DNA of 64,000 bases from positions 5,022,001 through 5,086,000 of the forward strand of contig NZ_FNSO01000004.1 of the NCBI RefSeq assembly GCF_900105945.1, read 5' to 3'. Each line of letters starts with the position of its first letter. Position 1 is the stretch's first letter. The notes beneath the pieces are model-generated. The model saw only the letters and a list, made by a program, of their open reading frames with translations, was not told where the DNA came from and did no database searches. Below, in pieces: positions 1-64,000 of the stretch. This DNA comes from Amycolatopsis tolypomycina (GTDB taxonomy: Bacteria > Actinomycetota > Actinomycetes > Mycobacteriales > Pseudonocardiaceae). Made by a program: the position numbers and the translations under genes.

Positions 1-145
1 TGTACACCGTTCCCTCGACGACGTCGCCGAAGCCGAGGTCGTTCAGCCGACGCGTGATGGCGTAGCCGTAGGTCTCCTCCTTGCCGATGATCTCGAGCAC
101 ACAGCCTTCAAGGGTGCCCTTCAACATCTCCGTCAGGTCGTCCAT
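1..145 (-). CDS. PadR-family transcriptional regulator, N-terminal part (runs off the window)
   Basis: Only the first 48 codons are present; the rest lies left of base 1. The start is ATG at 145-143. The protein begins MDDLTEMLKGTLEGCVLEII and continues through GKEETYGYAITRRLNDLGFG into EGTVY, the classic first half of the PadR winged helix (helix 1, then the YGY-I turn-helix region and the G-T-hydrophobic-Y recognition helix). PadR proteins usually repress a neighbouring drug exporter. This one is divergent from a DrrAB-type ABC exporter starting at 236, with about 90 bases between the two starts, so control of that exporter is the natural inference. Confidence 0.85.
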   Translation of the reverse strand, partial: MDDLTEMLKGTLEGCVLEIIGKEETYGYAITRRLNDLGFGDVVEGTVY

Positions 146-192
146 CGCTCCTCCGAGCTCACCCTGGCACCACTACCCAGTAGCACTGTATA

Positions 193-211
193 CCAGTACT
201 CAGCAGTACTG
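193..211. promoter_or_regulatory. Candidate PadR operator with repeated AGTACT palindromes
   Basis: Two copies of the 6-base palindrome AGTACT (195-200 and 205-210) lie 10 bases apart, about one helical turn, between the divergent PadR gene and the exporter ATPase. A further CAGTA occurs at about 178-182. The spacing and position suit a dimeric regulator covering both promoters. The assignment to PadR is inference. Confidence 0.45.
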
Positions 212-235
212 ACTAGCTGGATGAGGGGATGACCG

Positions 236-906
236 ATGACAGCGATACGAGTTCGTGGCCTCGAGAAGTCGTACAAACAGCTGCACGTCTTGCGCGGCGT
301 GGACTTCGACGTGGCACGGGGCAGCATCTTCGCCTTGCTCGGCTCGAACGGCGCCGGCAAGACCACCGTCGTACGAATCCTGGCTACGCTGCTGAAGCCG
401 GACGCGGGGACCGCCACCGTCAACGGCTTCGACGTCGTCACTCAGGCCGACGACGTGCGCGCGGCGATCAGCCTCACCGGGCAGTTCGCCGCAGTCGACG
501 AAATCCTCAGCGGCCGGGAAAACCTCGTCCTCATCGCCAGGCTGCGCCGCCTGAAGCACCCCGGCAAGATCGCCGACGACCTGCTGGCGCGCTTCTCCCT
601 GACCGAGGCGGCCACGCGGAAGGTGTCGACGTACTCCGGGGGCATGCGACGGCGTCTGGACATCGCCATGAGCCTCATCGGCGATCCCCGGTGATCTTCC
701 TGGACGAGCCGACCACCGGCCTCGACCCCGAAGCCCGCGTCGAGGTGTGGGACGCGGTGAAGGGCCTCGCCGCGCGCGGCACGACGGTGCTGCTGACCAC
801 CCAGTACCTGGACGAGGCCGAGCAGCTCGCCGACCGGATCACGATCCTGCACGAGGGCCGGATCATTCTTCGCCGTCGTCAGCAATCGCACGGAAAGCGA
901 GACCCG
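236..906 (+). pseudogene. DrrA-type ABC exporter ATPase, frameshifted and truncated
   Basis: The first frame (236-694) has Walker [10 protein letters not shown] and the signature [12 protein letters not shown], then stops at TGA right after SLIGDPR. The other frame continues the same protein without loss: [20 protein letters not shown] (Walker B and D-loop), then the H-loop region in which TTQ replaces the usual TSH. Reading across needs one extra C in the run of four C at 686-689, so a one-base deletion or a sequencing error explains the break. The C-terminal regulatory domain normal for DrrA-type ATPases (usually over 300 residues) is also absent: after HEGRII the frame runs directly into the permease start at 907. 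This looks like an internal deletion in addition to the frameshift. A functional transporter is doubtful unless the frameshift is an artefact. Confidence 0.8.
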
Positions 907-1656
907 ATGACCACGGACACCACCATCCTTTTGGGACGGTCGCTGCGTCACATCACCCGCAGCCTGGACACGATCATTACGACCGTCATCACGCCGGTCG
1001 CCATGATGCTGATGTTCGTCTACGTCTTCGGCGGCGCGATCGACACCGGATCGGGCTCCTATATCGACTACATGCTGCCCGGCATCCTGCTGATCACCAT
1101 CGCCTCCGGCATCGCCTACACCGCGCTGCGCCTGTTCACCGACCTCAAAAGCGGGATCTTCGAACGCTTCCACTCCATGCCGATCACCCGCTCGGCCGTG
1201 CTGTGGGCGCACGTGCTGACCTCGCTGGTCGCCAACCTGATCTCGCTCGTGATCGTCGTGGGCGTCGCACTGGTCATGGGCTTCCGCTCCGGAGCGGGAC
1301 CACTGGCGTGGCTCGCGATCACCGGCATCCTGCTCCTGTTCACCCTGGCCCTGACCTGGGTCGCGTTGATCGCCGGCCTCACCGCGAAGACCGCGGAAGG
1401 CGGCGGCGCGTTCTCCTACCCGCTCATCTTCCTGCCATTCCTCAGCTCGGCCTTCGTCCCCACCGCCACGATGCCCGGCCCGGTGCGCTGGTTCGCCGAA
1501 CACCAGCCGGTGACGTCCATCGTCAACACCATCCGCGCCCTGTTCACCCAAGCGCCGGTCGGCACCGACATCTGGATCGCCCTCGCCTGGTGCGCCGGGA
1601 TCCTCGTCGTCGCCTACGTCTTCGCCACCGCGGCGTACCGCCGCAAGGTCTCCTGA
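907..1656 (+). CDS. ABC-2 type exporter permease (DrrB-like)
   Basis: 249 residues from ATG 907 ([20 protein letters not shown]). It has about six hydrophobic segments and the ABC-2 pattern: a long N-terminal cytoplasmic amphipathic segment, [19 protein letters not shown], then [12 protein letters not shown] and [11 protein letters not shown], and a C-terminal sequence ending near AAYRRKVS. DrrB/daunorubicin-type permeases are about this long. The gene follows the broken ATPase in the same frame with no intervening stop, so a read-through product is possible, but the ATG start at the usual permease N-terminus is preferred. The likely role is export of a hydrophobic compound with the ATPase. 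Its partner is defective, so function is uncertain. Confidence 0.85.
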
Positions 1657-1751
1657 GTTTCGAAGCAGAAGGGATCACCGCACGACTTCGACGACTCCGA
1701 TGTCGCGGTCGGTGCCGCCACGACATTCTCAGAGCCGTGGCGGGCTGATCC

Positions 1752-2258
1752 TCATTGAGCCGATCCTCGCCGCATCGTTCCCCTGGCGAAGGCTGCGAAC
1801 AAGACATTGAGACCGAAACCGAGCGCCGCGAACAACCTTTGACTGCCGGCGAGCTCGTGCAGGTACTCGGTGCGGGTGATCGGTGTGCTGCCGAGCCGGG
1901 TGTAAAGCTGATAGCCAGTGGCAGTCACCTCGGGTGTTCCGTTGCGGAGCCCCGCAGCAGCTATCGCCGCAACCACACCTGCCGCGAGAACAAGAATCGC
2001 AGCAGCCCACCGCTCCCCCGACGACAACGATCTGCCCGCTCCGAACACCGCGTGCACTGGCGACTCACGCTCACGTCGGAGCGCCAGTGCCGCCGCGACG
2101 ACGAGCACGATCGGAAACACACCGACCAACGGGACCACCCACAGCACACTAGGAAGATGCGGGGCCCATTCGGTGAACGAGTCGATGATTCCGGCCAGGC
2201 AGCCTACTGTAGCCAAGCTGCACCAGATCAGCATTGCACGCACGGTTAAAGTTACCAT
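1752..2258 (-). CDS. Small four-helix membrane protein, candidate immunity protein for the RHS tip
   Basis: 168 residues from ATG 2258. I recognise no family. Four hydrophobic segments are visible: about residues 6-28 (AMLIWCSLATVGCLAG), 38-60 (VLWVVPLVGVFPIVLVVAAA), 84-105 (WAAAILVLAAGVVAAIAAAG) and 145-158. Between segments 3 and 4 is a polar stretch with GYQLYTRLG. It lies 43 bases after the stop of the RHS gene on the same strand. In polymorphic-toxin loci the immunity gene typically sits directly downstream of the toxin tip, so an immunity role is a reasonable inference but unproven. Confidence 0.7.
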   Translation of the reverse strand: MVTLTVRAMLIWCSLATVGCLAGIIDSFTEWAPHLPSVLWVVPLVGVFPIVLVVAAALALRRERESPVHAVFGAGRSLSSGERWAAAILVLAAGVVAAIAAAGLRNGTPEVTATGYQLYTRLGSTPITRTEYLHELAGSQRLFAALGFGLNVLFAAFARGTMRRGSAQ

Positions 2259-2301
2259 TCACTGAAACAGCCCGAACATAGAGAAATTGACGTGTTTGTG
2301 G

Positions 2302-5300
2302 TCACTGTGCGTGTACCGAGCCGAGGTTCCACGCCTTCGTGTAGGTGGTGCCACCCCACAAGCCCATCCCGAGCCCGAACGCGATGCCGAACACGCTGAC
2401 GAAGCCGTCGTCGGACGGGCCACCGAAGTACGACGCCCCGAACGGGCCCAGACCGGACGCCGACCCGCCCGTGAACGGGCCGCCGAGGTCATCCGGTTTG
2501 CGGGCGTTCGACGAGAAGCCCGTGATCCCGATCTCGCCGCCGGCTCCGCAGATACGCCCGCCGGTCGCGGTGATGCCATAGCTGGATCCGCTCGCGGTGA
2601 GGCAGACGCTGCCGGTGATTCCCTCGCCGACGGCGATTGTGCCACCGATGCAGATCCCGGCGGTACCGGTACTGAAGGGGTGGGCGGCATTCCAGGCGGC
2701 ATCGGCACAGCCTGGCCCGTCGGTGTTGAACCGGGGGCAGCGGTCCGGGTTGGCGGTGTAGGCCGGCGGCTTGCAGTAGCGGTCCATCATCGCCGTGTCG
2801 TGTTTTTCCTGTGCGCCGGTACACAGGCTGGCCAGCCCGCTGGGATCAGTGGCGTTGGCAGGGTTTCCGCCCGCGTACGAATAGGGCGCGTGCGTCGTGT
2901 CGACCTGCGGGTCGACGGTGAGGAACTCCGCGGTCGAGGGGTCGTAGTAGCGGGCCCGCAGGTACAGGAAACCCGATTCGGCATCGGCGTACTGGCCGGT
3001 GTACTGCAACGGTGTCACCGCAGTGCCGCTGTAGATCGGCGTGCCGTAGGCGTCGTAGCTGTATCTTGCCGCGTTGGCACCTGTGTTGTTCGTCAGCGCG
3101 ATGGTCGAGCCGACGTTGTCGTGGACGTACCAGAAGCTGCCGCTCGCCCCGGTTTGCTCGAGCGGCAGACCGTCCGGGCCGTAGAGGTAGCTCGTGGTGC
3201 CGTCGCTGAGCAGGTTGGCATTCTCGGAGTTGTCCCAGACGAACGACGTCGTCGCGGTCCCGATGGTCTTGCCGGTGCGCCGCCCGAGGCCGTCGTACTG
3301 GTAGGCCGCCGTGCCGCCGGGGCCGGTGAAGGTGGTGAGCCGGCCGGCCTGGTCGTAGCCGAGCGTGCTGTGGGGCCCGGTGGCCGGGATGGCACCGGTG
3401 CGCTGGGCTTCGGAGTTGAACGTGTAGGTCGTGGCCCCCGCGGGTGTCGTCGCGCAAGCCGGGTTGGTGAGCGTGCCCGTGGGCAGGGTCCAGCACAGCT
3501 GGCCGGCGGCATCGAACGTCTGGGTGGCGGTTCCGACGCGGACCGGGTTGTCGGCGGCGTCGTTGTCGTAGCCGGTACTGGCGCTCCCGACGGTGACCGT
3601 GGACAGCTGTTCGCGCGGAGTGTACCCGAAGCCCTGGCCGACACCGTCGGTGGTGCGCGTGGTGACCTGACCGAGCGGATCGCGGTCGTAGGTCAGGGAG
3701 ACGTCGGTGACTGTTCCCGTGACGGCGTTCGTGCTGTGCAACCGCGCTGCCGGGTCGTAGCCGTTGGTGACGACGACGCCGTTCGGGTAGGTGGTGGTCT
3801 GGACGTCACCGTCCCGGGTGTAACCGAATCCGGTCGTGTTGCCTCCGGCGTCGGTGACGCTGGACATGCGGTCGGCGAGGTCGAACTGCCGGGCGACCGC
3901 GGTGGTCTGCGCCGGGTAGGTGATCGAGGTCTGGTTGCCGTTGTCGTCGTAGCCGTAGGCGACCGTGGCCCCGGAGCCTTGCTTGCTGCTCGTGAGCTCA
4001 CCGAAGGTGTCGTAGGTCCAGGACGAGGTCCCCGTGCCGTCGGTCATCGTGGTCCGGTGGCCGACCGGGTCGTAGCCGTAGCCGACCGGCGGGGTGACGC
4101 CGTCGGAGTAGGTGATCGAGGTGAGTTTCCCGGCGGCGTCGTAGCCCATGGTCGTTGTGCGGTTGTCCGGGTCGGTCAGGGTGAGTGGCCGGCCGGCTGG
4201 GTCGAGGTGCCTGGTCGTGCTGCGGTTGTCGGGATCGGTGCGACGCTGGGGACGACCTTGGCCGTCGTAGCCGAAGACGGTCTGCTTTCCGAGACCGTCG
4301 ATGGTGTCCGCAGCCGTCCCGTCCGGGTTGTAGTCGGTGACGCGGGTGGTCGTGTCCGGCAGTGTCGTCTTCACCAACCTGGCCGCGGAGTCGAAGGTGT
4401 ATCCGGTGGTCTGGCCGTTCGCGTCGACGGAGGAGCTCTTGTTCCCGTCGGCGTCGTAGGTGTTGCTGGTGGAGTTGCCGAGCGCGTCGGTGGTCTGCAG
4501 CAGCTGCCCCTTGACGTCATAGCGGTAGGTGGTGCAGCCCGTTGCCGGTGGCGTGCAGCCGGGCGTGACGCCGGCGGCGGTACCGACCGCGTCCACGGTG
4601 GAGGTTCGCAGGCCGGTCGCCGTGTCGTAGCCGTATTGCGTCTTGTCCCCGGCGGGATCGGTCACCGAGGTGCTGTCGCCGAAGGCGTCGTAGGTTTCGG
4701 TGGTGGTGTGTCCCTTGGGATCGGTCGTGCGGGTGCGGTCGGCCGGGTGCGCCGCATCGTCGTAGAAGTAGCTGACGCTGCGCGTCGGTTCCGGGCCGAA
4801 GTTCCCCGTGGTCGACTCGACGACGTTGTTCACCAGCGTGGTGGTCGTGGACGTGAGGTCACGCAGTCCCGCCGCGCCGCTCGGGATCTGCCCGGCCTGG
4901 TCGAACTGGTTGACCGTGGCGACACCGTTCGCGTCGATCGTCTCGACAACGTCGCCTGCGTCGTCGTAGGCGTAGTTCGTCGTGTACCCCAGTGCGTCGG
5001 ACTCGGAGGTCTTGTTGCCGTGGTCGTCGTAGGCGAAGGTCTCGACGTATCCGTCCGGGTCGGTCTGGGTCGACACGCCGAGGGTGACCGGGTCGTAGGT
5101 GTAGGAGGTGGTCCCCGCGTCCGCCGTTCCGTATCCCTTGGCCTCGCTGGTCAGCAGGCCGTTCTGGTAGGTGTCGAGTGTTTTGTGCCCGGAGGGGTCC
5201 GTTACCAGCGTCTGCCCGGCGGCGAGCCCTCCGTCGGGGCCGTAGGTGAAGGTGGTGGTGTTGCCGTCGGCGTCGGTCTGGGTGTGGACCCGTTCAGCGG

Positions 5301-5676
5301 AGTCGTAGGCCATCGCGGTGACCGCGGCAGCCGCGCCGCCGAAGTTGCGCGGGGTACGCATCGACGTCATCAGGTGGTGGGCGTCGTAGGTGTACTGCGC
5401 GTGGTCGTCGTCCTTGCGCGTCGGTGTCCGCGTGGTGCCCACTCCGTAGACGTCGGTGAGGTTGCCGGCCGCATCGTAGCCGTAGGTGACGGTGCGGCCG
5501 GCGTCGTCGCTGAGGGCGGTGATGTGGTTCCCGGTCCAGGCGAGGGTGTACTTGCGTTGTGCCGGGTCGGTGATGGTCGCCAGGTGCCCGCTGGTGTCGT
5601 ACGTGAAGGTGGTTTGGTACGGCGGAGTGGCTTTGGTGCCGGCCAAGTCGGTTTCGGCGGTGAGGTGGCCGCTGGC
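2302..5676 (-). pseudogene. RHS/YD-repeat protein, C-terminal part, cut off by IS21
   Basis: This is the 3' part of a giant RHS gene. It resumes at ASGHLTAETDLAG directly beside the IS21 end and continues in frame with the upstream part once the element is removed. Dozens of YD repeats follow (YDxxG-xxT-xxTDPxG). The conserved RHS core end is present: FLYLRARYYDPSTAEFLTVD, then PYSYAGGNPANATDPSG. After it comes a variable tip of about 180 residues, rich in Gly and Cys, with GICIGGTIAVGEGITG and FGIAFGLGMGLWGG, which I do not recognise. In RHS toxins the region after this core is the effector. Separated from its signal peptide and start codon, this part should not be expressed as a secreted protein. 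Confidence 0.9.
5671..5676. repeat. Target-site duplication GCTGGC of the IS21 element (left copy; right copy 8742-8747)
   Basis: GCTGGC occurs at 5671-5676 and again at 8742-8747, directly outside the two ends of the element. Removing 5677-8747 joins the RHS reading frame exactly (FDAAS to GHLTAE). Six bases is within the duplication range known for IS21 elements. Confidence 0.9.
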
Positions 5677-5828
5677 TGGCCGTGGCATCGTGATTTGGCC
5701 CCGGTTCGGCACCGTTAGCGGGCCCCACCGATCGGGCGAATTCCTGCTCGTGGTGTGCGAGTCGGTGGGTCGAGGAGAGGGTCCTGGGTGGACAGTGCCG
5801 GGGAGGGGCCGTCCGCGTGGGAGCCGGG

Positions 5829-7472
5829 ATGGTGTCCAGGGTGGAGTTGTTCGCGCTGATCCGGCGAGATGCCCGGGTGGAAGGCCTGTCTGTCCGGGCG
5901 CTGGCTGACCGGCATGGGGTGCATCGCCGGACGGTGCGTCAGGCGCTCGGCTCGGCCGTCCCGCCGCCGCGGAAGACACCAGCCCGGTCCTCGCCGGTGA
6001 CGGGTCCGCTGCGTGAGGCGATGGACGAGATCCTGCGAGCGGATCTGGACGCGCCGCGCAAGCAGCGGCATACCGCGCACCGGATCTGGGAGCGGCTGGT
6101 CGACGAGCACGACGCCGAGATCGCCTACCGCACCGTGTCGAAGTACGTCGCCCGCCGCCGCCCGGAGATCCTGCTGGAAGCCAGAAACCGGGCAGGAGTG
6201 ATGGACGGATTTGTTCCACAGACGCATCTTCCGGGCCAGGACGCTGAGGTCGACTTCGCCGAGGTCTGGGTCAACGTCGGCGGTGTCGACACCAAGTGCT
6301 TCCTCTTCACGCTGCGAATGTCCTTTTCTGGTAAGGCAATTCATCGCGTCTACTCCTCGCAAGGGCAGGAAGCGTTCTTTGCCGGGCATGTCGCAGCGTT
6401 CACCGAACTTGGCGGTGTCCCGGCCGGGGAGATCCGTTACGACAACCTGTCCTCGGCGGTCCGGCGGGTCTGCTTCGGACGATCACGAGTGGAAACCGAG
6501 AAGTGGGTGCTGTTCAAGTCCGCCTACGGTGTCACCAGTTTCTATTGCATGCCAGGCAAAGAAGGCGCCCACGAGAAGGGTGGTGTCGAAGGCGAAGGCG
6601 GGCGGTTCCGGCGACGCTGGTTCGTCCCGGTCCCGAAAATCGCCGACATCTCCGGCCTGGCCGGCATCAACGACCGGCTCGCCGCAGCCGACCATGCGGA
6701 GGACGCCCGGCACATCGACCAGCGGACGGCCACGATCGGGCAGGACTTCGCGCTCGAAGCACCGCTGCTGGCGGCGTTGCCGGTCGACGAGTTCGACATC
6801 GCGCTGACCACGACACCGCGCGTCGACCGCTACGCCAGGATCACCGTCCGCCAAGCGCTCTACTCAGTTCCCGCGCGGCTGATCGGGCAGACGGTCCGGG
6901 CAAAGCTCGACGCGGAGGAACTGGTGGTATTGCACGGATCCGCCGAGGTCGCCCGGCACCCGCGGCTGACCACCAAGGGCGGCCAGCACCTGGTGCTCGA
7001 TCACTACCTCGAAGTCCTGGCCGGCAAACCGGGTGCGCTGCGCGGGGCGACTGCGTTGGTCCACGCACGGCAGAAGGGCTGGTTCACCGCCACCCACGAC
7101 GCGTTCTGGGCCGCCGCCCGCGCCAAACACGGCGACCAGGCCGGCACCCGGCTGCTAATCGAGGTTCTGCTGCTGCACCGGCGGATGGCCCACGCGCATG
7201 TGATCGCTGGGATCCGCGTCACGCTGGAGGCCGGGTCGGTCTCGCCGGACGTGGTCGCGATCGAGGCCCGCAAACACGCCGCCGCAGCAGGAAGCACCGC
7301 CGGCGATGTCGAAGTTGAGCCTCCGGGGCCGCAGCGCAGCCGCAGCAAAGTCGTCTCGCTGCCCGAACGCCGCCGCGACTCCGACCTGCCACCGGACTCC
7401 CGCCCCGCCCCGTCGGTCGCCGCCTACGACCAGTTACTCAGCAATACTCCGAAGAAGGGGAACGCGTCATGA
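5829..7472 (+). CDS. istA: IS21-family transposase IstA
   Basis: 547 residues from ATG 5829 (MVSRVELFALIRRDAR); a GTG four codons upstream at 5817 is an alternative. The N-terminal helix-turn-helix is GLSVRALADRHGVHRRTVRQ. The integrase core carries the DDE residues in AEVDFAEVW (first Asp), IRYDNLSSAV (second Asp) and GAHEKGGVEG (Glu). The length and the Mu-like C-terminal barrel (RVDRYARITVRQALYSVP) are normal for IstA. IstA binds the end repeats and performs strand transfer. It is coupled to istB by an ATGA overlap. Confidence 0.95.
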   Translation: MVSRVELFALIRRDARVEGLSVRALADRHGVHRRTVRQALGSAVPPPRKTPARSSPVTGPLREAMDEILRADLDAPRKQRHTAHRIWERLVDEHDAEIAYRTVSKYVARRRPEILLEARNRAGVMDGFVPQTHLPGQDAEVDFAEVWVNVGGVDTKCFLFTLRMSFSGKAIHRVYSSQGQEAFFAGHVAAFTELGGVPAGEIRYDNLSSAVRRVCFGRSRVETEKWVLFKSAYGVTSFYCMPGKEGAHEKGGVEGEGGRFRRRWFVPVPKIADISGLAGINDRLAAADHAEDARHIDQRTATIGQDFALEAPLLAALPVDEFDIALTTTPRVDRYARITVRQALYSVPARLIGQTVRAKLDAEELVVLHGSAEVARHPRLTTKGGQHLVLDHYLEVLAGKPGALRGATALVHARQKGWFTATHDAFWAAARAKHGDQAGTRLLIEVLLLHRRMAHAHVIAGIRVTLEAGSVSPDVVAIEARKHAAAAGSTAGDVEVEPPGPQRSRSKVVSLPERRRDSDLPPDSRPAPSVAAYDQLLSNTPKKGNAS

Positions 7473-8272
7473 CCCGCACCACCAGCCGCGGCCGGGACCA
7501 GCTCACCGAGGAAGCCGCCGACGCCGCGATCGAGCAGGCCTGCCGGATCCTGCGGCTGCCGACGATCCGCGACCGCTTCGGCGACCAGGCCGCCGCCGCG
7601 GCCCGCCAGCAGGCCACCTACAAGAGCTTCCTGTCCGAGCTGCTGTTCATCGAGTGCGAGGACCGCGAGGTCCGCCGCAAGGCCCGCCTGGTCAAGCAGG
7701 CCGGTTTCCCGCGCACCAAACGCATCGAGGACTTCGACTTCGCCGCGAACCCGAACGTCCCGCCCGCCCTCGTGCACACCCTCGCCAAGGGCGCCTGGAT
7801 CCGCGCCGGGCAACCGGTCTGCCTGATCGGCGACTCCGGCACCGGCAAGTCCCACCTGCTGATCGGGCTCGGCACCGCCGCCGCGGAAGCCGGGTTCAAG
7901 GTCCGTTATGTCACCGCCGCCGCGCTGGTTAACGAGCTCGTCGAGGCCGCCGACGACAAGCACCTGTCCAAGACCATCGCCCGCTACGGCCGAGTCGACC
8001 TGCTTTGCCTCGACGAACTGGGGTATCTCGAGCTCGATCGGCGCGGCGCGGAGCTGCTGTTCCAGGTGTTCACCGAGCGGGAGGAACGCTCCAGCATCGC
8101 CATCGCCAGCAACTCGGCGTTCAGCGAGTGGGCTCGCACCTTCACCGACCCGCGGCTCTGCGCCGCGATCGTCGACCGCTTGACGTTCGACGCCTCGATC
8201 ATCGAGACCGGCACCGAGTCGTTCCGGCTGCGCACCACCAAACGCCGCCGCAGCAGCACCCGGGCCAGCTGA
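7469..8272 (+). CDS. istB: IS21-family helper ATPase IstB
   Basis: 267 residues. Walker A is IGDSGTGKSHLL and Walker B is LLCLDELGYL. Sensor-type residues IAIASNSAFSEW and the C-terminal FDASIIETGTESFRLR are standard for IstB. The AAA+ ATPase assembles on target DNA and activates IstA. Its start lies inside the end of istA (ATGA overlap), so the two are translationally coupled. It appears intact. Confidence 0.95.
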   Translation: MTRTTSRGRDQLTEEAADAAIEQACRILRLPTIRDRFGDQAAAAARQQATYKSFLSELLFIECEDREVRRKARLVKQAGFPRTKRIEDFDFAANPNVPPALVHTLAKGAWIRAGQPVCLIGDSGTGKSHLLIGLGTAAAEAGFKVRYVTAAALVNELVEAADDKHLSKTIARYGRVDLLCLDELGYLELDRRGAELLFQVFTEREERSSIAIASNSAFSEWARTFTDPRLCAAIVDRLTFDASIIETGTESFRLRTTKRRRSSTRAS

Positions 8273-8281
8273 ATACCCGGG

Positions 8282-8572
8282 TCAGAACGGCGCGTCGCGC
8301 CAGTCCACCTCGACCGGCCCGGTCGGCGGGACACGGATCGTTCCCGCGTCGATCTCGACCCGGTCGCCGGCGGCGATCTCGGCCGCGAACACGTCCAACG
8401 TGTCCTCATCCAGCCGGCAGTCCCACGTCTCGCAGGCGGCCTCCAACTCGCGGCGGACCACCGCGACCGGCCGGCCCGCGAACCCGATGAACACCTCGTC
8501 CAGCGCCCACACCAACGTCACCACTGGGCCGGGCTCACGCTCGCTCACCACGCCATCGTGACCAGCCAGCAC
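8282..8572 (-). CDS. Small hypothetical protein carried inside the IS21 element
   Basis: Up to 96 residues from GTG 8572; a GTG at about codon 9 (VSEREPG) would give a shorter form. I do not recognise a family. It is acidic, with a strand-rich pattern (PVVTLVWALDEVFIGFAGRP, RVEIDAGTIRVP). It is opposite in orientation to istAB and lies between istB and the right-end repeats, a position where IS21 elements normally have no gene. It could be a passenger gene. No strong ribosome site is visible, so it may not be expressed. Confidence 0.45.
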   Translation of the reverse strand: MLAGHDGVVSEREPGPVVTLVWALDEVFIGFAGRPVAVVRRELEAACETWDCRLDEDTLDVFAAEIAAGDRVEIDAGTIRVPPTGPVEVDWRDAPF

Positions 8573-8605
8573 TCGACTCGACCAGCAGAAACACCCGAAC
8601 GAGGT

Positions 8606-8734
8606 GGGGCCAAATCAGAATGCCGCCCCGACGCCAACGGCGGCAGGTGGGGCCACATCAAGATGCCGACCGATCCCGCAACCCAGCCGCCGGGGCCAAA
8701 TCAGAATGCCGAACCGGGGCCAAATCAACTTGCC
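8606..8734. repeat. Four direct repeats of the IS21 end motif (IstA binding sites)
   Basis: Copies of GGGGCCAAATCAGAATGCC or a close variant start at 8606, 8649, 8692 and 8716 (spacing 43, 43 and 24 bases). One copy lies in inverse orientation at the left end, 5684-5702. Repeated sites inside each terminus are a known feature of IS21 elements, where they bind the transposase. Confidence 0.85.
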
Positions 8735-8741
8735 GAAATCA

Positions 8742-11700
8742 GCTGGCCGCGTCGAAGGTGAAGAACTGGCTGCCGCGGCGGGCGTAGACGTAGCTGGTGC
8801 CGTTCTTGGTCAGAGACGCATCGTAGCGTGGCGCAGCCGGGGTGTAGGTCCCCGCGGTGTCGACGAAGGACACGGCGGAACCGTCCTCTTGATGGACCGT
8901 GACGTTCCCGGTGCCCGCGTCGGTGCCGGCGGCGAGGTTGTAGGAGTCGGTCCAGCCGTAGCCGAACGGACCGTCCGCGGCGAGGGTGCCGTTCGGGCCC
9001 CCGGGGTCGGCGATGCTTTCGGCGTAGCTGCGGGTGAACTTCAGGGTCATCCCGCGGCCCGGGGTGGCCAGGTCGGTGAAATCCTGGCCGAAGTAGCCGG
9101 TCGAGGTGTCGACCGGATCACCGGCCGTGCGGCGGGCGCAGCCGCAGGCGATGAACGCCGGGTTCGATCCCTTGGGCGCGTCCTGGATGCCAGGCGGGCC
9201 ACCGATGGGCTGCCCCGGGGTGCCGCCCATCGGGATGAAGGCGATCGCGTCCCAGGCGACGTCGAAGTCGGCGAGGTTGGTGTTGCCGGTGTTCACGTTG
9301 GCGCTCTGGTTGGTCAGGACGACGTTCGCGCCGTTCTGCATCGCGAATGTGCCGATGGTGACCCACTGTTCGGAGTTCCATGCCTGGTTGACCCGGAAAC
9401 GCCACGGCGACGCGCCGCCGCCGGGGTTGATGGTGTAGACGACGTTCGTGGCGTCCGCGCCGAGGCCGGGGATGTGGAGCTTCATCTTGTAGTACTGCAG
9501 CGACGGCAGGTTCGGCGTCCAGGTTCCGGTGTTGATCAGGCTGGGCTCGGAACCGGATTCGGTGTGGCTGAACAGGATGTGGCCGCCCAAGCCCGTGCCG
9601 AGCTGGTGGGTGTCGATCGCGCCGATCGGGTCGCCGGCGGAGTTCGCGCCGTAATGGAACGAGAACGAGCCGTTACTGGACCAATTCGAGCTGCCACAGC
9701 CCTGCAGGTTCAGCGGCAGGGACGGTTCGTCGTCCACGATGATGGCGTTGGCCGCTACCTTCGCGGTGTCGAGCGTGCACGTCGGCGGATTGCGCGTGGG
9801 ATTGGCGGGTTCGGACGAGCCGGTACCGACCGCGTAGGCGCTCGTGGCGCAGGTCGTGGCGCACGTCGGGATCCAAGTGACCGGCTTGTGCCACCAACAC
9901 TGGAAGTCGTTGAGCATGCAGTGGCTGGCGCCGGGGTTGCTCGGGTTCGTGTTGTTCGGGTCGCACTGGTTGTCCGTCAGCGTGCAGAAAGTGGCGAACG
10001 GCGCGGGCTGGATCCAGCTCGCCCCGCCGTTGTAGGTCGGCTTGGCGTAGGCCCGGCTGCCGTAGCGGATGAGCGGGCTGGCCATCCAGCCGAGCACACG
10101 TTCCTGGTACGGCCAGCTCGCCGGGTGCGCTGCGTCGGCGTAAGTGTCCTTCAGGTACGGATCACGGTTGGGCGGGTAGTCCAGGTTGTCCGGGTTGTTC
10201 GTCCAGCCCAGTCCCCACGTCCCGTGTGGCCCGGTGCAGGTCGGCCCAGGCGTGCACCCTGTGGTGTTGCCATTGGCCGCGTTCGGCTGGATGCCCGAGT
10301 TGTAGGCCCAGATCGCGAAGTACCAGTTCTCCAGGTACTTCGGGTCGCCGTTGTTGGCGACGATGCCGTCGGTGTAGAGCTGGTTCCACGTGTCCTCGAG
10401 GATCTGCAGCGCCGCAGCGATGTTTTCCTGGTAGTCGACCGCGACCTTGATCTGGCCGTGGGCGGACAGCGCATGGTCGCCGACGTGCATGCCGGAGGTG
10501 ACCTGGCCGATGCCGTAGCCGCAGTCGGCGCCGGCGTAGTTGATCGAACGGATGTCGCCGCCGGCGCCGTAGTAGTCGGCGATCAACGGGTCACCGGCGG
10601 TGCCGGCGGGTGCGTGCCACGAGGCCTGCGACCAGTTCGACTCCTGGGCCATGATGCCCTCGAACACGGATCGGGGAACCGTGCTCCAGCCGCCTGTCGG
10701 GTGTTGGAGCGGGATCAGCGGAAAGTCGCTGTTCGGCGCGTAGGCGACGAGGCCCAGGTTGTCGAAACCGGCGGGCCGGGTGTAGGCACTGCCAGTGAGC
10801 AGGCCCTGTTCGGCCATCTGCGCCGCCCAGTCGACCTGAGCCGGGGCAGGCTGCATGACCTGCTTCGCCGTGTCGAGCCGAGGCACCGCGCAAGTCGGAG
10901 TCTGCGCGGTTGTCGTGGCTTGCGTGTTCGGTGAAACCTGCACCGGTGCGGCGTCGGCCTTGGGCTGGGTGCGTCCCGACGGCGCAGCATTCGGCACGGC
11001 CGGTTCCGACGCGTGATAAGACGGCAACGCAGTCGTGGGTGTGGCTGAGCGCTTGGTCGCAGCAGGCGTGAGCACCTTGCCGGTCCGCGATGATCGCGCT
11101 AGCAGATCACTCTTCGTGCCGTCGGCATCCGCGCCGAGCAGCGCATCACCGTCGAGCGACGATGTCGCCGCAGCATGGGCGAGACCGGTGTCAGGCACGT
11201 CACGGACACTCAGGGTCTTGAGCAACGCGGGCTCGGTGTGCTGAGCACCAGTCAGGACAGCGCGGCCGGCCCGGCCGGGAAACAGCTGCAGGCGCGTGCG
11301 GTCACCGGTCGCGAAGGCGGTGATCTTTCCGTTGTTCTCGTGTCCGGCGGTCGCCGTGGCGGCACCTGCCTTGGTGGCGAGGAAATTGACGCCGCCGTCC
11401 ACGGACGGACGGACGTCGAAGACGTCGCCGTCGGCGGTGGCGAGAATGGTGGTCCGATCGGTGGCCACGGACACGAGCCGGTTGCCTGCCACCCCGACGA
11501 TCCCGTTGCCGACCGGTACGGCGGAGGTGATCTGCCCGGATGCAGTGATCGAGCCGTCGACCTTGCCCATGGCCAGGTTCGCGGTCAGCAGCTGGGTGTT
11601 CTGATCATTCGCGCCGACCTCCAGGGTGAAGACCGCTTGATCGCCCATACCACAGCCGGGCGAGTAGTACTTGAGCCCGACCCCGGTGGCGATCGGCTTG

Positions 11701-12143
11701 ACCACACCCGAAGCGACATCGATCGCATAGGCGAACGCACCGTGGTCCCGGGCAGCCTGCTGATTGACGGCCGAACCGGGCAGCACCGCAACCGCGACGA
11801 AACGCCCGTCCCCGGACAAGCACTGATACCCGGTCCAGGACGCCTCATCGAAGCCGGCCGGGCTGATCAGAGCGATCTCCTGCCACGCGAACCCGGCATT
11901 CTCCTTGGCTACCCGGACGTGGTAGCCCGCCTGGTCGCCCCACCCGTCCACGGCGAGATCGCCGGATCGCACAGCGTCCGGACCGAAGTCACCCGGCCCG
12001 GCGACGGTTGCCGTCTTCGCTGAGGCCGCCTCGGCCGGCGCAACGATCGGGACAGCCGTCACGACAGTGGCGGCCAAGCCGACGATCACCAAGAGAGCGA
12101 CGAATGTTCTTCCGGACAGCAGAGATCTCCGCGCATTGCGCAC
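8742..12143 (-). pseudogene. RHS/YD-repeat secreted protein, N-terminal part, truncated by IS21
   Basis: The preferred start is GTG 12143 (MRNARRSLLSG) with GGAAGG 8 bases upstream; TTG 12176 is an alternative. A signal segment (FVALLVIVGLAATVVTAVPI) ends near AEAASA. Next comes a beta-propeller-like stretch of about 350 residues, a Pro/Thr linker, then a lytic-transglycosylase-like domain at about 485-620 (GIMAQESNWSQASW, CGYGIGQVTSGMH, FAIWAYNSG). A golvesin/carbohydrate-binding-like domain follows at about 820-970 and a DUF6531-type pre-RHS segment at about 1005 (GDPVDTSTGYFGQDFTD). The frame stops at a TGA supplied by the IS21 end. With the 2302-5676 part it would make about 2,256 residues. 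The truncated product could still be secreted. Confidence 0.9.
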
Positions 12144-12423
12144 AGCACAAGCCTTCCCACCCCAGTACGGCTTCAACAGCCGTCCAGCTCGCGCGTGCCC
12201 GCAATCCGGGCCGCTCAGCGAAAACTACGCACAGGTGACCAAAAATGGGATCGACCATTCGGGGGAATATGGCAAGCCGACCGTAAGAAAAGCATTAAAA
12301 GTCACCAAGAGCTTTCTTTACCAGGGTATTGAAAACGCTTGAATCGATCTGGCCAAATTGAACTTTTCGTATGTTTGCAGGCGTCCCGATCCTACGGCCC
12401 CGGCGGGCTCCCTGGTCGCGCCC
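12144..12423. other. AT-richer intergenic region upstream of the RHS gene
   Basis: About 280 bases between the RHS start and the end of the hydrolase gene. The part at about 12235-12375 is clearly richer in A/T than its surroundings (AAGAAAAGCATTAAAAGTCA) and probably holds the RHS promoter. I see no convincing reading frame here. Confidence 0.5.
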
Positions 12424-13239
12424 TCAGCCGTCGGCACGGCCAAGAGTCGTGACCTCGCGGACAGCCGCGGCGACGGCCGGCGCATCTTTCTTCAGGATCG
12501 CCCCGTGGTTGCTCTTGACCTTCGAGCTCACCTTGATGTTCGAGTTGCGGTCGGTCACCCCGTCGAGGCTGACACGCAGACGTTCCTGTTCATCATCCTT
12601 GCTTCCGAAGGACGTGCCCGAAGCGACCACGTACCGCACTGGAACGGTGATCCCGTCCAGCACCGGGCCCAGCTCGCGCTCGCGCGACAGCACTCCCAGT
12701 TCGATGTTGCTCTCGGCCTGCTGCTCGGCGCTCATCCGCGGGGTCAGGCCGGTCGGGCGCAGCAAGGGCATGACCAGGTTCAGCCGCTTGAACAGCTTCC
12801 GGATGCGCTGCTCCATCGCCTCGTCGAGCCAGTCGTACGGGTACGCCCCGTCCACCAGGACCGCCCCCATCGCCCGCTGCGGGTTCCGCTCGGCCCAGTG
12901 CGCCGCGACCACCGCCCCGTAGGACCAGCCCACCACCAACGCCCGCTCCACACCTCGCGCCGCCAGCACGGCGTCGACGTCCCGGACAGCGGCTTCGAAG
13001 GAGTAGTCCGCCGACCGCTTCGACTTGCCGCGGGCCCGCTCGTCGAAGGTGATGTGCCGGAATTCGCCGCCGAGTTCGGCCAGCACCCGTCGCCAGTAGC
13101 CCTGGGTGGCGAACTGGCCGTTGCAGTAGAGCACCGGGATGCCGGTGCCACCGGTGTCAGTGACGGCGAGGGCCGTGTCGTCGACCGGGAGCATGCCGGT
13201 CCAGGCCGAGCCGGTGGAGGAAGCGTTGCTGTTCGTCAT
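12424..13239 (-). CDS. Alpha/beta hydrolase
   Basis: 271 residues from ATG 13239 (MTNSNASSTGSAW); the open frame extends further upstream, but that part is low-complexity and lacks homology. The fold is clear: oxyanion region YCNGQFATQGYWRRVL, FDERARGKSKR, nucleophile elbow VVGWSYGAVVAAHWAERNP (G-W-S-Y-G, Ser nucleophile), then GAVLVDGAYPYDW. The His near the end lies in KSNHGAILKKDAPAVAAAVRE. A cap insertion sits around residues 145-190 (FKRLNLVMPLLRP). The substrate cannot be read from the sequence. It has its own promoter region and no obvious operon partner. Confidence 0.85.
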   Translation of the reverse strand: MTNSNASSTGSAWTGMLPVDDTALAVTDTGGTGIPVLYCNGQFATQGYWRRVLAELGGEFRHITFDERARGKSKRSADYSFEAAVRDVDAVLAARGVERALVVGWSYGAVVAAHWAERNPQRAMGAVLVDGAYPYDWLDEAMEQRIRKLFKRLNLVMPLLRPTGLTPRMSAEQQAESNIELGVLSRERELGPVLDGITVPVRYVVASGTSFGSKDDEQERLRVSLDGVTDRNSNIKVSSKVKSNHGAILKKDAPAVAAAVREVTTLGRADG

Positions 13240-13399
13240 GCCGCTACTGTCGGCGGTTCGCCTGACATGCCCCTGACTCCGCTCTGACACGGGCTCCGGC
13301 AGGTGGCCAACCCTGAGTTTTCCCCTGATCTCGGAACACTTCCGAACCGCAAACCCTCGCCTTCTCCGACGATCGGGCGACCTGACCAGGGGTGTTGCC

Positions 13400-14011
13400 A
13401 TGCTTCGACCGCTCACGAGATCACGCGCCGTCGTCCTCGCCGTCTGGATTCAGCTGCTGACCGCGCTGTCGTTCGTGCTGTCGATCATCGTCGTCTGGAC
13501 CTCCGGAGCCGATGCACAGGCCGCAGCAGAAGCCGAACTCGCCCGGCAGGGACTGCCCGCGTCCTTGCTCGCCGAGCACGGGGTCAGCTTCGGCTCGAAC
13601 ACCGCCGAGACGCCGTTGCCGGCGGCGATCATCACCGTCCTCGTCGTGCTGGCACGGTTGAACCTGACCGGGCGGCGGGCCGGTCAGGTGCTGTCCTGGG
13701 TCTTCCATCCGTTGCTGGCGGTGGCCGGGGCGCTGATCGTGCCGGCTCAGCTGTTCACGGCCACGTTCCTCGCCACGAGCTTCCGGGACTCCGGCGATCC
13801 GGTGCTCCGGCAGGTCGACGTCCCGAAGCTGGTCGACGCCGCTCGCGAGGCCATGCCGAGCTGGCTTCCGGTCGTCGACGGCGCGAAGCTGGTCCTGACC
13901 ACGGCCGGTTCCCTGCTGGTGATCGTCCTGCTGGCGCTACCGGCGTCGCGTGCGTTCTTCCGGGGGCGAAAGCGGATCAATCCAACGTCAAAATCCGAGA
14001 GCACAGCGTGA
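13400..14011 (+). CDS. Hypothetical membrane protein
   Basis: 203 residues from ATG 13400 (MLRPLTRSRAVVL), with CAGGGG upstream. Four hydrophobic segments are visible: about 11-35 (VLAVWIQLLTALSFVLSIIVV), 75-92 (PLPAAIITVLVVLA), 100-125 (LSWVFHPLLAVAGALIVPAQ) and 170-190 (LVLTTAGSLLVIVLLALPA). The soluble loop between 1 and 2 is Ala/Glu-rich, and a basic tail ends the protein. I recognise no family. It is divergent from the hydrolase at 13239. Confidence 0.7.
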   Translation: MLRPLTRSRAVVLAVWIQLLTALSFVLSIIVVWTSGADAQAAAEAELARQGLPASLLAEHGVSFGSNTAETPLPAAIITVLVVLARLNLTGRRAGQVLSWVFHPLLAVAGALIVPAQLFTATFLATSFRDSGDPVLRQVDVPKLVDAAREAMPSWLPVVDGAKLVLTTAGSLLVIVLLALPASRAFFRGRKRINPTSKSESTA

Positions 14012-14093
14012 AAGACATGCCGGTGCGACGTGTGCGGGCGGCCACGGCACGCCATCGTTCGGTGACGAAGTTCCGGCGATCCGAAGGATTTCG

Positions 14094-14210
14094 ATGAGCG
14101 ACCTGGCCTACACGCTGATGCTGATCGGCGGTTTCGTTGCACTGGCTGTGGTGCTCCGTGTGGCGGAACGCTGGTGCCAGGAGCACCCGCGCCGGGACGA
14201 GCGGTACTAG
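14094..14210 (+). CDS. Small membrane peptide resembling the kdp-leader peptide
   Basis: 38 residues beginning MSDLAYTLMLIGGFVALAVV, then LRVAERW and a charged tail. It has one transmembrane helix with the start (A/S)DLAY and the exit motif LRxxERx. The same design occurs in the 27-residue peptide that opens the kdp operon at 22180 (MADLAYVLLAIVVF... LRGLERL). The two genes bracket the kdp locus on opposite strands. GAAGGA lies 6 bases before the ATG. It may be a second KdpF-like or complex-modulating peptide; this is inference from similarity and position. Confidence 0.6.
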   Translation: MSDLAYTLMLIGGFVALAVVLRVAERWCQEHPRRDERY

Positions 14211-14227
14211 CTACGTACGGTTCCTGG

Positions 14228-14437
14228 CTATTCGCCTTCGATCTCGGCGAGCACCTCGGCCGCGGTCTGGCTGCCTTCGTCGGCGAGCCGGCGGAGTTCG
14301 TCGAGGTCTTCTCGTTCGGTGGCGAGCTCGATGAGCAGGTCGACGGCGTCGGAATGCCCGGCGGCAGCCCACCTGCGCAGTTCGGCGGTGTCGCCGCGCG
14401 CGGCCGCCAGCTCGATGGCTTCGCTGGGATCGATCAC
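14228..14437 (-). CDS. Small helical-repeat protein coupled to kdpE
   Basis: 69 residues from GTG 14437, overlapping the kdpE stop (GTGA). The sequence is a run of short amphipathic helices: EAIELAAARGDTAELRRWAA, then SDAVDLLIELATERED, then LDELRRLADEGSQTAAEVL. This recalls ankyrin/TPR-like helical pairs. It is the last gene of the kdp operon and converges on the micropeptide ending at 14210. Its position suggests a partner or modifier of KdpD/KdpE output. I know of no named family for it. Confidence 0.65.
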   Translation of the reverse strand: MIDPSEAIELAAARGDTAELRRWAAAGHSDAVDLLIELATEREDLDELRRLADEGSQTAAEVLAEIEGE

Positions 14438-15129
14438 GGTGACTCCTCCGGGACGAAGCGGTACCCGATGCCGGTCTCGGTGATCAGGTACCGCGGGTGG
14501 GACGGCTCGGGTTCGAGCTTGCGCCGCAGCTGTGCCATGTAGACGCGCAGATAGTGCCCACGGTCCGCGTAGTCCGGTCCCCAGACCTTGGTCAGCAGAT
14601 GTTTACCACTGATCAGCGAGTCGGGGTTGCGGACGAGCTGTTCGAGGATGGCCCATTCCGTGCGGGTCAGGTGCACCGCCACGTCACCCCGGCGGACAGT
14701 CTTCGATGAGACGTCCACGGTGAACGCGGCGGTCTCGACGACGAGGTCCGGTTCGGGCGGCGCGCCGAGGGCCAGCCGCCGTTCCGCGACGCGCAGGCAC
14801 GCGAACAGCTCGTCCATCCCGAACGGCTTGGTGACGTAGGTGTCGGCACCGGTGTCGAGGGCCCGGATCTTGTCCGCGGACCGGTCCCGGGCCGAGAGCA
14901 CGATGATCGGCATCGCGCTCCAGGTCCGCAGCTCGCGGATCACCTCGATGCCGTCGATGTCGGGCAACCCGAGGTCGAGCAGCACCAGGTCCGGGTGCTC
15001 GGTCGCCGCGGTCAGCAGCGCCGAGGCACCGTCGGTGGCCGTGACCACGGAGTAGCCGCGGGCGGTGAGGTTGATCCGCAGCGCCCGCACGAGCGCGGTT
15101 TCGTCGTCGACCACGAGCACAGACGTCAT
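14434..15129 (-). CDS. kdpE: Potassium-response regulator KdpE
   Basis: 231 residues. The receiver domain (1-120) has the acidic pair in VVDDE, the phospho-Asp in LVLLDLGLPD and the Lys in YVTKPFG. The OmpR/PhoB winged helix follows (about 130-231: LTRTEWAILEQLVRNPDSLI, VYMAQLRRKLE, ETGIGYRF). KdpE activates kdpFABC under potassium limitation or osmotic stress. Its ATG overlaps the kdpD stop by 4 bases. Confidence 0.95.
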   Translation of the reverse strand: MTSVLVVDDETALVRALRINLTARGYSVVTATDGASALLTAATEHPDLVLLDLGLPDIDGIEVIRELRTWSAMPIIVLSARDRSADKIRALDTGADTYVTKPFGMDELFACLRVAERRLALGAPPEPDLVVETAAFTVDVSSKTVRRGDVAVHLTRTEWAILEQLVRNPDSLISGKHLLTKVWGPDYADRGHYLRVYMAQLRRKLEPEPSHPRYLITETGIGYRFVPEESP

Positions 15130-17636
15130 CGCGTCACCTCCGGCAGGGACACCACGATCGTCAGGCCGCCACCCGGGGTGTCCTCGGCCCGGATGTCCCC
15201 GTCCATCGCCTCCACGAACCCCTTCGCGACCGACAGCCCCAGCCCGACACCGGGAGTTGTGTTGCGGTCGCCGAGCCGCTGGAACGGCGCGAACGCCGAA
15301 TCGGCCGTGCCTTTCGGCAAGCCGGGGCCGTGGTCGACGATCCGCAGCTCGACGCGGCCCCCGTACGCGCTCGCGCGCACGGCGACCTCGCCGCCGCCGT
15401 GGCGGAGCGCGTTGTCGATCACGTTGGCGATCGCCCGTTCCAGCAGGCCGGGATCAGCGGTGACCGCGGGCAGCCGGTCGTCGATGTCGACCGCGATCTT
15501 CGCGCCGCCGTCCACCGCGGCCAGCGCCGTCGCGACGACCTCGTCGTACCCGACCGGCCGGAGCAGCGGCTGCACCGCGCCGGTCGCCAGGCGCGACGAA
15601 TCCAGGAGGTTGTCGACCAGCCCGGAAAGCCGGTCCGTCGACTCTTCACCGGCACTCAGCAGTTCCTCGGTGTCCTCTTCGGACAAGCTGATGTCGTGGG
15701 CGCGCAGCCCGCCGAAGACGGCCTTGATGGACGTGAGCGGGGTGCGCAGGTCGTGGCCGATGGCCGAGAGCAAGGCCGTCCGCAGCTCGGTGGTTTCCGC
15801 CCGCCGCTGTGCCTCCTGCGTCTGCGCGGCCATCCGCTGCTGCCGCAGGGCGAGCAGGGCCTGACCCGCCGCGGCCTCGAGCACCCGCTGGTCGTGTGCC
15901 GGCAGCGTCCGGCCGCGCAACGCGAGGTGGACGTCGTCGGTGACCGGGACGTCGACGTCGGCTTCGTCCGGGTCGTCGCACGGCCGTTCCCCCGTGCAGG
16001 CCGCGCGGACCCATTCGTCGTCCTGTTTCTCCAGCAGCGAGACGGATTCGAGCCCGAAGTTCTCCCGCACCTTTTCCAGCAGCCGCTGCAGTGGGTCGCC
16101 GTCGCCGAGCACGGTCCGTGCGTAGGAGGCCAGCAGCGCGGCCTCGGTCCGGGCCCGCGCGGCGGCGTCGGCCCGGCGGGAGGCCCGGTCGACGACGAGC
16201 GCGAAGGCCACCGCGACGACGACCATCGCGATCAGCGTGATGATGTTCTGCTGGGCGTCGACGGTCAGCGTGTACAGCGGCGGGGTGAAGAAGAAGTTCA
16301 GCAGCAACGCGCTCGCGATCGACGCGAACAGCGCGGGCCCGAGCCCGCCGACGAGGGCCACGATGATCGTCGCGAGGAAGTAGTCGATCACGTTGGTGGA
16401 CAGAATCAGCGTCTGCCGCAGCACCACGCCGATCAGCGTCGCCACCGCAGGCAGGAGCAGCGCGAGCGCCCAGCCGAGCACCTGCCGCCGCCGGGCCAGA
16501 GAGCTGCGCGGGAACAGCTTCGCGCGCAGGCGCCCGCCGGACTCGTCGTGGGTGACCATGTGCACGTCGATCGGCCCGGACTCCTGCACCACCGTGGCGC
16601 CGATGCCCTCGTCGAACAGCCGCGCCACCCGGGAGCGCCGGGACGTGCCCACGACGACCTGCGTCGCGTTCACGCCGCGGGCGAAGTCGAGCAGCGCGGT
16701 CGGGACGTCGTCGCCAACCACGGTGTGGAAGGTGGCGCCGACGTCTTCGGCGAGCTTGCGGTACTCGGCGATCGCCTGCGGGGATGCCCCAGCCAGGCCG
16801 TCGCCGCGCAGGATCTGGAGCACCAACAGTTCGGCGCCGGCCCGTTTGGCGATGCGGCGGGCCCGCCGGATCAGCGTCTCGCTCTCCCGGCCGCCGCTGA
16901 TCGCCACGACCACCCGCTCCCGCGCCTCCCACGTGTCGGTGATGTCGCGCTCGCTGCGATAGCGCTGCAGCGCGACGTCGACCTGATCGGCCACCCACAG
17001 CAGGGCGAGCTCCCGCAGTGCGGTGAGGTTGCCGGGCCGGAAGTAGTTGCCCAGCGCGGCGTCGATCCGGTTGGCCGGGTAGACGTTGCCGTGCGCGAGC
17101 CGCCGCCGCAGCGCCTCGGGCGTGATGTCGACCAGTTCGAGTTGCTCGGCGCGGCGGACGACCTCGTCCGGGACGGTCTCCTGCTGGGCGATGCCGGTGA
17201 TCCGCTCGACGACGTCGTTGAGACTCTCCAGGTGCTGCACGTTCACCGTCGAGAGCACGTCGATCCCGGCGTCCAGGAGTTCCTCGATGTCCTGCCAGCG
17301 CTTCTCGTTGCGCGAGCCGGCCACGTTGGTGTGCGCCAGCTCGTCCACGACCGCGACTTCCGGGGCGCGGGCGAGGATCGCATCGACGTCCATCTCCTCA
17401 AAGTCGTGCCCGCGGTAGGCCAGCGTGTGCCGCGGGACAGCTTCGAGCCCGTCCAGGAGCTCAGCGGTCTTGCGCCGGCCGTGCGTCTCCACCAGGCCGA
17501 CGACGACGTCGGTGCCGCGGCCGAGCCGGCGGCGGGCCTCCCCGAGCATGGCGAAGGTCTTCCCCACGCCCGGGGCGGCCCCCAGGTAGATCCGCAGCTC
17601 ACCGCGACGGCGCTTGCCCGCGTCCGCTGTCGTCAC
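15126..17636 (-). CDS. kdpD: Sensor histidine kinase KdpD
   Basis: 836 residues, close to full length for KdpD. The N-terminal KdpD domain has GAAPGVGKTFAML (Walker A) and VVDELAHTNVAGSRNEKRW. A Usp-like domain lies at about 225-360 (VVVAISGGRESETLIRRARR, VVVGTSRRSRVARL). The DUF4118 membrane unit of four helices is at about 385-490, then a GAF-like region. The kinase core has the H-box in LSAIGHDLRTPLTSI, an N-box (IANVIDNALRHGG) and G-boxes (DHGPGLPKG, GVGLGLSVAKGFV). It senses K+ and phosphorylates KdpE. It sits 3 bases after kdpC in the operon. Confidence 0.96.
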   Translation of the reverse strand: MTTADAGKRRRGELRIYLGAAPGVGKTFAMLGEARRRLGRGTDVVVGLVETHGRRKTAELLDGLEAVPRHTLAYRGHDFEEMDVDAILARAPEVAVVDELAHTNVAGSRNEKRWQDIEELLDAGIDVLSTVNVQHLESLNDVVERITGIAQQETVPDEVVRRAEQLELVDITPEALRRRLAHGNVYPANRIDAALGNYFRPGNLTALRELALLWVADQVDVALQRYRSERDITDTWEARERVVVAISGGRESETLIRRARRIAKRAGAELLVLQILRGDGLAGASPQAIAEYRKLAEDVGATFHTVVGDDVPTALLDFARGVNATQVVVGTSRRSRVARLFDEGIGATVVQESGPIDVHMVTHDESGGRLRAKLFPRSSLARRRQVLGWALALLLPAVATLIGVVLRQTLILSTNVIDYFLATIIVALVGGLGPALFASIASALLLNFFFTPPLYTLTVDAQQNIITLIAMVVVAVAFALVVDRASRRADAAARARTEAALLASYARTVLGDGDPLQRLLEKVRENFGLESVSLLEKQDDEWVRAACTGERPCDDPDEADVDVPVTDDVHLALRGRTLPAHDQRVLEAAAGQALLALRQQRMAAQTQEAQRRAETTELRTALLSAIGHDLRTPLTSIKAVFGGLRAHDISLSEEDTEELLSAGEESTDRLSGLVDNLLDSSRLATGAVQPLLRPVGYDEVVATALAAVDGGAKIAVDIDDRLPAVTADPGLLERAIANVIDNALRHGGGEVAVRASAYGGRVELRIVDHGPGLPKGTADSAFAPFQRLGDRNTTPGVGLGLSVAKGFVEAMDGDIRAEDTPGGGLTIVVSLPEVTR

Positions 17637-17639
17637 CGG

Positions 17640-18251
17640 TCAGTGCCTGGCCGCCGCGACGGCGAGGTTGAGCTGCAGCACGGTGACCGCCGGGTCGCCG
17701 AGCACGCCGAGCCCACGCCCGGTCGTGTTCTCGGCGACGAGCTTGCGGACCTCGTCCTCGCTCAGGCCGTTCTCCCGTGCGACCCGCGGCACCTGCAGCT
17801 CGGCGTAGGCCGGGCTGATCTGCGGATCGAGGCCCGAGGCCGACGCGGTGACGGCGTCGGCCGGGATCTTCGAGACGTCGACGCCTTCGCGCTTGGCGAT
17901 CAGCTCCTGCCGCTGCTTGACCAGCGCGAGCAGGTCGTCGTTGCCGGTGCCCTTGTTCGACGCACCCGAGGTGGACGGGTCACCCGGGCCGAGCGGGTCC
18001 TTCGACCCCGCCGAGGGCCGGTTGTGGAAGTACGGGTCGTGGGCCGGGTCCTTCGCCACCGGGTCGACGCCGATCAGCGACGACCCGACGGCTTGCCCGT
18101 TCTGCGTGACGATCGAGCCTTCGGCCTGGTCCGAGAGGCCGGGGATCCGGGCCACCGCCCAGACGGCCAGGGGGTAGACGACGCCCAGCAGCACGGTCAG
18201 CACCAGCAGCATCTTCAGGCCGGCGACGGTCTGCTTGTACAGCACCTTCAT
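17640..18251 (-). CDS. kdpC: K+-transporting ATPase subunit KdpC
   Basis: 203 residues from ATG 18251. One N-terminal membrane helix (GLKMLLVLTVLLGVVYPLAV) is followed by a periplasmic domain with the KdpC landmarks GSSLIGVDPVAKDPAHDPYF and FHNRPSAG, then SASGLDPQISPAYAELQVPR and GVLGDPAVTVLQLNLAV. KdpC is a non-catalytic partner of the KdpFABC pump. The ATG lies 2 bases after the kdpB stop. Confidence 0.96.
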   Translation of the reverse strand: MKVLYKQTVAGLKMLLVLTVLLGVVYPLAVWAVARIPGLSDQAEGSIVTQNGQAVGSSLIGVDPVAKDPAHDPYFHNRPSAGSKDPLGPGDPSTSGASNKGTGNDDLLALVKQRQELIAKREGVDVSKIPADAVTASASGLDPQISPAYAELQVPRVARENGLSEDEVRKLVAENTTGRGLGVLGDPAVTVLQLNLAVAAARH

Positions 18252-18253
18252 GA

Positions 18254-20344
18254 TCACATTCCCGGAATCAGTCGGACGAGCAGGTCGATCAGCCAGATCC
18301 CGGCGAACGGCGTCACGATGCCGCCGAGGCCGTAGATCAGCAGGTTGCGTCGCAGCAGCGCCTTCGCGGTGGAGGGCTTGTACCGCACGCCACGCAGCGC
18401 CAGCGGGATCAGCGCCACGATGATCAGCGCGTTGAAGATGACCGCGGACAGGATCGCCGAGTTCGGCGAGTGCAGCCGCATGATGTTGAGCGTGTCGAGC
18501 TGCGGGTAGATCGCCGCGAACATCGCGGGCAGGATCGCGAAGTACTTCGCCAGGTCGTTGGCGATGGAGAACGTCGTCAGCGCACCGCGGGTGATGAGCA
18601 GCTGCTTGCCGATCTCGACGATCTCGATCAGCTTCGTCGGGTTGGAGTCGAGGTCGACCATGTTGCCGGCCTCCTTGGCCGCCATGGTCCCGGTGTTCAT
18701 CGCCACCCCGACGTCCGCTTGCGCGAGGGCGGGGGCGTCGTTGGTGCCGTCGCCGGTCATCGCGACCAGCCGGCCACCCTCCTGCTCCTTCTTGATCAGC
18801 GCCATCTTGTCTTCGGGCTTGGCCTCGGCCAGGAAGTCGTCGACGCCGGCCTCCGCGGCGATCGCCCGCGCGGTGAGCGGGTTGTCCCCGGTGATCATGA
18901 CGGTCTTGATGCCCATCGTGCGCAGCTCGGCGAAGCGCTCCTTCATGCCGGGCTTGACGACGTCGGACAGCCGGATCACCCCTCGCACGGCGGCGACGCC
19001 TTCGACTTGTTCGGCGACGACGAGCGGGGTACCACCTTCGGCGCTGATCGTGTCGACGATGGTGTGCACCTCGTCCGGCACGGTGCCACCGTGCTCCGCG
19101 ACCCAGGCCCGCACGGCGCTGGCGGCGCCCTTGCGGACGATCCGGCCGTTCAGGTCGATGCCGGACATCCGGGTCTGCGCGGTGAACGGCACGAATTCGC
19201 CGGACTTCTCCGCTTCGTTCGGCTCGGCCGCGAGGTCGTGCTCGCGGCCGCACAGGTCGACGATGCTGCGGCCTTCGGGCGTGCCGTCGGCCAGGCTCGA
19301 GAGCCGCGCCGCGATCGCCAGGTCCTCCACCGTGGACGATCCGGCGGGCAGCAACTCGGTCGCCTGGCGGTTGCCGAAGGTGATCGTGCCGGTCTTGTCC
19401 AGCAGCAGCGTCGATACGTCGCCGGCGGCCTCGACCGCGCGGCCGCTGGTCGCCAGCACGTTGCGCTGGACCAGGCGGTCCATGCCCGCGATGCCGATGG
19501 CGCTCAGCAGGGCGCCGATCGTCGTGGGGATCAGGCAAACCAGCAGTGCGGTCAGCACGATCACCGAGACCAGGCCGCCCGAGTAGCCGGCCATCGGCTG
19601 CAGCGCCACGACCGCGAGGACGAAGATGATCGTCAGCACGGCCAGCAGGATGGTCAGCGCGATCTCGTTCGGCGTCTTCTGCCGCGAAGCGCCCTCCACC
19701 AAGGCGATCATGCGGTCCACGAAGGACTCGCCCGGCTTGGTCGTGATCTTGACGACGATCCGGTCGCTCAGCACGGTCGTGCCGCCGGTGACCGCGGACC
19801 GGTCGCCGCCGGACTCGCGGATGACCGGGGCCGACTCACCCGTGATGGCCGACTCGTCGACGGTCGCGATGCCCTCGACGACGTCGCCGTCACCCGGGAT
19901 CACCTCGCCCGCCTCGACGACCACCAGGTCACCGATCCGCAGGTCGACGCCCGGTACACGCTCCTCGGAACCGTCCTCGGTCAGGCGGCGGGCGACGGTC
20001 TCCTTCTTGGTCTTGCGGAGGGACTCGGCTTGGGCCTTGCCACGGCCTTCGGCGACAGCTTCGGCGAGGTTGGCGAACAGGACGGTGAACCACAGCCACA
20101 GCGCGACGCCGATGTTGAACACGCCCGGGTCGGTGATCGCGAAGACGGTCACCAGCACCGACCCGACCCAGACCACGAACATGACGGGGTTGCGCAGCTG
20201 GTGGCGCGGGCTGAGCTTGCGGAAGGCGTCCGGCAGGGACGTCCAGAGCTGGCGGGGGTTGAACACGCCCGCGCCGACCCGGCCGGCGTTCTCGACGTGG
20301 TGCTGGGTGGCTTCCTCGGGGGTGCGGTCGGTGGTCATGGTCAT
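18254..20344 (-). CDS. kdpB: K+-transporting P-type ATPase subunit KdpB
   Basis: 696 residues, as expected. The phosphorylation loop is [15 protein letters not shown]. Other P-type marks are [11 protein letters not shown] (actuator), [20 protein letters not shown] (hinge) and the KdpB C-terminal helices. It couples ATP hydrolysis to K+ entry through KdpA. ATG 20344 overlaps the kdpA stop (ATGA); a second ATG two codons later is equally possible. Confidence 0.97.
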
Positions 20345-21999
20345 GCGAGAGCCTCGGCAATCGGCCCGAGGGCCAGGGCGGGGATGAAGGTCAGGGCCGC
20401 GACCAGCACAACCGTGCCGGCGAGCATCGTCGCGAACAGCGGGCTGGTGGTCGGCAGCGTGCCGGCGGTCTCCGGCACCTTCTTCTGCGCGGCCAGCGAA
20501 CCGGCCAAGCAGAGCACAGCGAGGATGGGGATGAACCGGCCCAGCGCCATGCAGACACCGAGAGTCGACTGGTACCAGTCGTTGGTCACGGTGATTCCGG
20601 CGAAGGCGCTGCCGTTGTTGTTGCTGGCCGAGGTGTAGGCGTAGAGCAGCTCGGAGAAGCCGTGCGCGCCCGGGTTGTTGAACGCGGCGGTGTTGCCCGG
20701 GATCAGCAGGGCTGCGCCCGCGCCGATCAGCACCACGGCAGGCATGGCCAGCATCGCGATCGAGGCGCAGGTGACCTCACGCTTGCCGAGCTTCTTGCCC
20801 AGGTACTCCGGCGTGCGCCCGACCATCAGGCCGGCCAGGAACATGGCGATGATCGCCATCACCAGGATGCTGTAGAGGCCGGTGCCGACACCGCCGGGCG
20901 AGAGCTCGCCGAACATCATGTTCAGCAGCGTCCCGAAGCCGCCGAGCCCGGTGAAGCTGTCGTGCATCGAGTTCACCGCACCGGTCGACGTGCCGGTCGT
21001 CGAGTCGGCGAACAACGCCGACCCCGCGATCCCGAAGCGGGTTTCCTTGCCCTCCAGGGCCGCGCCGGCCAGCCTGGCAGCCGCACCGTTCGCGTGCGTC
21101 TCGCCCCACCAGATCACCGCGAGCATCCCAGCCCACAACGCACCCATGACGCTGAGGAGGACGTAACCCTGCTTGGTGTTGCCCACCAGCTTGCCGAAGG
21201 TGCGGGTCAGGGCGACCGGGATCACCAGCAGCAGGAAGATCTCGATCAGGTTGGACCACGAGTTCGGGTTCTCGAACGGGTGGGCGGAGTTGGCGTTGAA
21301 GATGCCGCCGCCGTTGGTGCCGATCTCCTTGATCGCCTCCTGGCTCGCCGCCGGCGCGAGCGCGATGGTGCTGGCCGAGCCGTCCGGGTTGAGCACCGAG
21401 ACGCCGGACTTGAGGCTCTGCACCACGCCGAGCGCGACCAGCACGATCGCGAAGAGGAACGACAGCGGCAGCAGGATCCGGACCGTGCCGCGGGTCAGGT
21501 CGACCCAGAAGTTGCCGAGCCGGTCGCTCTGCGAGCGGACGAACGCACGGGTCAGCGCGATCGCCACCGCCAGGCCGACGCCGGCGGAGACGAAGTTCTG
21601 CACGGTCAGCCCGGCCATCTGGACCACGTGGCCCATGACGCCCTCGGGGACGTAGGACTGCCAGTTCGTGTTGGTGACGAAACTGATCGCGGTGTTGAAG
21701 GCGACCCCGGGGTCGACGGTGCGGCCGAAGTTCAGCGGCAGCAGCGGCTGAATGCGCTGCAGCAGGTAGAGGAACAGCACCGAGACGAACGAGAAGCCCA
21801 GCACGCCCGAGGCATAGGTCTTCCAGTGCTGCTCGGACTCCGGATCCGCGCGCACGATCTTGTAAACGGCCTTCTCCAGCCGCCAATGTTTCGTGCTCGT
21901 GAACACGCGGTGCATGTAGTCGCCCAGCGGCCGGTACACCAGCGCCAGGGCGAGCAGGAGGAGGCCGACCTGTCCCAGGCCGGCCCACGTCGAGGACAT
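20341..21999 (-). CDS. kdpA: K+-transporting ATPase subunit KdpA
   Basis: 552 residues from ATG 21999 ([20 protein letters not shown]). It has about ten helices and four P-loop-like filter regions, including [15 protein letters not shown] and [20 protein letters not shown]. KdpA is the ion-selective subunit of the pump. Its start shares one base with the kdpF stop. Confidence 0.97.
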
Positions 22000-22100
22000 C
22001 AGAACTTCTCCGGTTTGATCAGCGCGATGAACAGGTAGACGATCAGGGCCAACGCCAGGACGCCGCCGACGACGTTGGCGACCACGCCGGTGCCGCTCAC
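21999..22100 (-). CDS. kdpF: K+-transporting ATPase subunit KdpF
   Basis: 33 residues from GTG 22100: one transmembrane helix (VVGGVLALALIVYLFIALI) ending in the KdpF signature KPEKF. KdpF stabilises the KdpABC complex. It overlaps the preceding micropeptide stop (GTGA) and the kdpA start. Confidence 0.9.
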   Translation of the reverse strand: MSGTGVVANVVGGVLALALIVYLFIALIKPEKF

Positions 22101-22180
22101 AACCGCTCCAATCCACGCAGGGTCAAGGCCAGCACGGCGAACACCACGATCGCCAGCAGCACATAGGCCAGATCGGCCAT
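22097..22180 (-). CDS. Single-helix micropeptide at the head of the kdp operon
   Basis: 27 residues from ATG 22180: MADLAYVLLAIVVFAVLALT, then LRGLERL. The ribosome site AAAGGAG lies 8 bases upstream. The stop overlaps the kdpF GTG, so it is coupled to the operon. Short peptides with a (A/S)DLAY start and an ERL end precede kdpF in other high-GC kdp operons as I recall, but they are usually unannotated. A relative lies at 14094-14210. It is probably a membrane modulator of the pump. Confidence 0.7.
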   Translation of the reverse strand: MADLAYVLLAIVVFAVLALTLRGLERL

Positions 22181-22309
22181 CGCACTGCTCCTTTCTCACG
22201 CACGACAAACCCGAGGTCGACCAGAATGGTGACCGGGCTTGCGGAAGCCTGCCTCCCGGATCTCCCGTTCGGATGTCACCTGACAGAGTCTTGATGCCTT
22301 GCCACGGCG

Positions 22310-22328
22310 CGTTGACGCGTTCTTGACG
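22310..22328. promoter_or_regulatory. Candidate shared K+-response motif upstream of kdp
   Basis: CGTTGACGCGTTCTTGACG contains TTGACG twice, 11 bases apart. A 15/19 match, CGTTGACGAGAACCTGACG, lies at 23054-23072 upstream of the KimA-like transporter. Direct repeats about one helical turn apart in front of two K+ importers suit a response regulator such as KdpE. This is inference from similarity. Confidence 0.35.
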
Positions 22329-22414
22329 GAGCGCCGGATGTCCATTCCGGACTTGGTCACAACTCGGCGTCGACGGGGTGAACGGCTCGCATCGCGGGGA
22401 ATTCGGGGCCACTC

Positions 22415-22699
22415 TTGAACGATCACGTCTTCAGCCCGATCCGGATCTCATCCCGGGAGTTCTCCTTGGCAGCCGACCCCGAGCTCCGCACGTCCCTTCC
22501 CCGCCAGAGCAGCGTCCAGGTGAGCCACAGCAGTCACGACGGCGCTATCTCGGTCGTCGTGACCCTCGACGGCCAGGTGCGCGATCTGCAACTGGCCGAC
22601 ACCGTGTCCACCCGCCCGGCGGCCCAGCTGGCGCGCGACATCCTCGAGTGCATCCACGACGCGCAGGCCTTGTTCGACCTGGGCCCGGCTACCCGTTGA
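22415..22699 (+). CDS. Hypothetical small protein, possibly YbaB/EbfC-like
   Basis: 94 residues from ATG 22415. The central part (DGAISVVVTLDGQVRDLQLA, then RPAAQLARDILECIHDAQAL) has the strand-strand-helix pattern of actinomycete YbaB/EbfC-like nucleoid-associated proteins, where a helix with A-x-x-I-x-x-x-x-xxA follows the sheet. The usual N-terminal coiled helix is short or missing, so the assignment is tentative. It overlaps the end of the next, converging gene by 11 bases. Confidence 0.55.
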   Translation: MNDHVFSPIRISSREFSLAADPELRTSLPRQSSVQVSHSSHDGAISVVVTLDGQVRDLQLADTVSTRPAAQLARDILECIHDAQALFDLGPATR

Positions 22700-22994
22700 G
22701 GTAGCGCTCGTACACCTCGACCCACACGTCCAATTCAGACAATCCGGCAACAAACCGGTGGCCGACGGCGGTGAGGGAGAACATCACCTCATCGCCCGGC
22801 CGGCCGTCCCAGGTACCCACCACTGAACGTCGGATCGCGCCTTCGGCCGCCAGCGCCCGCAACGCGGGGGCGAGCACTCGCCGCGGGACCGCCCGGCGCA
22901 GCGCGGCGACGGTACGGGCGCCGGACGCGAGTTCGTCGAGCAGCTCCACCGCACCGGGGCAGCGGATCACGCGCGTGAGACCAGCTTCGGCCAT
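22689..22994 (-). CDS. Winged-helix regulator (HxlR-like)
   Basis: 101 residues from ATG 22994. The HTH pattern is VELLDELASGARTVAALRRA, VPRRVLAPALRALAAEGAIR, and a wing near VGTWDGRPGDEVMFSLTAVG. It matches the general HxlR/DUF24 layout but lacks the usual conserved Cys. It lies between the divergent kdp operon and kimA-like gene, so a link to potassium control is possible but unproven. Confidence 0.65.
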   Translation of the reverse strand: MAEAGLTRVIRCPGAVELLDELASGARTVAALRRAVPRRVLAPALRALAAEGAIRRSVVGTWDGRPGDEVMFSLTAVGHRFVAGLSELDVWVEVYERYLNG

Positions 22995-23090
22995 GGCAGC
23001 TCCCGGGGACGATGTGCCGGAACCGTAGGCAGGTGACCGCGGAGGACCAGCGCCGTTGACGAGAACCTGACGATCACCCGGGCGACACTT

Positions 23091-23140
23091 ACGATTTCCC
23101 TACGCCGATGCTCGCATCTTGACGGTTTCTCTACGCCGAT
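23091..23140. repeat. Two 19-base direct repeats just upstream of the KimA-like gene
   Basis: ACGATTTCCCTACGCCGAT (23091-23109) and ACGGTTTCTCTACGCCGAT (23122-23140) match at 17 of 19 positions with a period of 31 bases (about three helical turns). They lie just before the preferred GTG start at 23170 and could be operator sites. The second copy would be coding if the TTG at 23119 were the start. Confidence 0.5.
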
Positions 23141-23169
23141 CCGCCGCGGCACCAGGCACGCTGCGATGT

Positions 23170-25173
23170 GTGCCAGCACCCACGTCATGGCTCAAACGGC
23201 TGGTACTCGGACGGCCGTTCCGGAGCGACACCCTCGGCGAGACCCTGCTGCCCAAATGGCTCGCGCTGCCGATCTTCGCCAGTGACCCGCTGTCGTCGGT
23301 CGCCTACGCGACCCAGGAGATCCTGCTCATCCTGAGCATCGGCGGCCTGGCGTACCTCACACTCGCGCCGTGGATCGGCCTCGCGGTCGCTGTGCTGCTG
23401 ACCGTCGTCGTGATCTCCTACCGCCAGGTCGTGAAGGCCTACCCCAGTGGCGGTGGCTCCTACGAAGTCGCTTCACGCAACCTCGGGAGCTCCGCGGGAC
23501 TCGTCGTCGCCGGCGCCCTGATGGTCGACTACATCATGACGGTCGCGGTATCGGTGGCGTCCGGTGTGGACAACATCATCTCCGCGGTGCCCGAGCTCAA
23601 CGACCACCGCATCGCCTTGAACCTGGGCTTCATCGTGGTGCTGATGGCGATGAACCTGCGCGGCATCCGGGAGTCCGGCCGCGCGTTCGCCATCCCGACC
23701 TACCTGTTCATCGGCGGGGTCGTGCTGATGATCGCGCTCGGCCTCGGCCAGGCCGTCGCCGGCCACGCGCCGGTCGCCGAGAGCGCCGGCTACGAAGTCC
23801 GCCCCGAACAGGTCGGACTGACCGGCCTGGCACTGGTGTTCCTGCTGCTGCGGTCGTTCTCCTCCGGCTGCACCGCGCTCACCGGTGTCGAAGCGATCTC
23901 CAACGGCGTGCCCGCGTTCCGCAAACCCAAGAGCGCCAACGCCGCGCGCACCATGACGGCGATGGGCGTCATCGCCGTCACCATGTTCGGCGGCATCACC
24001 GCGCTGGCCATGATCAGCCACGTGCGGATCGCCGAGAACACCTGCGACCTCACCGGGTTCCGCGGCGACTGCACCACCGACCCGCAGCGCACGGTGATCA
24101 GCCAGATCGCCGCCGCGGTGTTCGGCGGCGACCACTCGGTGCTGTTCTACTTCCTCCAGGCCGCCACCGCGCTGATCCTGATCCTCGCGGCGAACACCGC
24201 GTTCAACGGGTTCCCGCTGCTGGCCTCGATCCTGGCCCAGGACCGCTACCTGCCCCGCCAGCTGCACACCCGCGGCGACCGGCTCGCCTTCTCCAACGGG
24301 ATCGTCGCGCTCGCGGTCGTCGCCGGGATCCTGATCTTCGCCTTCGACGGCTCGACCACCCGCCTGATCCAGCTCTACATCCTCGGCGTCTTCACGTCGT
24401 TCACGCTGTGCCAGGCCGGCATGGTTCGGCACTGGAACCGCGCGCTGGCCGACAGCACCGACGCCCGCGAACGCCGGTCGATCCACCGTTCCCGGCTGAT
24501 CAACGCCGTCGGTGCGGTGCTCACCGCCGTGGTCCTGGTAGTCGTGATGATCACCAAGTTCACCCACGGCGCCTACCTCGTCGTCATCGCCATCCCGGTG
24601 CTCTATGTCCTCATGCGGGGCATCCACCGCCACTACACCCACGTCCGCGAGGAACTCCAGCCCGACGACGAGTTCGAATTGCTCCCGAGCCGCGTCCACG
24701 CGATCGTGCTCGTGTCCACATTGCACAAGCCCAGCCAGCGCGCGATCGCGTTCGGCCGTGCTACCCGCCCCGACACGCTCAGCGCCATCACCGTCAACGT
24801 CGACGATGCCGACACCCGCGAACTGCAACGACAGTGGGAACAGCGCTCGATGAAGATCCCGCTCAAGGTGATCGAATCCCCCTACCGCGAGATCACCCGC
24901 CCCATCGTCCAGTACATCAAGAACCTCCGCCGCGACAGCCCCCGCGACGTGGTCTGCATCTACATCCCCGAATACGTCGTCGGCCGCTGGTGGGAGAACG
25001 TCCTCCACAACCAGAGCTCCCTGCGGCTCAAGGGACGTCTCCTGTTCGAGCCCGGGGTGATGGTGACGAGCGTGCCGTGGCAGCTCAGCTCCACCAACCG
25101 CCGCGACCTCCAGCGCGTCCGCCCCCTCCCCGGCGACATCCGCCGCGGCGTCACCACCCAGCGCCGATCCTGA
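23170..25173 (+). CDS. KimA-like potassium importer (APC superfamily)
   Basis: 667 residues from GTG 23170 (MPAPTSWLKRLVLGRPF); an upstream in-frame TTG at 23119 is less likely. About twelve helices begin with the family signature FASDPLSSVAYATQEILLIL, followed by YPSGGGSYEVASRNLG. The cytosolic C-terminal domain of about 180 residues (HAIVLVSTLHKPSQRAIAFG, then SPYREITRPIVQYIKNL) is Usp-like, as in the Bacillus subtilis KimA (YdaO) K+/H+ symporter. Location beside kdpFABCDE supports K+ uptake over amino-acid transport. Such transporters are inhibited by c-di-AMP in other bacteria; I saw no c-di-AMP riboswitch upstream. Confidence 0.85.
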   Translation: MPAPTSWLKRLVLGRPFRSDTLGETLLPKWLALPIFASDPLSSVAYATQEILLILSIGGLAYLTLAPWIGLAVAVLLTVVVISYRQVVKAYPSGGGSYEVASRNLGSSAGLVVAGALMVDYIMTVAVSVASGVDNIISAVPELNDHRIALNLGFIVVLMAMNLRGIRESGRAFAIPTYLFIGGVVLMIALGLGQAVAGHAPVAESAGYEVRPEQVGLTGLALVFLLLRSFSSGCTALTGVEAISNGVPAFRKPKSANAARTMTAMGVIAVTMFGGITALAMISHVRIAENTCDLTGFRGDCTTDPQRTVISQIAAAVFGGDHSVLFYFLQAATALILILAANTAFNGFPLLASILAQDRYLPRQLHTRGDRLAFSNGIVALAVVAGILIFAFDGSTTRLIQLYILGVFTSFTLCQAGMVRHWNRALADSTDARERRSIHRSRLINAVGAVLTAVVLVVVMITKFTHGAYLVVIAIPVLYVLMRGIHRHYTHVREELQPDDEFELLPSRVHAIVLVSTLHKPSQRAIAFGRATRPDTLSAITVNVDDADTRELQRQWEQRSMKIPLKVIESPYREITRPIVQYIKNLRRDSPRDVVCIYIPEYVVGRWWENVLHNQSSLRLKGRLLFEPGVMVTSVPWQLSSTNRRDLQRVRPLPGDIRRGVTTQRRS

Positions 25174-25177
25174 CCGC

Positions 25178-25600
25178 TCACCCGCTCGGGTGTGGTATCG
25201 AGTCACCCTGTCGCGGAAGCGGGATGGTCACCTGGCCGACGTGATTGTGTTCGTGCGCCGGAACGCGGGCCGCGCGCAGAGTGGATGCGAAACCCAGCGC
25301 GGTGAGGGCGCACAAGCCCAGCACGAGCGCGGCATGGCCGGCTTGGGGCGTGAAGACCGGCTCGCCGTTCCGGTCGAGGACGAAACCGATGTCGAGCGCC
25401 CAGCAGACGGCCGCAGTCGCCAAGGTGGCCCAGACGGTCGTGACCATGGCGATCGCGTCGACCACCGCCACCATCGCGACAAGCGAGATGATCGGAACGC
25501 TCCTGGCACCGGCGGCGACCGACAACACTGTGGCGGTCGCGCCAAGCGCCATTCCGAGCGCGATCCCGAACCCCGCTGGGACAGGCGGAGCTATGCGCAT
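25178..25600 (-). CDS. Hypothetical membrane protein
   Basis: 140 residues. Three or four hydrophobic segments are visible: about 8-30 (GFGIALGMALGATATVLSVA), 33-58 (VPIISLVAMVAVVDAIAMVT), 60-75 and 88-108 (AALVLGLCALTALGFASTL). The stretch ALDIGFVLDRNGEPVF between helices 3 and 4 looks conserved-like. The tail is His-containing and polar. I recognise no named family. It converges on the KimA-like gene with a 4-base gap. Confidence 0.65.
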   Translation of the reverse strand: MRIAPPVPAGFGIALGMALGATATVLSVAAGARSVPIISLVAMVAVVDAIAMVTTVWATLATAAVCWALDIGFVLDRNGEPVFTPQAGHAALVLGLCALTALGFASTLRAARVPAHEHNHVGQVTIPLPRQGDSIPHPSG

Positions 25601-26032
25601 GTCGGCAAGTTCAGCCGGTCGCGGGCGTGGCGGCGATGCTGCATACGTGTTCCGGACGGGGCAGCGGCCGTTATTGATGTTTTGTTGTCACCGCCTTCGA
25701 ACAGAATTTCGTGCGGATTCGATGATCAGGTGGCCGCCGCGGCCGGCTCAGCAGCCGTGGCAGCCGGTCGCCGAGACGCTCCGGAATCGGTCGGCGTGCT
25801 GTTCGCCGAAGGCAAGATCCGGTCGTCCGGACCGCCGCTCAGGCCGTGGTCCGGCGCGTGGTCGACAAGTTTGCCGGCCGAGTGCCTGTGGTCCGGCGAA
25901 CTGTGCGCAGCGGTCGCGCCCAGCCCGCGAACGGCCCACACCCCGGCCGGGCGCGCTACCTGCTCAGCCCGGTCCTTTCCCGAGCGAGCCGCCCCGGTTG
26001 AGCGCGAGATCCGTTCACATCGGTGGCACGAT
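25601..26032. other. Intergenic stretch without a supported gene
   Basis: Several short frames overlap here on both strands, but none has a good start, ribosome site or recognisable sequence. The composition drops in GC around 25670-25720 (TATTGATGTTTTGTTGTCAC). It may be decayed coding DNA. No function is assigned. Confidence 0.5.
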
Positions 26033-26067
26033 GCAGCGCCAGGCGTCGCCATGACACCTGGCGCTGC
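26033..26067 (-). terminator. Hairpin terminator after the serine hydrolase gene
   Basis: Perfect 11-base inverted repeat GCAGCGCCAGG / CCTGGCGCTGC (26033-26043 and 26057-26067) with a 13-base loop, 6 bases beyond the stop of the leftward gene. There is no U-tract, which is common in actinomycetes. Confidence 0.75.
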
Positions 26068-26073
26068 CGGCCT

Positions 26074-27256
26074 TCAGGCGGTACAGAATTCTTTTTGCAG
26101 CAGGCTTTGCACAGCCTTCTGGTAAGCCGCCGTGGGGGCGATCCCGGTGTCCACGTAGGTCACCGATGCCTGCAGCGTCTTCCTGCCGTCGGGTGTGCTG
26201 TACACCAGGGTTCCGTAGCCTTGGACGCTGCCGTTGTGCGTCAGCAGCATTTCACCGCTGCAGTTCGCGTCCGCGTGCAGCTCGAAGATCCCGAGGCCGT
26301 AGTCGCTCGTCGAGTCGGGAGTCGCGTGCGGCTTCAGCATCTCGGCCAGCTGCGGGGCGGGGAGGAGCTTTCCGCCCAGCAGCGCGGAGAAGAACCTGCC
26401 GAGGTCCTTGGTCGTCGAGATCATCTCGCCGGCGCTGGAGATCCAGGAGGGGTTCTGCCGGCTGATGTCGACCGTCTTCTCCTGCCCGCCGTCGGAGTAC
26501 CGGTAGTAGGCGTGGGCGTGCGGCCCGGGCAGCTCCGGCGAGGTGCCCGGCACCACCGTGTCACGCAGCCCGAGCGGACGCAGCACCCGCCGTTGCATCT
26601 CGTCGGCGTAGGAGTGACCGGTGACCTTCTCGATCAGCAGCCGGGCGACGACGTAGTTGGTGTTGGCGTAGCTCCAGCCGGTGCCCGGCGCGAACCGCGC
26701 TGGCCTGGCCAGCGAGTACCGCACGAGGTCCTGCGGCGGGTAGGTGTGGAACCGGTTGTCCACCCACTCCTTACCCGACCACGGGATCCCCGGTGCGACC
26801 GTCCCGTCGTCGTAGTACTCGCCGGTGTAGTTGAACAGTCCACTGGTGTGCTGCGGCAGCATCCGCACCGTGATCCGCCGGTCGAAGCCGAAGTCGGGCA
26901 GGTATCCGGCGACCGGGGCGTCCAGCCCGATCCGGCCGTCGGCCACCAGCTGTAGCACCAGGACCGCGGTGAAGGTCTTGGTGGTGCTGCCGATCCGGAA
27001 CCGCCCGTCCGTCGGCGGTTGCGCGGTCCCGCCCAGCGCGCGACCCAGCGCTGCCGGTCCAGTCGCCGCGCCGGTCGTGCACCCGCAGCTGCACCCCGGT
27101 GAACCCGGAGTCGACGATCTCCTGGATCGCCGCCCGCAGCTCCGGCCGGTCCGGCCCGGCAGCGGCGACCGGGGCGACCACCCCGGCCAGCAGCGTGACG
27201 GCCAGCGCCGTCACCCCCACGCGCCGCAACACCCGCGCCCTGTTCACCCTGCTCAT
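26074..27256 (-). pseudogene. Beta-lactamase/DD-peptidase family serine hydrolase, frameshifted
   Basis: The start is ATG 27256 (MSRVNRARVLRRVG) with a signal peptide (VTALAVTLLAGVVAPVAAAG) and an exported N-terminus up to VHDRRGDWTGSAG. The frame then shifts near 27040-27060. The other frame continues with LGGTAQPPTDGRFRIGSTTK (Ser and Lys of the S-x-x-K motif), QHTSGLFNYTG, the SYANTNY motif (Y-x-N), and HNGSVQGYG in place of K-T-G, to the end near LLQKEFCTA. These are the marks of class C beta-lactamase-like/D-Ala-D-Ala carboxypeptidase proteins. One base error or mutation separates it from an intact gene of about 390 residues. Confidence 0.85.
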
Positions 27257-27345
27257 GTTCCGAACCTCTCGTTCGTCGTCGCTCGCCGTCACGACAACCA
27301 CGGTCACGGAACGCGCTGACGCGAAGAAGACATCGCGCTGACACG

Positions 27346-27709
27346 GTGCTACTTCTCCGCGGCGAGGGGTCGATCTACATCATCCTGGACAATCTCTCCG
27401 CCCACCGCGGCCAGCCGATCCGCACCCGGGCGGCCCGCAACAAGGTCGAGCTGTGCTTCACCCCCGACCTACTCGTCATGGGCCAACCCGATCGAGGCGC
27501 ACTTCGGGCCGCTGCGCAAGTTCGTCATCGCCGGATCGAACCACACCAACCACCCGGTGCTGGCTCGTCGATTGCACGACTATCTGCCCTGGCGCAACGC
27601 CAACGCCCGCCACCCTGACCTGCTCACCGCACAACGTCGTGAACGCGCACGAGTCCGCAGCGAGAAGGGCATCCGCTGGGGCGGGCAACACCTCACCCCA
27701 GCCGCCTGA
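27346..27709 (+). pseudogene. IS630-family transposase, 3' remnant with a frameshift
   Basis: The fragment begins within the DDE domain: IYIILDNLSAHRGQPIRTRA (second Asp, D-N-x-S-x-H), then KVELCFTP. A frameshift near 27461-27470 moves to TYSSWANPIEAHFGPLRKF (catalytic Glu), then NHTNHPVLARRLHDYLPWRN and a stop at 27707. No 5' half or terminal repeat is visible. It is a dead element. Confidence 0.85.
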
Positions 27710-27940
27710 CCAACCCGGCGAACCTATCTGGAAAGGGCACTTAGCGTCCTCACCCATGCGTTGATCGCTTCAGCCTCGCCGCGTACGTCGTTATACGGGA
27801 TCGTTCAGCCGATCCGTTGCGCCGAACGGGCGAACGAACTCGAACACGCCGTCATAAGGTGCCCGCCTCGCCATCGGTCCAACGTGCATCCGCATCAACA
27901 ACACCCAGCTCTGTTCCCTCCAGCGGACGACGCCGCGGAC

Positions 27941-29275
27941 ATGCTCGCGCAGTGGATAAGCAGTAAGAACCAGGCTGGCGCAGGATCCACAGACTCTCCG
28001 GTCAACGGCCTACGGTTCGCCTTCTACGGCCGCACGTCGACCACCCGCCATCAAGATCGTGTGTCGTCACAGGGCTGGCAGCGCGACATCGCTGAGGAGT
28101 TGGTCGCGGGTCACGGCCAGGTCGTCGCCACCTACTTCGACGCCGGCACCTCACGCCGCGTCCCATGGACACAACGGCCGCACGCAGCGCGGCTCATGGC
28201 CGAGATCGTCAGGTCAGATCAGACGATCGATGCGATCGTGGTCGGCGAGTACGAGCGAGCCTTCACCGGCACCCAGTTCGCCACCCTCTACACCTGGTGC
28301 ACTCGGCATGGCCTCCAGCTGTGGCTGCCCGAGACGGGAGGCCCGGTCGACCTCGGCAACCGCGATCACCGGGTCCTGCTGGCGCTGCTGGCCACCCAGT
28401 CGCAACGGGAGGTGCTGCGTGCCCGGCACCGAGTACTGGCAGCGATGCACAACCAGGTCACCCAGCAGGGCCGCTACCTCGGCGGAAGGCCGCCCTACGG
28501 CTACCGGCTCGTCGACGCCGGCCCGCACCCCAACCCCGCAAACGCCCGCTGGGGCCGACGACTACAGCGCCTCGCGCCCGACGAACGCACAGCACCACAC
28601 GTCACTTGGATGTTCCGGCAGCGTCTGGCCGGACACAGCGTCGCGAGCATCGCCCGACACCTCAACGAACGCGGTGTCCCCTGTCCATCCAGCGCCGACC
28701 CGGACCGCAATCGCCATCGAACCCGTAGGACCTGGACCCTACGTACCGTCGCTGTCATTCTTGCCAACCCGCGCTATACCGGCCGACAGGCCTGGAACCG
28801 GCGCGCTACCCACACCAGCGGCCCAGCCTCATCGCCGGCGCCTTCGGCGAAGGCGGCACATCCGGCACTCGTCACGGAGCAGGACTTCATCGCCGCTCAG
28901 CAAATCCGAGCCGCACGACCAACCACGGACGGCGGACCTCGCCGGTTTGCGCTCGCGGGTCTGATCCACTGCGGCGTTTGCGATCGCCGCCTGGACTCGC
29001 ACTGGAACCACGGGCGTCCGACCTACCGCTGCCGCCACGGCCACACCAGCACCCAACTCGCCGGCCACCCGCGACCGAAGACGCTCTACATCCGCGAGGA
29101 CCACCTCGTCGAGGCGATCCGTATCCGACTTGGAGATCAAGACGGTGACGGCCACGCCACGCTGGAGTCTGATCGGACACGAAGCAGCCGTGTTGCATCA
29201 GCTTTGCGCAACTCAGGGCGGTTCGTTGTCTGCGACAACGCCGGTTGGCAACTGGAGGAGATCGATTCGAGCTGA
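27941..29275 (+). CDS. Serine site-specific recombinase (integrase/resolvase type)
   Basis: 444 residues from ATG 27941 (MLAQWISSKNQAG); the open frame extends upstream to 27761 without family sequence. The resolvase catalytic domain starts at LRFAFYGRTSTTRHQDRVSS (nucleophilic Ser in the Y-x-R-x-S motif), with IDAIVVGEYERAFTGTQF. The recombinase domain has GGRPPYGYRLVD and HVTWMFRQRLAGHSVASIAR, and NPRYTGRQAW. A zinc ribbon follows (HCGVCDRRLDSHWN, YRCRHGH). The C-terminal part is short but ends in the usual (I/V)VC-x-x-x-W-x-LE form. It probably integrated a mobile element; 55 bases separate it from tRNA-Leu. Confidence 0.88.
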   Translation: MLAQWISSKNQAGAGSTDSPVNGLRFAFYGRTSTTRHQDRVSSQGWQRDIAEELVAGHGQVVATYFDAGTSRRVPWTQRPHAARLMAEIVRSDQTIDAIVVGEYERAFTGTQFATLYTWCTRHGLQLWLPETGGPVDLGNRDHRVLLALLATQSQREVLRARHRVLAAMHNQVTQQGRYLGGRPPYGYRLVDAGPHPNPANARWGRRLQRLAPDERTAPHVTWMFRQRLAGHSVASIARHLNERGVPCPSSADPDRNRHRTRRTWTLRTVAVILANPRYTGRQAWNRRATHTSGPASSPAPSAKAAHPALVTEQDFIAAQQIRAARPTTDGGPRRFALAGLIHCGVCDRRLDSHWNHGRPTYRCRHGHTSTQLAGHPRPKTLYIREDHLVEAIRIRLGDQDGDGHATLESDRTRSSRVASALRNSGRFVVCDNAGWQLEEIDSS

Positions 29276-29330
29276 GCTAGAATCGACCCAGCTTCAAGAT
29301 CGCGTTTCGCGATCCGTGGGGTAATACTGT

Positions 29331-29413
29331 GTCCGAGGGGGGACTTGAACCCCCACGCCCGTTAAGGGCACTAGCACCTCAAGCTAGCGCGTCTGCCATT
29401 CCGCCACTCGGAC
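29331..29413 (-). tRNA. tRNA-Leu (anticodon GAG)
   Basis: 83 nt on the minus strand. The acceptor stem GTCCGAG pairs with CTCGGAC. The anticodon arm is GCTAGC-TTGAGGT-GCTAG with GAG at the anticodon. The long variable arm (GTGCCCTTAACGGGCGT) is typical of leucine tRNAs, and the T-arm is GGGGGTTCAAGTCCCCC. CCA is not encoded. Its 3' end faces the recombinase gene. Confidence 0.96.
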
Positions 29414-29691
29414 CTGCTGAAGAAAGAGTATACGGCCCCCCGCGCCCCTCGTTCAGGGGGGTGCACATCGACCTCTCGACCCCCTCTGGCATGATCGACA
29501 GGTTTCGACTCCCTGCATCGATCCAGCTGCGCTCCGTCACCCGGGAACCTCCTGGTGATGCAGGCCGTCAAATGGTCACCTGGCTGCGAAACCCGTTTGT
29601 CCACATGGTTTACAAGACCGGTTTCGCTTCCTAGGATTCGCCGGGCAAGCCAGCGCGTTCGAGCGCCCCTCAGGACCTGGAGGTTCCGGTT

Positions 29692-30495
29692 ATGGCGCGC
29701 GCCGGGTGGCGGCCTGATGATGAGGTCTCCGTTGACGATCTGCTGCGGGAAACCGGGGCCATGCCTCGGTCGCTGGGGGCCTACTCGCCCCTCACTCGGC
29801 CGCGGGAAGACGACACCGGGGTCGGGTACCGGGAACGGCTCGAGCAGCGTGCCAAAGAGGCCGCCGCCGCTCAGCAGCGGGCCGGGCGGCGGATTCGGTG
29901 GGTTTCCGCTCTCTGTGGGGGCCTTGTTGTCGTCGGGAGCCTCGTGATCATTGCCGTCACCTCCGAAAGCTCGCCCGGGCGGCAAGCCGCCGTTGCGCCC
30001 GACTCGCTTGCTCCCGCCACCACCACTCCGCGGGCGCTGACCAGCTCCTCCGCTCCGGCGCCGGTGCCCACCGTCATCCGGCAGACCTCCGCCTCCCCCA
30101 CCACCTCCGCGCCCAAGACCACGGCCGGCTCCACCAGCCCGACGCAGGCCCCTCCGCCGCCGCCTGCTCCGGTTGCCTCGTGCACCGTTCGGTATGCCGT
30201 CACCGATCAGTGGCCCAACGGCTTCACCGCCAACGTCTGGGTCACCAACACCGGCAACCAGACGCTCAACCCGTGGACCTCCACCTGGAACTTCACCGCC
30301 GGGCAGCGGGTCACCCACAGCTGGAACGGCGACTTCTCCCAGAGCGGTTCGCGGGTCACCATGAAAGCGGTTTCCTACAACCTGAGCCTCGCCCCCGGCG
30401 CGACCGTCAACATCGGCTTCAACGGCTCCTTCGACCGCAGCAACCCGACGCCCGTCGGGTTCACCCTCTCCGGCGCGCGCTGCACCACGACCTAA
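29692..30495 (+). CDS. Membrane-anchored CBM2 (cellulose/chitin-binding) protein
   Basis: 267 residues from ATG 29692 (MARAGWRPDDEVSVDDLLRE), preceded by GACCTGGAGG. A cytoplasmic N-terminus of about 70 residues, with charged helix YRERLEQRAKEAAAAQQRAG, leads to one membrane helix (SALCGGLVVVGSLVIIAVTS). A Ser/Thr/Pro-rich linker of about 75 residues follows, then a CBM2 domain (about 165-267): CTVRYAVTDQWPNGFTANVW, WTSTWNFTAGQRVTHSWNGD, and conserved Trp residues. The closing Cys near GARC pairs with the first. No catalytic domain is present, so it probably tethers the cell surface to polysaccharide. Confidence 0.88.
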   Translation: MARAGWRPDDEVSVDDLLRETGAMPRSLGAYSPLTRPREDDTGVGYRERLEQRAKEAAAAQQRAGRRIRWVSALCGGLVVVGSLVIIAVTSESSPGRQAAVAPDSLAPATTTPRALTSSSAPAPVPTVIRQTSASPTTSAPKTTAGSTSPTQAPPPPPAPVASCTVRYAVTDQWPNGFTANVWVTNTGNQTLNPWTSTWNFTAGQRVTHSWNGDFSQSGSRVTMKAVSYNLSLAPGATVNIGFNGSFDRSNPTPVGFTLSGARCTTT

Positions 30496-31394
30496 CCCAG
30501 CACCTCGCGCATGAACCCCACCAGCCAGTGCTGGGCCGGGCTGCGGGCGTGCGTGTGCCGCGTGTACACCGACACCTGGGCCGGCTCGACCTCGAGCGGC
30601 AGCTCGAACAGCCGGACCCGGTGGTCGGCCGCGAACATCTCCGCCACCAGGCGCGGGACCATCGCCACCAGCTCGCCGTCCTGGACCAGGTACGGCAGGG
30701 CCGCGAAGCGCGTCACCTCGAGGACCACGCGGTCGAGCAGGCCGGACGTCTCCAGCGCGCGACGCGGGCCGTCGTGGCCGGTCGGGCCGAACACCGTCAC
30801 GTGGCGCTCCGCCGCCAGCTGCTCCACCGAGACCGCCGAGGAAAGCCGCGGGTGGTCCGCCGCCACCATGCCCAGGTAGCCCTCGGAAAACAGCGGGATC
30901 CGGGCGACGCGCTGGGAACTGATCAGCGAAGACGCGATGAACGCGTCGATCTCGCCGCGGCCGAGCTGGTCGGCCGCGCGGTCGACGTCCAGCGGCCGGA
31001 CCGTCAGCGTCACCCCGGGCGCCCGCGCCGGCAGCGCCGCCATCAGGCGCGGCAGCAACGAGATCTCCCCCAGGTCCGACAGGCACAGCGTGAACGCCGC
31101 CCGAGCCGTCGACGGCGAGAACGACTTCGCCCCGCTCACCGCCGTCTCGATCTCCGACAGCGCGCTGTGCAGGGGCTCGTACAGCGCGCGGGCCGTCGTC
31201 GTCGGGACCAGGCCGCCGCCGGTGCGGCGGAACAGCTCGTCCGAGAACCGGCGCCGCAGCTTCTGCAGGCTGTAGCTGATCGTCGGCTGCGTGACGTGCA
31301 GGGACTCGGCCGTCGCCGTGACGCTGCGGGTCTCGTACAGCAGCACGAACGTGCGCACCAGGTTCAGGTCGAAGTCGCGCATCATCGATCCCAT
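30492..31394 (-). CDS. LysR-type regulator of the benzoylformate cassette
   Basis: 300 residues; the start at 31394 or one of two ATGs 3-4 codons later (MRDFDLNLVRTFVLLYETR). The HTH is SVTATAESLHVTQPTISYSL. The effector-binding domain begins near RAAFTLCLSDLGEISLLPRL. It is divergent from the benzoylformate decarboxylase gene with 62 bases between starts, the usual LysR layout. The gene overlaps the convergent CBM2 stop by 4 bases. It probably activates the catabolic operon in response to an aromatic acid. Confidence 0.92.
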   Translation of the reverse strand: MGSMMRDFDLNLVRTFVLLYETRSVTATAESLHVTQPTISYSLQKLRRRFSDELFRRTGGGLVPTTTARALYEPLHSALSEIETAVSGAKSFSPSTARAAFTLCLSDLGEISLLPRLMAALPARAPGVTLTVRPLDVDRAADQLGRGEIDAFIASSLISSQRVARIPLFSEGYLGMVAADHPRLSSAVSVEQLAAERHVTVFGPTGHDGPRRALETSGLLDRVVLEVTRFAALPYLVQDGELVAMVPRLVAEMFAADHRVRLFELPLEVEPAQVSVYTRHTHARSPAQHWLVGFMREVLG

Positions 31395-31409
31395 CTATGA
31401 ACGACCGAG

Positions 31410-31423
31410 CCAACATTTATTGG
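31410..31423. promoter_or_regulatory. Candidate LysR operator in the divergent promoter
   Basis: CCAACATTTATTGG is a small dyad (CCAA-N6-TTGG) in the middle of the 62-base interval between the LysR gene and the decarboxylase gene. It is the only clear symmetry there and could be the regulator's recognition site. Confidence 0.4.
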
Positions 31424-31456
31424 AACACAGGCCGCCGTGCTCCATAGGGTCCGCCC

Positions 31457-33025
31457 ATGCCCACTGTCCGCCGCCTCGCCCACGAGTTCCTGGACCGCCG
31501 TGGCCTGACCACGGTCTTCGGCAACCCCGGGTCCAACGAGCTCCCCTTCCTCGCCGAGCTGCCCGGGAACTTCCGGTACGTCCTCGGCCTGCACGAAGGC
31601 GCCGTCGTCGGGATGGCCGACGGCTACGCCCAGGTGACCGGCCGCCCGGTGCTGGTCAACCTGCACGCCGCCGCCGGCTCCGGCAACGCGATGGGCGCGC
31701 TCACCAACGCCGTCTACTCGCGCTCTCCCCTGGTGCTCACCGCCGGCCAGCAGGTCCGGACCGCGATCGGGCCGGAGGCCATGCTCGCCAACGTCGACGC
31801 GACGCAGCTGATGCGGCCCCTGGTCGGCTGGGCCGGCGAGCCGAGCTGCGCCGCGGACGTCCCGCGCTCGCTCGCGCAGGCCGTGTTCGAGGCCGAGCTG
31901 CAGCGGCGTCCGACCTACCTCTCCGTGCCCTACGACGACTGGGCCGCCGAGCTGCCCGAGACGGCGACGCTCGACCGGCAGGTCCAGCGAGGCTTCACGC
32001 CGAGCGCAGCCCAGCTCGACGATCTCGCCGCGAGCGTCGCCGGGGCGAAGAACCCGGCACTGGTCCTGGGCGGCGACATCGACGCCACCGGGCTCTTCGA
32101 CCGGGCCGTCGCGCTGGCCGAGCACCTCGGCCTGCCGACCTGGGTGGCGCCGTCGCCGCACCGGCTGCCCTTCCCCAACCGGCACCCGCTCTTCCGCGGC
32201 GTGCTGCCCGCCGGCATCGCGCCGGTTTCGGCCGCGCTGACCGGGCACGACCTCGTGCTGGTGCTCGGCGCGCCGGTCTTCCGCTACCACCAGCACGTTC
32301 CCGGCGCCTACCTGCCCGACGGCACCCGGCTGGTCCAGGTCACCGACGACGTCGGCGCCGCGGCCCGCGCGCCGATGGGCGAGGCGCTGGTCGCCGACCC
32401 CGCGCCGGTGATCGAAGCGCTGCTGGAGAAGGTCCCCGCCCGCAGAACAGAACGCACTTACGTCGAGAACCCGCAGCCCCGGACCGGTGAGAAAGCGCTG
32501 CACCCGGAGCAGGTGTTCGCCGCCCTGCGCGACACCCAGGCCGCCGACACGCGGTACGTCGTCGAGTCGACGTCGACGAATTCCGCCTGGTGGCGGCAGA
32601 TGGACCTGCGGCGCGCAGGCTCCTACTTCTTCCCGGCCGCCGGCGGGCTCGGGTTCGGCCTGCCCGCCGCCGTCGGCGTGGCGATGGGCGACCCGGACCG
32701 CCCGGTCGTCGGCGTCATCGGCGACGGCTCGGCCAACTACGGCATCACGGCGCTGTGGACCGCCGCGCACTACCGCGTGCCGGTCACCTTCGTGATCCTG
32801 CGCAACGGCGTCTACGGCGCCCTGCAGTGGTTCGGCGAGCTGCTCGGGACGCCGGACGTGCCCGGCACGCAGATCCCCGGCATGGACTTCACGGCCATCG
32901 CCGCCGGATACGGCGTCGAAGCCACGGCTGTCACCAGCGAAGACGACTTGCGCGCCCAGCTCAAGACGACCCCGGACGGCCCGCGGCTGATCCAGGTCGA
33001 CACCGAACCGACCACACCGGAGTGA
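31457..33025 (+). CDS. mdlC: Benzoylformate decarboxylase (ThDP-dependent)
   Basis: 522 residues from ATG 31457. It converts benzoylformate to benzaldehyde and CO2. Residues known to act in the Pseudomonas putida enzyme fall at the same numbers: Ser26 (FGNPGSNELPFL), Glu47 (LGLHEGAVVGMADGYAQVTG) and His70 (LVNLHAAAGSGNAMGALTNA). A further His occurs in GAPVFRYHQHVPG, matching the enzyme's His near 281. The ThDP/Mg site is VIGDGSANYGITALW. It is the first gene of a run of three genes with short gaps. Its substrate may be benzoylformate or a substituted relative. Confidence 0.92.
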   Translation: MPTVRRLAHEFLDRRGLTTVFGNPGSNELPFLAELPGNFRYVLGLHEGAVVGMADGYAQVTGRPVLVNLHAAAGSGNAMGALTNAVYSRSPLVLTAGQQVRTAIGPEAMLANVDATQLMRPLVGWAGEPSCAADVPRSLAQAVFEAELQRRPTYLSVPYDDWAAELPETATLDRQVQRGFTPSAAQLDDLAASVAGAKNPALVLGGDIDATGLFDRAVALAEHLGLPTWVAPSPHRLPFPNRHPLFRGVLPAGIAPVSAALTGHDLVLVLGAPVFRYHQHVPGAYLPDGTRLVQVTDDVGAAARAPMGEALVADPAPVIEALLEKVPARRTERTYVENPQPRTGEKALHPEQVFAALRDTQAADTRYVVESTSTNSAWWRQMDLRRAGSYFFPAAGGLGFGLPAAVGVAMGDPDRPVVGVIGDGSANYGITALWTAAHYRVPVTFVILRNGVYGALQWFGELLGTPDVPGTQIPGMDFTAIAAGYGVEATAVTSEDDLRAQLKTTPDGPRLIQVDTEPTTPE

Positions 33026-33027
33026 TC

Positions 33028-34449
33028 ATGCTGGAGAACGAATTCCGCGGCGGCAGCGGCGGGACCCACCAGGTCGTCGAACCGGCCACCGGCACCGTGC
33101 TGGGCCAGGTGGGCATCGCGACGCCGGGCGACGTCGCCGAAGCCGCCGCGATCGCCGCGAAGGCCCAGCGCGACTGGGCCCGGCGCAAGCCCGCCGAACG
33201 CGCCGCGGTGCTGCGCCGCGCCGGCGAGCTGTGGGAGACGCACGCCGCCGAGGTGCAGGACTGGATCGTCCGCGAGGCCGGTTCGACGAGGCCCAAGGCC
33301 GGGATCGAGACCGAGATGGCGGCCGGGATCTGCTTCGAGGCCGCCGCCCTGCCCGCCCATCCGCTCGGCGAGGTGCTGAGCACCGGCGAACCCCGCTGGT
33401 CGCTGGCCCGGCGGGTGCCGGCCGGCGTCGTTTCGGTGATCTCGCCGTTCAACTTCCCGCTGATCCTGGCCATCCGCTCGGTCGCGCCCGCCCTCGCGCT
33501 CGGCAACGCCGTGCTGCTCAAGCCCGACCTGCGGACCGCGGTGTGCGGCGGCGTGAGCATCCTGCGCGTCTTCGAAGCGGCCGGGCTGCCCGAGGGGCTG
33601 CTGCACCTGCTGCCCGGGGACACGGGAGTCGGCGCCGCCGTGGTCGACGCGCCGGAGGTGTCGGTCGTGTCGTTCACCGGCTCGACCGCGGCCGGGCGGA
33701 AGGTCGGCGAGGCCGCCGCGCGCTCGCTCAAGCGCGTGCACCTGGAGCTGGGCGGGAACAACGCGCTCGTCGTGCTGCCGGGCGCCGACGTCGCCAAGGC
33801 GGCCTCCGCCGGCGCGTTCGGGTCCTTCCTGCACCAGGGCCAGATCTGCATGACCACCGGCCGCCACCTCGTCCACGAGTCCCAGGTGGACGAATACGTC
33901 GCGGCCCTGGCGGAGAAGGCACGCCTGCTGCCCGTGGGGAACCCGGCCGAGGGCGACGTCGCGCTCGGCCCGATCATCGACGACCGCCAGCTCGCGCACG
34001 TCACCGACGTCGTCGACCGCAGCGTCGCGGCCGGCGCGCAGGTGCTGGCGGGCGGCAAGCCCGACGCTCCGTTCTACCCGCCGACCGTCCTCTTCGGACT
34101 CGACGACGCGAGCCCGGCTTGGCGCGAGGAGATCTTCGGCCCGGTCGCGCCGGTGCGCGCCTACCGCGACCTCGACGAGGCCGCGCGGCTGGTCAACGAC
34201 TCCGAGTACGGCCTGTCGGTGGGCATCCTCGGCGACGTCGGCACGGCGATGAAGCTGGCCGAGGAGGTCCGCTCGGGCAAGGTGCACATCAACGAGCAGA
34301 CCGTCGGCGACGAGCCGACCGCGCCCTTCGGCGGCGTCGGCGACTCCGGCAACGGCTCCCGCTTCGGCGGGGCGAAGGCCAACATCGAGGCCTTCACCGA
34401 GACCCAGTGGCTGACCGTCCGCGCGGACATCGCGCCCTACCCGTTCTGA
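33028..34449 (+). CDS. NAD(P)-dependent aldehyde dehydrogenase, probably benzaldehyde dehydrogenase
   Basis: 473 residues from ATG 33028 (MLENEFRGGSGGTHQVVEPA), 2 bases after the decarboxylase stop. ALDH marks are SPFNFPLILAIRSVAPALAL, the Rossmann motif FTGSTAAGRKVGE, the general-base Glu in LELGGNNALVV, and the catalytic Cys in HQGQICMTTGRH. The end has EIFGPVAPVRAY and PFGGVGDSGNGSRFGG. Its length and context (after benzoylformate decarboxylase) point to oxidation of benzaldehyde to benzoate. Confidence 0.92.
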   Translation: MLENEFRGGSGGTHQVVEPATGTVLGQVGIATPGDVAEAAAIAAKAQRDWARRKPAERAAVLRRAGELWETHAAEVQDWIVREAGSTRPKAGIETEMAAGICFEAAALPAHPLGEVLSTGEPRWSLARRVPAGVVSVISPFNFPLILAIRSVAPALALGNAVLLKPDLRTAVCGGVSILRVFEAAGLPEGLLHLLPGDTGVGAAVVDAPEVSVVSFTGSTAAGRKVGEAAARSLKRVHLELGGNNALVVLPGADVAKAASAGAFGSFLHQGQICMTTGRHLVHESQVDEYVAALAEKARLLPVGNPAEGDVALGPIIDDRQLAHVTDVVDRSVAAGAQVLAGGKPDAPFYPPTVLFGLDDASPAWREEIFGPVAPVRAYRDLDEAARLVNDSEYGLSVGILGDVGTAMKLAEEVRSGKVHINEQTVGDEPTAPFGGVGDSGNGSRFGGAKANIEAFTETQWLTVRADIAPYPF

Positions 34450-34460
34450 GGAGCACGACG

Positions 34461-35654
34461 ATGAAGACGTCCGCATGGACGGCGGTCCTCTGCTGGCTGA
34501 CCGTCCTGCTCGAGGGCTACGACCTGGTCGCGCTCGGCGCCACCATCCCGACCCTGCTCAAGAGCGGCCACCTCGGCTTCACCGCGGCCGGCGCGACCGC
34601 GGTCGCCACGGTGTCGCTGATCGGCGTGGCCGTCGGCGCGGCGTTCCTCGGCCCGCTCACCGACCGCTTCGGCCGCCGCGTGCTGCTGATCGGCTCGGTC
34701 CTGCTGTTCTCGCTGTTCACCCTGCTGACGCCGCTCGCGCCGAACGTGGCGACGTTCGGCGTGTTCCGGTTCGCCGCCGGGCTCGGCCTCGGCGCGTGCA
34801 TGCCGGTGGCGCTCACGGTCATGTCGGAGAACCTGCCCGCCCGGCGGCGCGCCAGCGCGAGCACGTTCACCATGACCGGTTACCACGTCGGCGCGGTGCT
34901 GACGTCGGTCCTCGCGCTGTCCGCGCAGGAGAACTGGCACCTGCTGTTCTACGGCGGCGGGATCGCCGGGCTGCTGGCCGTGCCGCTGATGTGGTGGCGG
35001 CTGCCGGAGTCCGCCGCCTACCTCGCCGCCCGGGAGGAGCCCGAGCGCGTGGCGCTGAAGGACCTGCTGGGCGGGAGGTTCCGGCGGATCAGCATCGCCG
35101 TGTGGACCGGGTCGTTCATGGGCCTGCTGCTGGTCTACGGGCTCAACACGTGGCTGCCGCAGCTGATGCGGACGGCGGGCTACCCGATCTCGACGTCGAT
35201 CACCCTGCTGCTGGTGCTCAACATCGGCGCGGTGCTCGGGCTGGTGCTGGCCGGCACGATCGCCGACCGCTTCGGCATCCGGCCGATCGCGCGGATCTGG
35301 TTCGGCGCCGGCGCGGTGCTGCTCGCCGCGCTGAGCCTGAAGATCGGCAACGCCGTCCTGCTCAACGCGGTCGTGCTGCTCACCGGCGTGTTCGTGTTCT
35401 CCGCGCAGGTGCTGATCTACGGCTACGTCGCCCACGCGTTCCCGGCGTCGGCACGGGGCACCGCGCTCGGGCTGACGTCGGCGGTCGGCAGGCTGGGCTC
35501 GATCCTCGGCCCGTTCGTCACCGGGGCGCTGGTCACCGCCGGTATCGCCTACCCGTGGGGCTTCTGGTTCTTCGCCGTCGTGGCCGCGCTCGGCTTGGTC
35601 GCGGTCCTGCAGCTGCGCGGCGAGGAGCGGTTGACGCCGGTGTCCGCCGGGTAG
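34461..35654 (+). CDS. MFS aromatic-acid importer (AAHS type)
   Basis: 397 residues from ATG 34461, 11 bases after the dehydrogenase. Twelve helices. Helix 1 carries the AAHS motif near WLTVLLEGYDLVALGATIP, and loop 2-3 has the MFS signature GPLTDRFGRRVLLI. Loop 8-9 repeats it (GTIADRFGIRPIAR). Relatives include BenK and PcaK, which import benzoate or hydroxybenzoate by proton symport. Context suggests uptake of mandelate, benzoylformate or benzoate. Confidence 0.88.
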   Translation: MKTSAWTAVLCWLTVLLEGYDLVALGATIPTLLKSGHLGFTAAGATAVATVSLIGVAVGAAFLGPLTDRFGRRVLLIGSVLLFSLFTLLTPLAPNVATFGVFRFAAGLGLGACMPVALTVMSENLPARRRASASTFTMTGYHVGAVLTSVLALSAQENWHLLFYGGGIAGLLAVPLMWWRLPESAAYLAAREEPERVALKDLLGGRFRRISIAVWTGSFMGLLLVYGLNTWLPQLMRTAGYPISTSITLLLVLNIGAVLGLVLAGTIADRFGIRPIARIWFGAGAVLLAALSLKIGNAVLLNAVVLLTGVFVFSAQVLIYGYVAHAFPASARGTALGLTSAVGRLGSILGPFVTGALVTAGIAYPWGFWFFAVVAALGLVAVLQLRGEERLTPVSAG

Positions 35655-35686
35655 CCGCGAAGGAAGGCCACCTGCAAGGAGGAGCG

Positions 35687-35845
35687 ATGTCGCAGCCGCA
35701 CGACGAGACCGGCGAAGTCGACTCGAGCGGGAATCCCGTGGACGAGCCGCCCCGCGAAGAACCCGACGGGCCGTTGGAAGACGACGACGCGAAGGCGCGG
35801 CCGGGACACCCGGGCGCGCAGGAGAACTTCCGCGGCGGCGGCTAG
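35687..35845 (+). CDS. Small acidic hydrophilic protein
   Basis: 52 residues from ATG 35687, with the strong site AAGGAGGAGCG just before it. The sequence is dominated by Asp/Glu/Pro/Gly (MSQPHDETGEVDSSG...) with no hydrophobic core, so it is probably disordered. The stop codon TAG lies inside the CTAG duplicated by the IS982-type element. I recognise no family. Confidence 0.6.
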   Translation: MSQPHDETGEVDSSGNPVDEPPREEPDGPLEDDDAKARPGHPGAQENFRGGG

Positions 35846-36821
35846 ACGAGTAATGCGTAACTCGGTCAGTGGTCGTAGGCGGTCAGTGATCGGGTGATGG
35901 GTTGGCCGGTGGCGCGGTTGTGCCAGATGGCGGCGGTGAGGGCCAGGAGGCGTTGGGCGACGCGGACGCCGACGCCTTCGATGGTGCGTCCACCGTGCTG
36001 TTCCAGGTTCAGCTGGCCCTTGAGGGTGTCGTTGACCGACTCGATGAGCTGGCGGATGGACTTGAGCAGCGGCTCACCGGGATGCGGCTTGCGGTTGCGG
36101 TAGGACGGCCGGATCAGCCGGACCCCGCGCTCGGCCAGGAAGCGGTCCAGTTCCGCGGAGACGTAGCCCTTGTCGGCGATGATCAGCAGCCCCGGACGTT
36201 CGGTGAGCAGGTGGGGTTCGTGGTCGCAGATGGCCATGAGCACCTGCCGCTCGTCGACCTTCGGGTCGGCCAGCGCCCAGGCGACCGGGAGTCCGGCCGG
36301 GGTGCAGACCAGATGCAGCCGCAGTCCCCAGAACCAGCGCGAGTGGGAGCGGCAGAAGCCATACTTTGCCCAGCCGGCCAACTCCGAACGCTGGACCGTG
36401 GGTCGGGAGCGACCGCATTCGACCGGGGTGGAGTCCACGATCCAGGTGGTGTCGGTCCACAGGTCGGTGTCCGCCGCCAGCCAGCGCATGACCTGCTTGA
36501 CCAGCGGCAACGCGGCACGCAGCCGACGGTTGTAGCCGGACTGGCCAGGCAGATAGCGGAACGCGCCGGGCATCCGGGCGGGCAGGAACCGCAGCCAGCG
36601 GGCCTCGGAGGTGAACCCCAGCAACGCCTGGGCCACGGCCAAGGTCACCAGCTCCGCGTCGGTCAGCTTCGGCGGCCTGCCCACCCGCCGCCTGCCGGCG
36701 AGGTGGTCGTCGATCTTGACGTAGAGTGCGGTGAGAAGGGTGTTCAGGTCTGTCGTCACAAACCGATCTTGAACACCCTTCGCCCATCTCCAGCCACCAC
36801 CCAGACTTACGCATTACTCGT
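35846..36821 (-). mobile_element. IS982-type insertion sequence, complete, 976 bp
   Basis: Perfect 15-base terminal inverted repeats, ACGAGTAATGCGTAA (35846-35860) and its complement (36807-36821). Flanks carry CTAG on both sides (35842-35845 and 36822-36825), read as a 4-base target duplication. One intact transposase gene fills the element. The target was the shared stop region of two converging small genes, and both stops were preserved. Confidence 0.9.
35866..36759 (-). CDS. IS982-family transposase
   Basis: 297 residues from ATG 36759 (MTTDLNTLLTALYVKIDDHL). The DDE core has WIVDSTPVECGRSRPTVQRS, LIIADKGYVSAELDRFLAER and a Glu within IRQLIESVNDTLKGQLNLEQ, the layout I associate with IS982 transposases of actinomycetes. 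The N-terminal helical domain includes PKLTDAELVTLAVAQALLGF. It appears intact. Confidence 0.9.
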   Translation of the reverse strand: MTTDLNTLLTALYVKIDDHLAGRRRVGRPPKLTDAELVTLAVAQALLGFTSEARWLRFLPARMPGAFRYLPGQSGYNRRLRAALPLVKQVMRWLAADTDLWTDTTWIVDSTPVECGRSRPTVQRSELAGWAKYGFCRSHSRWFWGLRLHLVCTPAGLPVAWALADPKVDERQVLMAICDHEPHLLTERPGLLIIADKGYVSAELDRFLAERGVRLIRPSYRNRKPHPGEPLLKSIRQLIESVNDTLKGQLNLEQHGGRTIEGVGVRVAQRLLALTAAIWHNRATGQPITRSLTAYDH

Positions 36822-36995
36822 CTAGACCGTGTCCTCGGGCTTGCGGCGCCCCAGCGTCGCCTCCGGGTGCTCGGTGCGGCGGTCGGAGTCGCGCAGGACC
36901 TCGCGGGCCTGGCCCTCGGGGTCCGCGCTGTCGACGGCCTGTTCTTCGGGCAGCAGCTCGGCCCGGGTTTCGGTCCGGTCAGGGGTGTCGTCCAT
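36822..36995 (-). CDS. Small charged protein
   Basis: 57 residues from ATG 36995 (MDDTPDRTETRAELLPEEQA). Highly charged, no membrane segment; the middle AREVLRDSDRRTEHPEATLG resembles small stress-associated proteins common in actinomycetes, whose role is not known. The stop overlaps the duplicated CTAG at the IS edge. Before the insertion it converged directly on the gene at 35687-35845. Confidence 0.6.
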   Translation of the reverse strand: MDDTPDRTETRAELLPEEQAVDSADPEGQAREVLRDSDRRTEHPEATLGRRKPEDTV

Positions 36996-37015
36996 GCTTC
37001 GCGGGTACCCGGATC

Positions 37016-37249
37016 TCAGATACGCAACCAGCCGACGGCCAGCGCGATCACGAGTCCGGCGACCATCAGCACGAGCACGCCGGTGAGGACCAGCCACAGC
37101 ACCGGCATCGCCTTCGACGGCATCGGCTGCGGGTGGGACAGGCCCGACGTCTGGGCGGAGTCGGGCGGCGTGCTGCCCGGGGGCACCCCGCCCCCGGGGT
37201 CGAGGTCCGGGGTCCGGCGGGGATCCGGATCCGGGGGTTCGGCGGTCAT
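37016..37249 (-). CDS. DUF6480-like small membrane protein
   Basis: 77 residues from ATG 37249 (MTAEPPDPDPRRTPDLDPGG). A Pro-rich cytoplasmic part with the pattern VPPGSTPPDSAQTSGLSHPQ is followed by one C-terminal membrane helix (VLWLVLTGVLVLMVAGLVIA). This matches the actinomycete DUF6480 design as I remember it. Its role is unknown. It lies 20 bases upstream of the small charged protein and may be cotranscribed. Confidence 0.75.
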   Translation of the reverse strand: MTAEPPDPDPRRTPDLDPGGGVPPGSTPPDSAQTSGLSHPQPMPSKAMPVLWLVLTGVLVLMVAGLVIALAVGWLRI

Positions 37250-37311
37250 GGCGGCACCGTCCTTCCGTCGCTCCCGCCGCGGGTGCCCGGCACGCGGCCG
37301 GGCAAACCCGG

Positions 37312-37911
37312 TCACTCCCGGGCGCGGCGGTTGCCGGCGGCGTCCCGGCGCAGCTGGTCGGTGTGGGCGGAGATCTCCCCGAGCTGCTCGGCCAGCGCGC
37401 CGGTCAGGTGCGGCCGGGCGGCGGCCAGCGGCGGGAGCAGCGTCGCCGGGTCGTCGTCGCCGAGGGCCGCGCCGAGGCGGTCGGCGCTCTCCTGCGCGGC
37501 GGGCCCCAGCCCGTCGAGCGCGCTGACCCGGCCGGCGAGCTGGCGCAGGATGGCGGAGTTGCGCCGGGCCCAGTCGGCGACCGCCCGGTCGCCCGCGCGC
37601 CGGTCACGTTCCGCGTCGACCCGCGCCTCGCCGGTCTTCTCGCCCGTGTGCGACGGCTGCAGCCGCAGGTAACGCCGTTCGGCGGCCTGGCGGCTGGCGA
37701 CGCCCAGCGCGGGCGCGAGCGCCACCCAGCTGGCGCCGGCCGCCCTGGCCGCCGTGATCAGCTCCGGTTCCCAGCGCGCCAGCTCCTCCCGCAGCAGCCG
37801 CAGGCCGGTCAGCGCCGCCAGCACCTGGTCCTGGTCACCGGCCCCGGCCCGGGCGGCCGTGACCACCTCCTGGATCCGGCGCACCGTGCCGGTGGGGTCG
37901 ATTACGTCCAT
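37312..37911 (-). CDS. HSP18-type transcriptional regulator
   Basis: 199 residues from ATG 37911 (MDVIDPTGTVRRIQEVV), chosen because AAAGGA lies 8 bases upstream; an ATG at 37935 has no ribosome site. The HTH-like centre is AARAAGASWVALAPALGVAS followed by RQAAERRYLRLQ, and a long helical C-terminus follows. Proteins of this kind sit divergently from hsp18/hsp20 genes in actinomycetes and are called HSP18 regulators. Two operator-like dyads fill the interval, one overlapping this gene's translation start, which suggests autorepression. Confidence 0.75.
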   Translation of the reverse strand: MDVIDPTGTVRRIQEVVTAARAGAGDQDQVLAALTGLRLLREELARWEPELITAARAAGASWVALAPALGVASRQAAERRYLRLQPSHTGEKTGEARVDAERDRRAGDRAVADWARRNSAILRQLAGRVSALDGLGPAAQESADRLGAALGDDDPATLLPPLAAARPHLTGALAEQLGEISAHTDQLRRDAAGNRRARE

Positions 37912-37914
37912 CGC

Positions 37915-37957
37915 GTCATCCTTTCGACGACCCATATCTTGTCATCGTTTTGACGAC
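37915..37957. promoter_or_regulatory. Paired operator dyads between the HSP18 regulator and hsp20
   Basis: GTCATCCTTTCGACGAC (37915-37931) and GTCATCGTTTTGACGAC (37941-37957) are near-identical 17-base sites, each an imperfect palindrome (GTCATC...GACGAC), with a 26-base period. They sit between the divergent genes and cover the regulator's start. Binding by the neighbouring regulator is inference. Confidence 0.65.
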
Positions 37958-38016
37958 ATGCTAGAACAGACCCGCGTGTTGACACCAGAGCTGTCAAATC
38001 CAGGAGGTGGATCCCG

Positions 38017-38448
38017 ATGTTGATGCGCACCGATCCGTTCCGCGACTTCGACCGGCTCGCCCAGCAGGTCTTCGGTGCCGGCACCTGGTCGAAACCGGCC
38101 GCGATGCCGATGGACGCCTACCGCTCCGGCGACGAGTTCGTGGTGTGCTTCGACCTCCCCGGCGTCGATCCCGATGCCGTCGAGCTGGACGTCGAGCGCA
38201 ATGTCCTCACGGTCAAGGCCGAGCGACGGCCCCTGCCGACCGGTGACGACGTCCGGATGCACGTTTCCGAGCGGCGGCTGGGCGTGTTCTCCCGCCAGCT
38301 GTTCCTCGGCGACACCCTGGACACCGAGCACATCACCGCGAGCTACGACGCCGGGGTGCTGACCGTCCGCATCCCGATCGTCGAGAAGGCGAAGCCGCGG
38401 CGCATCGCGGTCGACGGCACCGGCGACCACCAGCAGATCAAGGCCTGA
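38017..38448 (+). CDS. Small heat-shock protein, Hsp20/alpha-crystallin family
   Basis: 143 residues from ATG 38017, with AGGAGG upstream. The alpha-crystallin domain spans about 32-130: [54 protein letters not shown] and the A-x-x-x-x-GVLTV-I motif ([20 protein letters not shown]). It is an ATP-independent holdase chaperone of cytosol. Expression is probably controlled by the two dyads upstream. A strong hairpin follows the stop. Confidence 0.93.
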
Positions 38449-38457
38449 CCTCCGATC

Positions 38458-38489
38458 GAGGCGGGGCCGGCGTGCACCGGCCCCGCCTC
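38458..38489 (+). terminator. Hairpin terminator after hsp20
   Basis: Perfect 13-base stem GAGGCGGGGCCGG / CCGGCCCCGCCTC with a 6-base loop, 9 bases after the hsp20 stop. No U-tract follows, as is common in this group. Confidence 0.85.
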
Positions 38490-38512
38490 CACCGCGCCGA
38501 GGAGGGTTTGCG

Positions 38513-39286
38513 GTGACTGTCATTCCCACGACGCACGGAATCAGCTCCTTGCTGGAGGAACTCCTCGCGCGGATCGCCGACGACGTGCCGGGCGCACTCG
38601 GCGCCGCGTTGTCCGTGCACCACCGCGGCGGCCCCCCGCTCGTGGCGGCCGCACACGGGCTCTCCGCGGCTCTGGTCCCGGCCCAGCTGGACAGGTTCGG
38701 CGGGCCGGTCCCGACCGCGGGCCGCACCGGCGAGCCGGTGGTGACCGCGGACGTCTACGCCGACGACCGCTGGCCGCACCTGACGCTGAGCGGCCTGCTG
38801 GAGCACCACCCCGCCCACGCCGCGTACTGGCCGCGCGTGCGCGGGATCGCGGCCCTGCCCTCGACGTGGGACACCGAAGGGACGCTGGTCCTGTCGGTGG
38901 CGCTCGACCGGCCCGCCACCGAAGAGACCCTGGACGTGCTGCGGCGCCACGAGCGGCTCGCCGCGATGGCACTGGTCGTCGCCGAGGCGACCCGGCCGGA
39001 CCGGACCGACCAGATGCTGGAGCTCCTGCAGTCGCGCGCGGCGCTGGAGGAGGCCAAGGGCATCGTCATCGCCCTCCGCCGCTGCGACCCCGAGGAAGCC
39101 TGGCACACGCTGCGCCGGGCGAGCCAGGAGCGCAACGTCAAGGTCCGCGAGCTCGCCGTCGCGCTGGTGGAACTGCTCGCCGGCGCACCGGCACCCCAGC
39201 CGGACGGCGAGCGCACGATCCACCCGGCTCCGGAGGCCCGCCGCGCGGCCCGGCAGCTGCTGCGCGCCCTCGAACGACGCCGCTGA
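38513..39286 (+). CDS. GAF-ANTAR domain RNA-binding antiterminator
   Basis: 257 residues from GTG 38513 with GGAGGG upstream. A GAF-like sensor occupies about 15-160 (GALGAALSVHHRGGPPLVAA, GIAALPSTWDTEGTLVLSVA). The ANTAR domain is at about 170-225: QSRAALEEAKGIVIALRRCD, then PEEAWHTLRRASQERNVKVR. ANTAR proteins bind dual hexaloop RNA and prevent transcription termination. No partner kinase is adjacent; the trigger is probably stress or a ligand of the GAF domain. Confidence 0.9.
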   Translation: MTVIPTTHGISSLLEELLARIADDVPGALGAALSVHHRGGPPLVAAAHGLSAALVPAQLDRFGGPVPTAGRTGEPVVTADVYADDRWPHLTLSGLLEHHPAHAAYWPRVRGIAALPSTWDTEGTLVLSVALDRPATEETLDVLRRHERLAAMALVVAEATRPDRTDQMLELLQSRAALEEAKGIVIALRRCDPEEAWHTLRRASQERNVKVRELAVALVELLAGAPAPQPDGERTIHPAPEARRAARQLLRALERRR

Positions 39287-39287
39287 G

Positions 39288-39734
39288 TCAGCCCTGTTCC
39301 ACCCGGAAGACCGCGATGTGGCCGGCGGCCGCCGCGACGGCGTCCGGTGTCGGCGCCGCGGCCAGGCCGGTCGTCACGAACCGCTTCCCCACGCTCGCCG
39401 GGCTCGTCTCGACCAGCCGGCGCAGCACCGGGCCCCGCTCCTCCACCGGCAGCTCGACCAGCCGCGCGGCCGACGAGCGGCGGCCCCGGGTGAGCGTCAC
39501 CTCGCCGGCGGCCCGCACGTTCGCCACCCAGGCCGCCTTCGGATAGGCCTGGACGACGTAGTGGTGCCCGTCGATCGGGTTGACCGCGATCGGGAAGGTG
39601 CGGGGAACGCCGGTGCGCCGCCCGGGCACGGTGAGCAGCTGCATCGGACCGAAGGCGACGCCGAGGCGCTGCAGTCCGACGACGATCTTGTTGCCGGTGT
39701 TGACCAGCCGGCGGTAGCTCTGCGCTGTTGTCAT
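39288..39734 (-). CDS. F420-dependent nitroreductase-family protein (Ddn-like)
   Basis: 148 residues from ATG 39734. The family pattern is present: LQRLGVAFGPMQLLTVPGRR then TGVPRTFPIAVNPIDGHHYV and VQAYPKAAWVANVRAAGEVT. The split beta-barrel binds deazaflavin F420 in Mycobacterium Ddn. The substrate is unknown. It converges on the ANTAR gene with a one-base gap. Confidence 0.85.
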   Translation of the reverse strand: MTTAQSYRRLVNTGNKIVVGLQRLGVAFGPMQLLTVPGRRTGVPRTFPIAVNPIDGHHYVVQAYPKAAWVANVRAAGEVTLTRGRRSSAARLVELPVEERGPVLRRLVETSPASVGKRFVTTGLAAAPTPDAVAAAAGHIAVFRVEQG

Positions 39735-39786
39735 GCCTCGACGGTACACAAGTTTGTATGGAACTCATATGATCTGACTCTCGTAG

Positions 39787-39993
39787 TTAATCTCGCTCGG
39801 GTCCCGGCTTCGGTTCGGGCGGCACCGGGTCCGGCACGGGCACGCCGGGGTCCGGGAGTGGGTCCGGACCCGGCCCGGGCGGCCCCGGATCAGGGACAGC
39901 AGGATGGGGCAAGCCAGGGTCGGGCACGACGGGATCAGGCAGGCCGGGATCGGGCTGGACGGGTTCGGGCGACACCGGGGGTGCGGTCGACAT
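39787..39993 (-). CDS. Proline-rich repeat peptide
   Basis: 68 residues from ATG 39993, preceded by GGAGG at good spacing. It is built almost entirely from PDP(G)xP units (VQPDPGLPDPVVPDPGLPHP), so it should form an extended polyproline-like chain. No signal peptide or membrane segment. No family is recognised. The repeat could also be a compositional artefact, but the start context supports translation. Confidence 0.5.
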   Translation of the reverse strand: MSTAPPVSPEPVQPDPGLPDPVVPDPGLPHPAVPDPGPPGPGPDPLPDPGVPVPDPVPPEPKPGPERD

Positions 39994-40092
39994 CGGTCAT
40001 CCCCTCCGCCACGCTGCACCGCCCGCGATTCGGGCGGCGATCACCAGAGGGGCTACCCCCTGCGGCGGGCCGGGGAAACGCCGATCAGCGGT

Positions 40093-40446
40093 TCACGGGT
40101 GGTGGGCGTGGTCGCCCGCGGGGATGTCGCGGTCCACGTGGTCCGCGTGGTGCAGGGCCTGGGCCAGCAGGCCGCGGACGTGGTTGTCGGCCGCCGAGTA
40201 GTAGACGAACGTGCCTTCGCGGCGGCCCTTCACCAGGCCCGCCAGGCGCAGCTTGGCCAGGTGCTGGCTGACCGCCGTCGGGGCGGCGCCGGCCAGCTCG
40301 GCCAGGCAGGCCACCGACGATTCGCCCTGGAGCAGGGCCCACAGCACCTTGATGCGGGTCGGGTCGGCCAGCAGGCGGAACGACTCCGCCGCCAGGTGGA
40401 CCTGCTCTTCGGTGGGCATGTCGAACTCCGGCAGCGACGCGTGCAT
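40093..40446 (-). CDS. ArsR/SmtB-family metal sensor, zinc-type
   Basis: 117 residues from ATG 40446. The winged helix is FRLLADPTRIKVLWALLQGE, AELAGAAPTAVSQHLAKLRL and KGRREGTFVYYSA. Helix alpha-5 holds the complete CzrA/SmtB zinc set Asp87, His89, His100, His103 (D-x-H-x10-H-x2-H). A His-rich tail follows. It should repress the divergent CDF gene until Zn or a similar metal binds. The operator lies between the genes. Confidence 0.92.
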   Translation of the reverse strand: MHASLPEFDMPTEEQVHLAAESFRLLADPTRIKVLWALLQGESSVACLAELAGAAPTAVSQHLAKLRLAGLVKGRREGTFVYYSAADNHVRGLLAQALHHADHVDRDIPAGDHAHHP

Positions 40447-40468
40447 GACCACAACCTTACTACTTGCG

Positions 40469-40490
40469 TATCTGCGTGCTTGCGCAGATA
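40469..40490. promoter_or_regulatory. ArsR/SmtB operator between sensor and efflux genes
   Basis: TATCTGCG-TGCTTG-CGCAGATA is a perfect 8-base inverted repeat with a 6-base spacer, 12 bases before the CDF start and 23 from the sensor start. It matches the general 8-12 base dyad style of SmtB/CzrA operators. Confidence 0.75.
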
Positions 40491-40501
40491 GACTCAGCCC
40501 C

Positions 40502-41482
40502 ATGACCGGACACGGACACGGGCACCGCCACTCGCGGTGGCGGCCGCACAGCCACGACAGCGCCGACCGGGTCGACCGCGCCCTCGAAACCAGCCGGCGC
40601 GGCCTGCGGGTGCTCGGGTGGTCGTTCGCCGCGCTCTTCGTCACCGCCGTCGCGCAGCTCGTGCTCGTGCTGCTCACCGGCTCGGTCGCGCTGCTGGGCG
40701 ACACCGTCCACAACTTCGCCGACGCGCTGACCGCCGTCCCGCTCGGGGTGGCCTTCCTGCTCGGCCGTCGGGCGGCGACCCGGCGCTACACCTACGGTTT
40801 CGGCCGCGCCGAAGACCTGGCCGGCGTGGTCGTCGTGCTCGTCGTCGCCGCTTCGGCCGCGATCGCCGGCTACGAATCGGTGGTGCGGCTGCTCGACCCG
40901 CAGCCGGTCGCGCACCCGTGGGTGGTCGCCGCGGCCGGTGTGATCGGCTTCGCCGGCAACGAACTCGTGGCGCGGTACCGGATCAAGGTCGGCCGCGAGA
41001 TCGGCTCGGCCGCGCTGGTCGCCGACGGCGTGCACGCCCGCACGGACGGCTTCACGTCGCTGGCGGTCGTCGGCGGGGCCGCGGGCGTCGCGTTCGGCTT
41101 TCCCGCCGCCGACCCGATCGTCGGGCTCGGGATCACGGTCGCCATCCTGTTCGTCCTGCGCGACACGGCCAAAGAAGTCTTCCGGCGGCTGCTGGACGCC
41201 GTCGACCCGGCGTCGGTCGAGCTGGCCGAACGGACGGCCCGCGAGGTCGACGGCGTACTCGGGGCGCGGGACCTGCGGATGCGCTGGATCGGGCACCACC
41301 TGCGGGCCGAGCTGGCGGTGACGGTGGCCGCCGGCCTGACCATCGAGGCCGCCCACGCACTGGCCCACGAGGTGGAACACCGGCTGCTGCACACGATCCC
41401 GCGCCTCACCGCGGTCGTCGTCCACACGGAACCGGCCCGCGGGGCGGATCAGGCCCACGAAACCGTTGCCCACCACCGCTGA
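40502..41482 (+). CDS. Cation diffusion facilitator (Zn/Co-type efflux)
   Basis: 326 residues from ATG 40502. A His-rich start (MTGHGHGHRHSRWRPHSHDS) precedes six helices. Metal site A is visible as VHNFAD (His70/Asp74) and as DGVHARTDG in helix 5. The C-terminal ferredoxin-like domain (VELAERTAREVDGVLGARDL, LRAELAVTVAA) is complete. It exports zinc or a related ion in exchange for protons. Regulation by the divergent ArsR sensor is well supported by the shared operator. Confidence 0.93.
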   Translation: MTGHGHGHRHSRWRPHSHDSADRVDRALETSRRGLRVLGWSFAALFVTAVAQLVLVLLTGSVALLGDTVHNFADALTAVPLGVAFLLGRRAATRRYTYGFGRAEDLAGVVVVLVVAASAAIAGYESVVRLLDPQPVAHPWVVAAAGVIGFAGNELVARYRIKVGREIGSAALVADGVHARTDGFTSLAVVGGAAGVAFGFPAADPIVGLGITVAILFVLRDTAKEVFRRLLDAVDPASVELAERTAREVDGVLGARDLRMRWIGHHLRAELAVTVAAGLTIEAAHALAHEVEHRLLHTIPRLTAVVVHTEPARGADQAHETVAHHR

Positions 41483-41520
41483 TCCGGTTTTTGTCGGTGC
41501 CGGCCGCTAACGTCGGGTCC

Positions 41521-43572
41521 GTGATCGACCACGAAGCGGAGATCGAGCGGATCCTGGACGGACCGCCGGGCCGGCTCGCGTTCCGGGCGCTGTGCGGCGT
41601 CCTCGGCCGGGCCGGCAGCCCGGGGCCCCTCGTCGAGCGGTGCGAACAACGGCTCGCGGTCTGGCCCGACGAGGTCCGGGAAGCGCCGTGGTCGTGGCTC
41701 GCGGCGTTGCACGCGGGCCACTCGCGGCCGGGCTGGCGACTCGCGCGCTCGATCGCGCTGAAGTCCTTGCACTACAGCACGGTCGACCCGCCGTTCCCGG
41801 ATCCCCTCACCCAGCCGGAGTTCCGCGCGATCACCGGTCTCGACCTCGGCTCGTTCGCCGCCGACCAGCTCGCGGCGGTCGTCCGCGATCTGCCGCACTG
41901 GGAAAGCCTGCGCTCGCTGCGCATCGGCTTCCTCACGGAGATGGACGGCGAGCTGGTCGCGGACTTCGCGGCGGCGCCCGGCCTCGCGCGGTTCGAGGCG
42001 CTGAACCTCATCGACATCCACGAAGACATGTGGCACTTCGAGAAACCGCCGTTCCGCCCGCCCGCCGGGCGGCCGCTGCGGCTGCGGCACGCCGGGCTGC
42101 GCGCGCCCGACCTGGTGTCCCTGCTGCGCTCGGACCTCGTCCCCAGGCTGCGCTCGGCCGACGTCCTCGTGTGCAGCGCCGGCGAAGCGCGTGACCTCGC
42201 GGCCTGCCCGGAGCTCGCCGGCGTCGAGCGGCTGGCGATCGGCTTCCGCTGTGGCCGCAACGGAAGCCAGCCGCTGTGGGAGCCGTTCTTCGGCAACGTC
42301 ATCGCCGAAGACGACGAAGCCGCCGAAATCTTCTTCGGGCAGGCCGACCTCTCCGGGCTGAAAGCGCTGACGCTGCAGGGAACTCCGATGGGGCTGGGGC
42401 GCGAAGGCCTCGGCGCGCGCGGCGTCGCGGCCACCGCCGGCCTGCTCCCCCAGCTGACCGAGCTGACGCTCACCCAGCTGCCCCTCGGCGACGGCCCGCT
42501 CACGCGCGTGCTCGGCGCGCTCGACCCCGAGCGCCTCGAAAAGCTGGCTCTCGTCGACGTCGTGGCGACCGACGTGACGGCCGCGGCGTTCCCCGGGTCC
42601 TTCCCACGGCTGCGCCGCCTCGACCTGAGCCGGAACCAGCTGACCGGAGCCGGCGCGCGGCACCTGGCGGCCGAGGTCCGGTTCCCCGCGTTGGCACACC
42701 TCGACCTGTCCGGCTGGACCAGCTCGCCGTACTACTCGCGGCCCGCCGTCCAGCCGATCGGCGACGACGGCGCCCGCGCCTGGGCCGGCTCTCCCCATGC
42801 GGCCGGCCTGAAGTCGCTGAACCTGTCCGCCACCGGGCTCGGGAGCGAGGGACTGCTCGCCCTCCTGCACTCCGCACGCCTGGCAAGCCTCGCCGAGCTG
42901 GACCTGTCCGGCAACAGGCTGGCCGGCTGGCCCGCGGACGTCCCGCTCCCACCCACCGTGCGCACGGTGGACGTCTCCGACTGCGGTCTCGACGACAACG
43001 CGATCCGAGCACTGACGTCGTCCGGGCCGACACCCGCGCTGACCGCGATTTCACTGGCCTACAACACCATCGGCACGGCGGGCGCCCAGGCGCTGGCGGT
43101 GTGGGACGCGCTGCCCGGGCTGTGGCAGCTGAACCTGTACGACAACGTCATCGGCGACGACGGCCTGACCGCGCTGGCCACTTCGCGGGCGGCGCAGTTG
43201 CTGGTCGAGCTGGATCTCCAGCAGGACTGCTGGAACAGCGCACGCCGGCCGCTCGCCGAACCGCTCCCGGCCGAAGTCGTCGATCCGGCGTCGTTCCCGA
43301 ACCTCGACGCGATCTTTCTCGGCGTCGTCGACGAATACCACGGCGCGCGGTACTCCAGCGGGTTCCCGCCGCACGTCCGGGAACAGCTCGCCACGGCGGA
43401 GACGACCCGCCCCGAGCTGGTCGCGTTCCTCACGCACCTCGAGCTGAGCGAACAGGAAACCGGCACGGGCGGCGACCGCGACTTCCGGCCCACGGCCGCC
43501 GAAAAGCACCGCGAACACGTGGCCGAGGCCCGCGAGTTCGCCCGGCGCATGCGGGAGGGCGCCCCTGGCTGA
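41521..43572 (+). CDS. Leucine-rich-repeat protein
   Basis: 683 residues from GTG 41521 (MIDHEAEIERILDGPPGRLA). The N-terminal 200 residues are helical with no recognised domain. From about 280 to 590 there are LRR units of the ribonuclease-inhibitor type: LRRLDLSRNQLTGAGARHLA, LAELDLSGNRLAGWP, LTAISLAYNTIGTAGAQALA, LWQLNLYDNVIGDDGLTALA. No signal peptide or membrane helix. The C-terminus is charged (AEKHREHVAEAREFARRMRE). It is probably a cytosolic protein-protein interaction scaffold. It lies 38 bases after the CDF gene but probably has its own function. Confidence 0.8.
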   Translation: MIDHEAEIERILDGPPGRLAFRALCGVLGRAGSPGPLVERCEQRLAVWPDEVREAPWSWLAALHAGHSRPGWRLARSIALKSLHYSTVDPPFPDPLTQPEFRAITGLDLGSFAADQLAAVVRDLPHWESLRSLRIGFLTEMDGELVADFAAAPGLARFEALNLIDIHEDMWHFEKPPFRPPAGRPLRLRHAGLRAPDLVSLLRSDLVPRLRSADVLVCSAGEARDLAACPELAGVERLAIGFRCGRNGSQPLWEPFFGNVIAEDDEAAEIFFGQADLSGLKALTLQGTPMGLGREGLGARGVAATAGLLPQLTELTLTQLPLGDGPLTRVLGALDPERLEKLALVDVVATDVTAAAFPGSFPRLRRLDLSRNQLTGAGARHLAAEVRFPALAHLDLSGWTSSPYYSRPAVQPIGDDGARAWAGSPHAAGLKSLNLSATGLGSEGLLALLHSARLASLAELDLSGNRLAGWPADVPLPPTVRTVDVSDCGLDDNAIRALTSSGPTPALTAISLAYNTIGTAGAQALAVWDALPGLWQLNLYDNVIGDDGLTALATSRAAQLLVELDLQQDCWNSARRPLAEPLPAEVVDPASFPNLDAIFLGVVDEYHGARYSSGFPPHVREQLATAETTRPELVAFLTHLELSEQETGTGGDRDFRPTAAEKHREHVAEAREFARRMREGAPG

Positions 43573-44787
43573 TCACCCGACGGGCTGCTCCACCGGTTCC
43601 GGCTTCGGGCTCAGCACCCCGGCGAACAGGGCCGCCAGCACGCACAGCACCACGGGCACCGCGAAGGCGACGTTCAGCGGCATCCAGTGCGTCAGCCCGC
43701 CGATGAGCGCCGGGCCGGCCAGCAGGCCGACGTAGCCGAGGCCGACCACCCGGGCCATCAGCGCGCCGGACGCCCGCGTGTCCAGGTTGCCTGCCGCGGT
43801 GAACAGCTGCGGGACGCCACCCGAAAGGCCCAGGCCGAACAGCGCCCAGCCGACCAGGGACACCGGCACCCACGGCGCCGCCGCGGCCACGGTCAGCCCC
43901 ACCGCGGCCAGCACGGCGCCGTAGCGGACGATCGCGGCCGGGCCCGCCCAGGCGGCGACACGGTCGGTGAGGAACCGGCCGGTCGTCATCGCCACCGCGA
44001 ACGCGCCGTACGCCAGCGCGGCCGTCGACGCCGAGGTGCCGAGCACCTTCTCCATGTGCAGGGCGGCCCAGTCGTTCGCGACGCCCTCCGACAGCATCAG
44101 CGCCAGCGCCAGCAGGCCGAGCAGCCACACCGTGCGACCCGGGGTCCGGCGGCGCGCGGCCGGCTCGTCGGCGGTGTCATCGTCGTCAGCAGAAGCGACA
44201 GTGGCAGCGGCCCCCGAGGCGGCCGGCTCCATCAGGAACCGCGCCGACACCAGGGAAAGCAGCACACACACCAGGCCGGTGCCGGTGAGCGTGACCCCGG
44301 TGGGCACGCCCGCGCCGAGCGTCGCCGCGCCGATCACCGCGGCGATCGCGCCGCCGATCGACCACATCGCGTGGAAGGCCGCCATGATCGGGCGCGGGTA
44401 GGCCCGTTCCACCACGACCGCGTGGGCGTTCATCCCGACGTCGATGGCACCGTTGCCGAACCCGAAGCCGATCAGCGCCAACCCGAGTGCCCACCACGAA
44501 TCCGCGAACCCGGGCAGGCACACCGCGAGGCCGAGCAGGATCCCGGCGGCCGGCACCAGCCGCCGCTGCCCGAGCCGGTCGACGAGCGGGCCGGCCACCT
44601 GCATGCCCAGGAACGCGGCGCCGCCGAGCACCAGCAGCAGCGCGCCCAGCGTGCTGTGCGAGATGCCCGTCGCGCGCTCGACGTTCGGGATGTGCACCAC
44701 CCACATGCCCATCGCGAAGCCGTTGAGGCCGAAGAACATGAAGGTCGCGAACCGGGCGGCACGCAGGCGGGACAGGACGGTCGTCAT
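43573..44787 (-). CDS. MFS transporter
   Basis: 404 residues from ATG 44787, overlapping the upstream DeoR gene (ATGA). Twelve helices in two halves with a charged loop between (SADDDDTADEPAARRRTPGR). Helix 1 shows FATFMFFGLNGFAMGMWVVH and loop 2-3 has GPLVDRLGQRRLVP; GFGNGAIDVGMNAHAVVVER follows helix 4. It resembles the YbjJ/fucose-permease-like MFS groups. Pairing with a DeoR regulator suggests a sugar or sugar derivative, imported or exported. Confidence 0.85.
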   Translation of the reverse strand: MTTVLSRLRAARFATFMFFGLNGFAMGMWVVHIPNVERATGISHSTLGALLLVLGGAAFLGMQVAGPLVDRLGQRRLVPAAGILLGLAVCLPGFADSWWALGLALIGFGFGNGAIDVGMNAHAVVVERAYPRPIMAAFHAMWSIGGAIAAVIGAATLGAGVPTGVTLTGTGLVCVLLSLVSARFLMEPAASGAAATVASADDDDTADEPAARRRTPGRTVWLLGLLALALMLSEGVANDWAALHMEKVLGTSASTAALAYGAFAVAMTTGRFLTDRVAAWAGPAAIVRYGAVLAAVGLTVAAAAPWVPVSLVGWALFGLGLSGGVPQLFTAAGNLDTRASGALMARVVGLGYVGLLAGPALIGGLTHWMPLNVAFAVPVVLCVLAALFAGVLSPKPEPVEQPVG

Positions 44788-45566
44788 CGGCTCTCCGTGG
44801 GGGTGGGGACAGCAACGTGCACCAGCACGCCGCGCTCGGTCAGCGCGGCACGCTGGTCTTCGGGGGCGCCGGGATCGGTGATGACCACGTCGGCGCGGTC
44901 GGCGGGACAGATGCAGGCGAGCGTGGCGCGGCCCCACTTGGCGCCGTCGGCGAGCACGACCGCCCGCGCCGAGACGTCGAGCGCGGTCCGCTTGACCTCG
45001 GCGTCGTCCAGGTCGAAGGCGGTGAACCCGGAGTCGACGCCGACCGCGCACGGGCTCAGCACGGCGATGTCGAACCGCAGCGACCGCAGCGACGCGCACG
45101 TCAGCGGGCCCACCAGGGCCTGCTCTCCCGGCCGCGCTTCGCCGCCGGGCAGCAGCAGCCGGACGCCGGGTTCCGCCGCCAGCTCGTGGGCCGCGTGCAG
45201 GGACAGGGGCACCACGGTGATCGAGCGTCCGCGCAGCAGCCGCGCCAGTTCCAGCGCCGTCGTGCCGCTGTCGAGGACGACCGTCTCGCCGTCGCGGATC
45301 AGCTCGGCCGCGGCGGCGGCGATGGCCTGCTTCGCCGCGACCGCGGTCGCGGCCCGGGCGGCGAACGGCGGTTCGACCCCGGACGGCGTGGCCGGGACCG
45401 CGCCGCCGTGCACCCGGCGCACCAGGCCACGGGACGCCAGCTGGTCGAGGTCACGGCGGACGGTCATCTCCGACGCGCCGGTCGCCGCGGCCAGTTCGGC
45501 GACGCCCACCTGCTCGGCGTCACGCAACCGCTCCACGATCATCCGGTGCCGTTCCGCGCTTTTCAC
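44784..45566 (-). CDS. DeoR-family transcriptional regulator
   Basis: 260 residues from GTG 45566 (MKSAERHRMIVERLRDAEQV). The DeoR HTH is VGVAELAAATGASEMTVRRD followed by LDQLASRGLVRRVHGGAV. The sugar-binding domain has VVLDSGTTALELARLLRG, VGPLTCASLRSLRFDIAVLS and VVLADGAKWGRATL. These repressors respond to phosphorylated sugars. It leads a two-gene operon with the MFS transporter. Confidence 0.92.
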   Translation of the reverse strand: MKSAERHRMIVERLRDAEQVGVAELAAATGASEMTVRRDLDQLASRGLVRRVHGGAVPATPSGVEPPFAARAATAVAAKQAIAAAAAELIRDGETVVLDSGTTALELARLLRGRSITVVPLSLHAAHELAAEPGVRLLLPGGEARPGEQALVGPLTCASLRSLRFDIAVLSPCAVGVDSGFTAFDLDDAEVKRTALDVSARAVVLADGAKWGRATLACICPADRADVVITDPGAPEDQRAALTERGVLVHVAVPTPTESR

Positions 45567-45689
45567 GCCCCGATCCTCCCAAGCCGCGAGAATTCGCACA
45601 ATCGCTTTGTTCGTTCGATCACGCGGTTTGTGCGAACTATCGCTGCGGCATGATGGTGCCGTGCACGCCGCCGAGACCACCGCGACCCC

Positions 45690-46277
45690 GTGACCGGGGG
45701 CTACCTGAAGGGCCGGATCCGCCGCGAGGACATCATCACGGCGGCGGCCGCGGCGTACGGCGAACTCGGCTACCACGGCTCGTCGCTGCGGGAGATCGCC
45801 AAGCGCGTCGGGATCTCGCACGCGGGCCTCCTGTACTACTTCCCCACCAAGGAAGCCCTGCTCGCCGCCGTGCTCGAACGCCGGGACGCCGAGGACTCCG
45901 AGCGCGAGCAGCTCACCGTGCCACCCGGGCTCGCGGTCTTGCGCCACTTCGTCGCGCTCGCCGAGCACAACGTCCGCCACCCCGGGATCGTCGACCTCTA
46001 CTCGCGGCTCGCCGCCGAAGCGGTCGCCCCGGACCACCCGGCGCACGAGTACTTCGTGCGCCACTACCGGGCCGCCCGCGACGGCGTCCACGAGTCGTTC
46101 GCCGCCCTCGCGGCCCGCGGCGAACTGCGGGACGGCGTCGAGCCCGCGCTGGCGGCGCTGACGTTCATCGCCCTGATGGACGGCCTGCAGGTGCAGTGGC
46201 TGACCGTGCCCGGCGACGTCGACCTGGTCGGCTCGCTGCGCTTCTACCTGCAGAACCTGCTCACCGTCCCGCTCTAG
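45690..46277 (+). CDS. TetR-family transcriptional regulator
   Basis: 195 residues from GTG 45690. The HTH is IITAAAAAYGELGYHGSSLR, then EIAKRVGISHAGLLYYFPTK and EALLAAVLERR. The C-terminal ligand domain has FIALMDGLQVQWL near the end, as in many TetR proteins. It is divergent from the DeoR gene and converges on the oxidoreductase gene, sharing CTAG as both stops. Its targets cannot be read from sequence. Confidence 0.92.
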   Translation: MTGGYLKGRIRREDIITAAAAAYGELGYHGSSLREIAKRVGISHAGLLYYFPTKEALLAAVLERRDAEDSEREQLTVPPGLAVLRHFVALAEHNVRHPGIVDLYSRLAAEAVAPDHPAHEYFVRHYRAARDGVHESFAALAARGELRDGVEPALAALTFIALMDGLQVQWLTVPGDVDLVGSLRFYLQNLLTVPL

Positions 46278-47374
46278 AGCGTCTTCGCGTACGGGTCCCA
46301 GCCCGCCGGCAGCAGCGGCGGGACGTCGACCGTGCTCGCGACCTCCACGCTCTGCCCGCGGGTCATGGACTCGTCGATGGCCAGCATCGCGTCGAGCACG
46401 TGGTAGGCCAGCTCCCCCGACGCGCGTTCCGGCACCCCGGCCCGGATGGCCCGCGCGAGTTCCAGCGCGCCGGTGCCGCGGGAAGCCGGATGTCCCTGCG
46501 GCGCCAGCTCTTCCGGCTCGTCCCGGTCGAGCAGGTGCAGCCGGGTCGGCTCGTCGAACCGGTTGGGGTCGGGCAGCACGGCGGTGCCGAGCGTGCCGGT
46601 GAGCTCGGCCAGCGCCGGCCGCTTGAGCGCCGAGTCGAAGCTCAGGACCAGCTGGGCCGACGCGCGTTCGAACTCGACGAGCGCGGTGACCGTGGTCGCC
46701 ACCGACACGGGGAACTCGGTGCCCGCCCGCGGCCCGGACCCGACGACCCGGGTGTCCCGCGCCCGCCCGCCGGCCCCGGTGACGCGCCGGATCGGGCCGA
46801 GCAGGTGCACCAGCGCCGTCAGGTAGTACGGGCCCATGTCGAGCAGCGGCCCGCCGCCGGGCTGGAAGTAGAACTCCGGCGCCGGGTGCCACAGCTCCGG
46901 GCCCGGCACCTGGAACAGCGCCAGCGCGGTCAGCGGACGGCCGATCCGGCCCGTGTCGACGGCGTGGCGCGCGGTCTGCAGCGCGGCGCCGAGCACGGTG
47001 TCGGGCGCGCAGGCCACCCGCAGGTTCTTTTCCCGGGCGCGGTCGAGGAGCTTGCGGCCGGTCTGGCGGTCGAGCGCGAGGGGCTTCTCCGTCCACACGT
47101 GCTTGCCCGCTTCGAGCGCGGCGAGCCCGACCTCGACGTGCGCGGCCGGGATGGTCAGGTTGACGACCAGCTCGACGTCCGGGTCGGCGAGCAGCTCGGC
47201 CACGGTGCCCGAGCGCGGCACGCCGTACTCGGCCGCGCGCGCCGCCGCGCGGGCGGTGTCGAGGTCGGCGACCCGCACCACGCGGACGTCCGGGAACGCG
47301 GTGAGGTTCTCGAGGTAGGTGCCGCTGATGACGCCGGTGCCGATGATGCCGACACCGACCGGCCCGCCGGTCAC
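46274..47374 (-). CDS. Gfo/Idh/MocA-family NAD(P)-dependent oxidoreductase
   Basis: 366 residues from GTG 47374 (MTGGPVGVGIIGTGVISGTY). The Rossmann motif is GVGIIGTGVISGTYLENL. The family EKP motif is KHVWTEKPLALDRQTGRKLL, and the active-site region includes FQPGGGPLLDMGPYYLTALV. It oxidises or reduces a sugar or inositol derivative. Its start overlaps the stop of the upstream isomerase gene (GTGA), so the two are coupled. Confidence 0.92.
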   Translation of the reverse strand: MTGGPVGVGIIGTGVISGTYLENLTAFPDVRVVRVADLDTARAAARAAEYGVPRSGTVAELLADPDVELVVNLTIPAAHVEVGLAALEAGKHVWTEKPLALDRQTGRKLLDRAREKNLRVACAPDTVLGAALQTARHAVDTGRIGRPLTALALFQVPGPELWHPAPEFYFQPGGGPLLDMGPYYLTALVHLLGPIRRVTGAGGRARDTRVVGSGPRAGTEFPVSVATTVTALVEFERASAQLVLSFDSALKRPALAELTGTLGTAVLPDPNRFDEPTRLHLLDRDEPEELAPQGHPASRGTGALELARAIRAGVPERASGELAYHVLDAMLAIDESMTRGQSVEVASTVDVPPLLPAGWDPYAKTL

Positions 47375-48105
47375 CGGTCCGCGCCGGTCAGGAAGGCGTG
47401 GCTGGCGGCGAGGGCCTCGAAGAGGTCGCCGTCGAAGGCGTCGAACTCCACCACGCGCAGGGCGTCCGGCGCGGCGGCCAGGACCTCGGCGAGCGGCACG
47501 CGGCCCTGGCCGGCCGGGACCTGGCCGGTGGCGTCGGTGGCGAGCCCGCCGTCCTTGACGTGGATGGCGCGCACGCGCTCGCCGAGCCGTCGCAGCAGGG
47601 CGGGGGCGTCCTCGCCGCCCGCGGTGGCCCAGTAGGCGTCGACCTCGAGGGCGACCGCCGGGTCGAGCTGGTCGGCGAACACCTCGAAGGCGCTGCGGCC
47701 GTCGATCCGGGATTCCAGTTCCCACCAGTGGTTGTGGTAGCCGACGCGGACGCCGTGCTCGGCCGCGAGCTTCGCGGCGGCGTTGAGCCCGTCGGCGGTG
47801 GCCGCGATGTCGGCCGCCTCCTGCCACCGCTCCGGCGGCACGAACGGGTCGATCACCAGGCCGATGCCCAGCTCGGCCGCGGCGGCGAACACGGCGTGCT
47901 GGTCGGTGCCGAGCAGCTGCGCGTGCGCGGTCGGGGCGGTCAGGCCGGTGGCGGGCAGCCCGGTTCGCAGTGCTTCGACGTTTTCGACGACACCGTACGG
48001 CTCGACCTGCGTGAACCCGATCGCGGCGAGCCGCCGCAGGGTGTCGGCGGGGTCGGCCGCGAAGGCGTCTCGGACCGAGTACAGCTGCACGGAAGGCACG
48101 CTCAT
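47371..48105 (-). CDS. TIM-barrel sugar isomerase/epimerase
   Basis: 244 residues from ATG 48105 (MSVPSVQLYSVRDAFAADPA). AP-endonuclease-2 fold marks are RRLAAIGFTQVEPYG, VRVGYHNHWWELE, ALEVDAYWATAGG (Glu/Asp metal ligands) and RVRAIHVKDGG (His and Asp). Relatives include IolE/IolI and hydroxypyruvate isomerases. It is the first gene of a pair with the oxidoreductase, a common layout for inositol or unusual sugar catabolism. Confidence 0.9.
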   Translation of the reverse strand: MSVPSVQLYSVRDAFAADPADTLRRLAAIGFTQVEPYGVVENVEALRTGLPATGLTAPTAHAQLLGTDQHAVFAAAAELGIGLVIDPFVPPERWQEAADIAATADGLNAAAKLAAEHGVRVGYHNHWWELESRIDGRSAFEVFADQLDPAVALEVDAYWATAGGEDAPALLRRLGERVRAIHVKDGGLATDATGQVPAGQGRVPLAEVLAAAPDALRVVEFDAFDGDLFEALAASHAFLTGADR

Positions 48106-48162
48106 CGCCGGCTCCTCCAGCTCCGGTGGCGGCCGTCCGCCACGGCTCCTCAATTTCTACCA

Positions 48163-48184
48163 CCTGGTCAAAATTGTGACCAGG
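48163..48184. promoter_or_regulatory. Perfect palindromic operator upstream of the isomerase-oxidoreductase pair
   Basis: CCTGGTCA-AAATTG-TGACCAGG is a perfect 8-base dyad centred 68 bases before the isomerase ATG, at the likely promoter. A GntR- or LacI-type regulator encoded elsewhere is probable. No candidate regulator is adjacent on the same side, although TetR at 45690 is nearby. Confidence 0.65.
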
Positions 48185-48304
48185 GCTTTCCTCCGGACGG
48201 CCGCCCGCGTGCCCCGACTCACGCCGACCCGTGTTTTGGCAAGCGCCCGATGGGGCAGTAACGCCAAGAGCAGGCAGCCAGGGCGGATCCGGGAGGTGCC
48301 GGGA

Positions 48305-48499
48305 GTGGACAGGGCAGGGGACGAAAGGGACACGGGGGCCGCCACCGGGCGCCCGAGGTCCCGTCGCGACCTGACGGACCTGTCCGAGGCCGCGCGCGAC
48401 CTCGACCGGCGGATCGAACAGCACCTCGAACGGCTGCGCCGGGAGCGCGCCCAGCGCGCCGCCGACATCCCGGACCAGCGGCTCCGGCCCAGCGGCTGA
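48305..48499 (+). CDS. Small coiled-coil protein
   Basis: 64 residues from GTG 48305, with GGGAGG about 10 bases upstream. The second half is a charged helix (LTDLSEAARDLDRRIEQHLE, RLRRERAQRAAD) that could form a coiled coil. No family is recognised. Codon use fits a real gene only moderately, so confidence is limited. Confidence 0.4.
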   Translation: MDRAGDERDTGAATGRPRSRRDLTDLSEAARDLDRRIEQHLERLRRERAQRAADIPDQRLRPSG

Positions 48500-48582
48500 G
48501 CGGACCACCTCGCGTTCACCGCGCGGACGCGACCTACTACTCTGGGTGGCCCCACGCCACGCCGAAGTCCTGCGAGGTCGCC

Positions 48583-49422
48583 ATGTCCGTGTCCCCGAGC
48601 CAGACGCCGGTGGGGGTCGACCCGACCCGACCGAGCATCGCGCGGATCTACGACGGCTTCCTCGGCGGCAACAACTTCTACGAGGTCGACCGCGTGGTGA
48701 TGGACAAGATCCGCGCCGCGGTCCCGGAGGCGGTGGACATCGCCCGCGGCAACCGCGGCTTCCACAACCGCGCGCTGCGGATGCTGGCCGGCCAGACGAA
48801 GATCCGCCAGTACGTCGACTGCGGGTCCGGGCTGCCGACGGCCGAGAACACCCACCAGATCGTGCAGCGCATCGACAAGGACAACACGGTCGTCTACCTC
48901 GACAACGACCCGGTGGTCCTCGCCCACGGCCGCGCGCTGCTCGTCGAGAACGACTTCACGCACATGGTCGAGGCGGACATCTTCAAGCCGCAGGAAGTGC
49001 TGGGGCACCCCGAAGTCCTGGCGCACGTCGATTTCACCGAGCCGGTCGCCCTGCTGCAGGTGGGCACGATGCACCACTGCGAGGGCGACGGCGTCTTCGA
49101 CATCATGCGCGAGTACATCGACGCGCTGCCGTCGGGCTCGTACGTGGTGCTGTCGCACTTCTTCGACCCCGAAGTGCCCGAGCTGACTGCGATCGCCAAG
49201 CGCATCGAGCAGATCCTCGTCTCCGGCCCGCTCGGCGCCGGCCGGTTCCGCACCCGCGCGGAGATCGAAGCGATGATGACCGGCCTCGAGATCGTGCAGC
49301 CGAACGCGACGTCCGCACCGGGCATGGCGGTCTGCGACGAGTGGTGGCCGGACGGTCCCCGGCTCACGCCGCTGAGCGACTCGGCCCGGTGCGTCGCGGG
49401 GATCGTCGGCTACAAGCCGTAG
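48583..49422 (+). CDS. SAM-dependent methyltransferase (Methyltransf_19 type)
   Basis: 279 residues from ATG 48583. The family start is present: VDPTRPSIARIYDGFLGGNN then FYEVDRVVMDKI. The SAM-binding region is IRQYVDCGSGLPTAENTHQI and VVYLDNDPVVLAHGRALL. The end is ...CVAGIVGYKP. These proteins are numerous in actinomycetes, and their substrates are mostly unknown. It is on the strand opposite the PknG-type cluster and only 4 bases from its end. Confidence 0.9.
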   Translation: MSVSPSQTPVGVDPTRPSIARIYDGFLGGNNFYEVDRVVMDKIRAAVPEAVDIARGNRGFHNRALRMLAGQTKIRQYVDCGSGLPTAENTHQIVQRIDKDNTVVYLDNDPVVLAHGRALLVENDFTHMVEADIFKPQEVLGHPEVLAHVDFTEPVALLQVGTMHHCEGDGVFDIMREYIDALPSGSYVVLSHFFDPEVPELTAIAKRIEQILVSGPLGAGRFRTRAEIEAMMTGLEIVQPNATSAPGMAVCDEWWPDGPRLTPLSDSARCVAGIVGYKP

Positions 49423-49426
49423 CGCG

Positions 49427-49777
49427 TCACCCTTCCGGTTCCGCGGGCGCTTCTTCGGACGGCGCCGCCCCTTCGCGCACCCACTTCAGCTTGACCTCGA
49501 ACTGGCCCTGCAGACCGGTGCGCGCGATCACCGCACCGGCCTGGGCGTCGAGCTTGACGCCGAACTTGAGCTCGACCTCGTCCGGGCCCAGGTTGCGGAA
49601 CTGGGCCAGCGCCGCGGCCGCGGCCGTGCGGACCTCGCCCAGCGCGTGCTCGAACGTCGTGGACGCCTTGCGCAGCACGCCCGAGGGCACCGAGGCTCGT
49701 TCCAGGCCCGGCTCCCCTTCGACCTCGACGACGACCGTTCCGCCGTCGGCCAGCGGGAACCGCACGAACTCCTGCAC
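49427..49777 (-). CDS. Trypsin-co-occurring domain (Trypco1/CU044_2847-type) protein
   Basis: 116 residues from GTG 49777 (MQEFVRFPLADGGTVVVEVE). The pattern is two strands, a central helix of Ala-rich turns (STTFEHALGEVRTAAAAALA) and a closing beta pair with PDEVELKFGVKLDAQAGAVI then QFEVKLKW, the design of the Trypco1 domain found beside trypsin-like proteases and NTPases in conflict-type gene clusters. Here it is the last of six same-strand genes and the protease is the first. It may bind or restrain the protease or kinase. Confidence 0.8.
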   Translation of the reverse strand: MQEFVRFPLADGGTVVVEVEGEPGLERASVPSGVLRKASTTFEHALGEVRTAAAAALAQFRNLGPDEVELKFGVKLDAQAGAVIARTGLQGQFEVKLKWVREGAAPSEEAPAEPEG

Positions 49778-49803
49778 GAAATCTCCTTCGGTAGTGACGA
49801 TTC

Positions 49804-51084
49804 TCAGCACGGCAGGTCGAGCCACTGGTCCCGGCCGATGTCCCGGCGGACCCGGTCCAGCTGGTCGAGCAGGGTGGGCAGCCGGGCCGGGTCGGCCAGG
49901 TACTCCAGCACCGCCTGGTAGAAGGCGCTGGTCATCGCCGCGGGCATCAGGTCCGACGCGTCGAAGCACAGGTTGCCGCCCTTGGCGAGGGTCGTCGCGA
50001 TCCGCCGGGTGACGTCGCTGCGGTAGACGTCCTCGTCGACGAGGCGCTGGTGCACCGAGAACGTGGTCCCGCCGGACGGCCAGATCCGCTGGCCCGCCGC
50101 CCCGGCCAGGTAGGCCATGAGCCGCCGCGCGGCGGGCGTGTCGCGGAACATCCCGGCGAGGTCGGCCGAGACCTCCGACGGCCCGGTACCGCCGGCGCCG
50201 GGGAACGGGAAGAACCGGAAGTCCCGGTCGGGTACCGGTGGCCCGGCCGGCCGCGGGACGGCGGCGTACCCGCCGATCGCGAACGAGCCGAGGTGCTCCA
50301 GCGCGCACCCGGGCGGGTCGGCGAACATGGCTCGGCCGGCGTCGGCGAACGAGGTGAGCAGGGCCGCCGTGCTGCCGCCGCCGGGCGCCGGCACCAGCGC
50401 GCCCCAGCTCTGCCACGCGTCGGCGACCGCGGGGTCGGTCCAGGCCAGCCGGCCCGCCGCCCAGCTGCTGTAGACGCCCGGCCCGGCGCGGTGCAGCAGG
50501 ATGTCCTCGAGCCAGTCCGTGCCGGGGAACCCGGAGTTCGGCGGGGCGCCCATGCCGAGGCACCACGGCCGCTGCCCGGCCGCGGCCAGCCGCCGCGACA
50601 CGGCCACCAGTTCGTCCCAAGTGGACGGAACCGGCCCGGGGAACGACTTGGGCGTGTACCAGACGATGCTCTTCAGGTCGGCCTTCACCACCACCGCGTA
50701 CACGGCGTTGCCGCCGAGCTGCTGCAGCCGCCGCCACTGCGGGCTGTAGGCCGCGCGGACCTCCGCGTCGAGAACGGCGTCCAGGGGTTTCACGTCGCCG
50801 GAGCCCACGTACCCCGCGAGTTCGGCCGGGTTGGACAGCACCGCCACGTGGGGCGGGGTGCCCTGCTGCAGGTCGCCGCGCAGCACCTGGTTCTGCGCGC
50901 GGGTGCCCTGGTAGTCCACCGGGATCCCGGTCTCCCGGGTGAAGCCGTCGAGCACCTGCCGGAACGCCTTCTGCTCGTCGCCGGTCCACGGCCCCAGCAC
51001 CGTCACGACCTCCGTGCCGCTCCCGGCGGCACACCCGGACAGCAGCAGGACGACGACCAGCACCAGGCCGGCACAGCGATTCAC
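49804..51084 (-). CDS. Sugar-type extracellular solute-binding lipoprotein
   Basis: 426 residues from GTG 51084 (MNRCAGLVLVVVLLLSGCAA). The lipobox LSGC with the lipidated Cys marks membrane anchoring outside the cell. The mature part is a family-1 (maltose-binding-like) periplasmic-binding fold: VTVLGPWTGDEQKAFRQVLD, VVKADLKSIVWYTPKSFPGP, PSTWDELVAVSRRLAA and GNLCFDASDLMPAAM. No ABC permease or ATPase accompanies it. Its start overlaps the stop of the GlnX-like gene. The position matches GlnH in the PknG-GlnX-GlnH pathway, but GlnH proteins bind amino acids. Confidence 0.88.
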   Translation of the reverse strand: MNRCAGLVLVVVLLLSGCAAGSGTEVVTVLGPWTGDEQKAFRQVLDGFTRETGIPVDYQGTRAQNQVLRGDLQQGTPPHVAVLSNPAELAGYVGSGDVKPLDAVLDAEVRAAYSPQWRRLQQLGGNAVYAVVVKADLKSIVWYTPKSFPGPVPSTWDELVAVSRRLAAAGQRPWCLGMGAPPNSGFPGTDWLEDILLHRAGPGVYSSWAAGRLAWTDPAVADAWQSWGALVPAPGGGSTAALLTSFADAGRAMFADPPGCALEHLGSFAIGGYAAVPRPAGPPVPDRDFRFFPFPGAGGTGPSEVSADLAGMFRDTPAARRLMAYLAGAAGQRIWPSGGTTFSVHQRLVDEDVYRSDVTRRIATTLAKGGNLCFDASDLMPAAMTSAFYQAVLEYLADPARLPTLLDQLDRVRRDIGRDQWLDLPC

Positions 51085-52193
51085 GACGCTCTCCTCGTGC
51101 GGAACCGGTATTCGTCGAGGCGGGGTTGCAGGCCACCCACCGCCAGGACGCCGATCCCGGCGGCCAGCAGGGGGATGCCGTACCCGAGGACGCCGCTCCA
51201 GCCGGGTTCGGTGAGCCCCGGCCCCAGCAGGGCCGCCTCGTCGACCTCGGGAGGCGGCTGGGCCCCGACGGTCGGCGGCACGGGCGTGGCCGCGGCGAAC
51301 GCGGCGACCGTGTCGCCACAGGCGGCCACGCCTCCCGGGCACTGGACGGCCAGTACCTGGACGAGCGTCCACCGGGTCACCCCGGCGACCGCCGCGGTGG
51401 CGGCGGAGCGGGTGTCCACGGTCCGTTCCAGCGCGGCGGCGCTGTCGCGCGCGTCGGCCTGGACGCCCAGCAGCAGCGCGGTTCCCGTGCCCAGCAGCAC
51501 GCACGCCGCCGTGGCGGCCAGCAGCGCGGCGTTCACGGTGCGCCGGAACCGCCGGGCGAGGAACCGCTGGGTCCACGCCAGCGTGCCGAGCAGGACGGCC
51601 AGCGGCAGCGCCCAGAGCACCGTGATCGCGGGGTCCAGCCAGTCGGCGCCCAGCTGGACGTCGAGGGCGGCGCGCTGGGCGGCTTCGAGCGTGTCGAGCC
51701 GCGCGAGGATGCCGTTTTCCGGCGCGGTCAGCAGATCCGACGCCGAGAGCAGGTAGCTCGCGCCGAGCGGCCCGCCCGTGTCCTGGCGGAAGTGGGCGTC
51801 GGCCTGCCCGATGAAGCTGTTGTACGCCGGCAGCAGCCCTTCGATCAGCTGGAGCGTCCGGCTGCCCTGTGCCCCGGCCGCGTTGTGCTCCGCGACCTGC
51901 GCGAGCTGCTGGCTGGCGAGGGCGATTCCGTCTTCGTACTGCTCGCTGGGCCCGGTCAGTTTCGCCTGGCCGTGGTCGAAGGCCCGCACCGCCGCGTCGT
52001 GCGCGTGCACGAGCGCCTCCTTGGCCAGCGACACCTCGAGCACCGCGGGCGCGGTCCGCTCCCGCACCTCGGCGATGCTGGACCGGACGCCGAGGAAGGT
52101 CGCCAGCGCGGTCCCGAGCACCAGCACGCTGCCGGCCACCAGGCCCAGCCGCAGCCACCACAGGGTCTGCCGGGTCGTGCTGACCGCGGTCAC
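51081..52193 (-). CDS. GlnX-like membrane signalling protein
   Basis: 370 residues from GTG 52193 (MTAVSTTRQTLWWLRLGLVA). Four membrane helices are visible: about 14-34, 200-218 (LDPAITVLWALPLAVLLGTL), 235-253 (AALLAATAACVLLGTGTALL) and 334-352. Two extracytoplasmic helical loops of about 160 and 80 residues lie between. This is the layout of mycobacterial GlnX, which joins extracellular GlnH to cytosolic PknG. The sequence has no kinase or HAMP signature. It is coupled by GTGA to both neighbours. Confidence 0.75.
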   Translation of the reverse strand: MTAVSTTRQTLWWLRLGLVAGSVLVLGTALATFLGVRSSIAEVRERTAPAVLEVSLAKEALVHAHDAAVRAFDHGQAKLTGPSEQYEDGIALASQQLAQVAEHNAAGAQGSRTLQLIEGLLPAYNSFIGQADAHFRQDTGGPLGASYLLSASDLLTAPENGILARLDTLEAAQRAALDVQLGADWLDPAITVLWALPLAVLLGTLAWTQRFLARRFRRTVNAALLAATAACVLLGTGTALLLGVQADARDSAAALERTVDTRSAATAAVAGVTRWTLVQVLAVQCPGGVAACGDTVAAFAAATPVPPTVGAQPPPEVDEAALLGPGLTEPGWSGVLGYGIPLLAAGIGVLAVGGLQPRLDEYRFRTRRAS

Positions 52194-53608
52194 GACGGCG
52201 AGCCTTCGAACGGTTCACCACAGTGCCCGCACCGCTTCGCCGACGGCCGCGCTTTGTGTCCACAGTGGACGCACTGGCGCGGTGCCCCGCCGGGTTCGGG
52301 TGGCACGGCGACGGCGGCGGGTTCCACCGCCCCGGTGTAGGTCGAGATGGTCGAGCCGAGCACCAGGGAGAAGCCATCGCGCGGGCGTACGCCGTCCTTG
52401 ATCGTGACGGCGCCGTCGTCGCGCACGTCGACGAGCCGGCCCAGGCGCTTGAGGATCTCCGCGTTGCCCAGCTCGGTCGCGAGCCGGACCGCGGTGCCCC
52501 ATTCGCGCGCCGCCACCGCCCGGTCTTCGCGCTCGAACGCGTCCCAGCCCGCCCGGACCGCGCAGCCCAGCTCGGCCTGCCCGGTGACGCGGGCGACGTT
52601 GTCGTCCGGGACGCTGGACAGCGCGAGGTCGTCGGTCAGGTACCCCACGACGGCCTGCGGCTCGCCGACCGGCTCGCCCGCGAAGAGCGTGACGGTGCCC
52701 AGCAGCCTGTCCTCGTACCGCGTCAGCTCCCCCGCCTCGACGTCGAGGCAGAGGTGGTACTCGCGCAGCTCGTCGCCCCACGCGCCGGTGGGCAGCTCGA
52801 CCAGGCGATCCCGGGTCCGGCACTGCCCGGTGAGCTCCACCTCGGCCGGGAACACCTGCTTGACGAAGCGCAGCCTGCTGTAGGGCATCGTGGTCAGCCG
52901 CAGCCGCAGGTCCGGCACGGTCCGGCCCATCGCCCGCTCGACCAGCTGCCGGAAGTCGCCGGCGAGTTCGCTGTCCTCCAGCACGGCGTCCGCGCTGCCG
53001 CGCAGGACCGACGCGATGCGCTGCAGCTCCCGCGGCTCCCAGTCGTCCCCGATTCCCCTGGCATCGCAGGCGAACTGCCCCCGGCACCGGTCGAGCGCGG
53101 CGTCCAGCGCCCCCGTGCGCTCGGATTCGTTGCGGCCGTCGGTGAGCAGCACGGCGTGCCGGATCGCGGCCGGGGTCTGCTCGAACAGGGTCCTGGCCAG
53201 GTCCAGCCACGTGCTCATCGCGGTGCCGCCGCCGGCGATCAGGCCGGCGGCCGCCGCCTTCGCCGCCCGGCGGGTCCGCTCGCCGGCCACCGCCAGCGGC
53301 GGCTCGGCCGGGTACACCAGCCGGGCGCGCCCGGTGCCTTCGACGACCCCGAACAGCACGCCGTCCCGCAGCGAGCCGATCGCCGCCCGGCAGGCGTGCC
53401 GCGCGGCCTCGATCTTCGTCGGCGGCCAGTCCATCGAGCTGGAGCAGTCCACCAGCAGCAGCTCGGCGGTGGCCGGCGGCCCGGCCGCGGCGACACCGGC
53501 GTCGCCCACCCGCACCGTGAGGACGACGTCCATCCGGTCGTCGCTCGGCGCCAGGTACTTGTTCTGGCTCAGCTGGAGGGTGAACGACGGGCGGTCCGGG
53601 TCGGGCAT
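52190..53608 (-). CDS. von Willebrand factor A (vWA) protein with C-terminal zinc ribbon
   Basis: 472 residues from ATG 53608 (MPDPDRPSFTLQLSQNKYLA). The vWA domain (about 45-230) keeps its metal-binding MIDAS site: Asp54, Ser56, Ser58 in ELLLVDCSSSMDW, a Thr in GGGTAMSTWLDLA and Asp in HAVLLTDGRNESE. A beta-rich middle follows. The end has two CxxC pairs (QCVHCGHKARPSAKRCGHCG) forming a zinc ribbon. vWA proteins act as scaffolds in bacterial conflict and signalling clusters. It begins 4 bases after the kinase gene. Confidence 0.88.
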   Translation of the reverse strand: MPDPDRPSFTLQLSQNKYLAPSDDRMDVVLTVRVGDAGVAAAGPPATAELLLVDCSSSMDWPPTKIEAARHACRAAIGSLRDGVLFGVVEGTGRARLVYPAEPPLAVAGERTRRAAKAAAAGLIAGGGTAMSTWLDLARTLFEQTPAAIRHAVLLTDGRNESERTGALDAALDRCRGQFACDARGIGDDWEPRELQRIASVLRGSADAVLEDSELAGDFRQLVERAMGRTVPDLRLRLTTMPYSRLRFVKQVFPAEVELTGQCRTRDRLVELPTGAWGDELREYHLCLDVEAGELTRYEDRLLGTVTLFAGEPVGEPQAVVGYLTDDLALSSVPDDNVARVTGQAELGCAVRAGWDAFEREDRAVAAREWGTAVRLATELGNAEILKRLGRLVDVRDDGAVTIKDGVRPRDGFSLVLGSTISTYTGAVEPAAVAVPPEPGGAPRQCVHCGHKARPSAKRCGHCGEPFEGSPS

Positions 53609-53612
53609 CCGA

Positions 53613-55820
53613 TCACCTTCTCGTCTTCGGCCGGACGGAGTTCGCGAGGTCGACGAGCACGCCGTGGGCGTCGCGGTCGGCCGCCTGCTCGGCGAGCCGG
53701 CGCAGGGACTGCTCCAGCAGCGACCGCAGGCCGCGTTCGGAGACGCGCTCGCCGAGGAGCGCGCCGCCGTCCCAGCCGTACGGGCCGATTTCCCCGGCCA
53801 GTGCGGGCAGCGCGGCCAGTGCGGCCTCGCGCACGAGCGCCTCCAGCCGGTCCTGCGCCTCCCGGTCGAGGTAGAGCTCGGGCAGCCGCCGCGCCGCGTC
53901 GGCGAAGTCGTCCCGGTCCGGTGCCCCGTACGACAGGCGCCCGGCCCGGATCCGCACGGCCGCGATCCGCGCCGCGTCGTAGTGGCGCGAGATCGGCGGA
54001 ACGGCGTCCAGCAGGGCGACCGCGGCATCGCGGCCCGCGGTCCGCAGGTAGCAGCGGGCCAGGCCGAAGGCCGCGCTGGCCTGGTTGTGGTCGCGGTGCC
54101 ACACCGAGCGGTACCAGCGTTCCGCCTGCGCGGTGTGCCCGCGCAGTTCGGCGCAGAACCCGAGCGCCAGCTTCGGCGCGATCTCGCCGGGCCAGCTGCG
54201 GTGCACCCGGTCGAACGCGGCCGCGGCCTGCTCGGCGTCTTCGCGGGCCAGCGCCAGCAGGCCGTGGTGCCAGGCCGCCCGCCAGTCGCGCGCGGCCTCG
54301 GCCCCCAGCTGCTCTTCGGCGTTCGCCAGTGCCGCGGCCGCCGCCGCGGCGTCGCCCAGCGCGACCAGCGCCCGCGTCCGGGCGAACGCGATCTCCACCG
54401 AGCTCTCGCCGAACATCGCGAGCTTGTCCAGCCAGCGGTGCGGCCCGGGCGCGCCCGCGATGGCGATGAACTCGGCCGCGGCGTCGTCGGCCGCCACCCG
54501 CGGGATCGGCAGCCGGCCCGCGCCGTCGGCGGCGCCCGGCAGGCCGAGGTCCAGCGGGCCGGCGGCCCCTTCGCCGGCGACCCAGTGGTCGAGGCCGGGT
54601 ACCGCGCCGAGGCCGTCGTCGAGCAGCTCCGCCGTGTCCTCGAACAGCGCCGACGGCACCGGCCGCGGCCGTTCGTCGCGCAGCGACAGGATTTCCCGGC
54701 GCACGCCGTCGAGCTGCTCGGCCGTCTCCGACGCCGTGGCGAACCGCCGCTCGAACGGCGCGACCGCGCGTTCGAGCACCCGGTGCAGCGAGTCCAGCCC
54801 GCCGGCGATCCGGTCCGGGGCGACGTCTTCGCTCGCGGCTTCGAGCAGCACCTGCAGCGTCCGGCCGACGGTGTGCAGGTCCGAGCGCACGGTCAGGCCG
54901 TGCCGGGCCAGCTCGTGCGCCGGTGCCTGGAAGCCTTCGGTGCCGACGCTCGGCCCGGTCCGGTCGCCGATCGGGCGGGCCGCGCCGAGGTCGATGACCT
55001 TGACCCGCTTGTCGCCGTGGATCACGTTCTCCGGCTTCATGTCGCAGTAGAGCAGGCCTTCGCCGTGGAGGTAGTCGAGCGCGCCGAGGATCGCCCGGCC
55101 GTAGACGATCACGTGCTCGACCCGCGGCGGCGGCCCCTGCCGCAGGAGATCGCGCAGCGACCGCCCGCCGACGTACTCCATCACCAGGTAGGTGTCCGGC
55201 TCGCCGCCGCCGGGCGGCGGGTGCTCGACGAAGTCGCTGATGCGCACGATGTTCGGGTGGTCGAGCCGGACGAGCACGTCGCGCTCGACCCGCGCGAGCG
55301 CGCGCAGCACGGCGTTGCCGCTGTTGATCACGCCCTTGAGCGCGACGTGCTGGCCGGCGAGCGCGGTGTCGGCGGCCAGGTACACCCAGCCGAGCCCGCC
55401 GCGGGCGAAGCAGCCGAGGACGTCGTAGCGGTCACCGACCCGTTCGCCGCGTTTCAGCTTGGGCAGGAAGGAGAAGCGCTCGCCGCAGTTCTCGCAGAAC
55501 CCCTCGGCGAACGCCGGTTCACCGGCGTAGGCGCGGCCGACGGGTTCCCCGCAGTGGCCGCAGAACCGGTGCTGCTCGGGGTAGTCCGGGTCGGCGAGGA
55601 CGAGCTTCTCCGGGTCCGGCACCTCGATGGCAGGCAGGGACTGGAAGTCCGCTTCGCCGCTCCAGAGTTCGACACTGCGTTTGAATTCGATACTGCGGTG
55701 GGTGCTCTCCGGCGCCGGCACCGACGGGGCGGACGGTGCCACCGGCACCCGGCGGCGCCCGCACACCTCGCAGAACCCGATGGGCCCGACCGGCCGCCCG
55801 TGGCACCACGTGGTCGTCAC
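53613..55820 (-). CDS. PknG-like Ser/Thr protein kinase with zinc-ribbon and TPR domains
   Basis: 735 residues from GTG 55820. Three CxxC motifs at about 17-20, 87-90 and 109-112 (FCEVCG, FCGHCGEPVG, FCENCGERFSFL) form rubredoxin/zinc-ribbon modules like PknG. The kinase domain (about 128-370) has GCFARGGLGWVYLA, the Lys in VALKG, YCDMKPENVI and VIDLGAARPIG, with DLG in place of DFG as in PknG. The GTEGFQAPAHELARHGLTV segment also follows PknG. A TPR C-terminus (about 480-735) includes ALGFCAELRGHTAQAERWYR. It is probably cytosolic and phosphorylates a GarA-like target. It is coupled to the protease by GTGA. Confidence 0.92.
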   Translation of the reverse strand: MTTTWCHGRPVGPIGFCEVCGRRRVPVAPSAPSVPAPESTHRSIEFKRSVELWSGEADFQSLPAIEVPDPEKLVLADPDYPEQHRFCGHCGEPVGRAYAGEPAFAEGFCENCGERFSFLPKLKRGERVGDRYDVLGCFARGGLGWVYLAADTALAGQHVALKGVINSGNAVLRALARVERDVLVRLDHPNIVRISDFVEHPPPGGGEPDTYLVMEYVGGRSLRDLLRQGPPPRVEHVIVYGRAILGALDYLHGEGLLYCDMKPENVIHGDKRVKVIDLGAARPIGDRTGPSVGTEGFQAPAHELARHGLTVRSDLHTVGRTLQVLLEAASEDVAPDRIAGGLDSLHRVLERAVAPFERRFATASETAEQLDGVRREILSLRDERPRPVPSALFEDTAELLDDGLGAVPGLDHWVAGEGAAGPLDLGLPGAADGAGRLPIPRVAADDAAAEFIAIAGAPGPHRWLDKLAMFGESSVEIAFARTRALVALGDAAAAAAALANAEEQLGAEAARDWRAAWHHGLLALAREDAEQAAAAFDRVHRSWPGEIAPKLALGFCAELRGHTAQAERWYRSVWHRDHNQASAAFGLARCYLRTAGRDAAVALLDAVPPISRHYDAARIAAVRIRAGRLSYGAPDRDDFADAARRLPELYLDREAQDRLEALVREAALAALPALAGEIGPYGWDGGALLGERVSERGLRSLLEQSLRRLAEQAADRDAHGVLVDLANSVRPKTRR

Positions 55821-57343
55821 GCGCCCTCCAGCCTGCGGCGCACCGCGCGCACGTACCGCTCGACCGGCTCGGCCGCCGCCTCCGGTTCGGCCGGCCGCGT
55901 GGTCAGCACCGCCATGGCCGCGCGGTACAGCTCGCCCAGCTCTTCGTCCTCCATCAGGCCCGCGCCGGTCGCCTTGGCGTTGTAGCCGCGCAGCCGTCCG
56001 CGCAGTTCGTCGTGCCGGTCGGCCAGCGCGTCGAGCCTGCCGTACAGCCGGACCAGCTCCCACCGGGCCGCTTCCGCGTCGCGTTCGGTCGCCGCCAGCG
56101 CGCGCCGCACGCGCCCCGGCTCGATCCGCTCGCCCGCCGAACGCAGCGCGGCCAGCCGCAGGCGCAGGTCCGCGGAACCGCCGGGCACCGCCACCGGCGA
56201 ACCGAGCCGGGCGGCCCGCTCCCGCGTGCGTTCCTCTTCGTGCTCCACCATTTCGACCAGCAGCGCCAGCCGGTCCAGGCGCCGCGCGTTGCGCTCGATC
56301 TCCCAGCGCCGCGCCAGCCGCACCCCGGGCGAGTCCGGCGTGCTGAACTGGACCAGCACGGTGGCGCCCTTGTCGACCAGCGGCCGCACCACGTCGGTGA
56401 GCACTTCCTCCGGTGCCCGCGCGTCTTCGACGCCGGTCACCGCCACCGCGACGTCCTCGGGGTTGGTCTCCAGGACGGTGAGCACCTCGCCGGTGCTGAT
56501 GCCCGCACTGACGTGCTCGGCCACCTCGCCGGTGGTCTTGCCGGTCGCGTCCACGATCGCGTCGAGCCGCTCGCCGGAGATCCGGGATCCCCGGCGCTCG
56601 CGCCGCACCTGCGCCAGGAAACCCTGCCGGACGGCCGAGTCGCGGTCGCCGATGACCACGATCAGCGGTCCCGCCGGCGGCCGCGGCGGCTCGCCCACCC
56701 ACCGGGCGACGTCCGGCACGTGCCGGACGATCACCTCGACCGGGATCAGGTAGGCGAGCCCGGCCCGTTCGTCGGTGTACTCGGTGACCACCATGCCCAG
56801 CACGGCACCGGTCGCCTTGTCGATCACGCCGGCACCGCTGAAGCCGCGCCGGACCCGCTCGCCGGGCAGCGGCGAGTTGAGCTGGATCCACTCCCCGGCG
56901 GCGCCGGCCGGACCGGCCAGCTCGGCGTTGTTCACCCAGACGCCGTACCGGTGCGGCGCCGGAAAGCCGTAGGTGTGGACCACCCGGTCGCGCACCGCAC
57001 CCAGGCGCACCAGCGGGGCGCCGGGCACGTGCGGGAACGCTTCGGCGAGGTCGAGCAGGGCGATGTCACCCCGGCCGTCGTCCGTCTGCGGCACCCAGCA
57101 GCCGGGCCGCACGGTGGCCTGCGCTTCCGGCATGCCCGTCAGGCCGACGAACCGCACCAGCACGGGCCCGCCCGAAAGCGCTTCCTCCCCGGCTGCCTGC
57201 ACCACGTGCGCGCAGGTGAGCACCGTGGCTTCGCCCAGCAGCATCCCGGCGCCCAGTGCCCGGCCCGACGAGTCCGACAGGCACACCCGCCACGGTTCCG
57301 GATCCCCCGCGCGCCCCTCGGCAGAACCGTTGTGCTCCCTCAC
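55817..57343 (-). CDS. Trypsin-like serine protease fused to a degenerate NTPase-like region
   Basis: 508 residues from GTG 57343 (MREHNGSAEGRAGDPEPWRV). The protease domain (about 18-215) has a complete triad: His46 in LTCAHVVQAA, Asp93 in GRGDIALLDL, Ser169 in GFSGAGVIDK. The region about 225-370 begins IVVIGDRDSAVRQGF where a P-loop would be expected but lacks G-K-S/T. It then has DAIVDATGKTTGEVAEHVSA and VAVAVTGVEDARAPEEVLTD, similar in pattern to STAND-type NTPases linked to proteases. The C-terminal 130 residues are helical (RWELVRLYGRLDALADRHDE). No signal peptide, so it is probably cytosolic. It is the first gene of the six-gene cluster. Confidence 0.85.
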   Translation of the reverse strand: MREHNGSAEGRAGDPEPWRVCLSDSSGRALGAGMLLGEATVLTCAHVVQAAGEEALSGGPVLVRFVGLTGMPEAQATVRPGCWVPQTDDGRGDIALLDLAEAFPHVPGAPLVRLGAVRDRVVHTYGFPAPHRYGVWVNNAELAGPAGAAGEWIQLNSPLPGERVRRGFSGAGVIDKATGAVLGMVVTEYTDERAGLAYLIPVEVIVRHVPDVARWVGEPPRPPAGPLIVVIGDRDSAVRQGFLAQVRRERRGSRISGERLDAIVDATGKTTGEVAEHVSAGISTGEVLTVLETNPEDVAVAVTGVEDARAPEEVLTDVVRPLVDKGATVLVQFSTPDSPGVRLARRWEIERNARRLDRLALLVEMVEHEEERTRERAARLGSPVAVPGGSADLRLRLAALRSAGERIEPGRVRRALAATERDAEAARWELVRLYGRLDALADRHDELRGRLRGYNAKATGAGLMEDEELGELYRAAMAVLTTRPAEPEAAAEPVERYVRAVRRRLEGA

Positions 57344-57467
57344 CGCAAGCGACCTTACGACCCGGCACCGGCACTCCGGGGCGGGTTCGCCCGCTTACCC
57401 GGGCAGATCACCCGATCGGCCGCAGCACGGCCGGCGACCGTGGAAAACTCACGAACCCGCGGCCCGG

Positions 57468-58439
57468 TCAGGCGATCGTGCGCACCCGGTGGAGAGCGAA
57501 GAGCACGAGCACCGCCGCCAGGAGCACGAAGATCCCGGCTTCGATGCCCTGGAAGAGCCAGAACCGGTCCCCCGGCTGGAACTGCACCCAGTTCTGCGCG
57601 CCGGGACCGGCGACGGTGTCGAAGCAGCCATCGGGCGGGCACGGGCCGAGCTGGGCGTTCGGCAGGACGAGGTCACCGGCCGCGTTGCGGACACCGACGT
57701 CCATCACCCAGTTGCCGGCCCCGGGGTTCGGCGTCTGCCCGCCGGCCGGCGCGAACGTGAGGTTCTGCGCGGGCAGGAACCGCGGCCGGGCGAGCACCTC
57801 GACCGCGATGCGGACCACCGCGAAGCCGACCAGGGAGATCCCCATGGCGGGCAGGACTTTCCGCCAGTACGTCCCGGCGAAGACGCCCAGCGCCAATGCG
57901 AACAGCGTGTACGCGACCGGGACGATCCCCTGCACGTCGAACGAGAAGTAGCCCAGCCGGCCGTTGCCCGCGCTGACCAGCGGCCGGAACCACCACGACA
58001 CGCCCAGCGCGTACCCGATCGCCAGCACGGCGGTCATCGCCCCGACCAGCCCGAACTTCGCCAGCGCCCACTGCAGGCGGGTCACCCCCTGTGTCCACAC
58101 CAGACGGTGGGTGCCCTGTTCGACCTCGCGGGCGACCAGCGGCGCGCCGAAGAACACGCCGACCAGCACCGGCAGGACCACGAACAGGATGGCGACGAAC
58201 ACCATGCCGCCGAACTCCTGCTGGAACTCGTGGCCGAGGTTTTCGCAGCGGGCAACCGCGTCGGTCTGCGTGATCATCGACGCACCGCCGAGCGCGGCCC
58301 GGCAGGCGGCCAGCCCCATGCTGTCGTACTTCGCGTGCATCGCCAGGCCTGTGGGCACCATCAGCGCGCCGAGCGCGGCCAGTGCGGCGAGGGTGAACAG
58401 CACCTGCTTGCGGTGCTGCCGCCAGATCAGCCAGATCAC
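57468..58439 (-). CDS. ABC transporter permease
   Basis: 323 residues from GTG 58439 (MIWLIWRQHRKQVLFTL), overlapping the ATPase stop (GTGA). Six hydrophobic segments include FTLAALAALGALMVPTGLAM, VFVAILFVVLPVLVGVFFGA and LVGAMTAVLAIGYALGVSWW. The extracytoplasmic loop near the end has NPGAGNWVMDVGVRN. The motif APLVAREVEQGTHRLVWTQG is typical of permeases in YtrA-regulated ABC operons of actinomycetes. Substrate unknown; a cell-envelope stress role is likely. Confidence 0.87.
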   Translation of the reverse strand: MIWLIWRQHRKQVLFTLAALAALGALMVPTGLAMHAKYDSMGLAACRAALGGASMITQTDAVARCENLGHEFQQEFGGMVFVAILFVVLPVLVGVFFGAPLVAREVEQGTHRLVWTQGVTRLQWALAKFGLVGAMTAVLAIGYALGVSWWFRPLVSAGNGRLGYFSFDVQGIVPVAYTLFALALGVFAGTYWRKVLPAMGISLVGFAVVRIAVEVLARPRFLPAQNLTFAPAGGQTPNPGAGNWVMDVGVRNAAGDLVLPNAQLGPCPPDGCFDTVAGPGAQNWVQFQPGDRFWLFQGIEAGIFVLLAAVLVLFALHRVRTIA

Positions 58440-59326
58440 GCCGGCACCCCCCACGCGGACGCCGGGACGCGGGTCTCGGCGTCGGCCTCGGCGAGGTGGG
58501 CCAGCACCACGTCTTCCAGGGTCACTTCATGCTCCGTCCACAGTGGATCGATCGGCCCGTCGCCGCGGCGGACCAGCAGCGTCGACTGGCGTTCGGTGTG
58601 GCTCGCCCGGACGACCTCCGCCACCCCGGCGATGGATTCGCTGCCGGCCCGCGGCCCGGTGAGCGTGCGGTGGCCGGCGAGCAGCTCGTCGACCGCGCCC
58701 GCCAGCCGGACGCGGGACCACTGCAGGACGATCAGGTGGTCGCAGCTGCGTTCGAGGTCGGCGAGCAGGTGCGAGGACAGCAGCACGGTCGTCTCGCTGT
58801 CGGCCACGGCACCCATCAGCGTCTGCATGAACTCCCGGCGCGCGAGGGGGTCGAGGCTGGCGATGGGTTCGTCGAGCAGCAGCAGCCGGGGCCGCTTGGC
58901 CAGTGCCAGTGCCAGCGCGACCTGGGCGCGTTGCCCGCCGGACAGCTTCCCGACCGGCTTGTCCGGCGGGATGCCGAGCGCGGCGAGCCGGTCGCGGGCC
59001 AGCGCGGCGTCCCAGCGGCGGCGGTTGAGCTTGCCGCCCATGGTGACCAGCTCCGCCGCGGTGAAGTCGCGGTAGAGCGGGGTGTCCTGCGCGACGAACC
59101 CGATGTCCGGCAGCGCTTCCCCCGGCGCCCGCCCGAAGACGCGCACCTCGCCCGCGTCGGGTTTCAGCAGGCCGACGGCCAGGTGCAGCAGCGTCGTCTT
59201 GCCCGCGCCGTTGGGGCCGACGAGCGCGGCGATCCGCCCGGCAGGCACCTCCAGCGCGCAGTCGCGCAACGCCCAGGTGCGGCCGTAGCGCTTGCCCAGC
59301 GCCGCGGCTTCCACCGCCAGTTCCAT
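58436..59326 (-). CDS. ABC transporter ATP-binding protein
   Basis: 296 residues from ATG 59326. Walker A is VGPNGAGKTTLLH, the signature KLSGGQRAQVALA, Walker B LLLLDEPIASLDP, and the H-loop LLSSHLLADLERS. A C-terminal extension of about 80 residues follows. It lies 10 bases after the GntR regulator and powers the permease encoded next. Confidence 0.94.
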   Translation of the reverse strand: MELAVEAAALGKRYGRTWALRDCALEVPAGRIAALVGPNGAGKTTLLHLAVGLLKPDAGEVRVFGRAPGEALPDIGFVAQDTPLYRDFTAAELVTMGGKLNRRRWDAALARDRLAALGIPPDKPVGKLSGGQRAQVALALALAKRPRLLLLDEPIASLDPLARREFMQTLMGAVADSETTVLLSSHLLADLERSCDHLIVLQWSRVRLAGAVDELLAGHRTLTGPRAGSESIAGVAEVVRASHTERQSTLLVRRGDGPIDPLWTEHEVTLEDVVLAHLAEADAETRVPASAWGVPA

Positions 59327-59336
59327 TCCGGACTCC

Positions 59337-59732
59337 CTACGACAGGTCGTGCGGCACCCGGGTGCCGCGGATCGTGGTTTCGATGAGGGCGGCGATGTCG
59401 TCGGGCGACATCCCCGCGGCTTCGGCGCGCTCCAGCCAGGTCTTCAGCTCGTCGCGCAGCTGTCCCTGGTGGCCCAGCGAGGGCCCGGCCAGGCTGCCGG
59501 TGACGAACGTGCCCACCCCCGGGCGGCCTTCGGCGAGCCCCTCCAGCACCAGCTCGCGGTAGGCCTTGAGCACGGTGTTCGGGTTGATCGCCAGCGCCTC
59601 GGCCACGTCCCGCACCTTCGGCAGCTGGTCGCCGGGCCGCAGGAGGCCGACGCGCAGCGCCTGCTTCACCTGGACGACGAGCTGCATGTACGTGGCCACC
59701 CGGGAACGGCCGTCGAGCACGAACTCGATCAC
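59337..59732 (-). CDS. GntR-family regulator, YtrA subfamily
   Basis: 131 residues from GTG 59732 (MIEFVLDGRSRVATYMQLVV), which is 9 bases from AGGAGG; GTG 59741 is too close to that site. The HTH spans QVKQALRVGLLRPGDQLPKV, RDVAEALAINPNTVLKAYRE and a wing at GRPGVGTFV. The short helical C-terminal part marks the YtrA group, which controls ABC exporters. It heads the operon with the ATPase and permease genes. A perfect palindrome lies just upstream of it and a near copy occurs at 62335-62356. Confidence 0.92.
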   Translation of the reverse strand: MIEFVLDGRSRVATYMQLVVQVKQALRVGLLRPGDQLPKVRDVAEALAINPNTVLKAYRELVLEGLAEGRPGVGTFVTGSLAGPSLGHQGQLRDELKTWLERAEAAGMSPDDIAALIETTIRGTRVPHDLS

Positions 59733-59748
59733 CCTGCCCACCCTCCTA

Positions 59749-59770
59749 TTGTCTTACGACATTAAGACAA
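59749..59770. promoter_or_regulatory. GntR/YtrA operator, perfect palindrome
   Basis: TTGTCTTA-CGACAT-TAAGACAA is a perfect 8-base dyad with a 6-base spacer starting 2 bases upstream of the AGGAGG site of the GntR gene. Autoregulation is the usual arrangement for YtrA regulators. Confidence 0.8.
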
Positions 59771-59841
59771 CACCTGACGGCGCCCGGCTGTCAAGGCATA
59801 GAGTTCTCGATCGAGACGCACACCGGCACCGGGAGGCAGGC

Positions 59842-60615
59842 ATGTCGTTGTTGGACGGGCTGAGCAAGGCGATCGCGGGCGGGGCGGTCGAGATCGTCGA
59901 CCTCACCGCGCCCCTGAGCTCGAGCACGCCGATCCTGCGGCTGCCGGAACCGTTCGCCAACACGATCCCGTTCCGGCTGGAGGAGATCAGCCGCTACGAC
60001 GAGCGCGGCCCGCGGTGGTACTGGAACGACATCCACACCGGCGAGCACACCGGCACCCACCTGGACGTCCCGGTGCACTGGCTGTCCGGAAAGGACGGTC
60101 ACGACGTCTCGCAGGTGCCGCTGGAGACGCTGGTGGCGCCCGCGGTCGTGCTCGACTTCTCGGCGCGGGCGGCCGAGGACCCGGACTTCCTGCTCTCGGT
60201 CGACGACGTCCGGGCGTGGACGGCGGAGCACGGGCCCCTGCCCGACGGCGGCTGGCTGCTGTACCGCACCGGCTGGGACACCCGCAGCGGCGACCAGGAG
60301 GAGTTCCTCAACGCCGACGAAACCGGCTCGCACACCCCGGGCGTGTCCCCCGACTGCGCGCGGTGGCTCGCCGAGGAAACGCCGATCACCGGGCTCGGCG
60401 TCGAGACGGTCGGCACGGACGCGGGTCAGGCGCCCGGCCTGGAGCCGATGTTCCCCTGCCACGAACTGCTGCTGGGCGCGGGCAAGCACGGCCTGACGCA
60501 GCTGCAGAACCTCGCGACCCTGCCGCCGACCGGCGTGCTGCTGGTGGTTTCCCCGTTGCCGATCGTCGGCGGCTCGGGCAGTCCCGCCCGGGTGCTGGCC
60601 CTGGTGGAGCGGTGA
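59842..60615 (+). CDS. Cyclase-family metal hydrolase (kynurenine formamidase/isatin hydrolase-like)
   Basis: 257 residues from ATG 59842 with GGGAGG upstream. The metal-binding motif is HTGTHLDVPVHW (H-x-G-T-H-x-D-x-P-x-H). The end FPCHELLLGAGKHGLTQLQN and NLATLPPTG is family-typical. Relatives hydrolyse N-formylkynurenine, isatin or related amides. It is coupled to the ThDP-enzyme gene by a GTGA overlap, so the two probably act on the same compound. Confidence 0.88.
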   Translation: MSLLDGLSKAIAGGAVEIVDLTAPLSSSTPILRLPEPFANTIPFRLEEISRYDERGPRWYWNDIHTGEHTGTHLDVPVHWLSGKDGHDVSQVPLETLVAPAVVLDFSARAAEDPDFLLSVDDVRAWTAEHGPLPDGGWLLYRTGWDTRSGDQEEFLNADETGSHTPGVSPDCARWLAEETPITGLGVETVGTDAGQAPGLEPMFPCHELLLGAGKHGLTQLQNLATLPPTGVLLVVSPLPIVGGSGSPARVLALVER

Positions 60616-62291
60616 ACGTCGCCGAACTGGTCGGCCGGACACTGGCCGGCCTCGGCGCCGGCCCGGCGTTCGGCGTGGTGGGCAGCGGCAACTTCGAGGT
60701 GACGAACGCGCTGCGCGCGGGCGGCGTCCGGTTCGTCGCGGCCCGCCACGAGGGCGGCGCGGCGAGCATGGCCGACGCCTACGCCCGGATCAGCGGCAAG
60801 GTGTCGGTGCTGTCGCTGCACCAGGGCTGCGGCCTGACCAACGCCGTCACCGGGATCACCGAAGCGGCCAAGAGCCGGACGCCGCTGCTGGTGCTCACGG
60901 CGGACTCGGCGGGCGCGTCGGTGCTGTCGAACTTCCGCATCGACCAGGACGGCCTGGCCACGGCGGTCGGCGCGGTGCCCGAGCGCGTGCACTCGGCCGC
61001 GAGCGCGGTGGCCGACACGGTCCGGGCGTTCCGGACGGCGCACCAGCAGCGCCGGACGGTGGTGCTGAACCTGCCCCTCGACGTCCAGGCGGCGCCGGCG
61101 CCCGACTTGCCCGCGCTGCCGGTGGTGGCCGGGGCCGCCCCGGTGCGGCCGGACGCCGCCTCGGCGGCCGCGTTGTCGGCCGAGTTGGCCGGGCCCGCCG
61201 CGGTGCGGCCGGACGCCGCGTCGGCGGCCGCGTTGGCGGACCTGCTGGCGGCTGCCGAGCGGCCGGTGTTCATCGCCGGCCGGGGCGCCCGTTCGAGTGG
61301 CGACGTGCTGCGGGAGCTGGCCGCGCGGTGCGGTGCGCTGCTGGCGACGTCCGCCGTGGCGCACGGCCTGTTCCAAGGCGACCCGTTCGCGCTGGGCATC
61401 TCGGGCGGCTTCGCGTCCCCGGCGGCGGCCGAGCTGATCGTGGGCGCCGACCTGGTCGTCGGCTGGGGGTGCGCGCTGAACATGTGGACGACCCGCCACG
61501 GCAAGCTGCTCAGCCCGCACGCCAAGCTGGCCCAGGTCGACGTCGAGCAGGCGGCGCTGGGCGCCCACCGCCCGAACGACCTGGGCGTGGTCGGCGACGT
61601 CGCGTGCACCGTGTCGGACGTCCTCGCCCTGACCCCCGCGCGCCCGGGCTACCGCACGGACGAGGTGGCGGCCCGGATCGCGGCCGGCCGCTGGAACGAC
61701 GTCTTGTACGAGGACCTGTCCGGCGACGGCCGGATCGACCCGCGGACGTTGAGCAGGCTCCTGGACGAGCTGCTCCCGGCCGAGCGGATCGTCTCGATCG
61801 ACTCGGGCAACTTCATGGGCTACCCGAGCGCGTACCTGTCGGTCCCCGACGAGCAGGGGTTCTGCTTCACGCAGGCGTTCCAGAGCATCGGCCTGGGCCT
61901 GGGCACGGCGATCGGGGCGGCACTGGCCCGCCCGGACCGCCTGCCGGTACTGGGCACGGGCGACGGCGGTTTCCACATGGCACTGTCCGAACTGGACACG
62001 GCGGTCCGCCTGGGCCTGCCGCTGGTGGTGATCGTCTACAACGACGCGGCGTACGGAGCGGAGATCCACCACTTCGGCGACGCGGACATGACGACGGTCC
62101 GCTTCCCGGACTCGGACCTGGCGGCGATCGCCCGCGGCTTCGGCTGCACGGGCATCACGGTGCGGTCGCCGGGTGATCTGCCGGCGGTGCGCGAATGGCT
62201 TGCGGGACCGCGTTCGGCGCCGCTGGTGATCGACGCCAAGATCGCCGACGACGGCGGATCGTGGTGGCTGGCGGAGGCGTTCCGCCACTGA
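60612..62291 (+). CDS. Thiamine-diphosphate-dependent decarboxylase/lyase
   Basis: 559 residues from GTG 60612 (MNVAELVGRTLAGLGAGPAF). The ThDP-activating Glu is in ARHEGGAASMADAYARISGK. The cofactor site is GTGDGGFHMALSELDTAVRL, then IVYNDAAYGAEIHHFG. The middle domain is FIAGRGARSSGDVLRELAAR. Linker residues about 175-214 contain a 20-residue tandem duplication (VRPDAASAAAL twice). It resembles acetolactate synthase and benzoylformate decarboxylase relatives in fold. The upstream cyclase suggests a 2-oxo acid substrate such as an arylglyoxylate; that is inference. Confidence 0.88.
   Translation: MNVAELVGRTLAGLGAGPAFGVVGSGNFEVTNALRAGGVRFVAARHEGGAASMADAYARISGKVSVLSLHQGCGLTNAVTGITEAAKSRTPLLVLTADSAGASVLSNFRIDQDGLATAVGAVPERVHSAASAVADTVRAFRTAHQQRRTVVLNLPLDVQAAPAPDLPALPVVAGAAPVRPDAASAAALSAELAGPAAVRPDAASAAALADLLAAAERPVFIAGRGARSSGDVLRELAARCGALLATSAVAHGLFQGDPFALGISGGFASPAAAELIVGADLVVGWGCALNMWTTRHGKLLSPHAKLAQVDVEQAALGAHRPNDLGVVGDVACTVSDVLALTPARPGYRTDEVAARIAAGRWNDVLYEDLSGDGRIDPRTLSRLLDELLPAERIVSIDSGNFMGYPSAYLSVPDEQGFCFTQAFQSIGLGLGTAIGAALARPDRLPVLGTGDGGFHMALSELDTAVRLGLPLVVIVYNDAAYGAEIHHFGDADMTTVRFPDSDLAAIARGFGCTGITVRSPGDLPAVREWLAGPRSAPLVIDAKIADDGGSWWLAEAFRH
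61141..61235 (+). repeat. 60-base tandem duplication inside the ThDP-enzyme gene
   Basis: Bases 61141-61175 recur at 61201-61235 with one mismatch (position 20, C to G), exactly 60 bases apart, so the protein repeats VRPDAASAAAL with a 20-residue period in the linker before the middle domain. Frame is kept. Confidence 0.9.
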
Positions 62292-62334
62292 CCCAGCCTT
62301 GACACGGTCCAGCAGGCCCTGAATGCTGGCCGAG

Positions 62335-62356
62335 TTGTCTTACAGTCGTAGGACAG
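62335..62356. promoter_or_regulatory. Second GntR/YtrA-type operator, upstream of the secreted protein gene
   Basis: TTGTCTTA-CAGTCG-TAGGACAG has the same 8-6-8 layout as the perfect palindrome at 59749-59770. The left half is identical and the right half differs at two bases. It lies 25 bases before the ATG at 62382 and 30 bases after TTGACA (62299-62304), so it is placed to block a promoter. Confidence 0.65.
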
Positions 62357-62381
62357 TGGGGAAACTAGCCGAGGAGCTTCG

Positions 62382-63365
62382 ATGCGACTCTTGATGGCCG
62401 TGCTCGCGGCCGCGGCCCTGCTGGTCTCACCGGCGGACGCGGCCCCGCAACGCCCCGACCCGGCGGGCGCGCTGCTCGCGGCGTTCGACAGCCACGCGAT
62501 AGTGGCGAAGTCCAGCCCGGACGTGGGAACGTTCGTGTTCGACCTGATCCGCGACCCCCGGTTCCCGGGCCGGGTGAACGACGTGGCGGTCGAGTGCGGC
62601 AACGCGCGCCTCCAGCCGTTGCTGGACGCGTACATTTTCGGGGCAGCGGTCCCGGAGATCAGCCACGTGTGGCGCGACACGACGCAGCCGAGCTGCGGCT
62701 TCTCGACGTTTTACGAGCAACTGTTCGCGTTGATCCGGCAGGTCAACACGACACTGCCTTCTTCGCGGAAGATCCGCGTGCTGGCCGGTGATCCGCCGAT
62801 CGACTGGAGCCGGGTCCACACCCCGGCGGACCTGGAGCCGTTCCTGGACCGCGACGCCTCGATCACGTCGGTGGTGAAAACCCAGGTGCTGCAGCGAAAT
62901 CGCAAGGTCTTGATGCTGTTCGGCTTGGGTCATTTGACGCACAACGGAGGAAGCGCGGCGGTGGCCCAGCTGGAGCGCGAGTACCCGGGGGCGGCGTATG
63001 TGATCGCGGACCACCGGGGGTTCACCTCGGACAACGCGCGCCTGGAGCAGCGGTTGGGTCGGTGGCCGGCTTTGGTGCCGGTGCAGGGTTCGTGGCTGGG
63101 TTCGCTGGAGACGACGTACTTCCCGGTGAACCGGGACTATCCGCCGGGCACCCGGGGGTATCCGGGCGTGGACGCGTATATGTACGAGGGGCCGGCGGAT
63201 CTGTTGGTGCGCGAGCCGTTGTCGGCTCGGGCGGTGTTGGACACGGAGTACCTGACGGAGCTTCGACGTCGCGCATCGGCGATCGATGCGCCGCCGGATT
63301 CGATCGAGTGGCCGGAGACGTTCTTCGAGCGCGAACGCAGCTCGGGAGTGCTGTTGCGGGGCTAG
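62382..63365 (+). CDS. Secreted protein, distant EreA/ChaN-like superfamily member
   Basis: 327 residues from ATG 62382 with GAGGAG upstream. A signal peptide (MRLLMAVLAAAALLVSPADA) is followed by a domain with FVFDLIRDPRFPGRVNDVAV, ECGNARLQPLLDAYIFG, then VLAGDPPIDWSRVHTPADLE and VLMLFGLGHLTHNGG. The pattern recalls erythromycin-esterase/ChaN-like proteins, but the expected G-E-x-H-G motif is replaced by AKSSPDVG. A hydrolase function is therefore doubtful. An upstream GntR-type site suggests control with the ABC operon at 57468-59732. Confidence 0.7.
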   Translation: MRLLMAVLAAAALLVSPADAAPQRPDPAGALLAAFDSHAIVAKSSPDVGTFVFDLIRDPRFPGRVNDVAVECGNARLQPLLDAYIFGAAVPEISHVWRDTTQPSCGFSTFYEQLFALIRQVNTTLPSSRKIRVLAGDPPIDWSRVHTPADLEPFLDRDASITSVVKTQVLQRNRKVLMLFGLGHLTHNGGSAAVAQLEREYPGAAYVIADHRGFTSDNARLEQRLGRWPALVPVQGSWLGSLETTYFPVNRDYPPGTRGYPGVDAYMYEGPADLLVREPLSARAVLDTEYLTELRRRASAIDAPPDSIEWPETFFERERSSGVLLRG

Positions 63366-63507
63366 TTCGATGGGCGGGACCGGCCCGCTGGGCGGCTCGT
63401 GCTGACCGAGGGCGCCGGAAGTGCTGGTTCGCTGCGGGGCGGGTTTGTTCCGAGGAAGCGGCTTCGGTAGCGCCGGCTGGACTTGCGGTGAGTGCGGGGC
63501 GGTCGGC

Positions 63508-63875
63508 CGGCCGAGGTTGAGGGGTTCGCTGTTCTCGCCCAGGACTGCGGGGATGACCATGGCATCACAGGCATGCACCCGGGCCTCGGCTGCGGTCATG
63601 GTTCCGGCTTCGCCGCAGCGTTGTGGGGTGGCGCGGAAGTCGGGGCCGTCGTCGCCAGTGCGGCGCTCGGCCAAGGCATCGAGCAACGCACTGGCGCGGG
63701 TGCCGGTCTCGTCGTCGAACCGGCCGCTCAGCTCCCACACCCCGGTTCTTTTGCGGCGCAGGAACACCTCCCGCGCCGGCGCCACCGGCTCGGTGTCATC
63801 CGGGGCGGAACCGTCGGGAGCCAGGTGGGCGAGGATGCGGGCACCGAGAGCAGTCACTGCCGCGTTGTCGGTCAT
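63508..63875 (-). pseudogene. DUF222/HNH endonuclease remnant
   Basis: ATG 63875 begins MTDNAAVTALGARILAHLAP. It keeps the later half of a DUF222 domain: GVWELSGRFDDETGTRASAL, LDALAERR and ARVHACDAMVIPAVLGENSE, LNLGR. The first half of DUF222 and the HNH nuclease domain are missing. The frame continues only as low-complexity sequence opposite the secreted protein. These 13E12-type repeat genes are often scattered and broken in actinomycetes. The last 125 bases of the window hold nothing I can assign. Confidence 0.7.
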
Positions 63876-64000
63876 ACCTCCAAGCTACCGACCATCGAAC
63901 ACACAGGCATCACTCGATCGGGCAAGAATCCCGAGTCACCCGATGAGACACCCACACATTGGGCTCCACGTACACCGCAAAGTCGTCCAAAGTAGACACA

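Follow-up and report, generated by a model that had tools for sequence, protein, structure and literature searches.

A conserved actinobacterial gene cassette combining a trypsin-like protease, a PknG-type kinase and a GlnX-like protein paired with a sugar-type binding protein

In a 64,000-nucleotide stretch of the Amycolatopsis tolypomycina genome (the window), six tightly packed genes form a cassette that is, on balance, probably a paralogous variant of the PknG–GlnX–GlnH pathway with both its input and its output swapped, such that an external, probably sugar-like, ligand would control a cytosolic protease. The first-pass annotation had claimed a tight six-gene order with overlaps or gaps of 26 bases or less, and the coordinates bear this out. 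All six genes lie on the − strand, from position 57343 down to 49427: a protease (gene 1, 57343–55817, 508 aa; Pfam Trypsin_2, 31 bits, and an AlphaFold2 model), a PknG-type kinase (gene 2, 55820–53613, 735 aa; Pfam PknG_rubred, 67 bits, Pkinase, 92 bits, and PknG_TPR, 212 bits), a vWA protein (gene 3, 53608–52190, 472 aa; Pfam VWA_3, 52 bits), a GlnX-like membrane protein (gene 4, 52193–51081, 370 aa; NCBIfam GlnX, 101 bits), a solute-binding lipoprotein (gene 5, 51084–49804; Pfam SBP_bac_1, 66 bits) and a Trypco1 protein (gene 6, 49777–49427, 116 aa; Pfam Trypco1, 95 bits). Overlaps of 4 bases were found at the protease/kinase, vWA/GlnX-like and GlnX-like/lipoprotein junctions, a 4-base gap between the kinase and vWA genes, and a 26-base gap between the lipoprotein and Trypco1 genes. 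All six frames were chosen by a codon-composition gene-calling script, whose start positions are uncertain; it placed several protease starts too late, and it mis-called loci L045, L046 and L203. Gene 1 is separated from the ABC-2 permease gene upstream of it by a gap (57344–57467, − strand) with one terminator-like hairpin (57452–57466), and a promoter and terminator scan around the cassette showed nothing beyond chance (1 hairpin found versus 1.7 expected in shuffled sequences). In the open-licence papers searched, no account of a system containing all six genes was found, in agreement with the annotation.

A search for the same gene order in other actinomycetes, which the annotation had proposed, revealed clear co-occurrence. 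Of 80 named loci selected through the vWA gene, the complete six-gene order was present in 30, and 13 lacked Trypco1 only; among the 43 named loci with the other five genes, Trypco1 was thus absent from 13. When non-canonical loci were chosen by the kinase alone (n = 51, the window included), all six genes were found in order in 27 and all except Trypco1 in 11. In 9 of the 51, the protease, kinase, vWA and Trypco1 genes occurred with GlnX encoded on the opposite strand, and one further locus had this arrangement without Trypco1. Two loci contained the kinase, GlnX and binding-protein genes with neither protease nor vWA, indicating that the input half can stand without the protease, and one (L045) had a protease–kinase fusion without a vWA gene. 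The cassette order occurred in none of 10 canonical PknG loci (9 GlnX–kinase; 1 kinase only, close to a contig end). In six Streptomyces loci GlnX was absent and the lipoprotein was kept. Counts over all loci are redundant, because the locus sets share genomes; further counts cover the named loci alone and the loci left after dereplication at 78% kinase identity, and tallies from genome searches, in which the best 3–5 candidates per genome were scored, are lower bounds. The cassette order goes beyond chance and represents one conserved unit in many soil actinobacteria.

The protease consists of a trypsin-like domain (aa 19–215, 56699–57289, − strand), a middle alpha/beta domain resembling a degenerate STAND NTPase (aa 227–333, 56345–56665, − strand) and a C-terminal helical domain (55823–56329, − strand). 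To judge from these sequence matches, this combination of a trypsin domain, a P-loop-less STAND-like domain and a helical domain is an architecture new here. The catalytic triad (H46, D93 and S169) is intact in the window gene and generally kept in trypsin-type loci, being changed or unaligned in L068, L069, L202, L204 and L220. A profile of the middle domain matched the AAA_16/nSTAND1 region of P0085, a trypsin–STAND–WD40 protein from a metagenome contig, with 76 bits (E = 3.7e-22 in a 2774-sequence set), and homology between P0085 and the cassette protease was unbroken across the trypsin and NTPase domains. Unlike P0085, the cassette protease has no P-loop and no WD40 repeats, and carries the helical domain. 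The Walker A motif GK[ST] was missing from the middle domain in all 37 aligned cassette proteins. Pfam gave only weak, scattered matches to the middle domain in 37 members. The AlphaFold2 model of the protease had a mean pLDDT of 86 and a pTM of 0.61, and a fold search with the whole model returned trypsin-fold chains only among the matches listed. As inspection by eye revealed no signal sequence, the protease was taken as cytosolic.

The kinase protein combines a rubredoxin domain (55455–55637), a kinase domain (54840–55448) and a PknG-type TPR domain (53622–54524), all assigned by Pfam on the − strand, and among solved structures PknG (2pzi, E = 3.9e-111) is its best match. The catalytic residues K162, D260 and D277 were kept in 53 of 53 trypsin-type kinases; across trypsin-type loci, the active-site residues of the kinase and, with the few exceptions named above, of the protease are thus intact. 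In a 97-row kinase tree, a quick tree without bootstrap and with its root unknown, the trypsin-type kinases fell on one side of a branch with support 97 and metabolic PknG on the other. The kinases of L150 and L151 were placed on a very long branch, as was the GlnX of L150. In two genomes of one genus (G154 and G180; loci L045 and L276), the trypsin domain, the STAND-like domain and the PknG-type kinase are encoded in one open frame, which is followed by GlnX, SBP_bac_1 and Trypco1 genes. This single frame is a natural fusion of protease and kinase, new here, and together with the conserved cassette it supports a link between kinase and protease, of which the suggested control by the kinase would be one form. 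In these two fusion loci, neither the helical domain nor the vWA protein was matched. An apparent fusion of the helical domain and the kinase in L149 was discarded, because the two parts are in different frames, which looks like a frameshift.

In the vWA protein, the MIDAS residues are intact (D54, S56, S58, T129 and D157) and were kept in 52 of 52 trypsin-type proteins. The zinc ribbon proposed for this gene, located at its C-terminus (52220–52273, − strand), scored below the Pfam cut-off (21 versus 27 bits); it is upheld by cysteine conservation, with the first three cysteines kept in 52/52 trypsin-type vWA proteins and the fourth in 49/52. For Trypco1, no convincing solved relative was found by sequence, the best match being a designed helical bundle, and the structural model was poor (pLDDT 62). 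The cassette copy is the only Trypco1 match in the window genome.

The annotation had matched the core of the cassette to the PknG–GlnX–GlnH nutrient pathway. The kinase, the homology to GlnX, the presence of a GlnX-paired binding protein and the layout agree with this, but the ligand protein does not, because the binding protein is a sugar-type SBP_bac_1 protein and not GlnH, which belongs to the amino-acid-binding SBP_bac_3 family. As described in excerpts of PMC9769921, PMC8546545 and PMC6069109, the PknG–GlnX–GlnH(–OdhI/GarA) pathway of mycobacteria and corynebacteria shares with the cassette a rubredoxin–kinase–TPR protein (corynebacterial PknG being without the rubredoxin domain), a four-TM GlnX-type protein, a lipoprotein partner and a tight operon. 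In contrast to that pathway, the cassette has SBP_bac_1 in place of GlnH, a shorter second outside domain of GlnX, a different gene order, and additional protease, vWA and Trypco1 genes. The homology of kinase and GlnX would also suit an additional PknG that senses nutrients and acts on GarA/OdhI, with the protease, vWA and Trypco1 genes as operon neighbours that have no common role. We consider this improbable: the window genome retains a separate GlnX–GlnH–PknG locus alongside the cassette kinase, the cassette order is kept across several families while the flanking genes differ between genera, and two genomes encode the protease and kinase as a fusion.

A second type of PknG locus was found in Streptomyces, Actinomadura and others, with the composition GlnX–GlnH–helical protein–PknG–PP2C–vWA–FHA; PP2C and FHA were identified by Pfam in two such loci, and in two loci other than the cassette GlnH is an SBP_bac_3 protein. 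These loci share with the cassette the PknG-type kinase and vWA families and a helical domain encoded before pknG. In the 36 PP2C/FHA loci fetched, the gene directly before the kinase encoded a helical protein without a trypsin match, and the helical domain of the cassette protease is homologous to the protein usually found in this position (hhalign probability 99.7, 164 columns). The PP2C/FHA loci differ from the cassette in having PP2C and FHA, in lacking a trypsin before the kinase, in lacking the vWA zinc ribbon, the cysteines of which were kept in just 0–1 of 34 of their vWA proteins, and in sensing via GlnH. In one FHA locus (L174), a trypsin-related gene lies on the opposite strand and does not adjoin the kinase. 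A further observation new here is that neither PP2C nor FHA was found in any of 111 fetched loci with the trypsin directly before the kinase. Such mutual exclusion would fit a quality-control or feedback protease that takes the role of PP2C by trimming the kinase, vWA or GlnX protein to end signaling. However, dephosphorylation and cutting are not equivalent, and the protease would be attached to its own target in the two genomes with the fusion; we therefore regard this role as rather unlikely.

The protease, vWA and Trypco1 genes had also been described as parts of NTP-dependent conflict systems, and this holds in part. The closest outside relatives of the trypsin domain are VMAP and trypsin–STAND–WD40 proteins, and the cassette has trypsin together with Trypco1, as in the VMAP ternary system. 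According to PMC7159879 (2020), VMAP/iSTAND ternary conflict systems have in common with the cassette a trypsin, Trypco1 and vWA. The inactive STAND domain that iSTAND systems fuse to an effector such as trypsin has a possible counterpart in the cassette protease, where a degenerate STAND-like domain, recognized by comparison with P0085, follows the trypsin domain. Of the iSTAND MoxR–vWA pair, however, vWA is present and MoxR was not found, and the cassette adds a kinase and an outside sensor to the parts described there. In 113 trypsin-type loci, no homologue of four MoxR proteins of the window genome (queries that find one another) and none of its two VMAP-C proteins was detected. The nearest above-cut-off MoxR in this genome lies approximately 365 kb from the cassette, the two above-cut-off VMAP-C matches lie more than 1.8 Mb away, and a third, sub-threshold match (22 bits) lies approximately 390 kb away. 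As no MoxR or VMAP gene is nearby in the loci fetched, the cassette is not a known NTP-dependent conflict system, and membership of the VMAP/iSTAND systems was rejected. In the GAP1-N2 kinase–PP2C–vWA theme, described in the same source, actinobacteria likewise encode a kinase with a zinc ribbon next to a vWA protein that stands alone, but the cassette has trypsin and a binding protein instead of PP2C.

These relationships of the trypsin domain, and the description of Trypco1 next to conflict-system trypsins, also favor a phage-defence or programmed-death device, in which envelope damage or phage products would be sensed by the lipoprotein and GlnX, with the kinase freeing the trypsin onto host proteins. 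We consider such a device unlikely, given the absence of MoxR and VMAP homologues from the fetched loci and the flanking genes. Across 14 trypsin-type loci, 97 flanking proteins matched 5 PADLOC families, one member each, as against 59 families in 97 flanking proteins of 18 other PknG loci (mostly kinase models among the 25 listed). There was no excess over the control flanks, and a defence-island reading was rejected. Among the 25 Pfam families listed, of 110 matched by the same trypsin-type flanking proteins, none was a mobile-element family.

Under the favored reading, that of a PknG–GlnX–GlnH variant with swapped input and output, the lipoprotein would bind an outside ligand, which its family suggests to be a sugar or oligosaccharide, and its state would be passed to the outside domains of GlnX, as the strict pairing of the two proteins implies. 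By homology to the proposal for PknG, the cytosolic end of GlnX would then act on the TPR domain of the kinase. The kinase and the trypsin protein would act as one complex, joined in most loci by the protease's helical domain together with the vWA/zinc-ribbon protein; a docking role is suggested for these two because both are missing where the protease and kinase form one frame. The phosphorylation state of the complex, together with Trypco1, may switch the cytosolic protease. A broader and more tentative possibility is that the cassette represents ligand-gated intracellular proteolysis, in which an NLR-like trypsin–STAND protein lost its NTP switch and repeat sensor, became connected to a PknG-type kinase via a common scaffold domain (in two genomes by direct fusion), and gained an exchangeable outside sensor consisting of a binding protein and GlnX; an immune-type protease would then be switched by the kinase in place of the NTPase, and nutrient sensing would be linked to effectors of the conflict type in multicellular actinobacteria. 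In mycobacteria and corynebacteria, where PknG has been studied extensively, its route of receiving an outside signal is still described by a model. The present loci suggest that PknG-type kinases can serve outputs beyond 2-oxoglutarate flux: in the cassette an intracellular protease, and in the second locus type a set of PP2C, vWA and FHA. Should the output step prove true, the cassette would be a bacterial route from an outside ligand via a Ser/Thr kinase to proteolysis, of which we know no description.

The GlnX proteins divide strictly according to their binding-protein partner, irrespective of the kinase; this observation is new here and points to an exchangeable sensor. The window GlnX-like protein scored below the NCBIfam cut-off (101 versus 250 bits) and is related to GlnX, outside the curated subfamily. 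It has four TM segments predicted by hydropathy, a short second outside domain (91 aa) and a C-terminal RLDEYR tail; an EY pair near the C-terminus was found in 78 of 88 GlnX proteins across locus types. The lipoprotein has a lipobox-like LSGC motif, and its closest solved relatives are named as chitin oligosaccharide-, AcbH- and glucose-binding proteins. In the GlnX tree (also a quick, non-bootstrapped tree of unknown root), the 41 SBP_bac_1-paired rows fell on one side of a branch with support 99 and the 43 GlnH-paired GlnX proteins on the opposite side, including those of 7 loci that combine a trypsin-type kinase with an opposite-strand GlnX–GlnH pair. In the cassette and PP2C/FHA loci, the binding protein and GlnX travel together and are exchangeable as a unit in evolution; an SBP–GlnX interface is therefore predicted, and the loci provide natural chimaeras for its study. 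The second outside domain of GlnX measured 24–105 aa in 38/38 measured trypsin-type SBP_bac_1 loci and 135–193 aa in 44/44 GlnH-paired loci; L157, an SBP_bac_1 locus with a kinase on the PP2C side, has a long, 138-aa loop. One locus (L229) holds both sensor pairs, and its second GlnX lies on the GlnH-paired side of the tree.

The cassette at 49427–57343 on the reverse strand of the window encodes a trypsin-like protease, a PknG-type kinase, a vWA/zinc-ribbon protein, a GlnX-like membrane protein, a lipoprotein and a Trypco1 protein; sequence and domain checks agreed with the first-pass annotation, which had described these six genes. The tight junctions (three 4-base overlaps, one 4-base gap and one 26-base gap) fit a single operon. 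The genome (10.36 Mb, 4 contigs) contains a second PknG-type kinase elsewhere (45% identical; locus L003), arranged in the order GlnX-GlnH-PknG, which indicates that the cassette is a paralogue of the metabolic PknG locus and not that locus itself. The single Trypco1 match in this genome is located in the cassette.

Comparison of the kinase with 297 genomes of the family gave matches at 1e-60 in 215, cassette-type and canonical kinases being counted together. The gene order, which the first-pass annotation had read as one coupled cluster, was found in other actinomycetes by kinase and by vWA searches. A first draw comprised 50 non-canonical loci chosen by kinase score, 9 canonical ones and the genome's own canonical locus. 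All six genes were present in order in 27 of its 51 non-canonical loci, window included; Trypco1 alone was absent from 11, nine showed protease-kinase-vWA-Trypco1 and one protease-kinase-vWA, each of these ten accompanied by an opposite-strand GlnX gene, two consisted of kinase-GlnX-binding protein, and one (L045) carried a protease-kinase fusion. In a second draw, made with a vWA profile on named genomes, the best 80 of 400 relatives were kept. Of these loci, 30 hold the complete ordered set: 28 in plain form, one with two GlnX calls side by side and one with an additional GlnX-GlnH pair. A further 13 are complete except for Trypco1, 6, all with Streptomyces record titles, have protease-kinase-vWA-binding protein, and the remainder are other variants or a second locus type. 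The closest named vWA relatives in this set were from Amycolatopsis (82–90% identity). Genera with the trypsin type, as given in the record titles, include Amycolatopsis, Actinokineospora, Kutzneria, Kibdelosporangium, Saccharopolyspora, Saccharothrix, Lentzea, Umezawaea, Streptosporangium, Micromonospora, Plantactinospora, Virgisporangium and Streptomyces, and the neighbours outside the block vary from genus to genus. Among dereplicated loci labelled P, where late start calls depress the counts, gaps of 30 bases or less separated protease and kinase in 22 of 39, kinase and vWA, vWA and GlnX, and GlnX and binding protein in 30 of 39 each, and binding protein and Trypco1 in 19 of 23. In L254 (Planotetraspora sp. 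A-T 1434), Trypco1, GlnH and GlnX lie upstream of the protease on the opposite strand, not downstream. The kinase of L201, labelled Rhodococcus rhodnii NRRL B-16535, clusters with Kibdelosporangium, and the strain is possibly mislabelled.

An AlphaFold2 model divided the protease into a trypsin part (residues 19–215), an alpha/beta domain (227–333) and helices (339–507). The trypsin part matches HtrA/Deg, V8 and related proteases, with H46, D93 and S169 kept in 50, 49 and 49 of 53 sequences, respectively. The alpha/beta domain of the window protease had no Pfam match. The protease profile nevertheless matched P0085, a protein of trypsin-AAA_16/nSTAND1-WD40 architecture, without a break across its trypsin and NTPase domains; the middle-domain profile alone scored 76 bits against the P0085 NTPase domain, and the next match, leaving out L045 (itself a cassette protein), scored 10 bits. 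Given this homology and the absence of the P-loop motif GK[ST] from all 37 members, the middle domain is read as a degenerate STAND-like NTPase. In three Streptomyces cassette-type proteases (P0074–P0076), about 130 mid-protein residues fall outside the profile match.

Trypsin, STAND-like domain and PknG kinase are naturally fused in one open frame in two genomes of one genus, at L045:6573–10124 (aa 73–264, 272–437 and 471–1182, respectively) and in L276 from position 5072 (aa 37–233, 249–407 and 448–1081). In both, the frame is followed by GlnX, SBP_bac_1 and Trypco1 genes (Pfam was also run on L045). This natural fusion speaks for joint action of protease and kinase. Matches to the helical domain and to vWA were found within neither locus, and since both are absent precisely where the fusion occurs, they are suggested to dock protease and kinase in unfused loci.

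The first-pass annotation had noted that protease, vWA and Trypco1 are parts described in NTP-dependent conflict systems. According to Kaur et al. (PMC7159879), Trypco1 is a frequent neighbour of VMAP-system trypsins; they also describe a kinase-PP2C-vWA theme and iSTAND proteins to which trypsins are fused. In a later paper (PMC10907252), Trypco1 is regarded as an adapter domain found next to systems of this kind. The resemblance held for the trypsin, whose nearest outside relatives are VMAP and trypsin-STAND proteins, but membership in VMAP/iSTAND conflict systems was rejected: MoxR and VMAP queries, which recover each other, had no homologue in the fetched loci, and defence models were not in excess in the cassette flanks. 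We file the cassette as a PknG-kind variant bearing a conflict-type protease. No description of either locus type was met in the open-licence PMC literature searched, and no paper in it was found joining PknG to von Willebrand and trypsin-like terms, or GlnX to vWA.

The second locus type, found class-wide with the vWA profile, has the order GlnX-GlnH-helical protein-PknG-PP2C-vWA-FHA, or a variant with GlnX-GlnH at the end, and thus places a phosphatase and an FHA protein next to PknG. It was assigned to L147–L149, L170, L171, L232, L242, L246–L248, L251–L253, L256, L259–L262, L265 and L266; in the example L148:6828–17352, Pfam confirmed PP2C, FHA and SBP_bac_3 (GlnH), and in L171 PP2C and FHA. 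With order variants, this extended PknG operon occurs in Streptomyces, Streptacidiphilus, Actinomadura, Actinoallomurus and others. Its helical protein, usually encoded directly before pknG, had no Pfam match and is homologous to the helical part of the cassette protease, to which P0097–P0100 are likewise tied; in L149, the corresponding gene lies in two frames, resembling a frameshift or sequence error. vWA matches of either locus type were present in at least 39 of 298 genomes of the order, 94 of 394 of the class and 10 of 296 of the phylum.

Without use of type labels, 111 of 181 loci had a trypsin match in the gene directly before the kinase, and PP2C or FHA was present in none of these; 40 had the helical protein without trypsin in that position, 36 of them with PP2C and/or FHA. 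After dereplication, the corresponding figures were 0 of 49 and 26 of 30. In the FHA locus L174, a trypsin-related gene lies away from the kinase on the opposite strand. A quick, unrooted tree of 97 dereplicated kinases, with SH-aLRT support and no bootstrap, was split by a branch of support 97 into 56 rows (39 + 7 + 5 trypsin labels and 5 incomplete or odd loci) and 41 rows (34 PP2C/FHA, 5 canonical and 2 other). The highly divergent trypsin-type cassettes L150 and L151 (family f33) sit on a very long branch, and the genome of L150 (G557) contains a PP2C/FHA-type locus, L149, as well. MIDAS residues of vWA are kept in all 52 trypsin-type and all 34 PP2C/FHA-type proteins. The first three zinc-ribbon cysteines are present in 52 of 52 and the fourth in 49 of 52 of the former, against at most 1 of 34 of the latter, marking the C-terminal zinc ribbon as a trypsin-type trait.

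The cassette lipoprotein belongs to SBP_bac_1. Its nearest solved relatives carry the names of chitin oligosaccharide-, AcbH- and glucose-binding proteins, and because these similarities are weak (24–37 bits), a sugar is a putative ligand. GlnX, in two published studies (PMC9769921, PMC8546545), has four transmembrane helices and two outside domains, with inner parts proposed to contact the PknG TPR domain. The GlnX tree follows the binding-protein partner exactly (41 SBP_bac_1-paired vs 43 GlnH-paired, branch support 99; 2 unpaired). The second outside domain also varies in length with the partner, by hydropathy estimates of which the shortest may be prediction errors: 24–105 aa in all 38 trypsin-type SBP_bac_1 loci measured, 87, 91, 101 and 138 aa in four other SBP_bac_1 loci, and 135–193 aa in all 44 GlnH-paired ones. 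These observations support binding protein and GlnX as an exchangeable module and indirectly support contact between them. Seven dereplicated trypsin-type loci with opposite-strand GlnX-GlnH combine GlnH-type GlnX with trypsin-type kinases. In the reverse case, L157, a kinase from the PP2C/FHA side accompanies a GlnX paired with SBP_bac_1, and PP2C is absent from the locus; this is possibly an independent sensor exchange. L229 (Actinokineospora sp. NBRC 105648), a possible intermediate of such exchange, has cassette GlnX and SBP_bac_1 plus GlnX and GlnH on the opposite strand.

Elsewhere in the window, positions 2302–12176, with a GC content below that of its right half, encode an RHS-repeat protein, an IS21-type transposase pair and a DUF6531/golvesin-C protein. 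Genes for Kdp potassium transport and a sensor kinase occupy 15126–21999, and a tRNA-Leu (gag) lies at 29329–29413.
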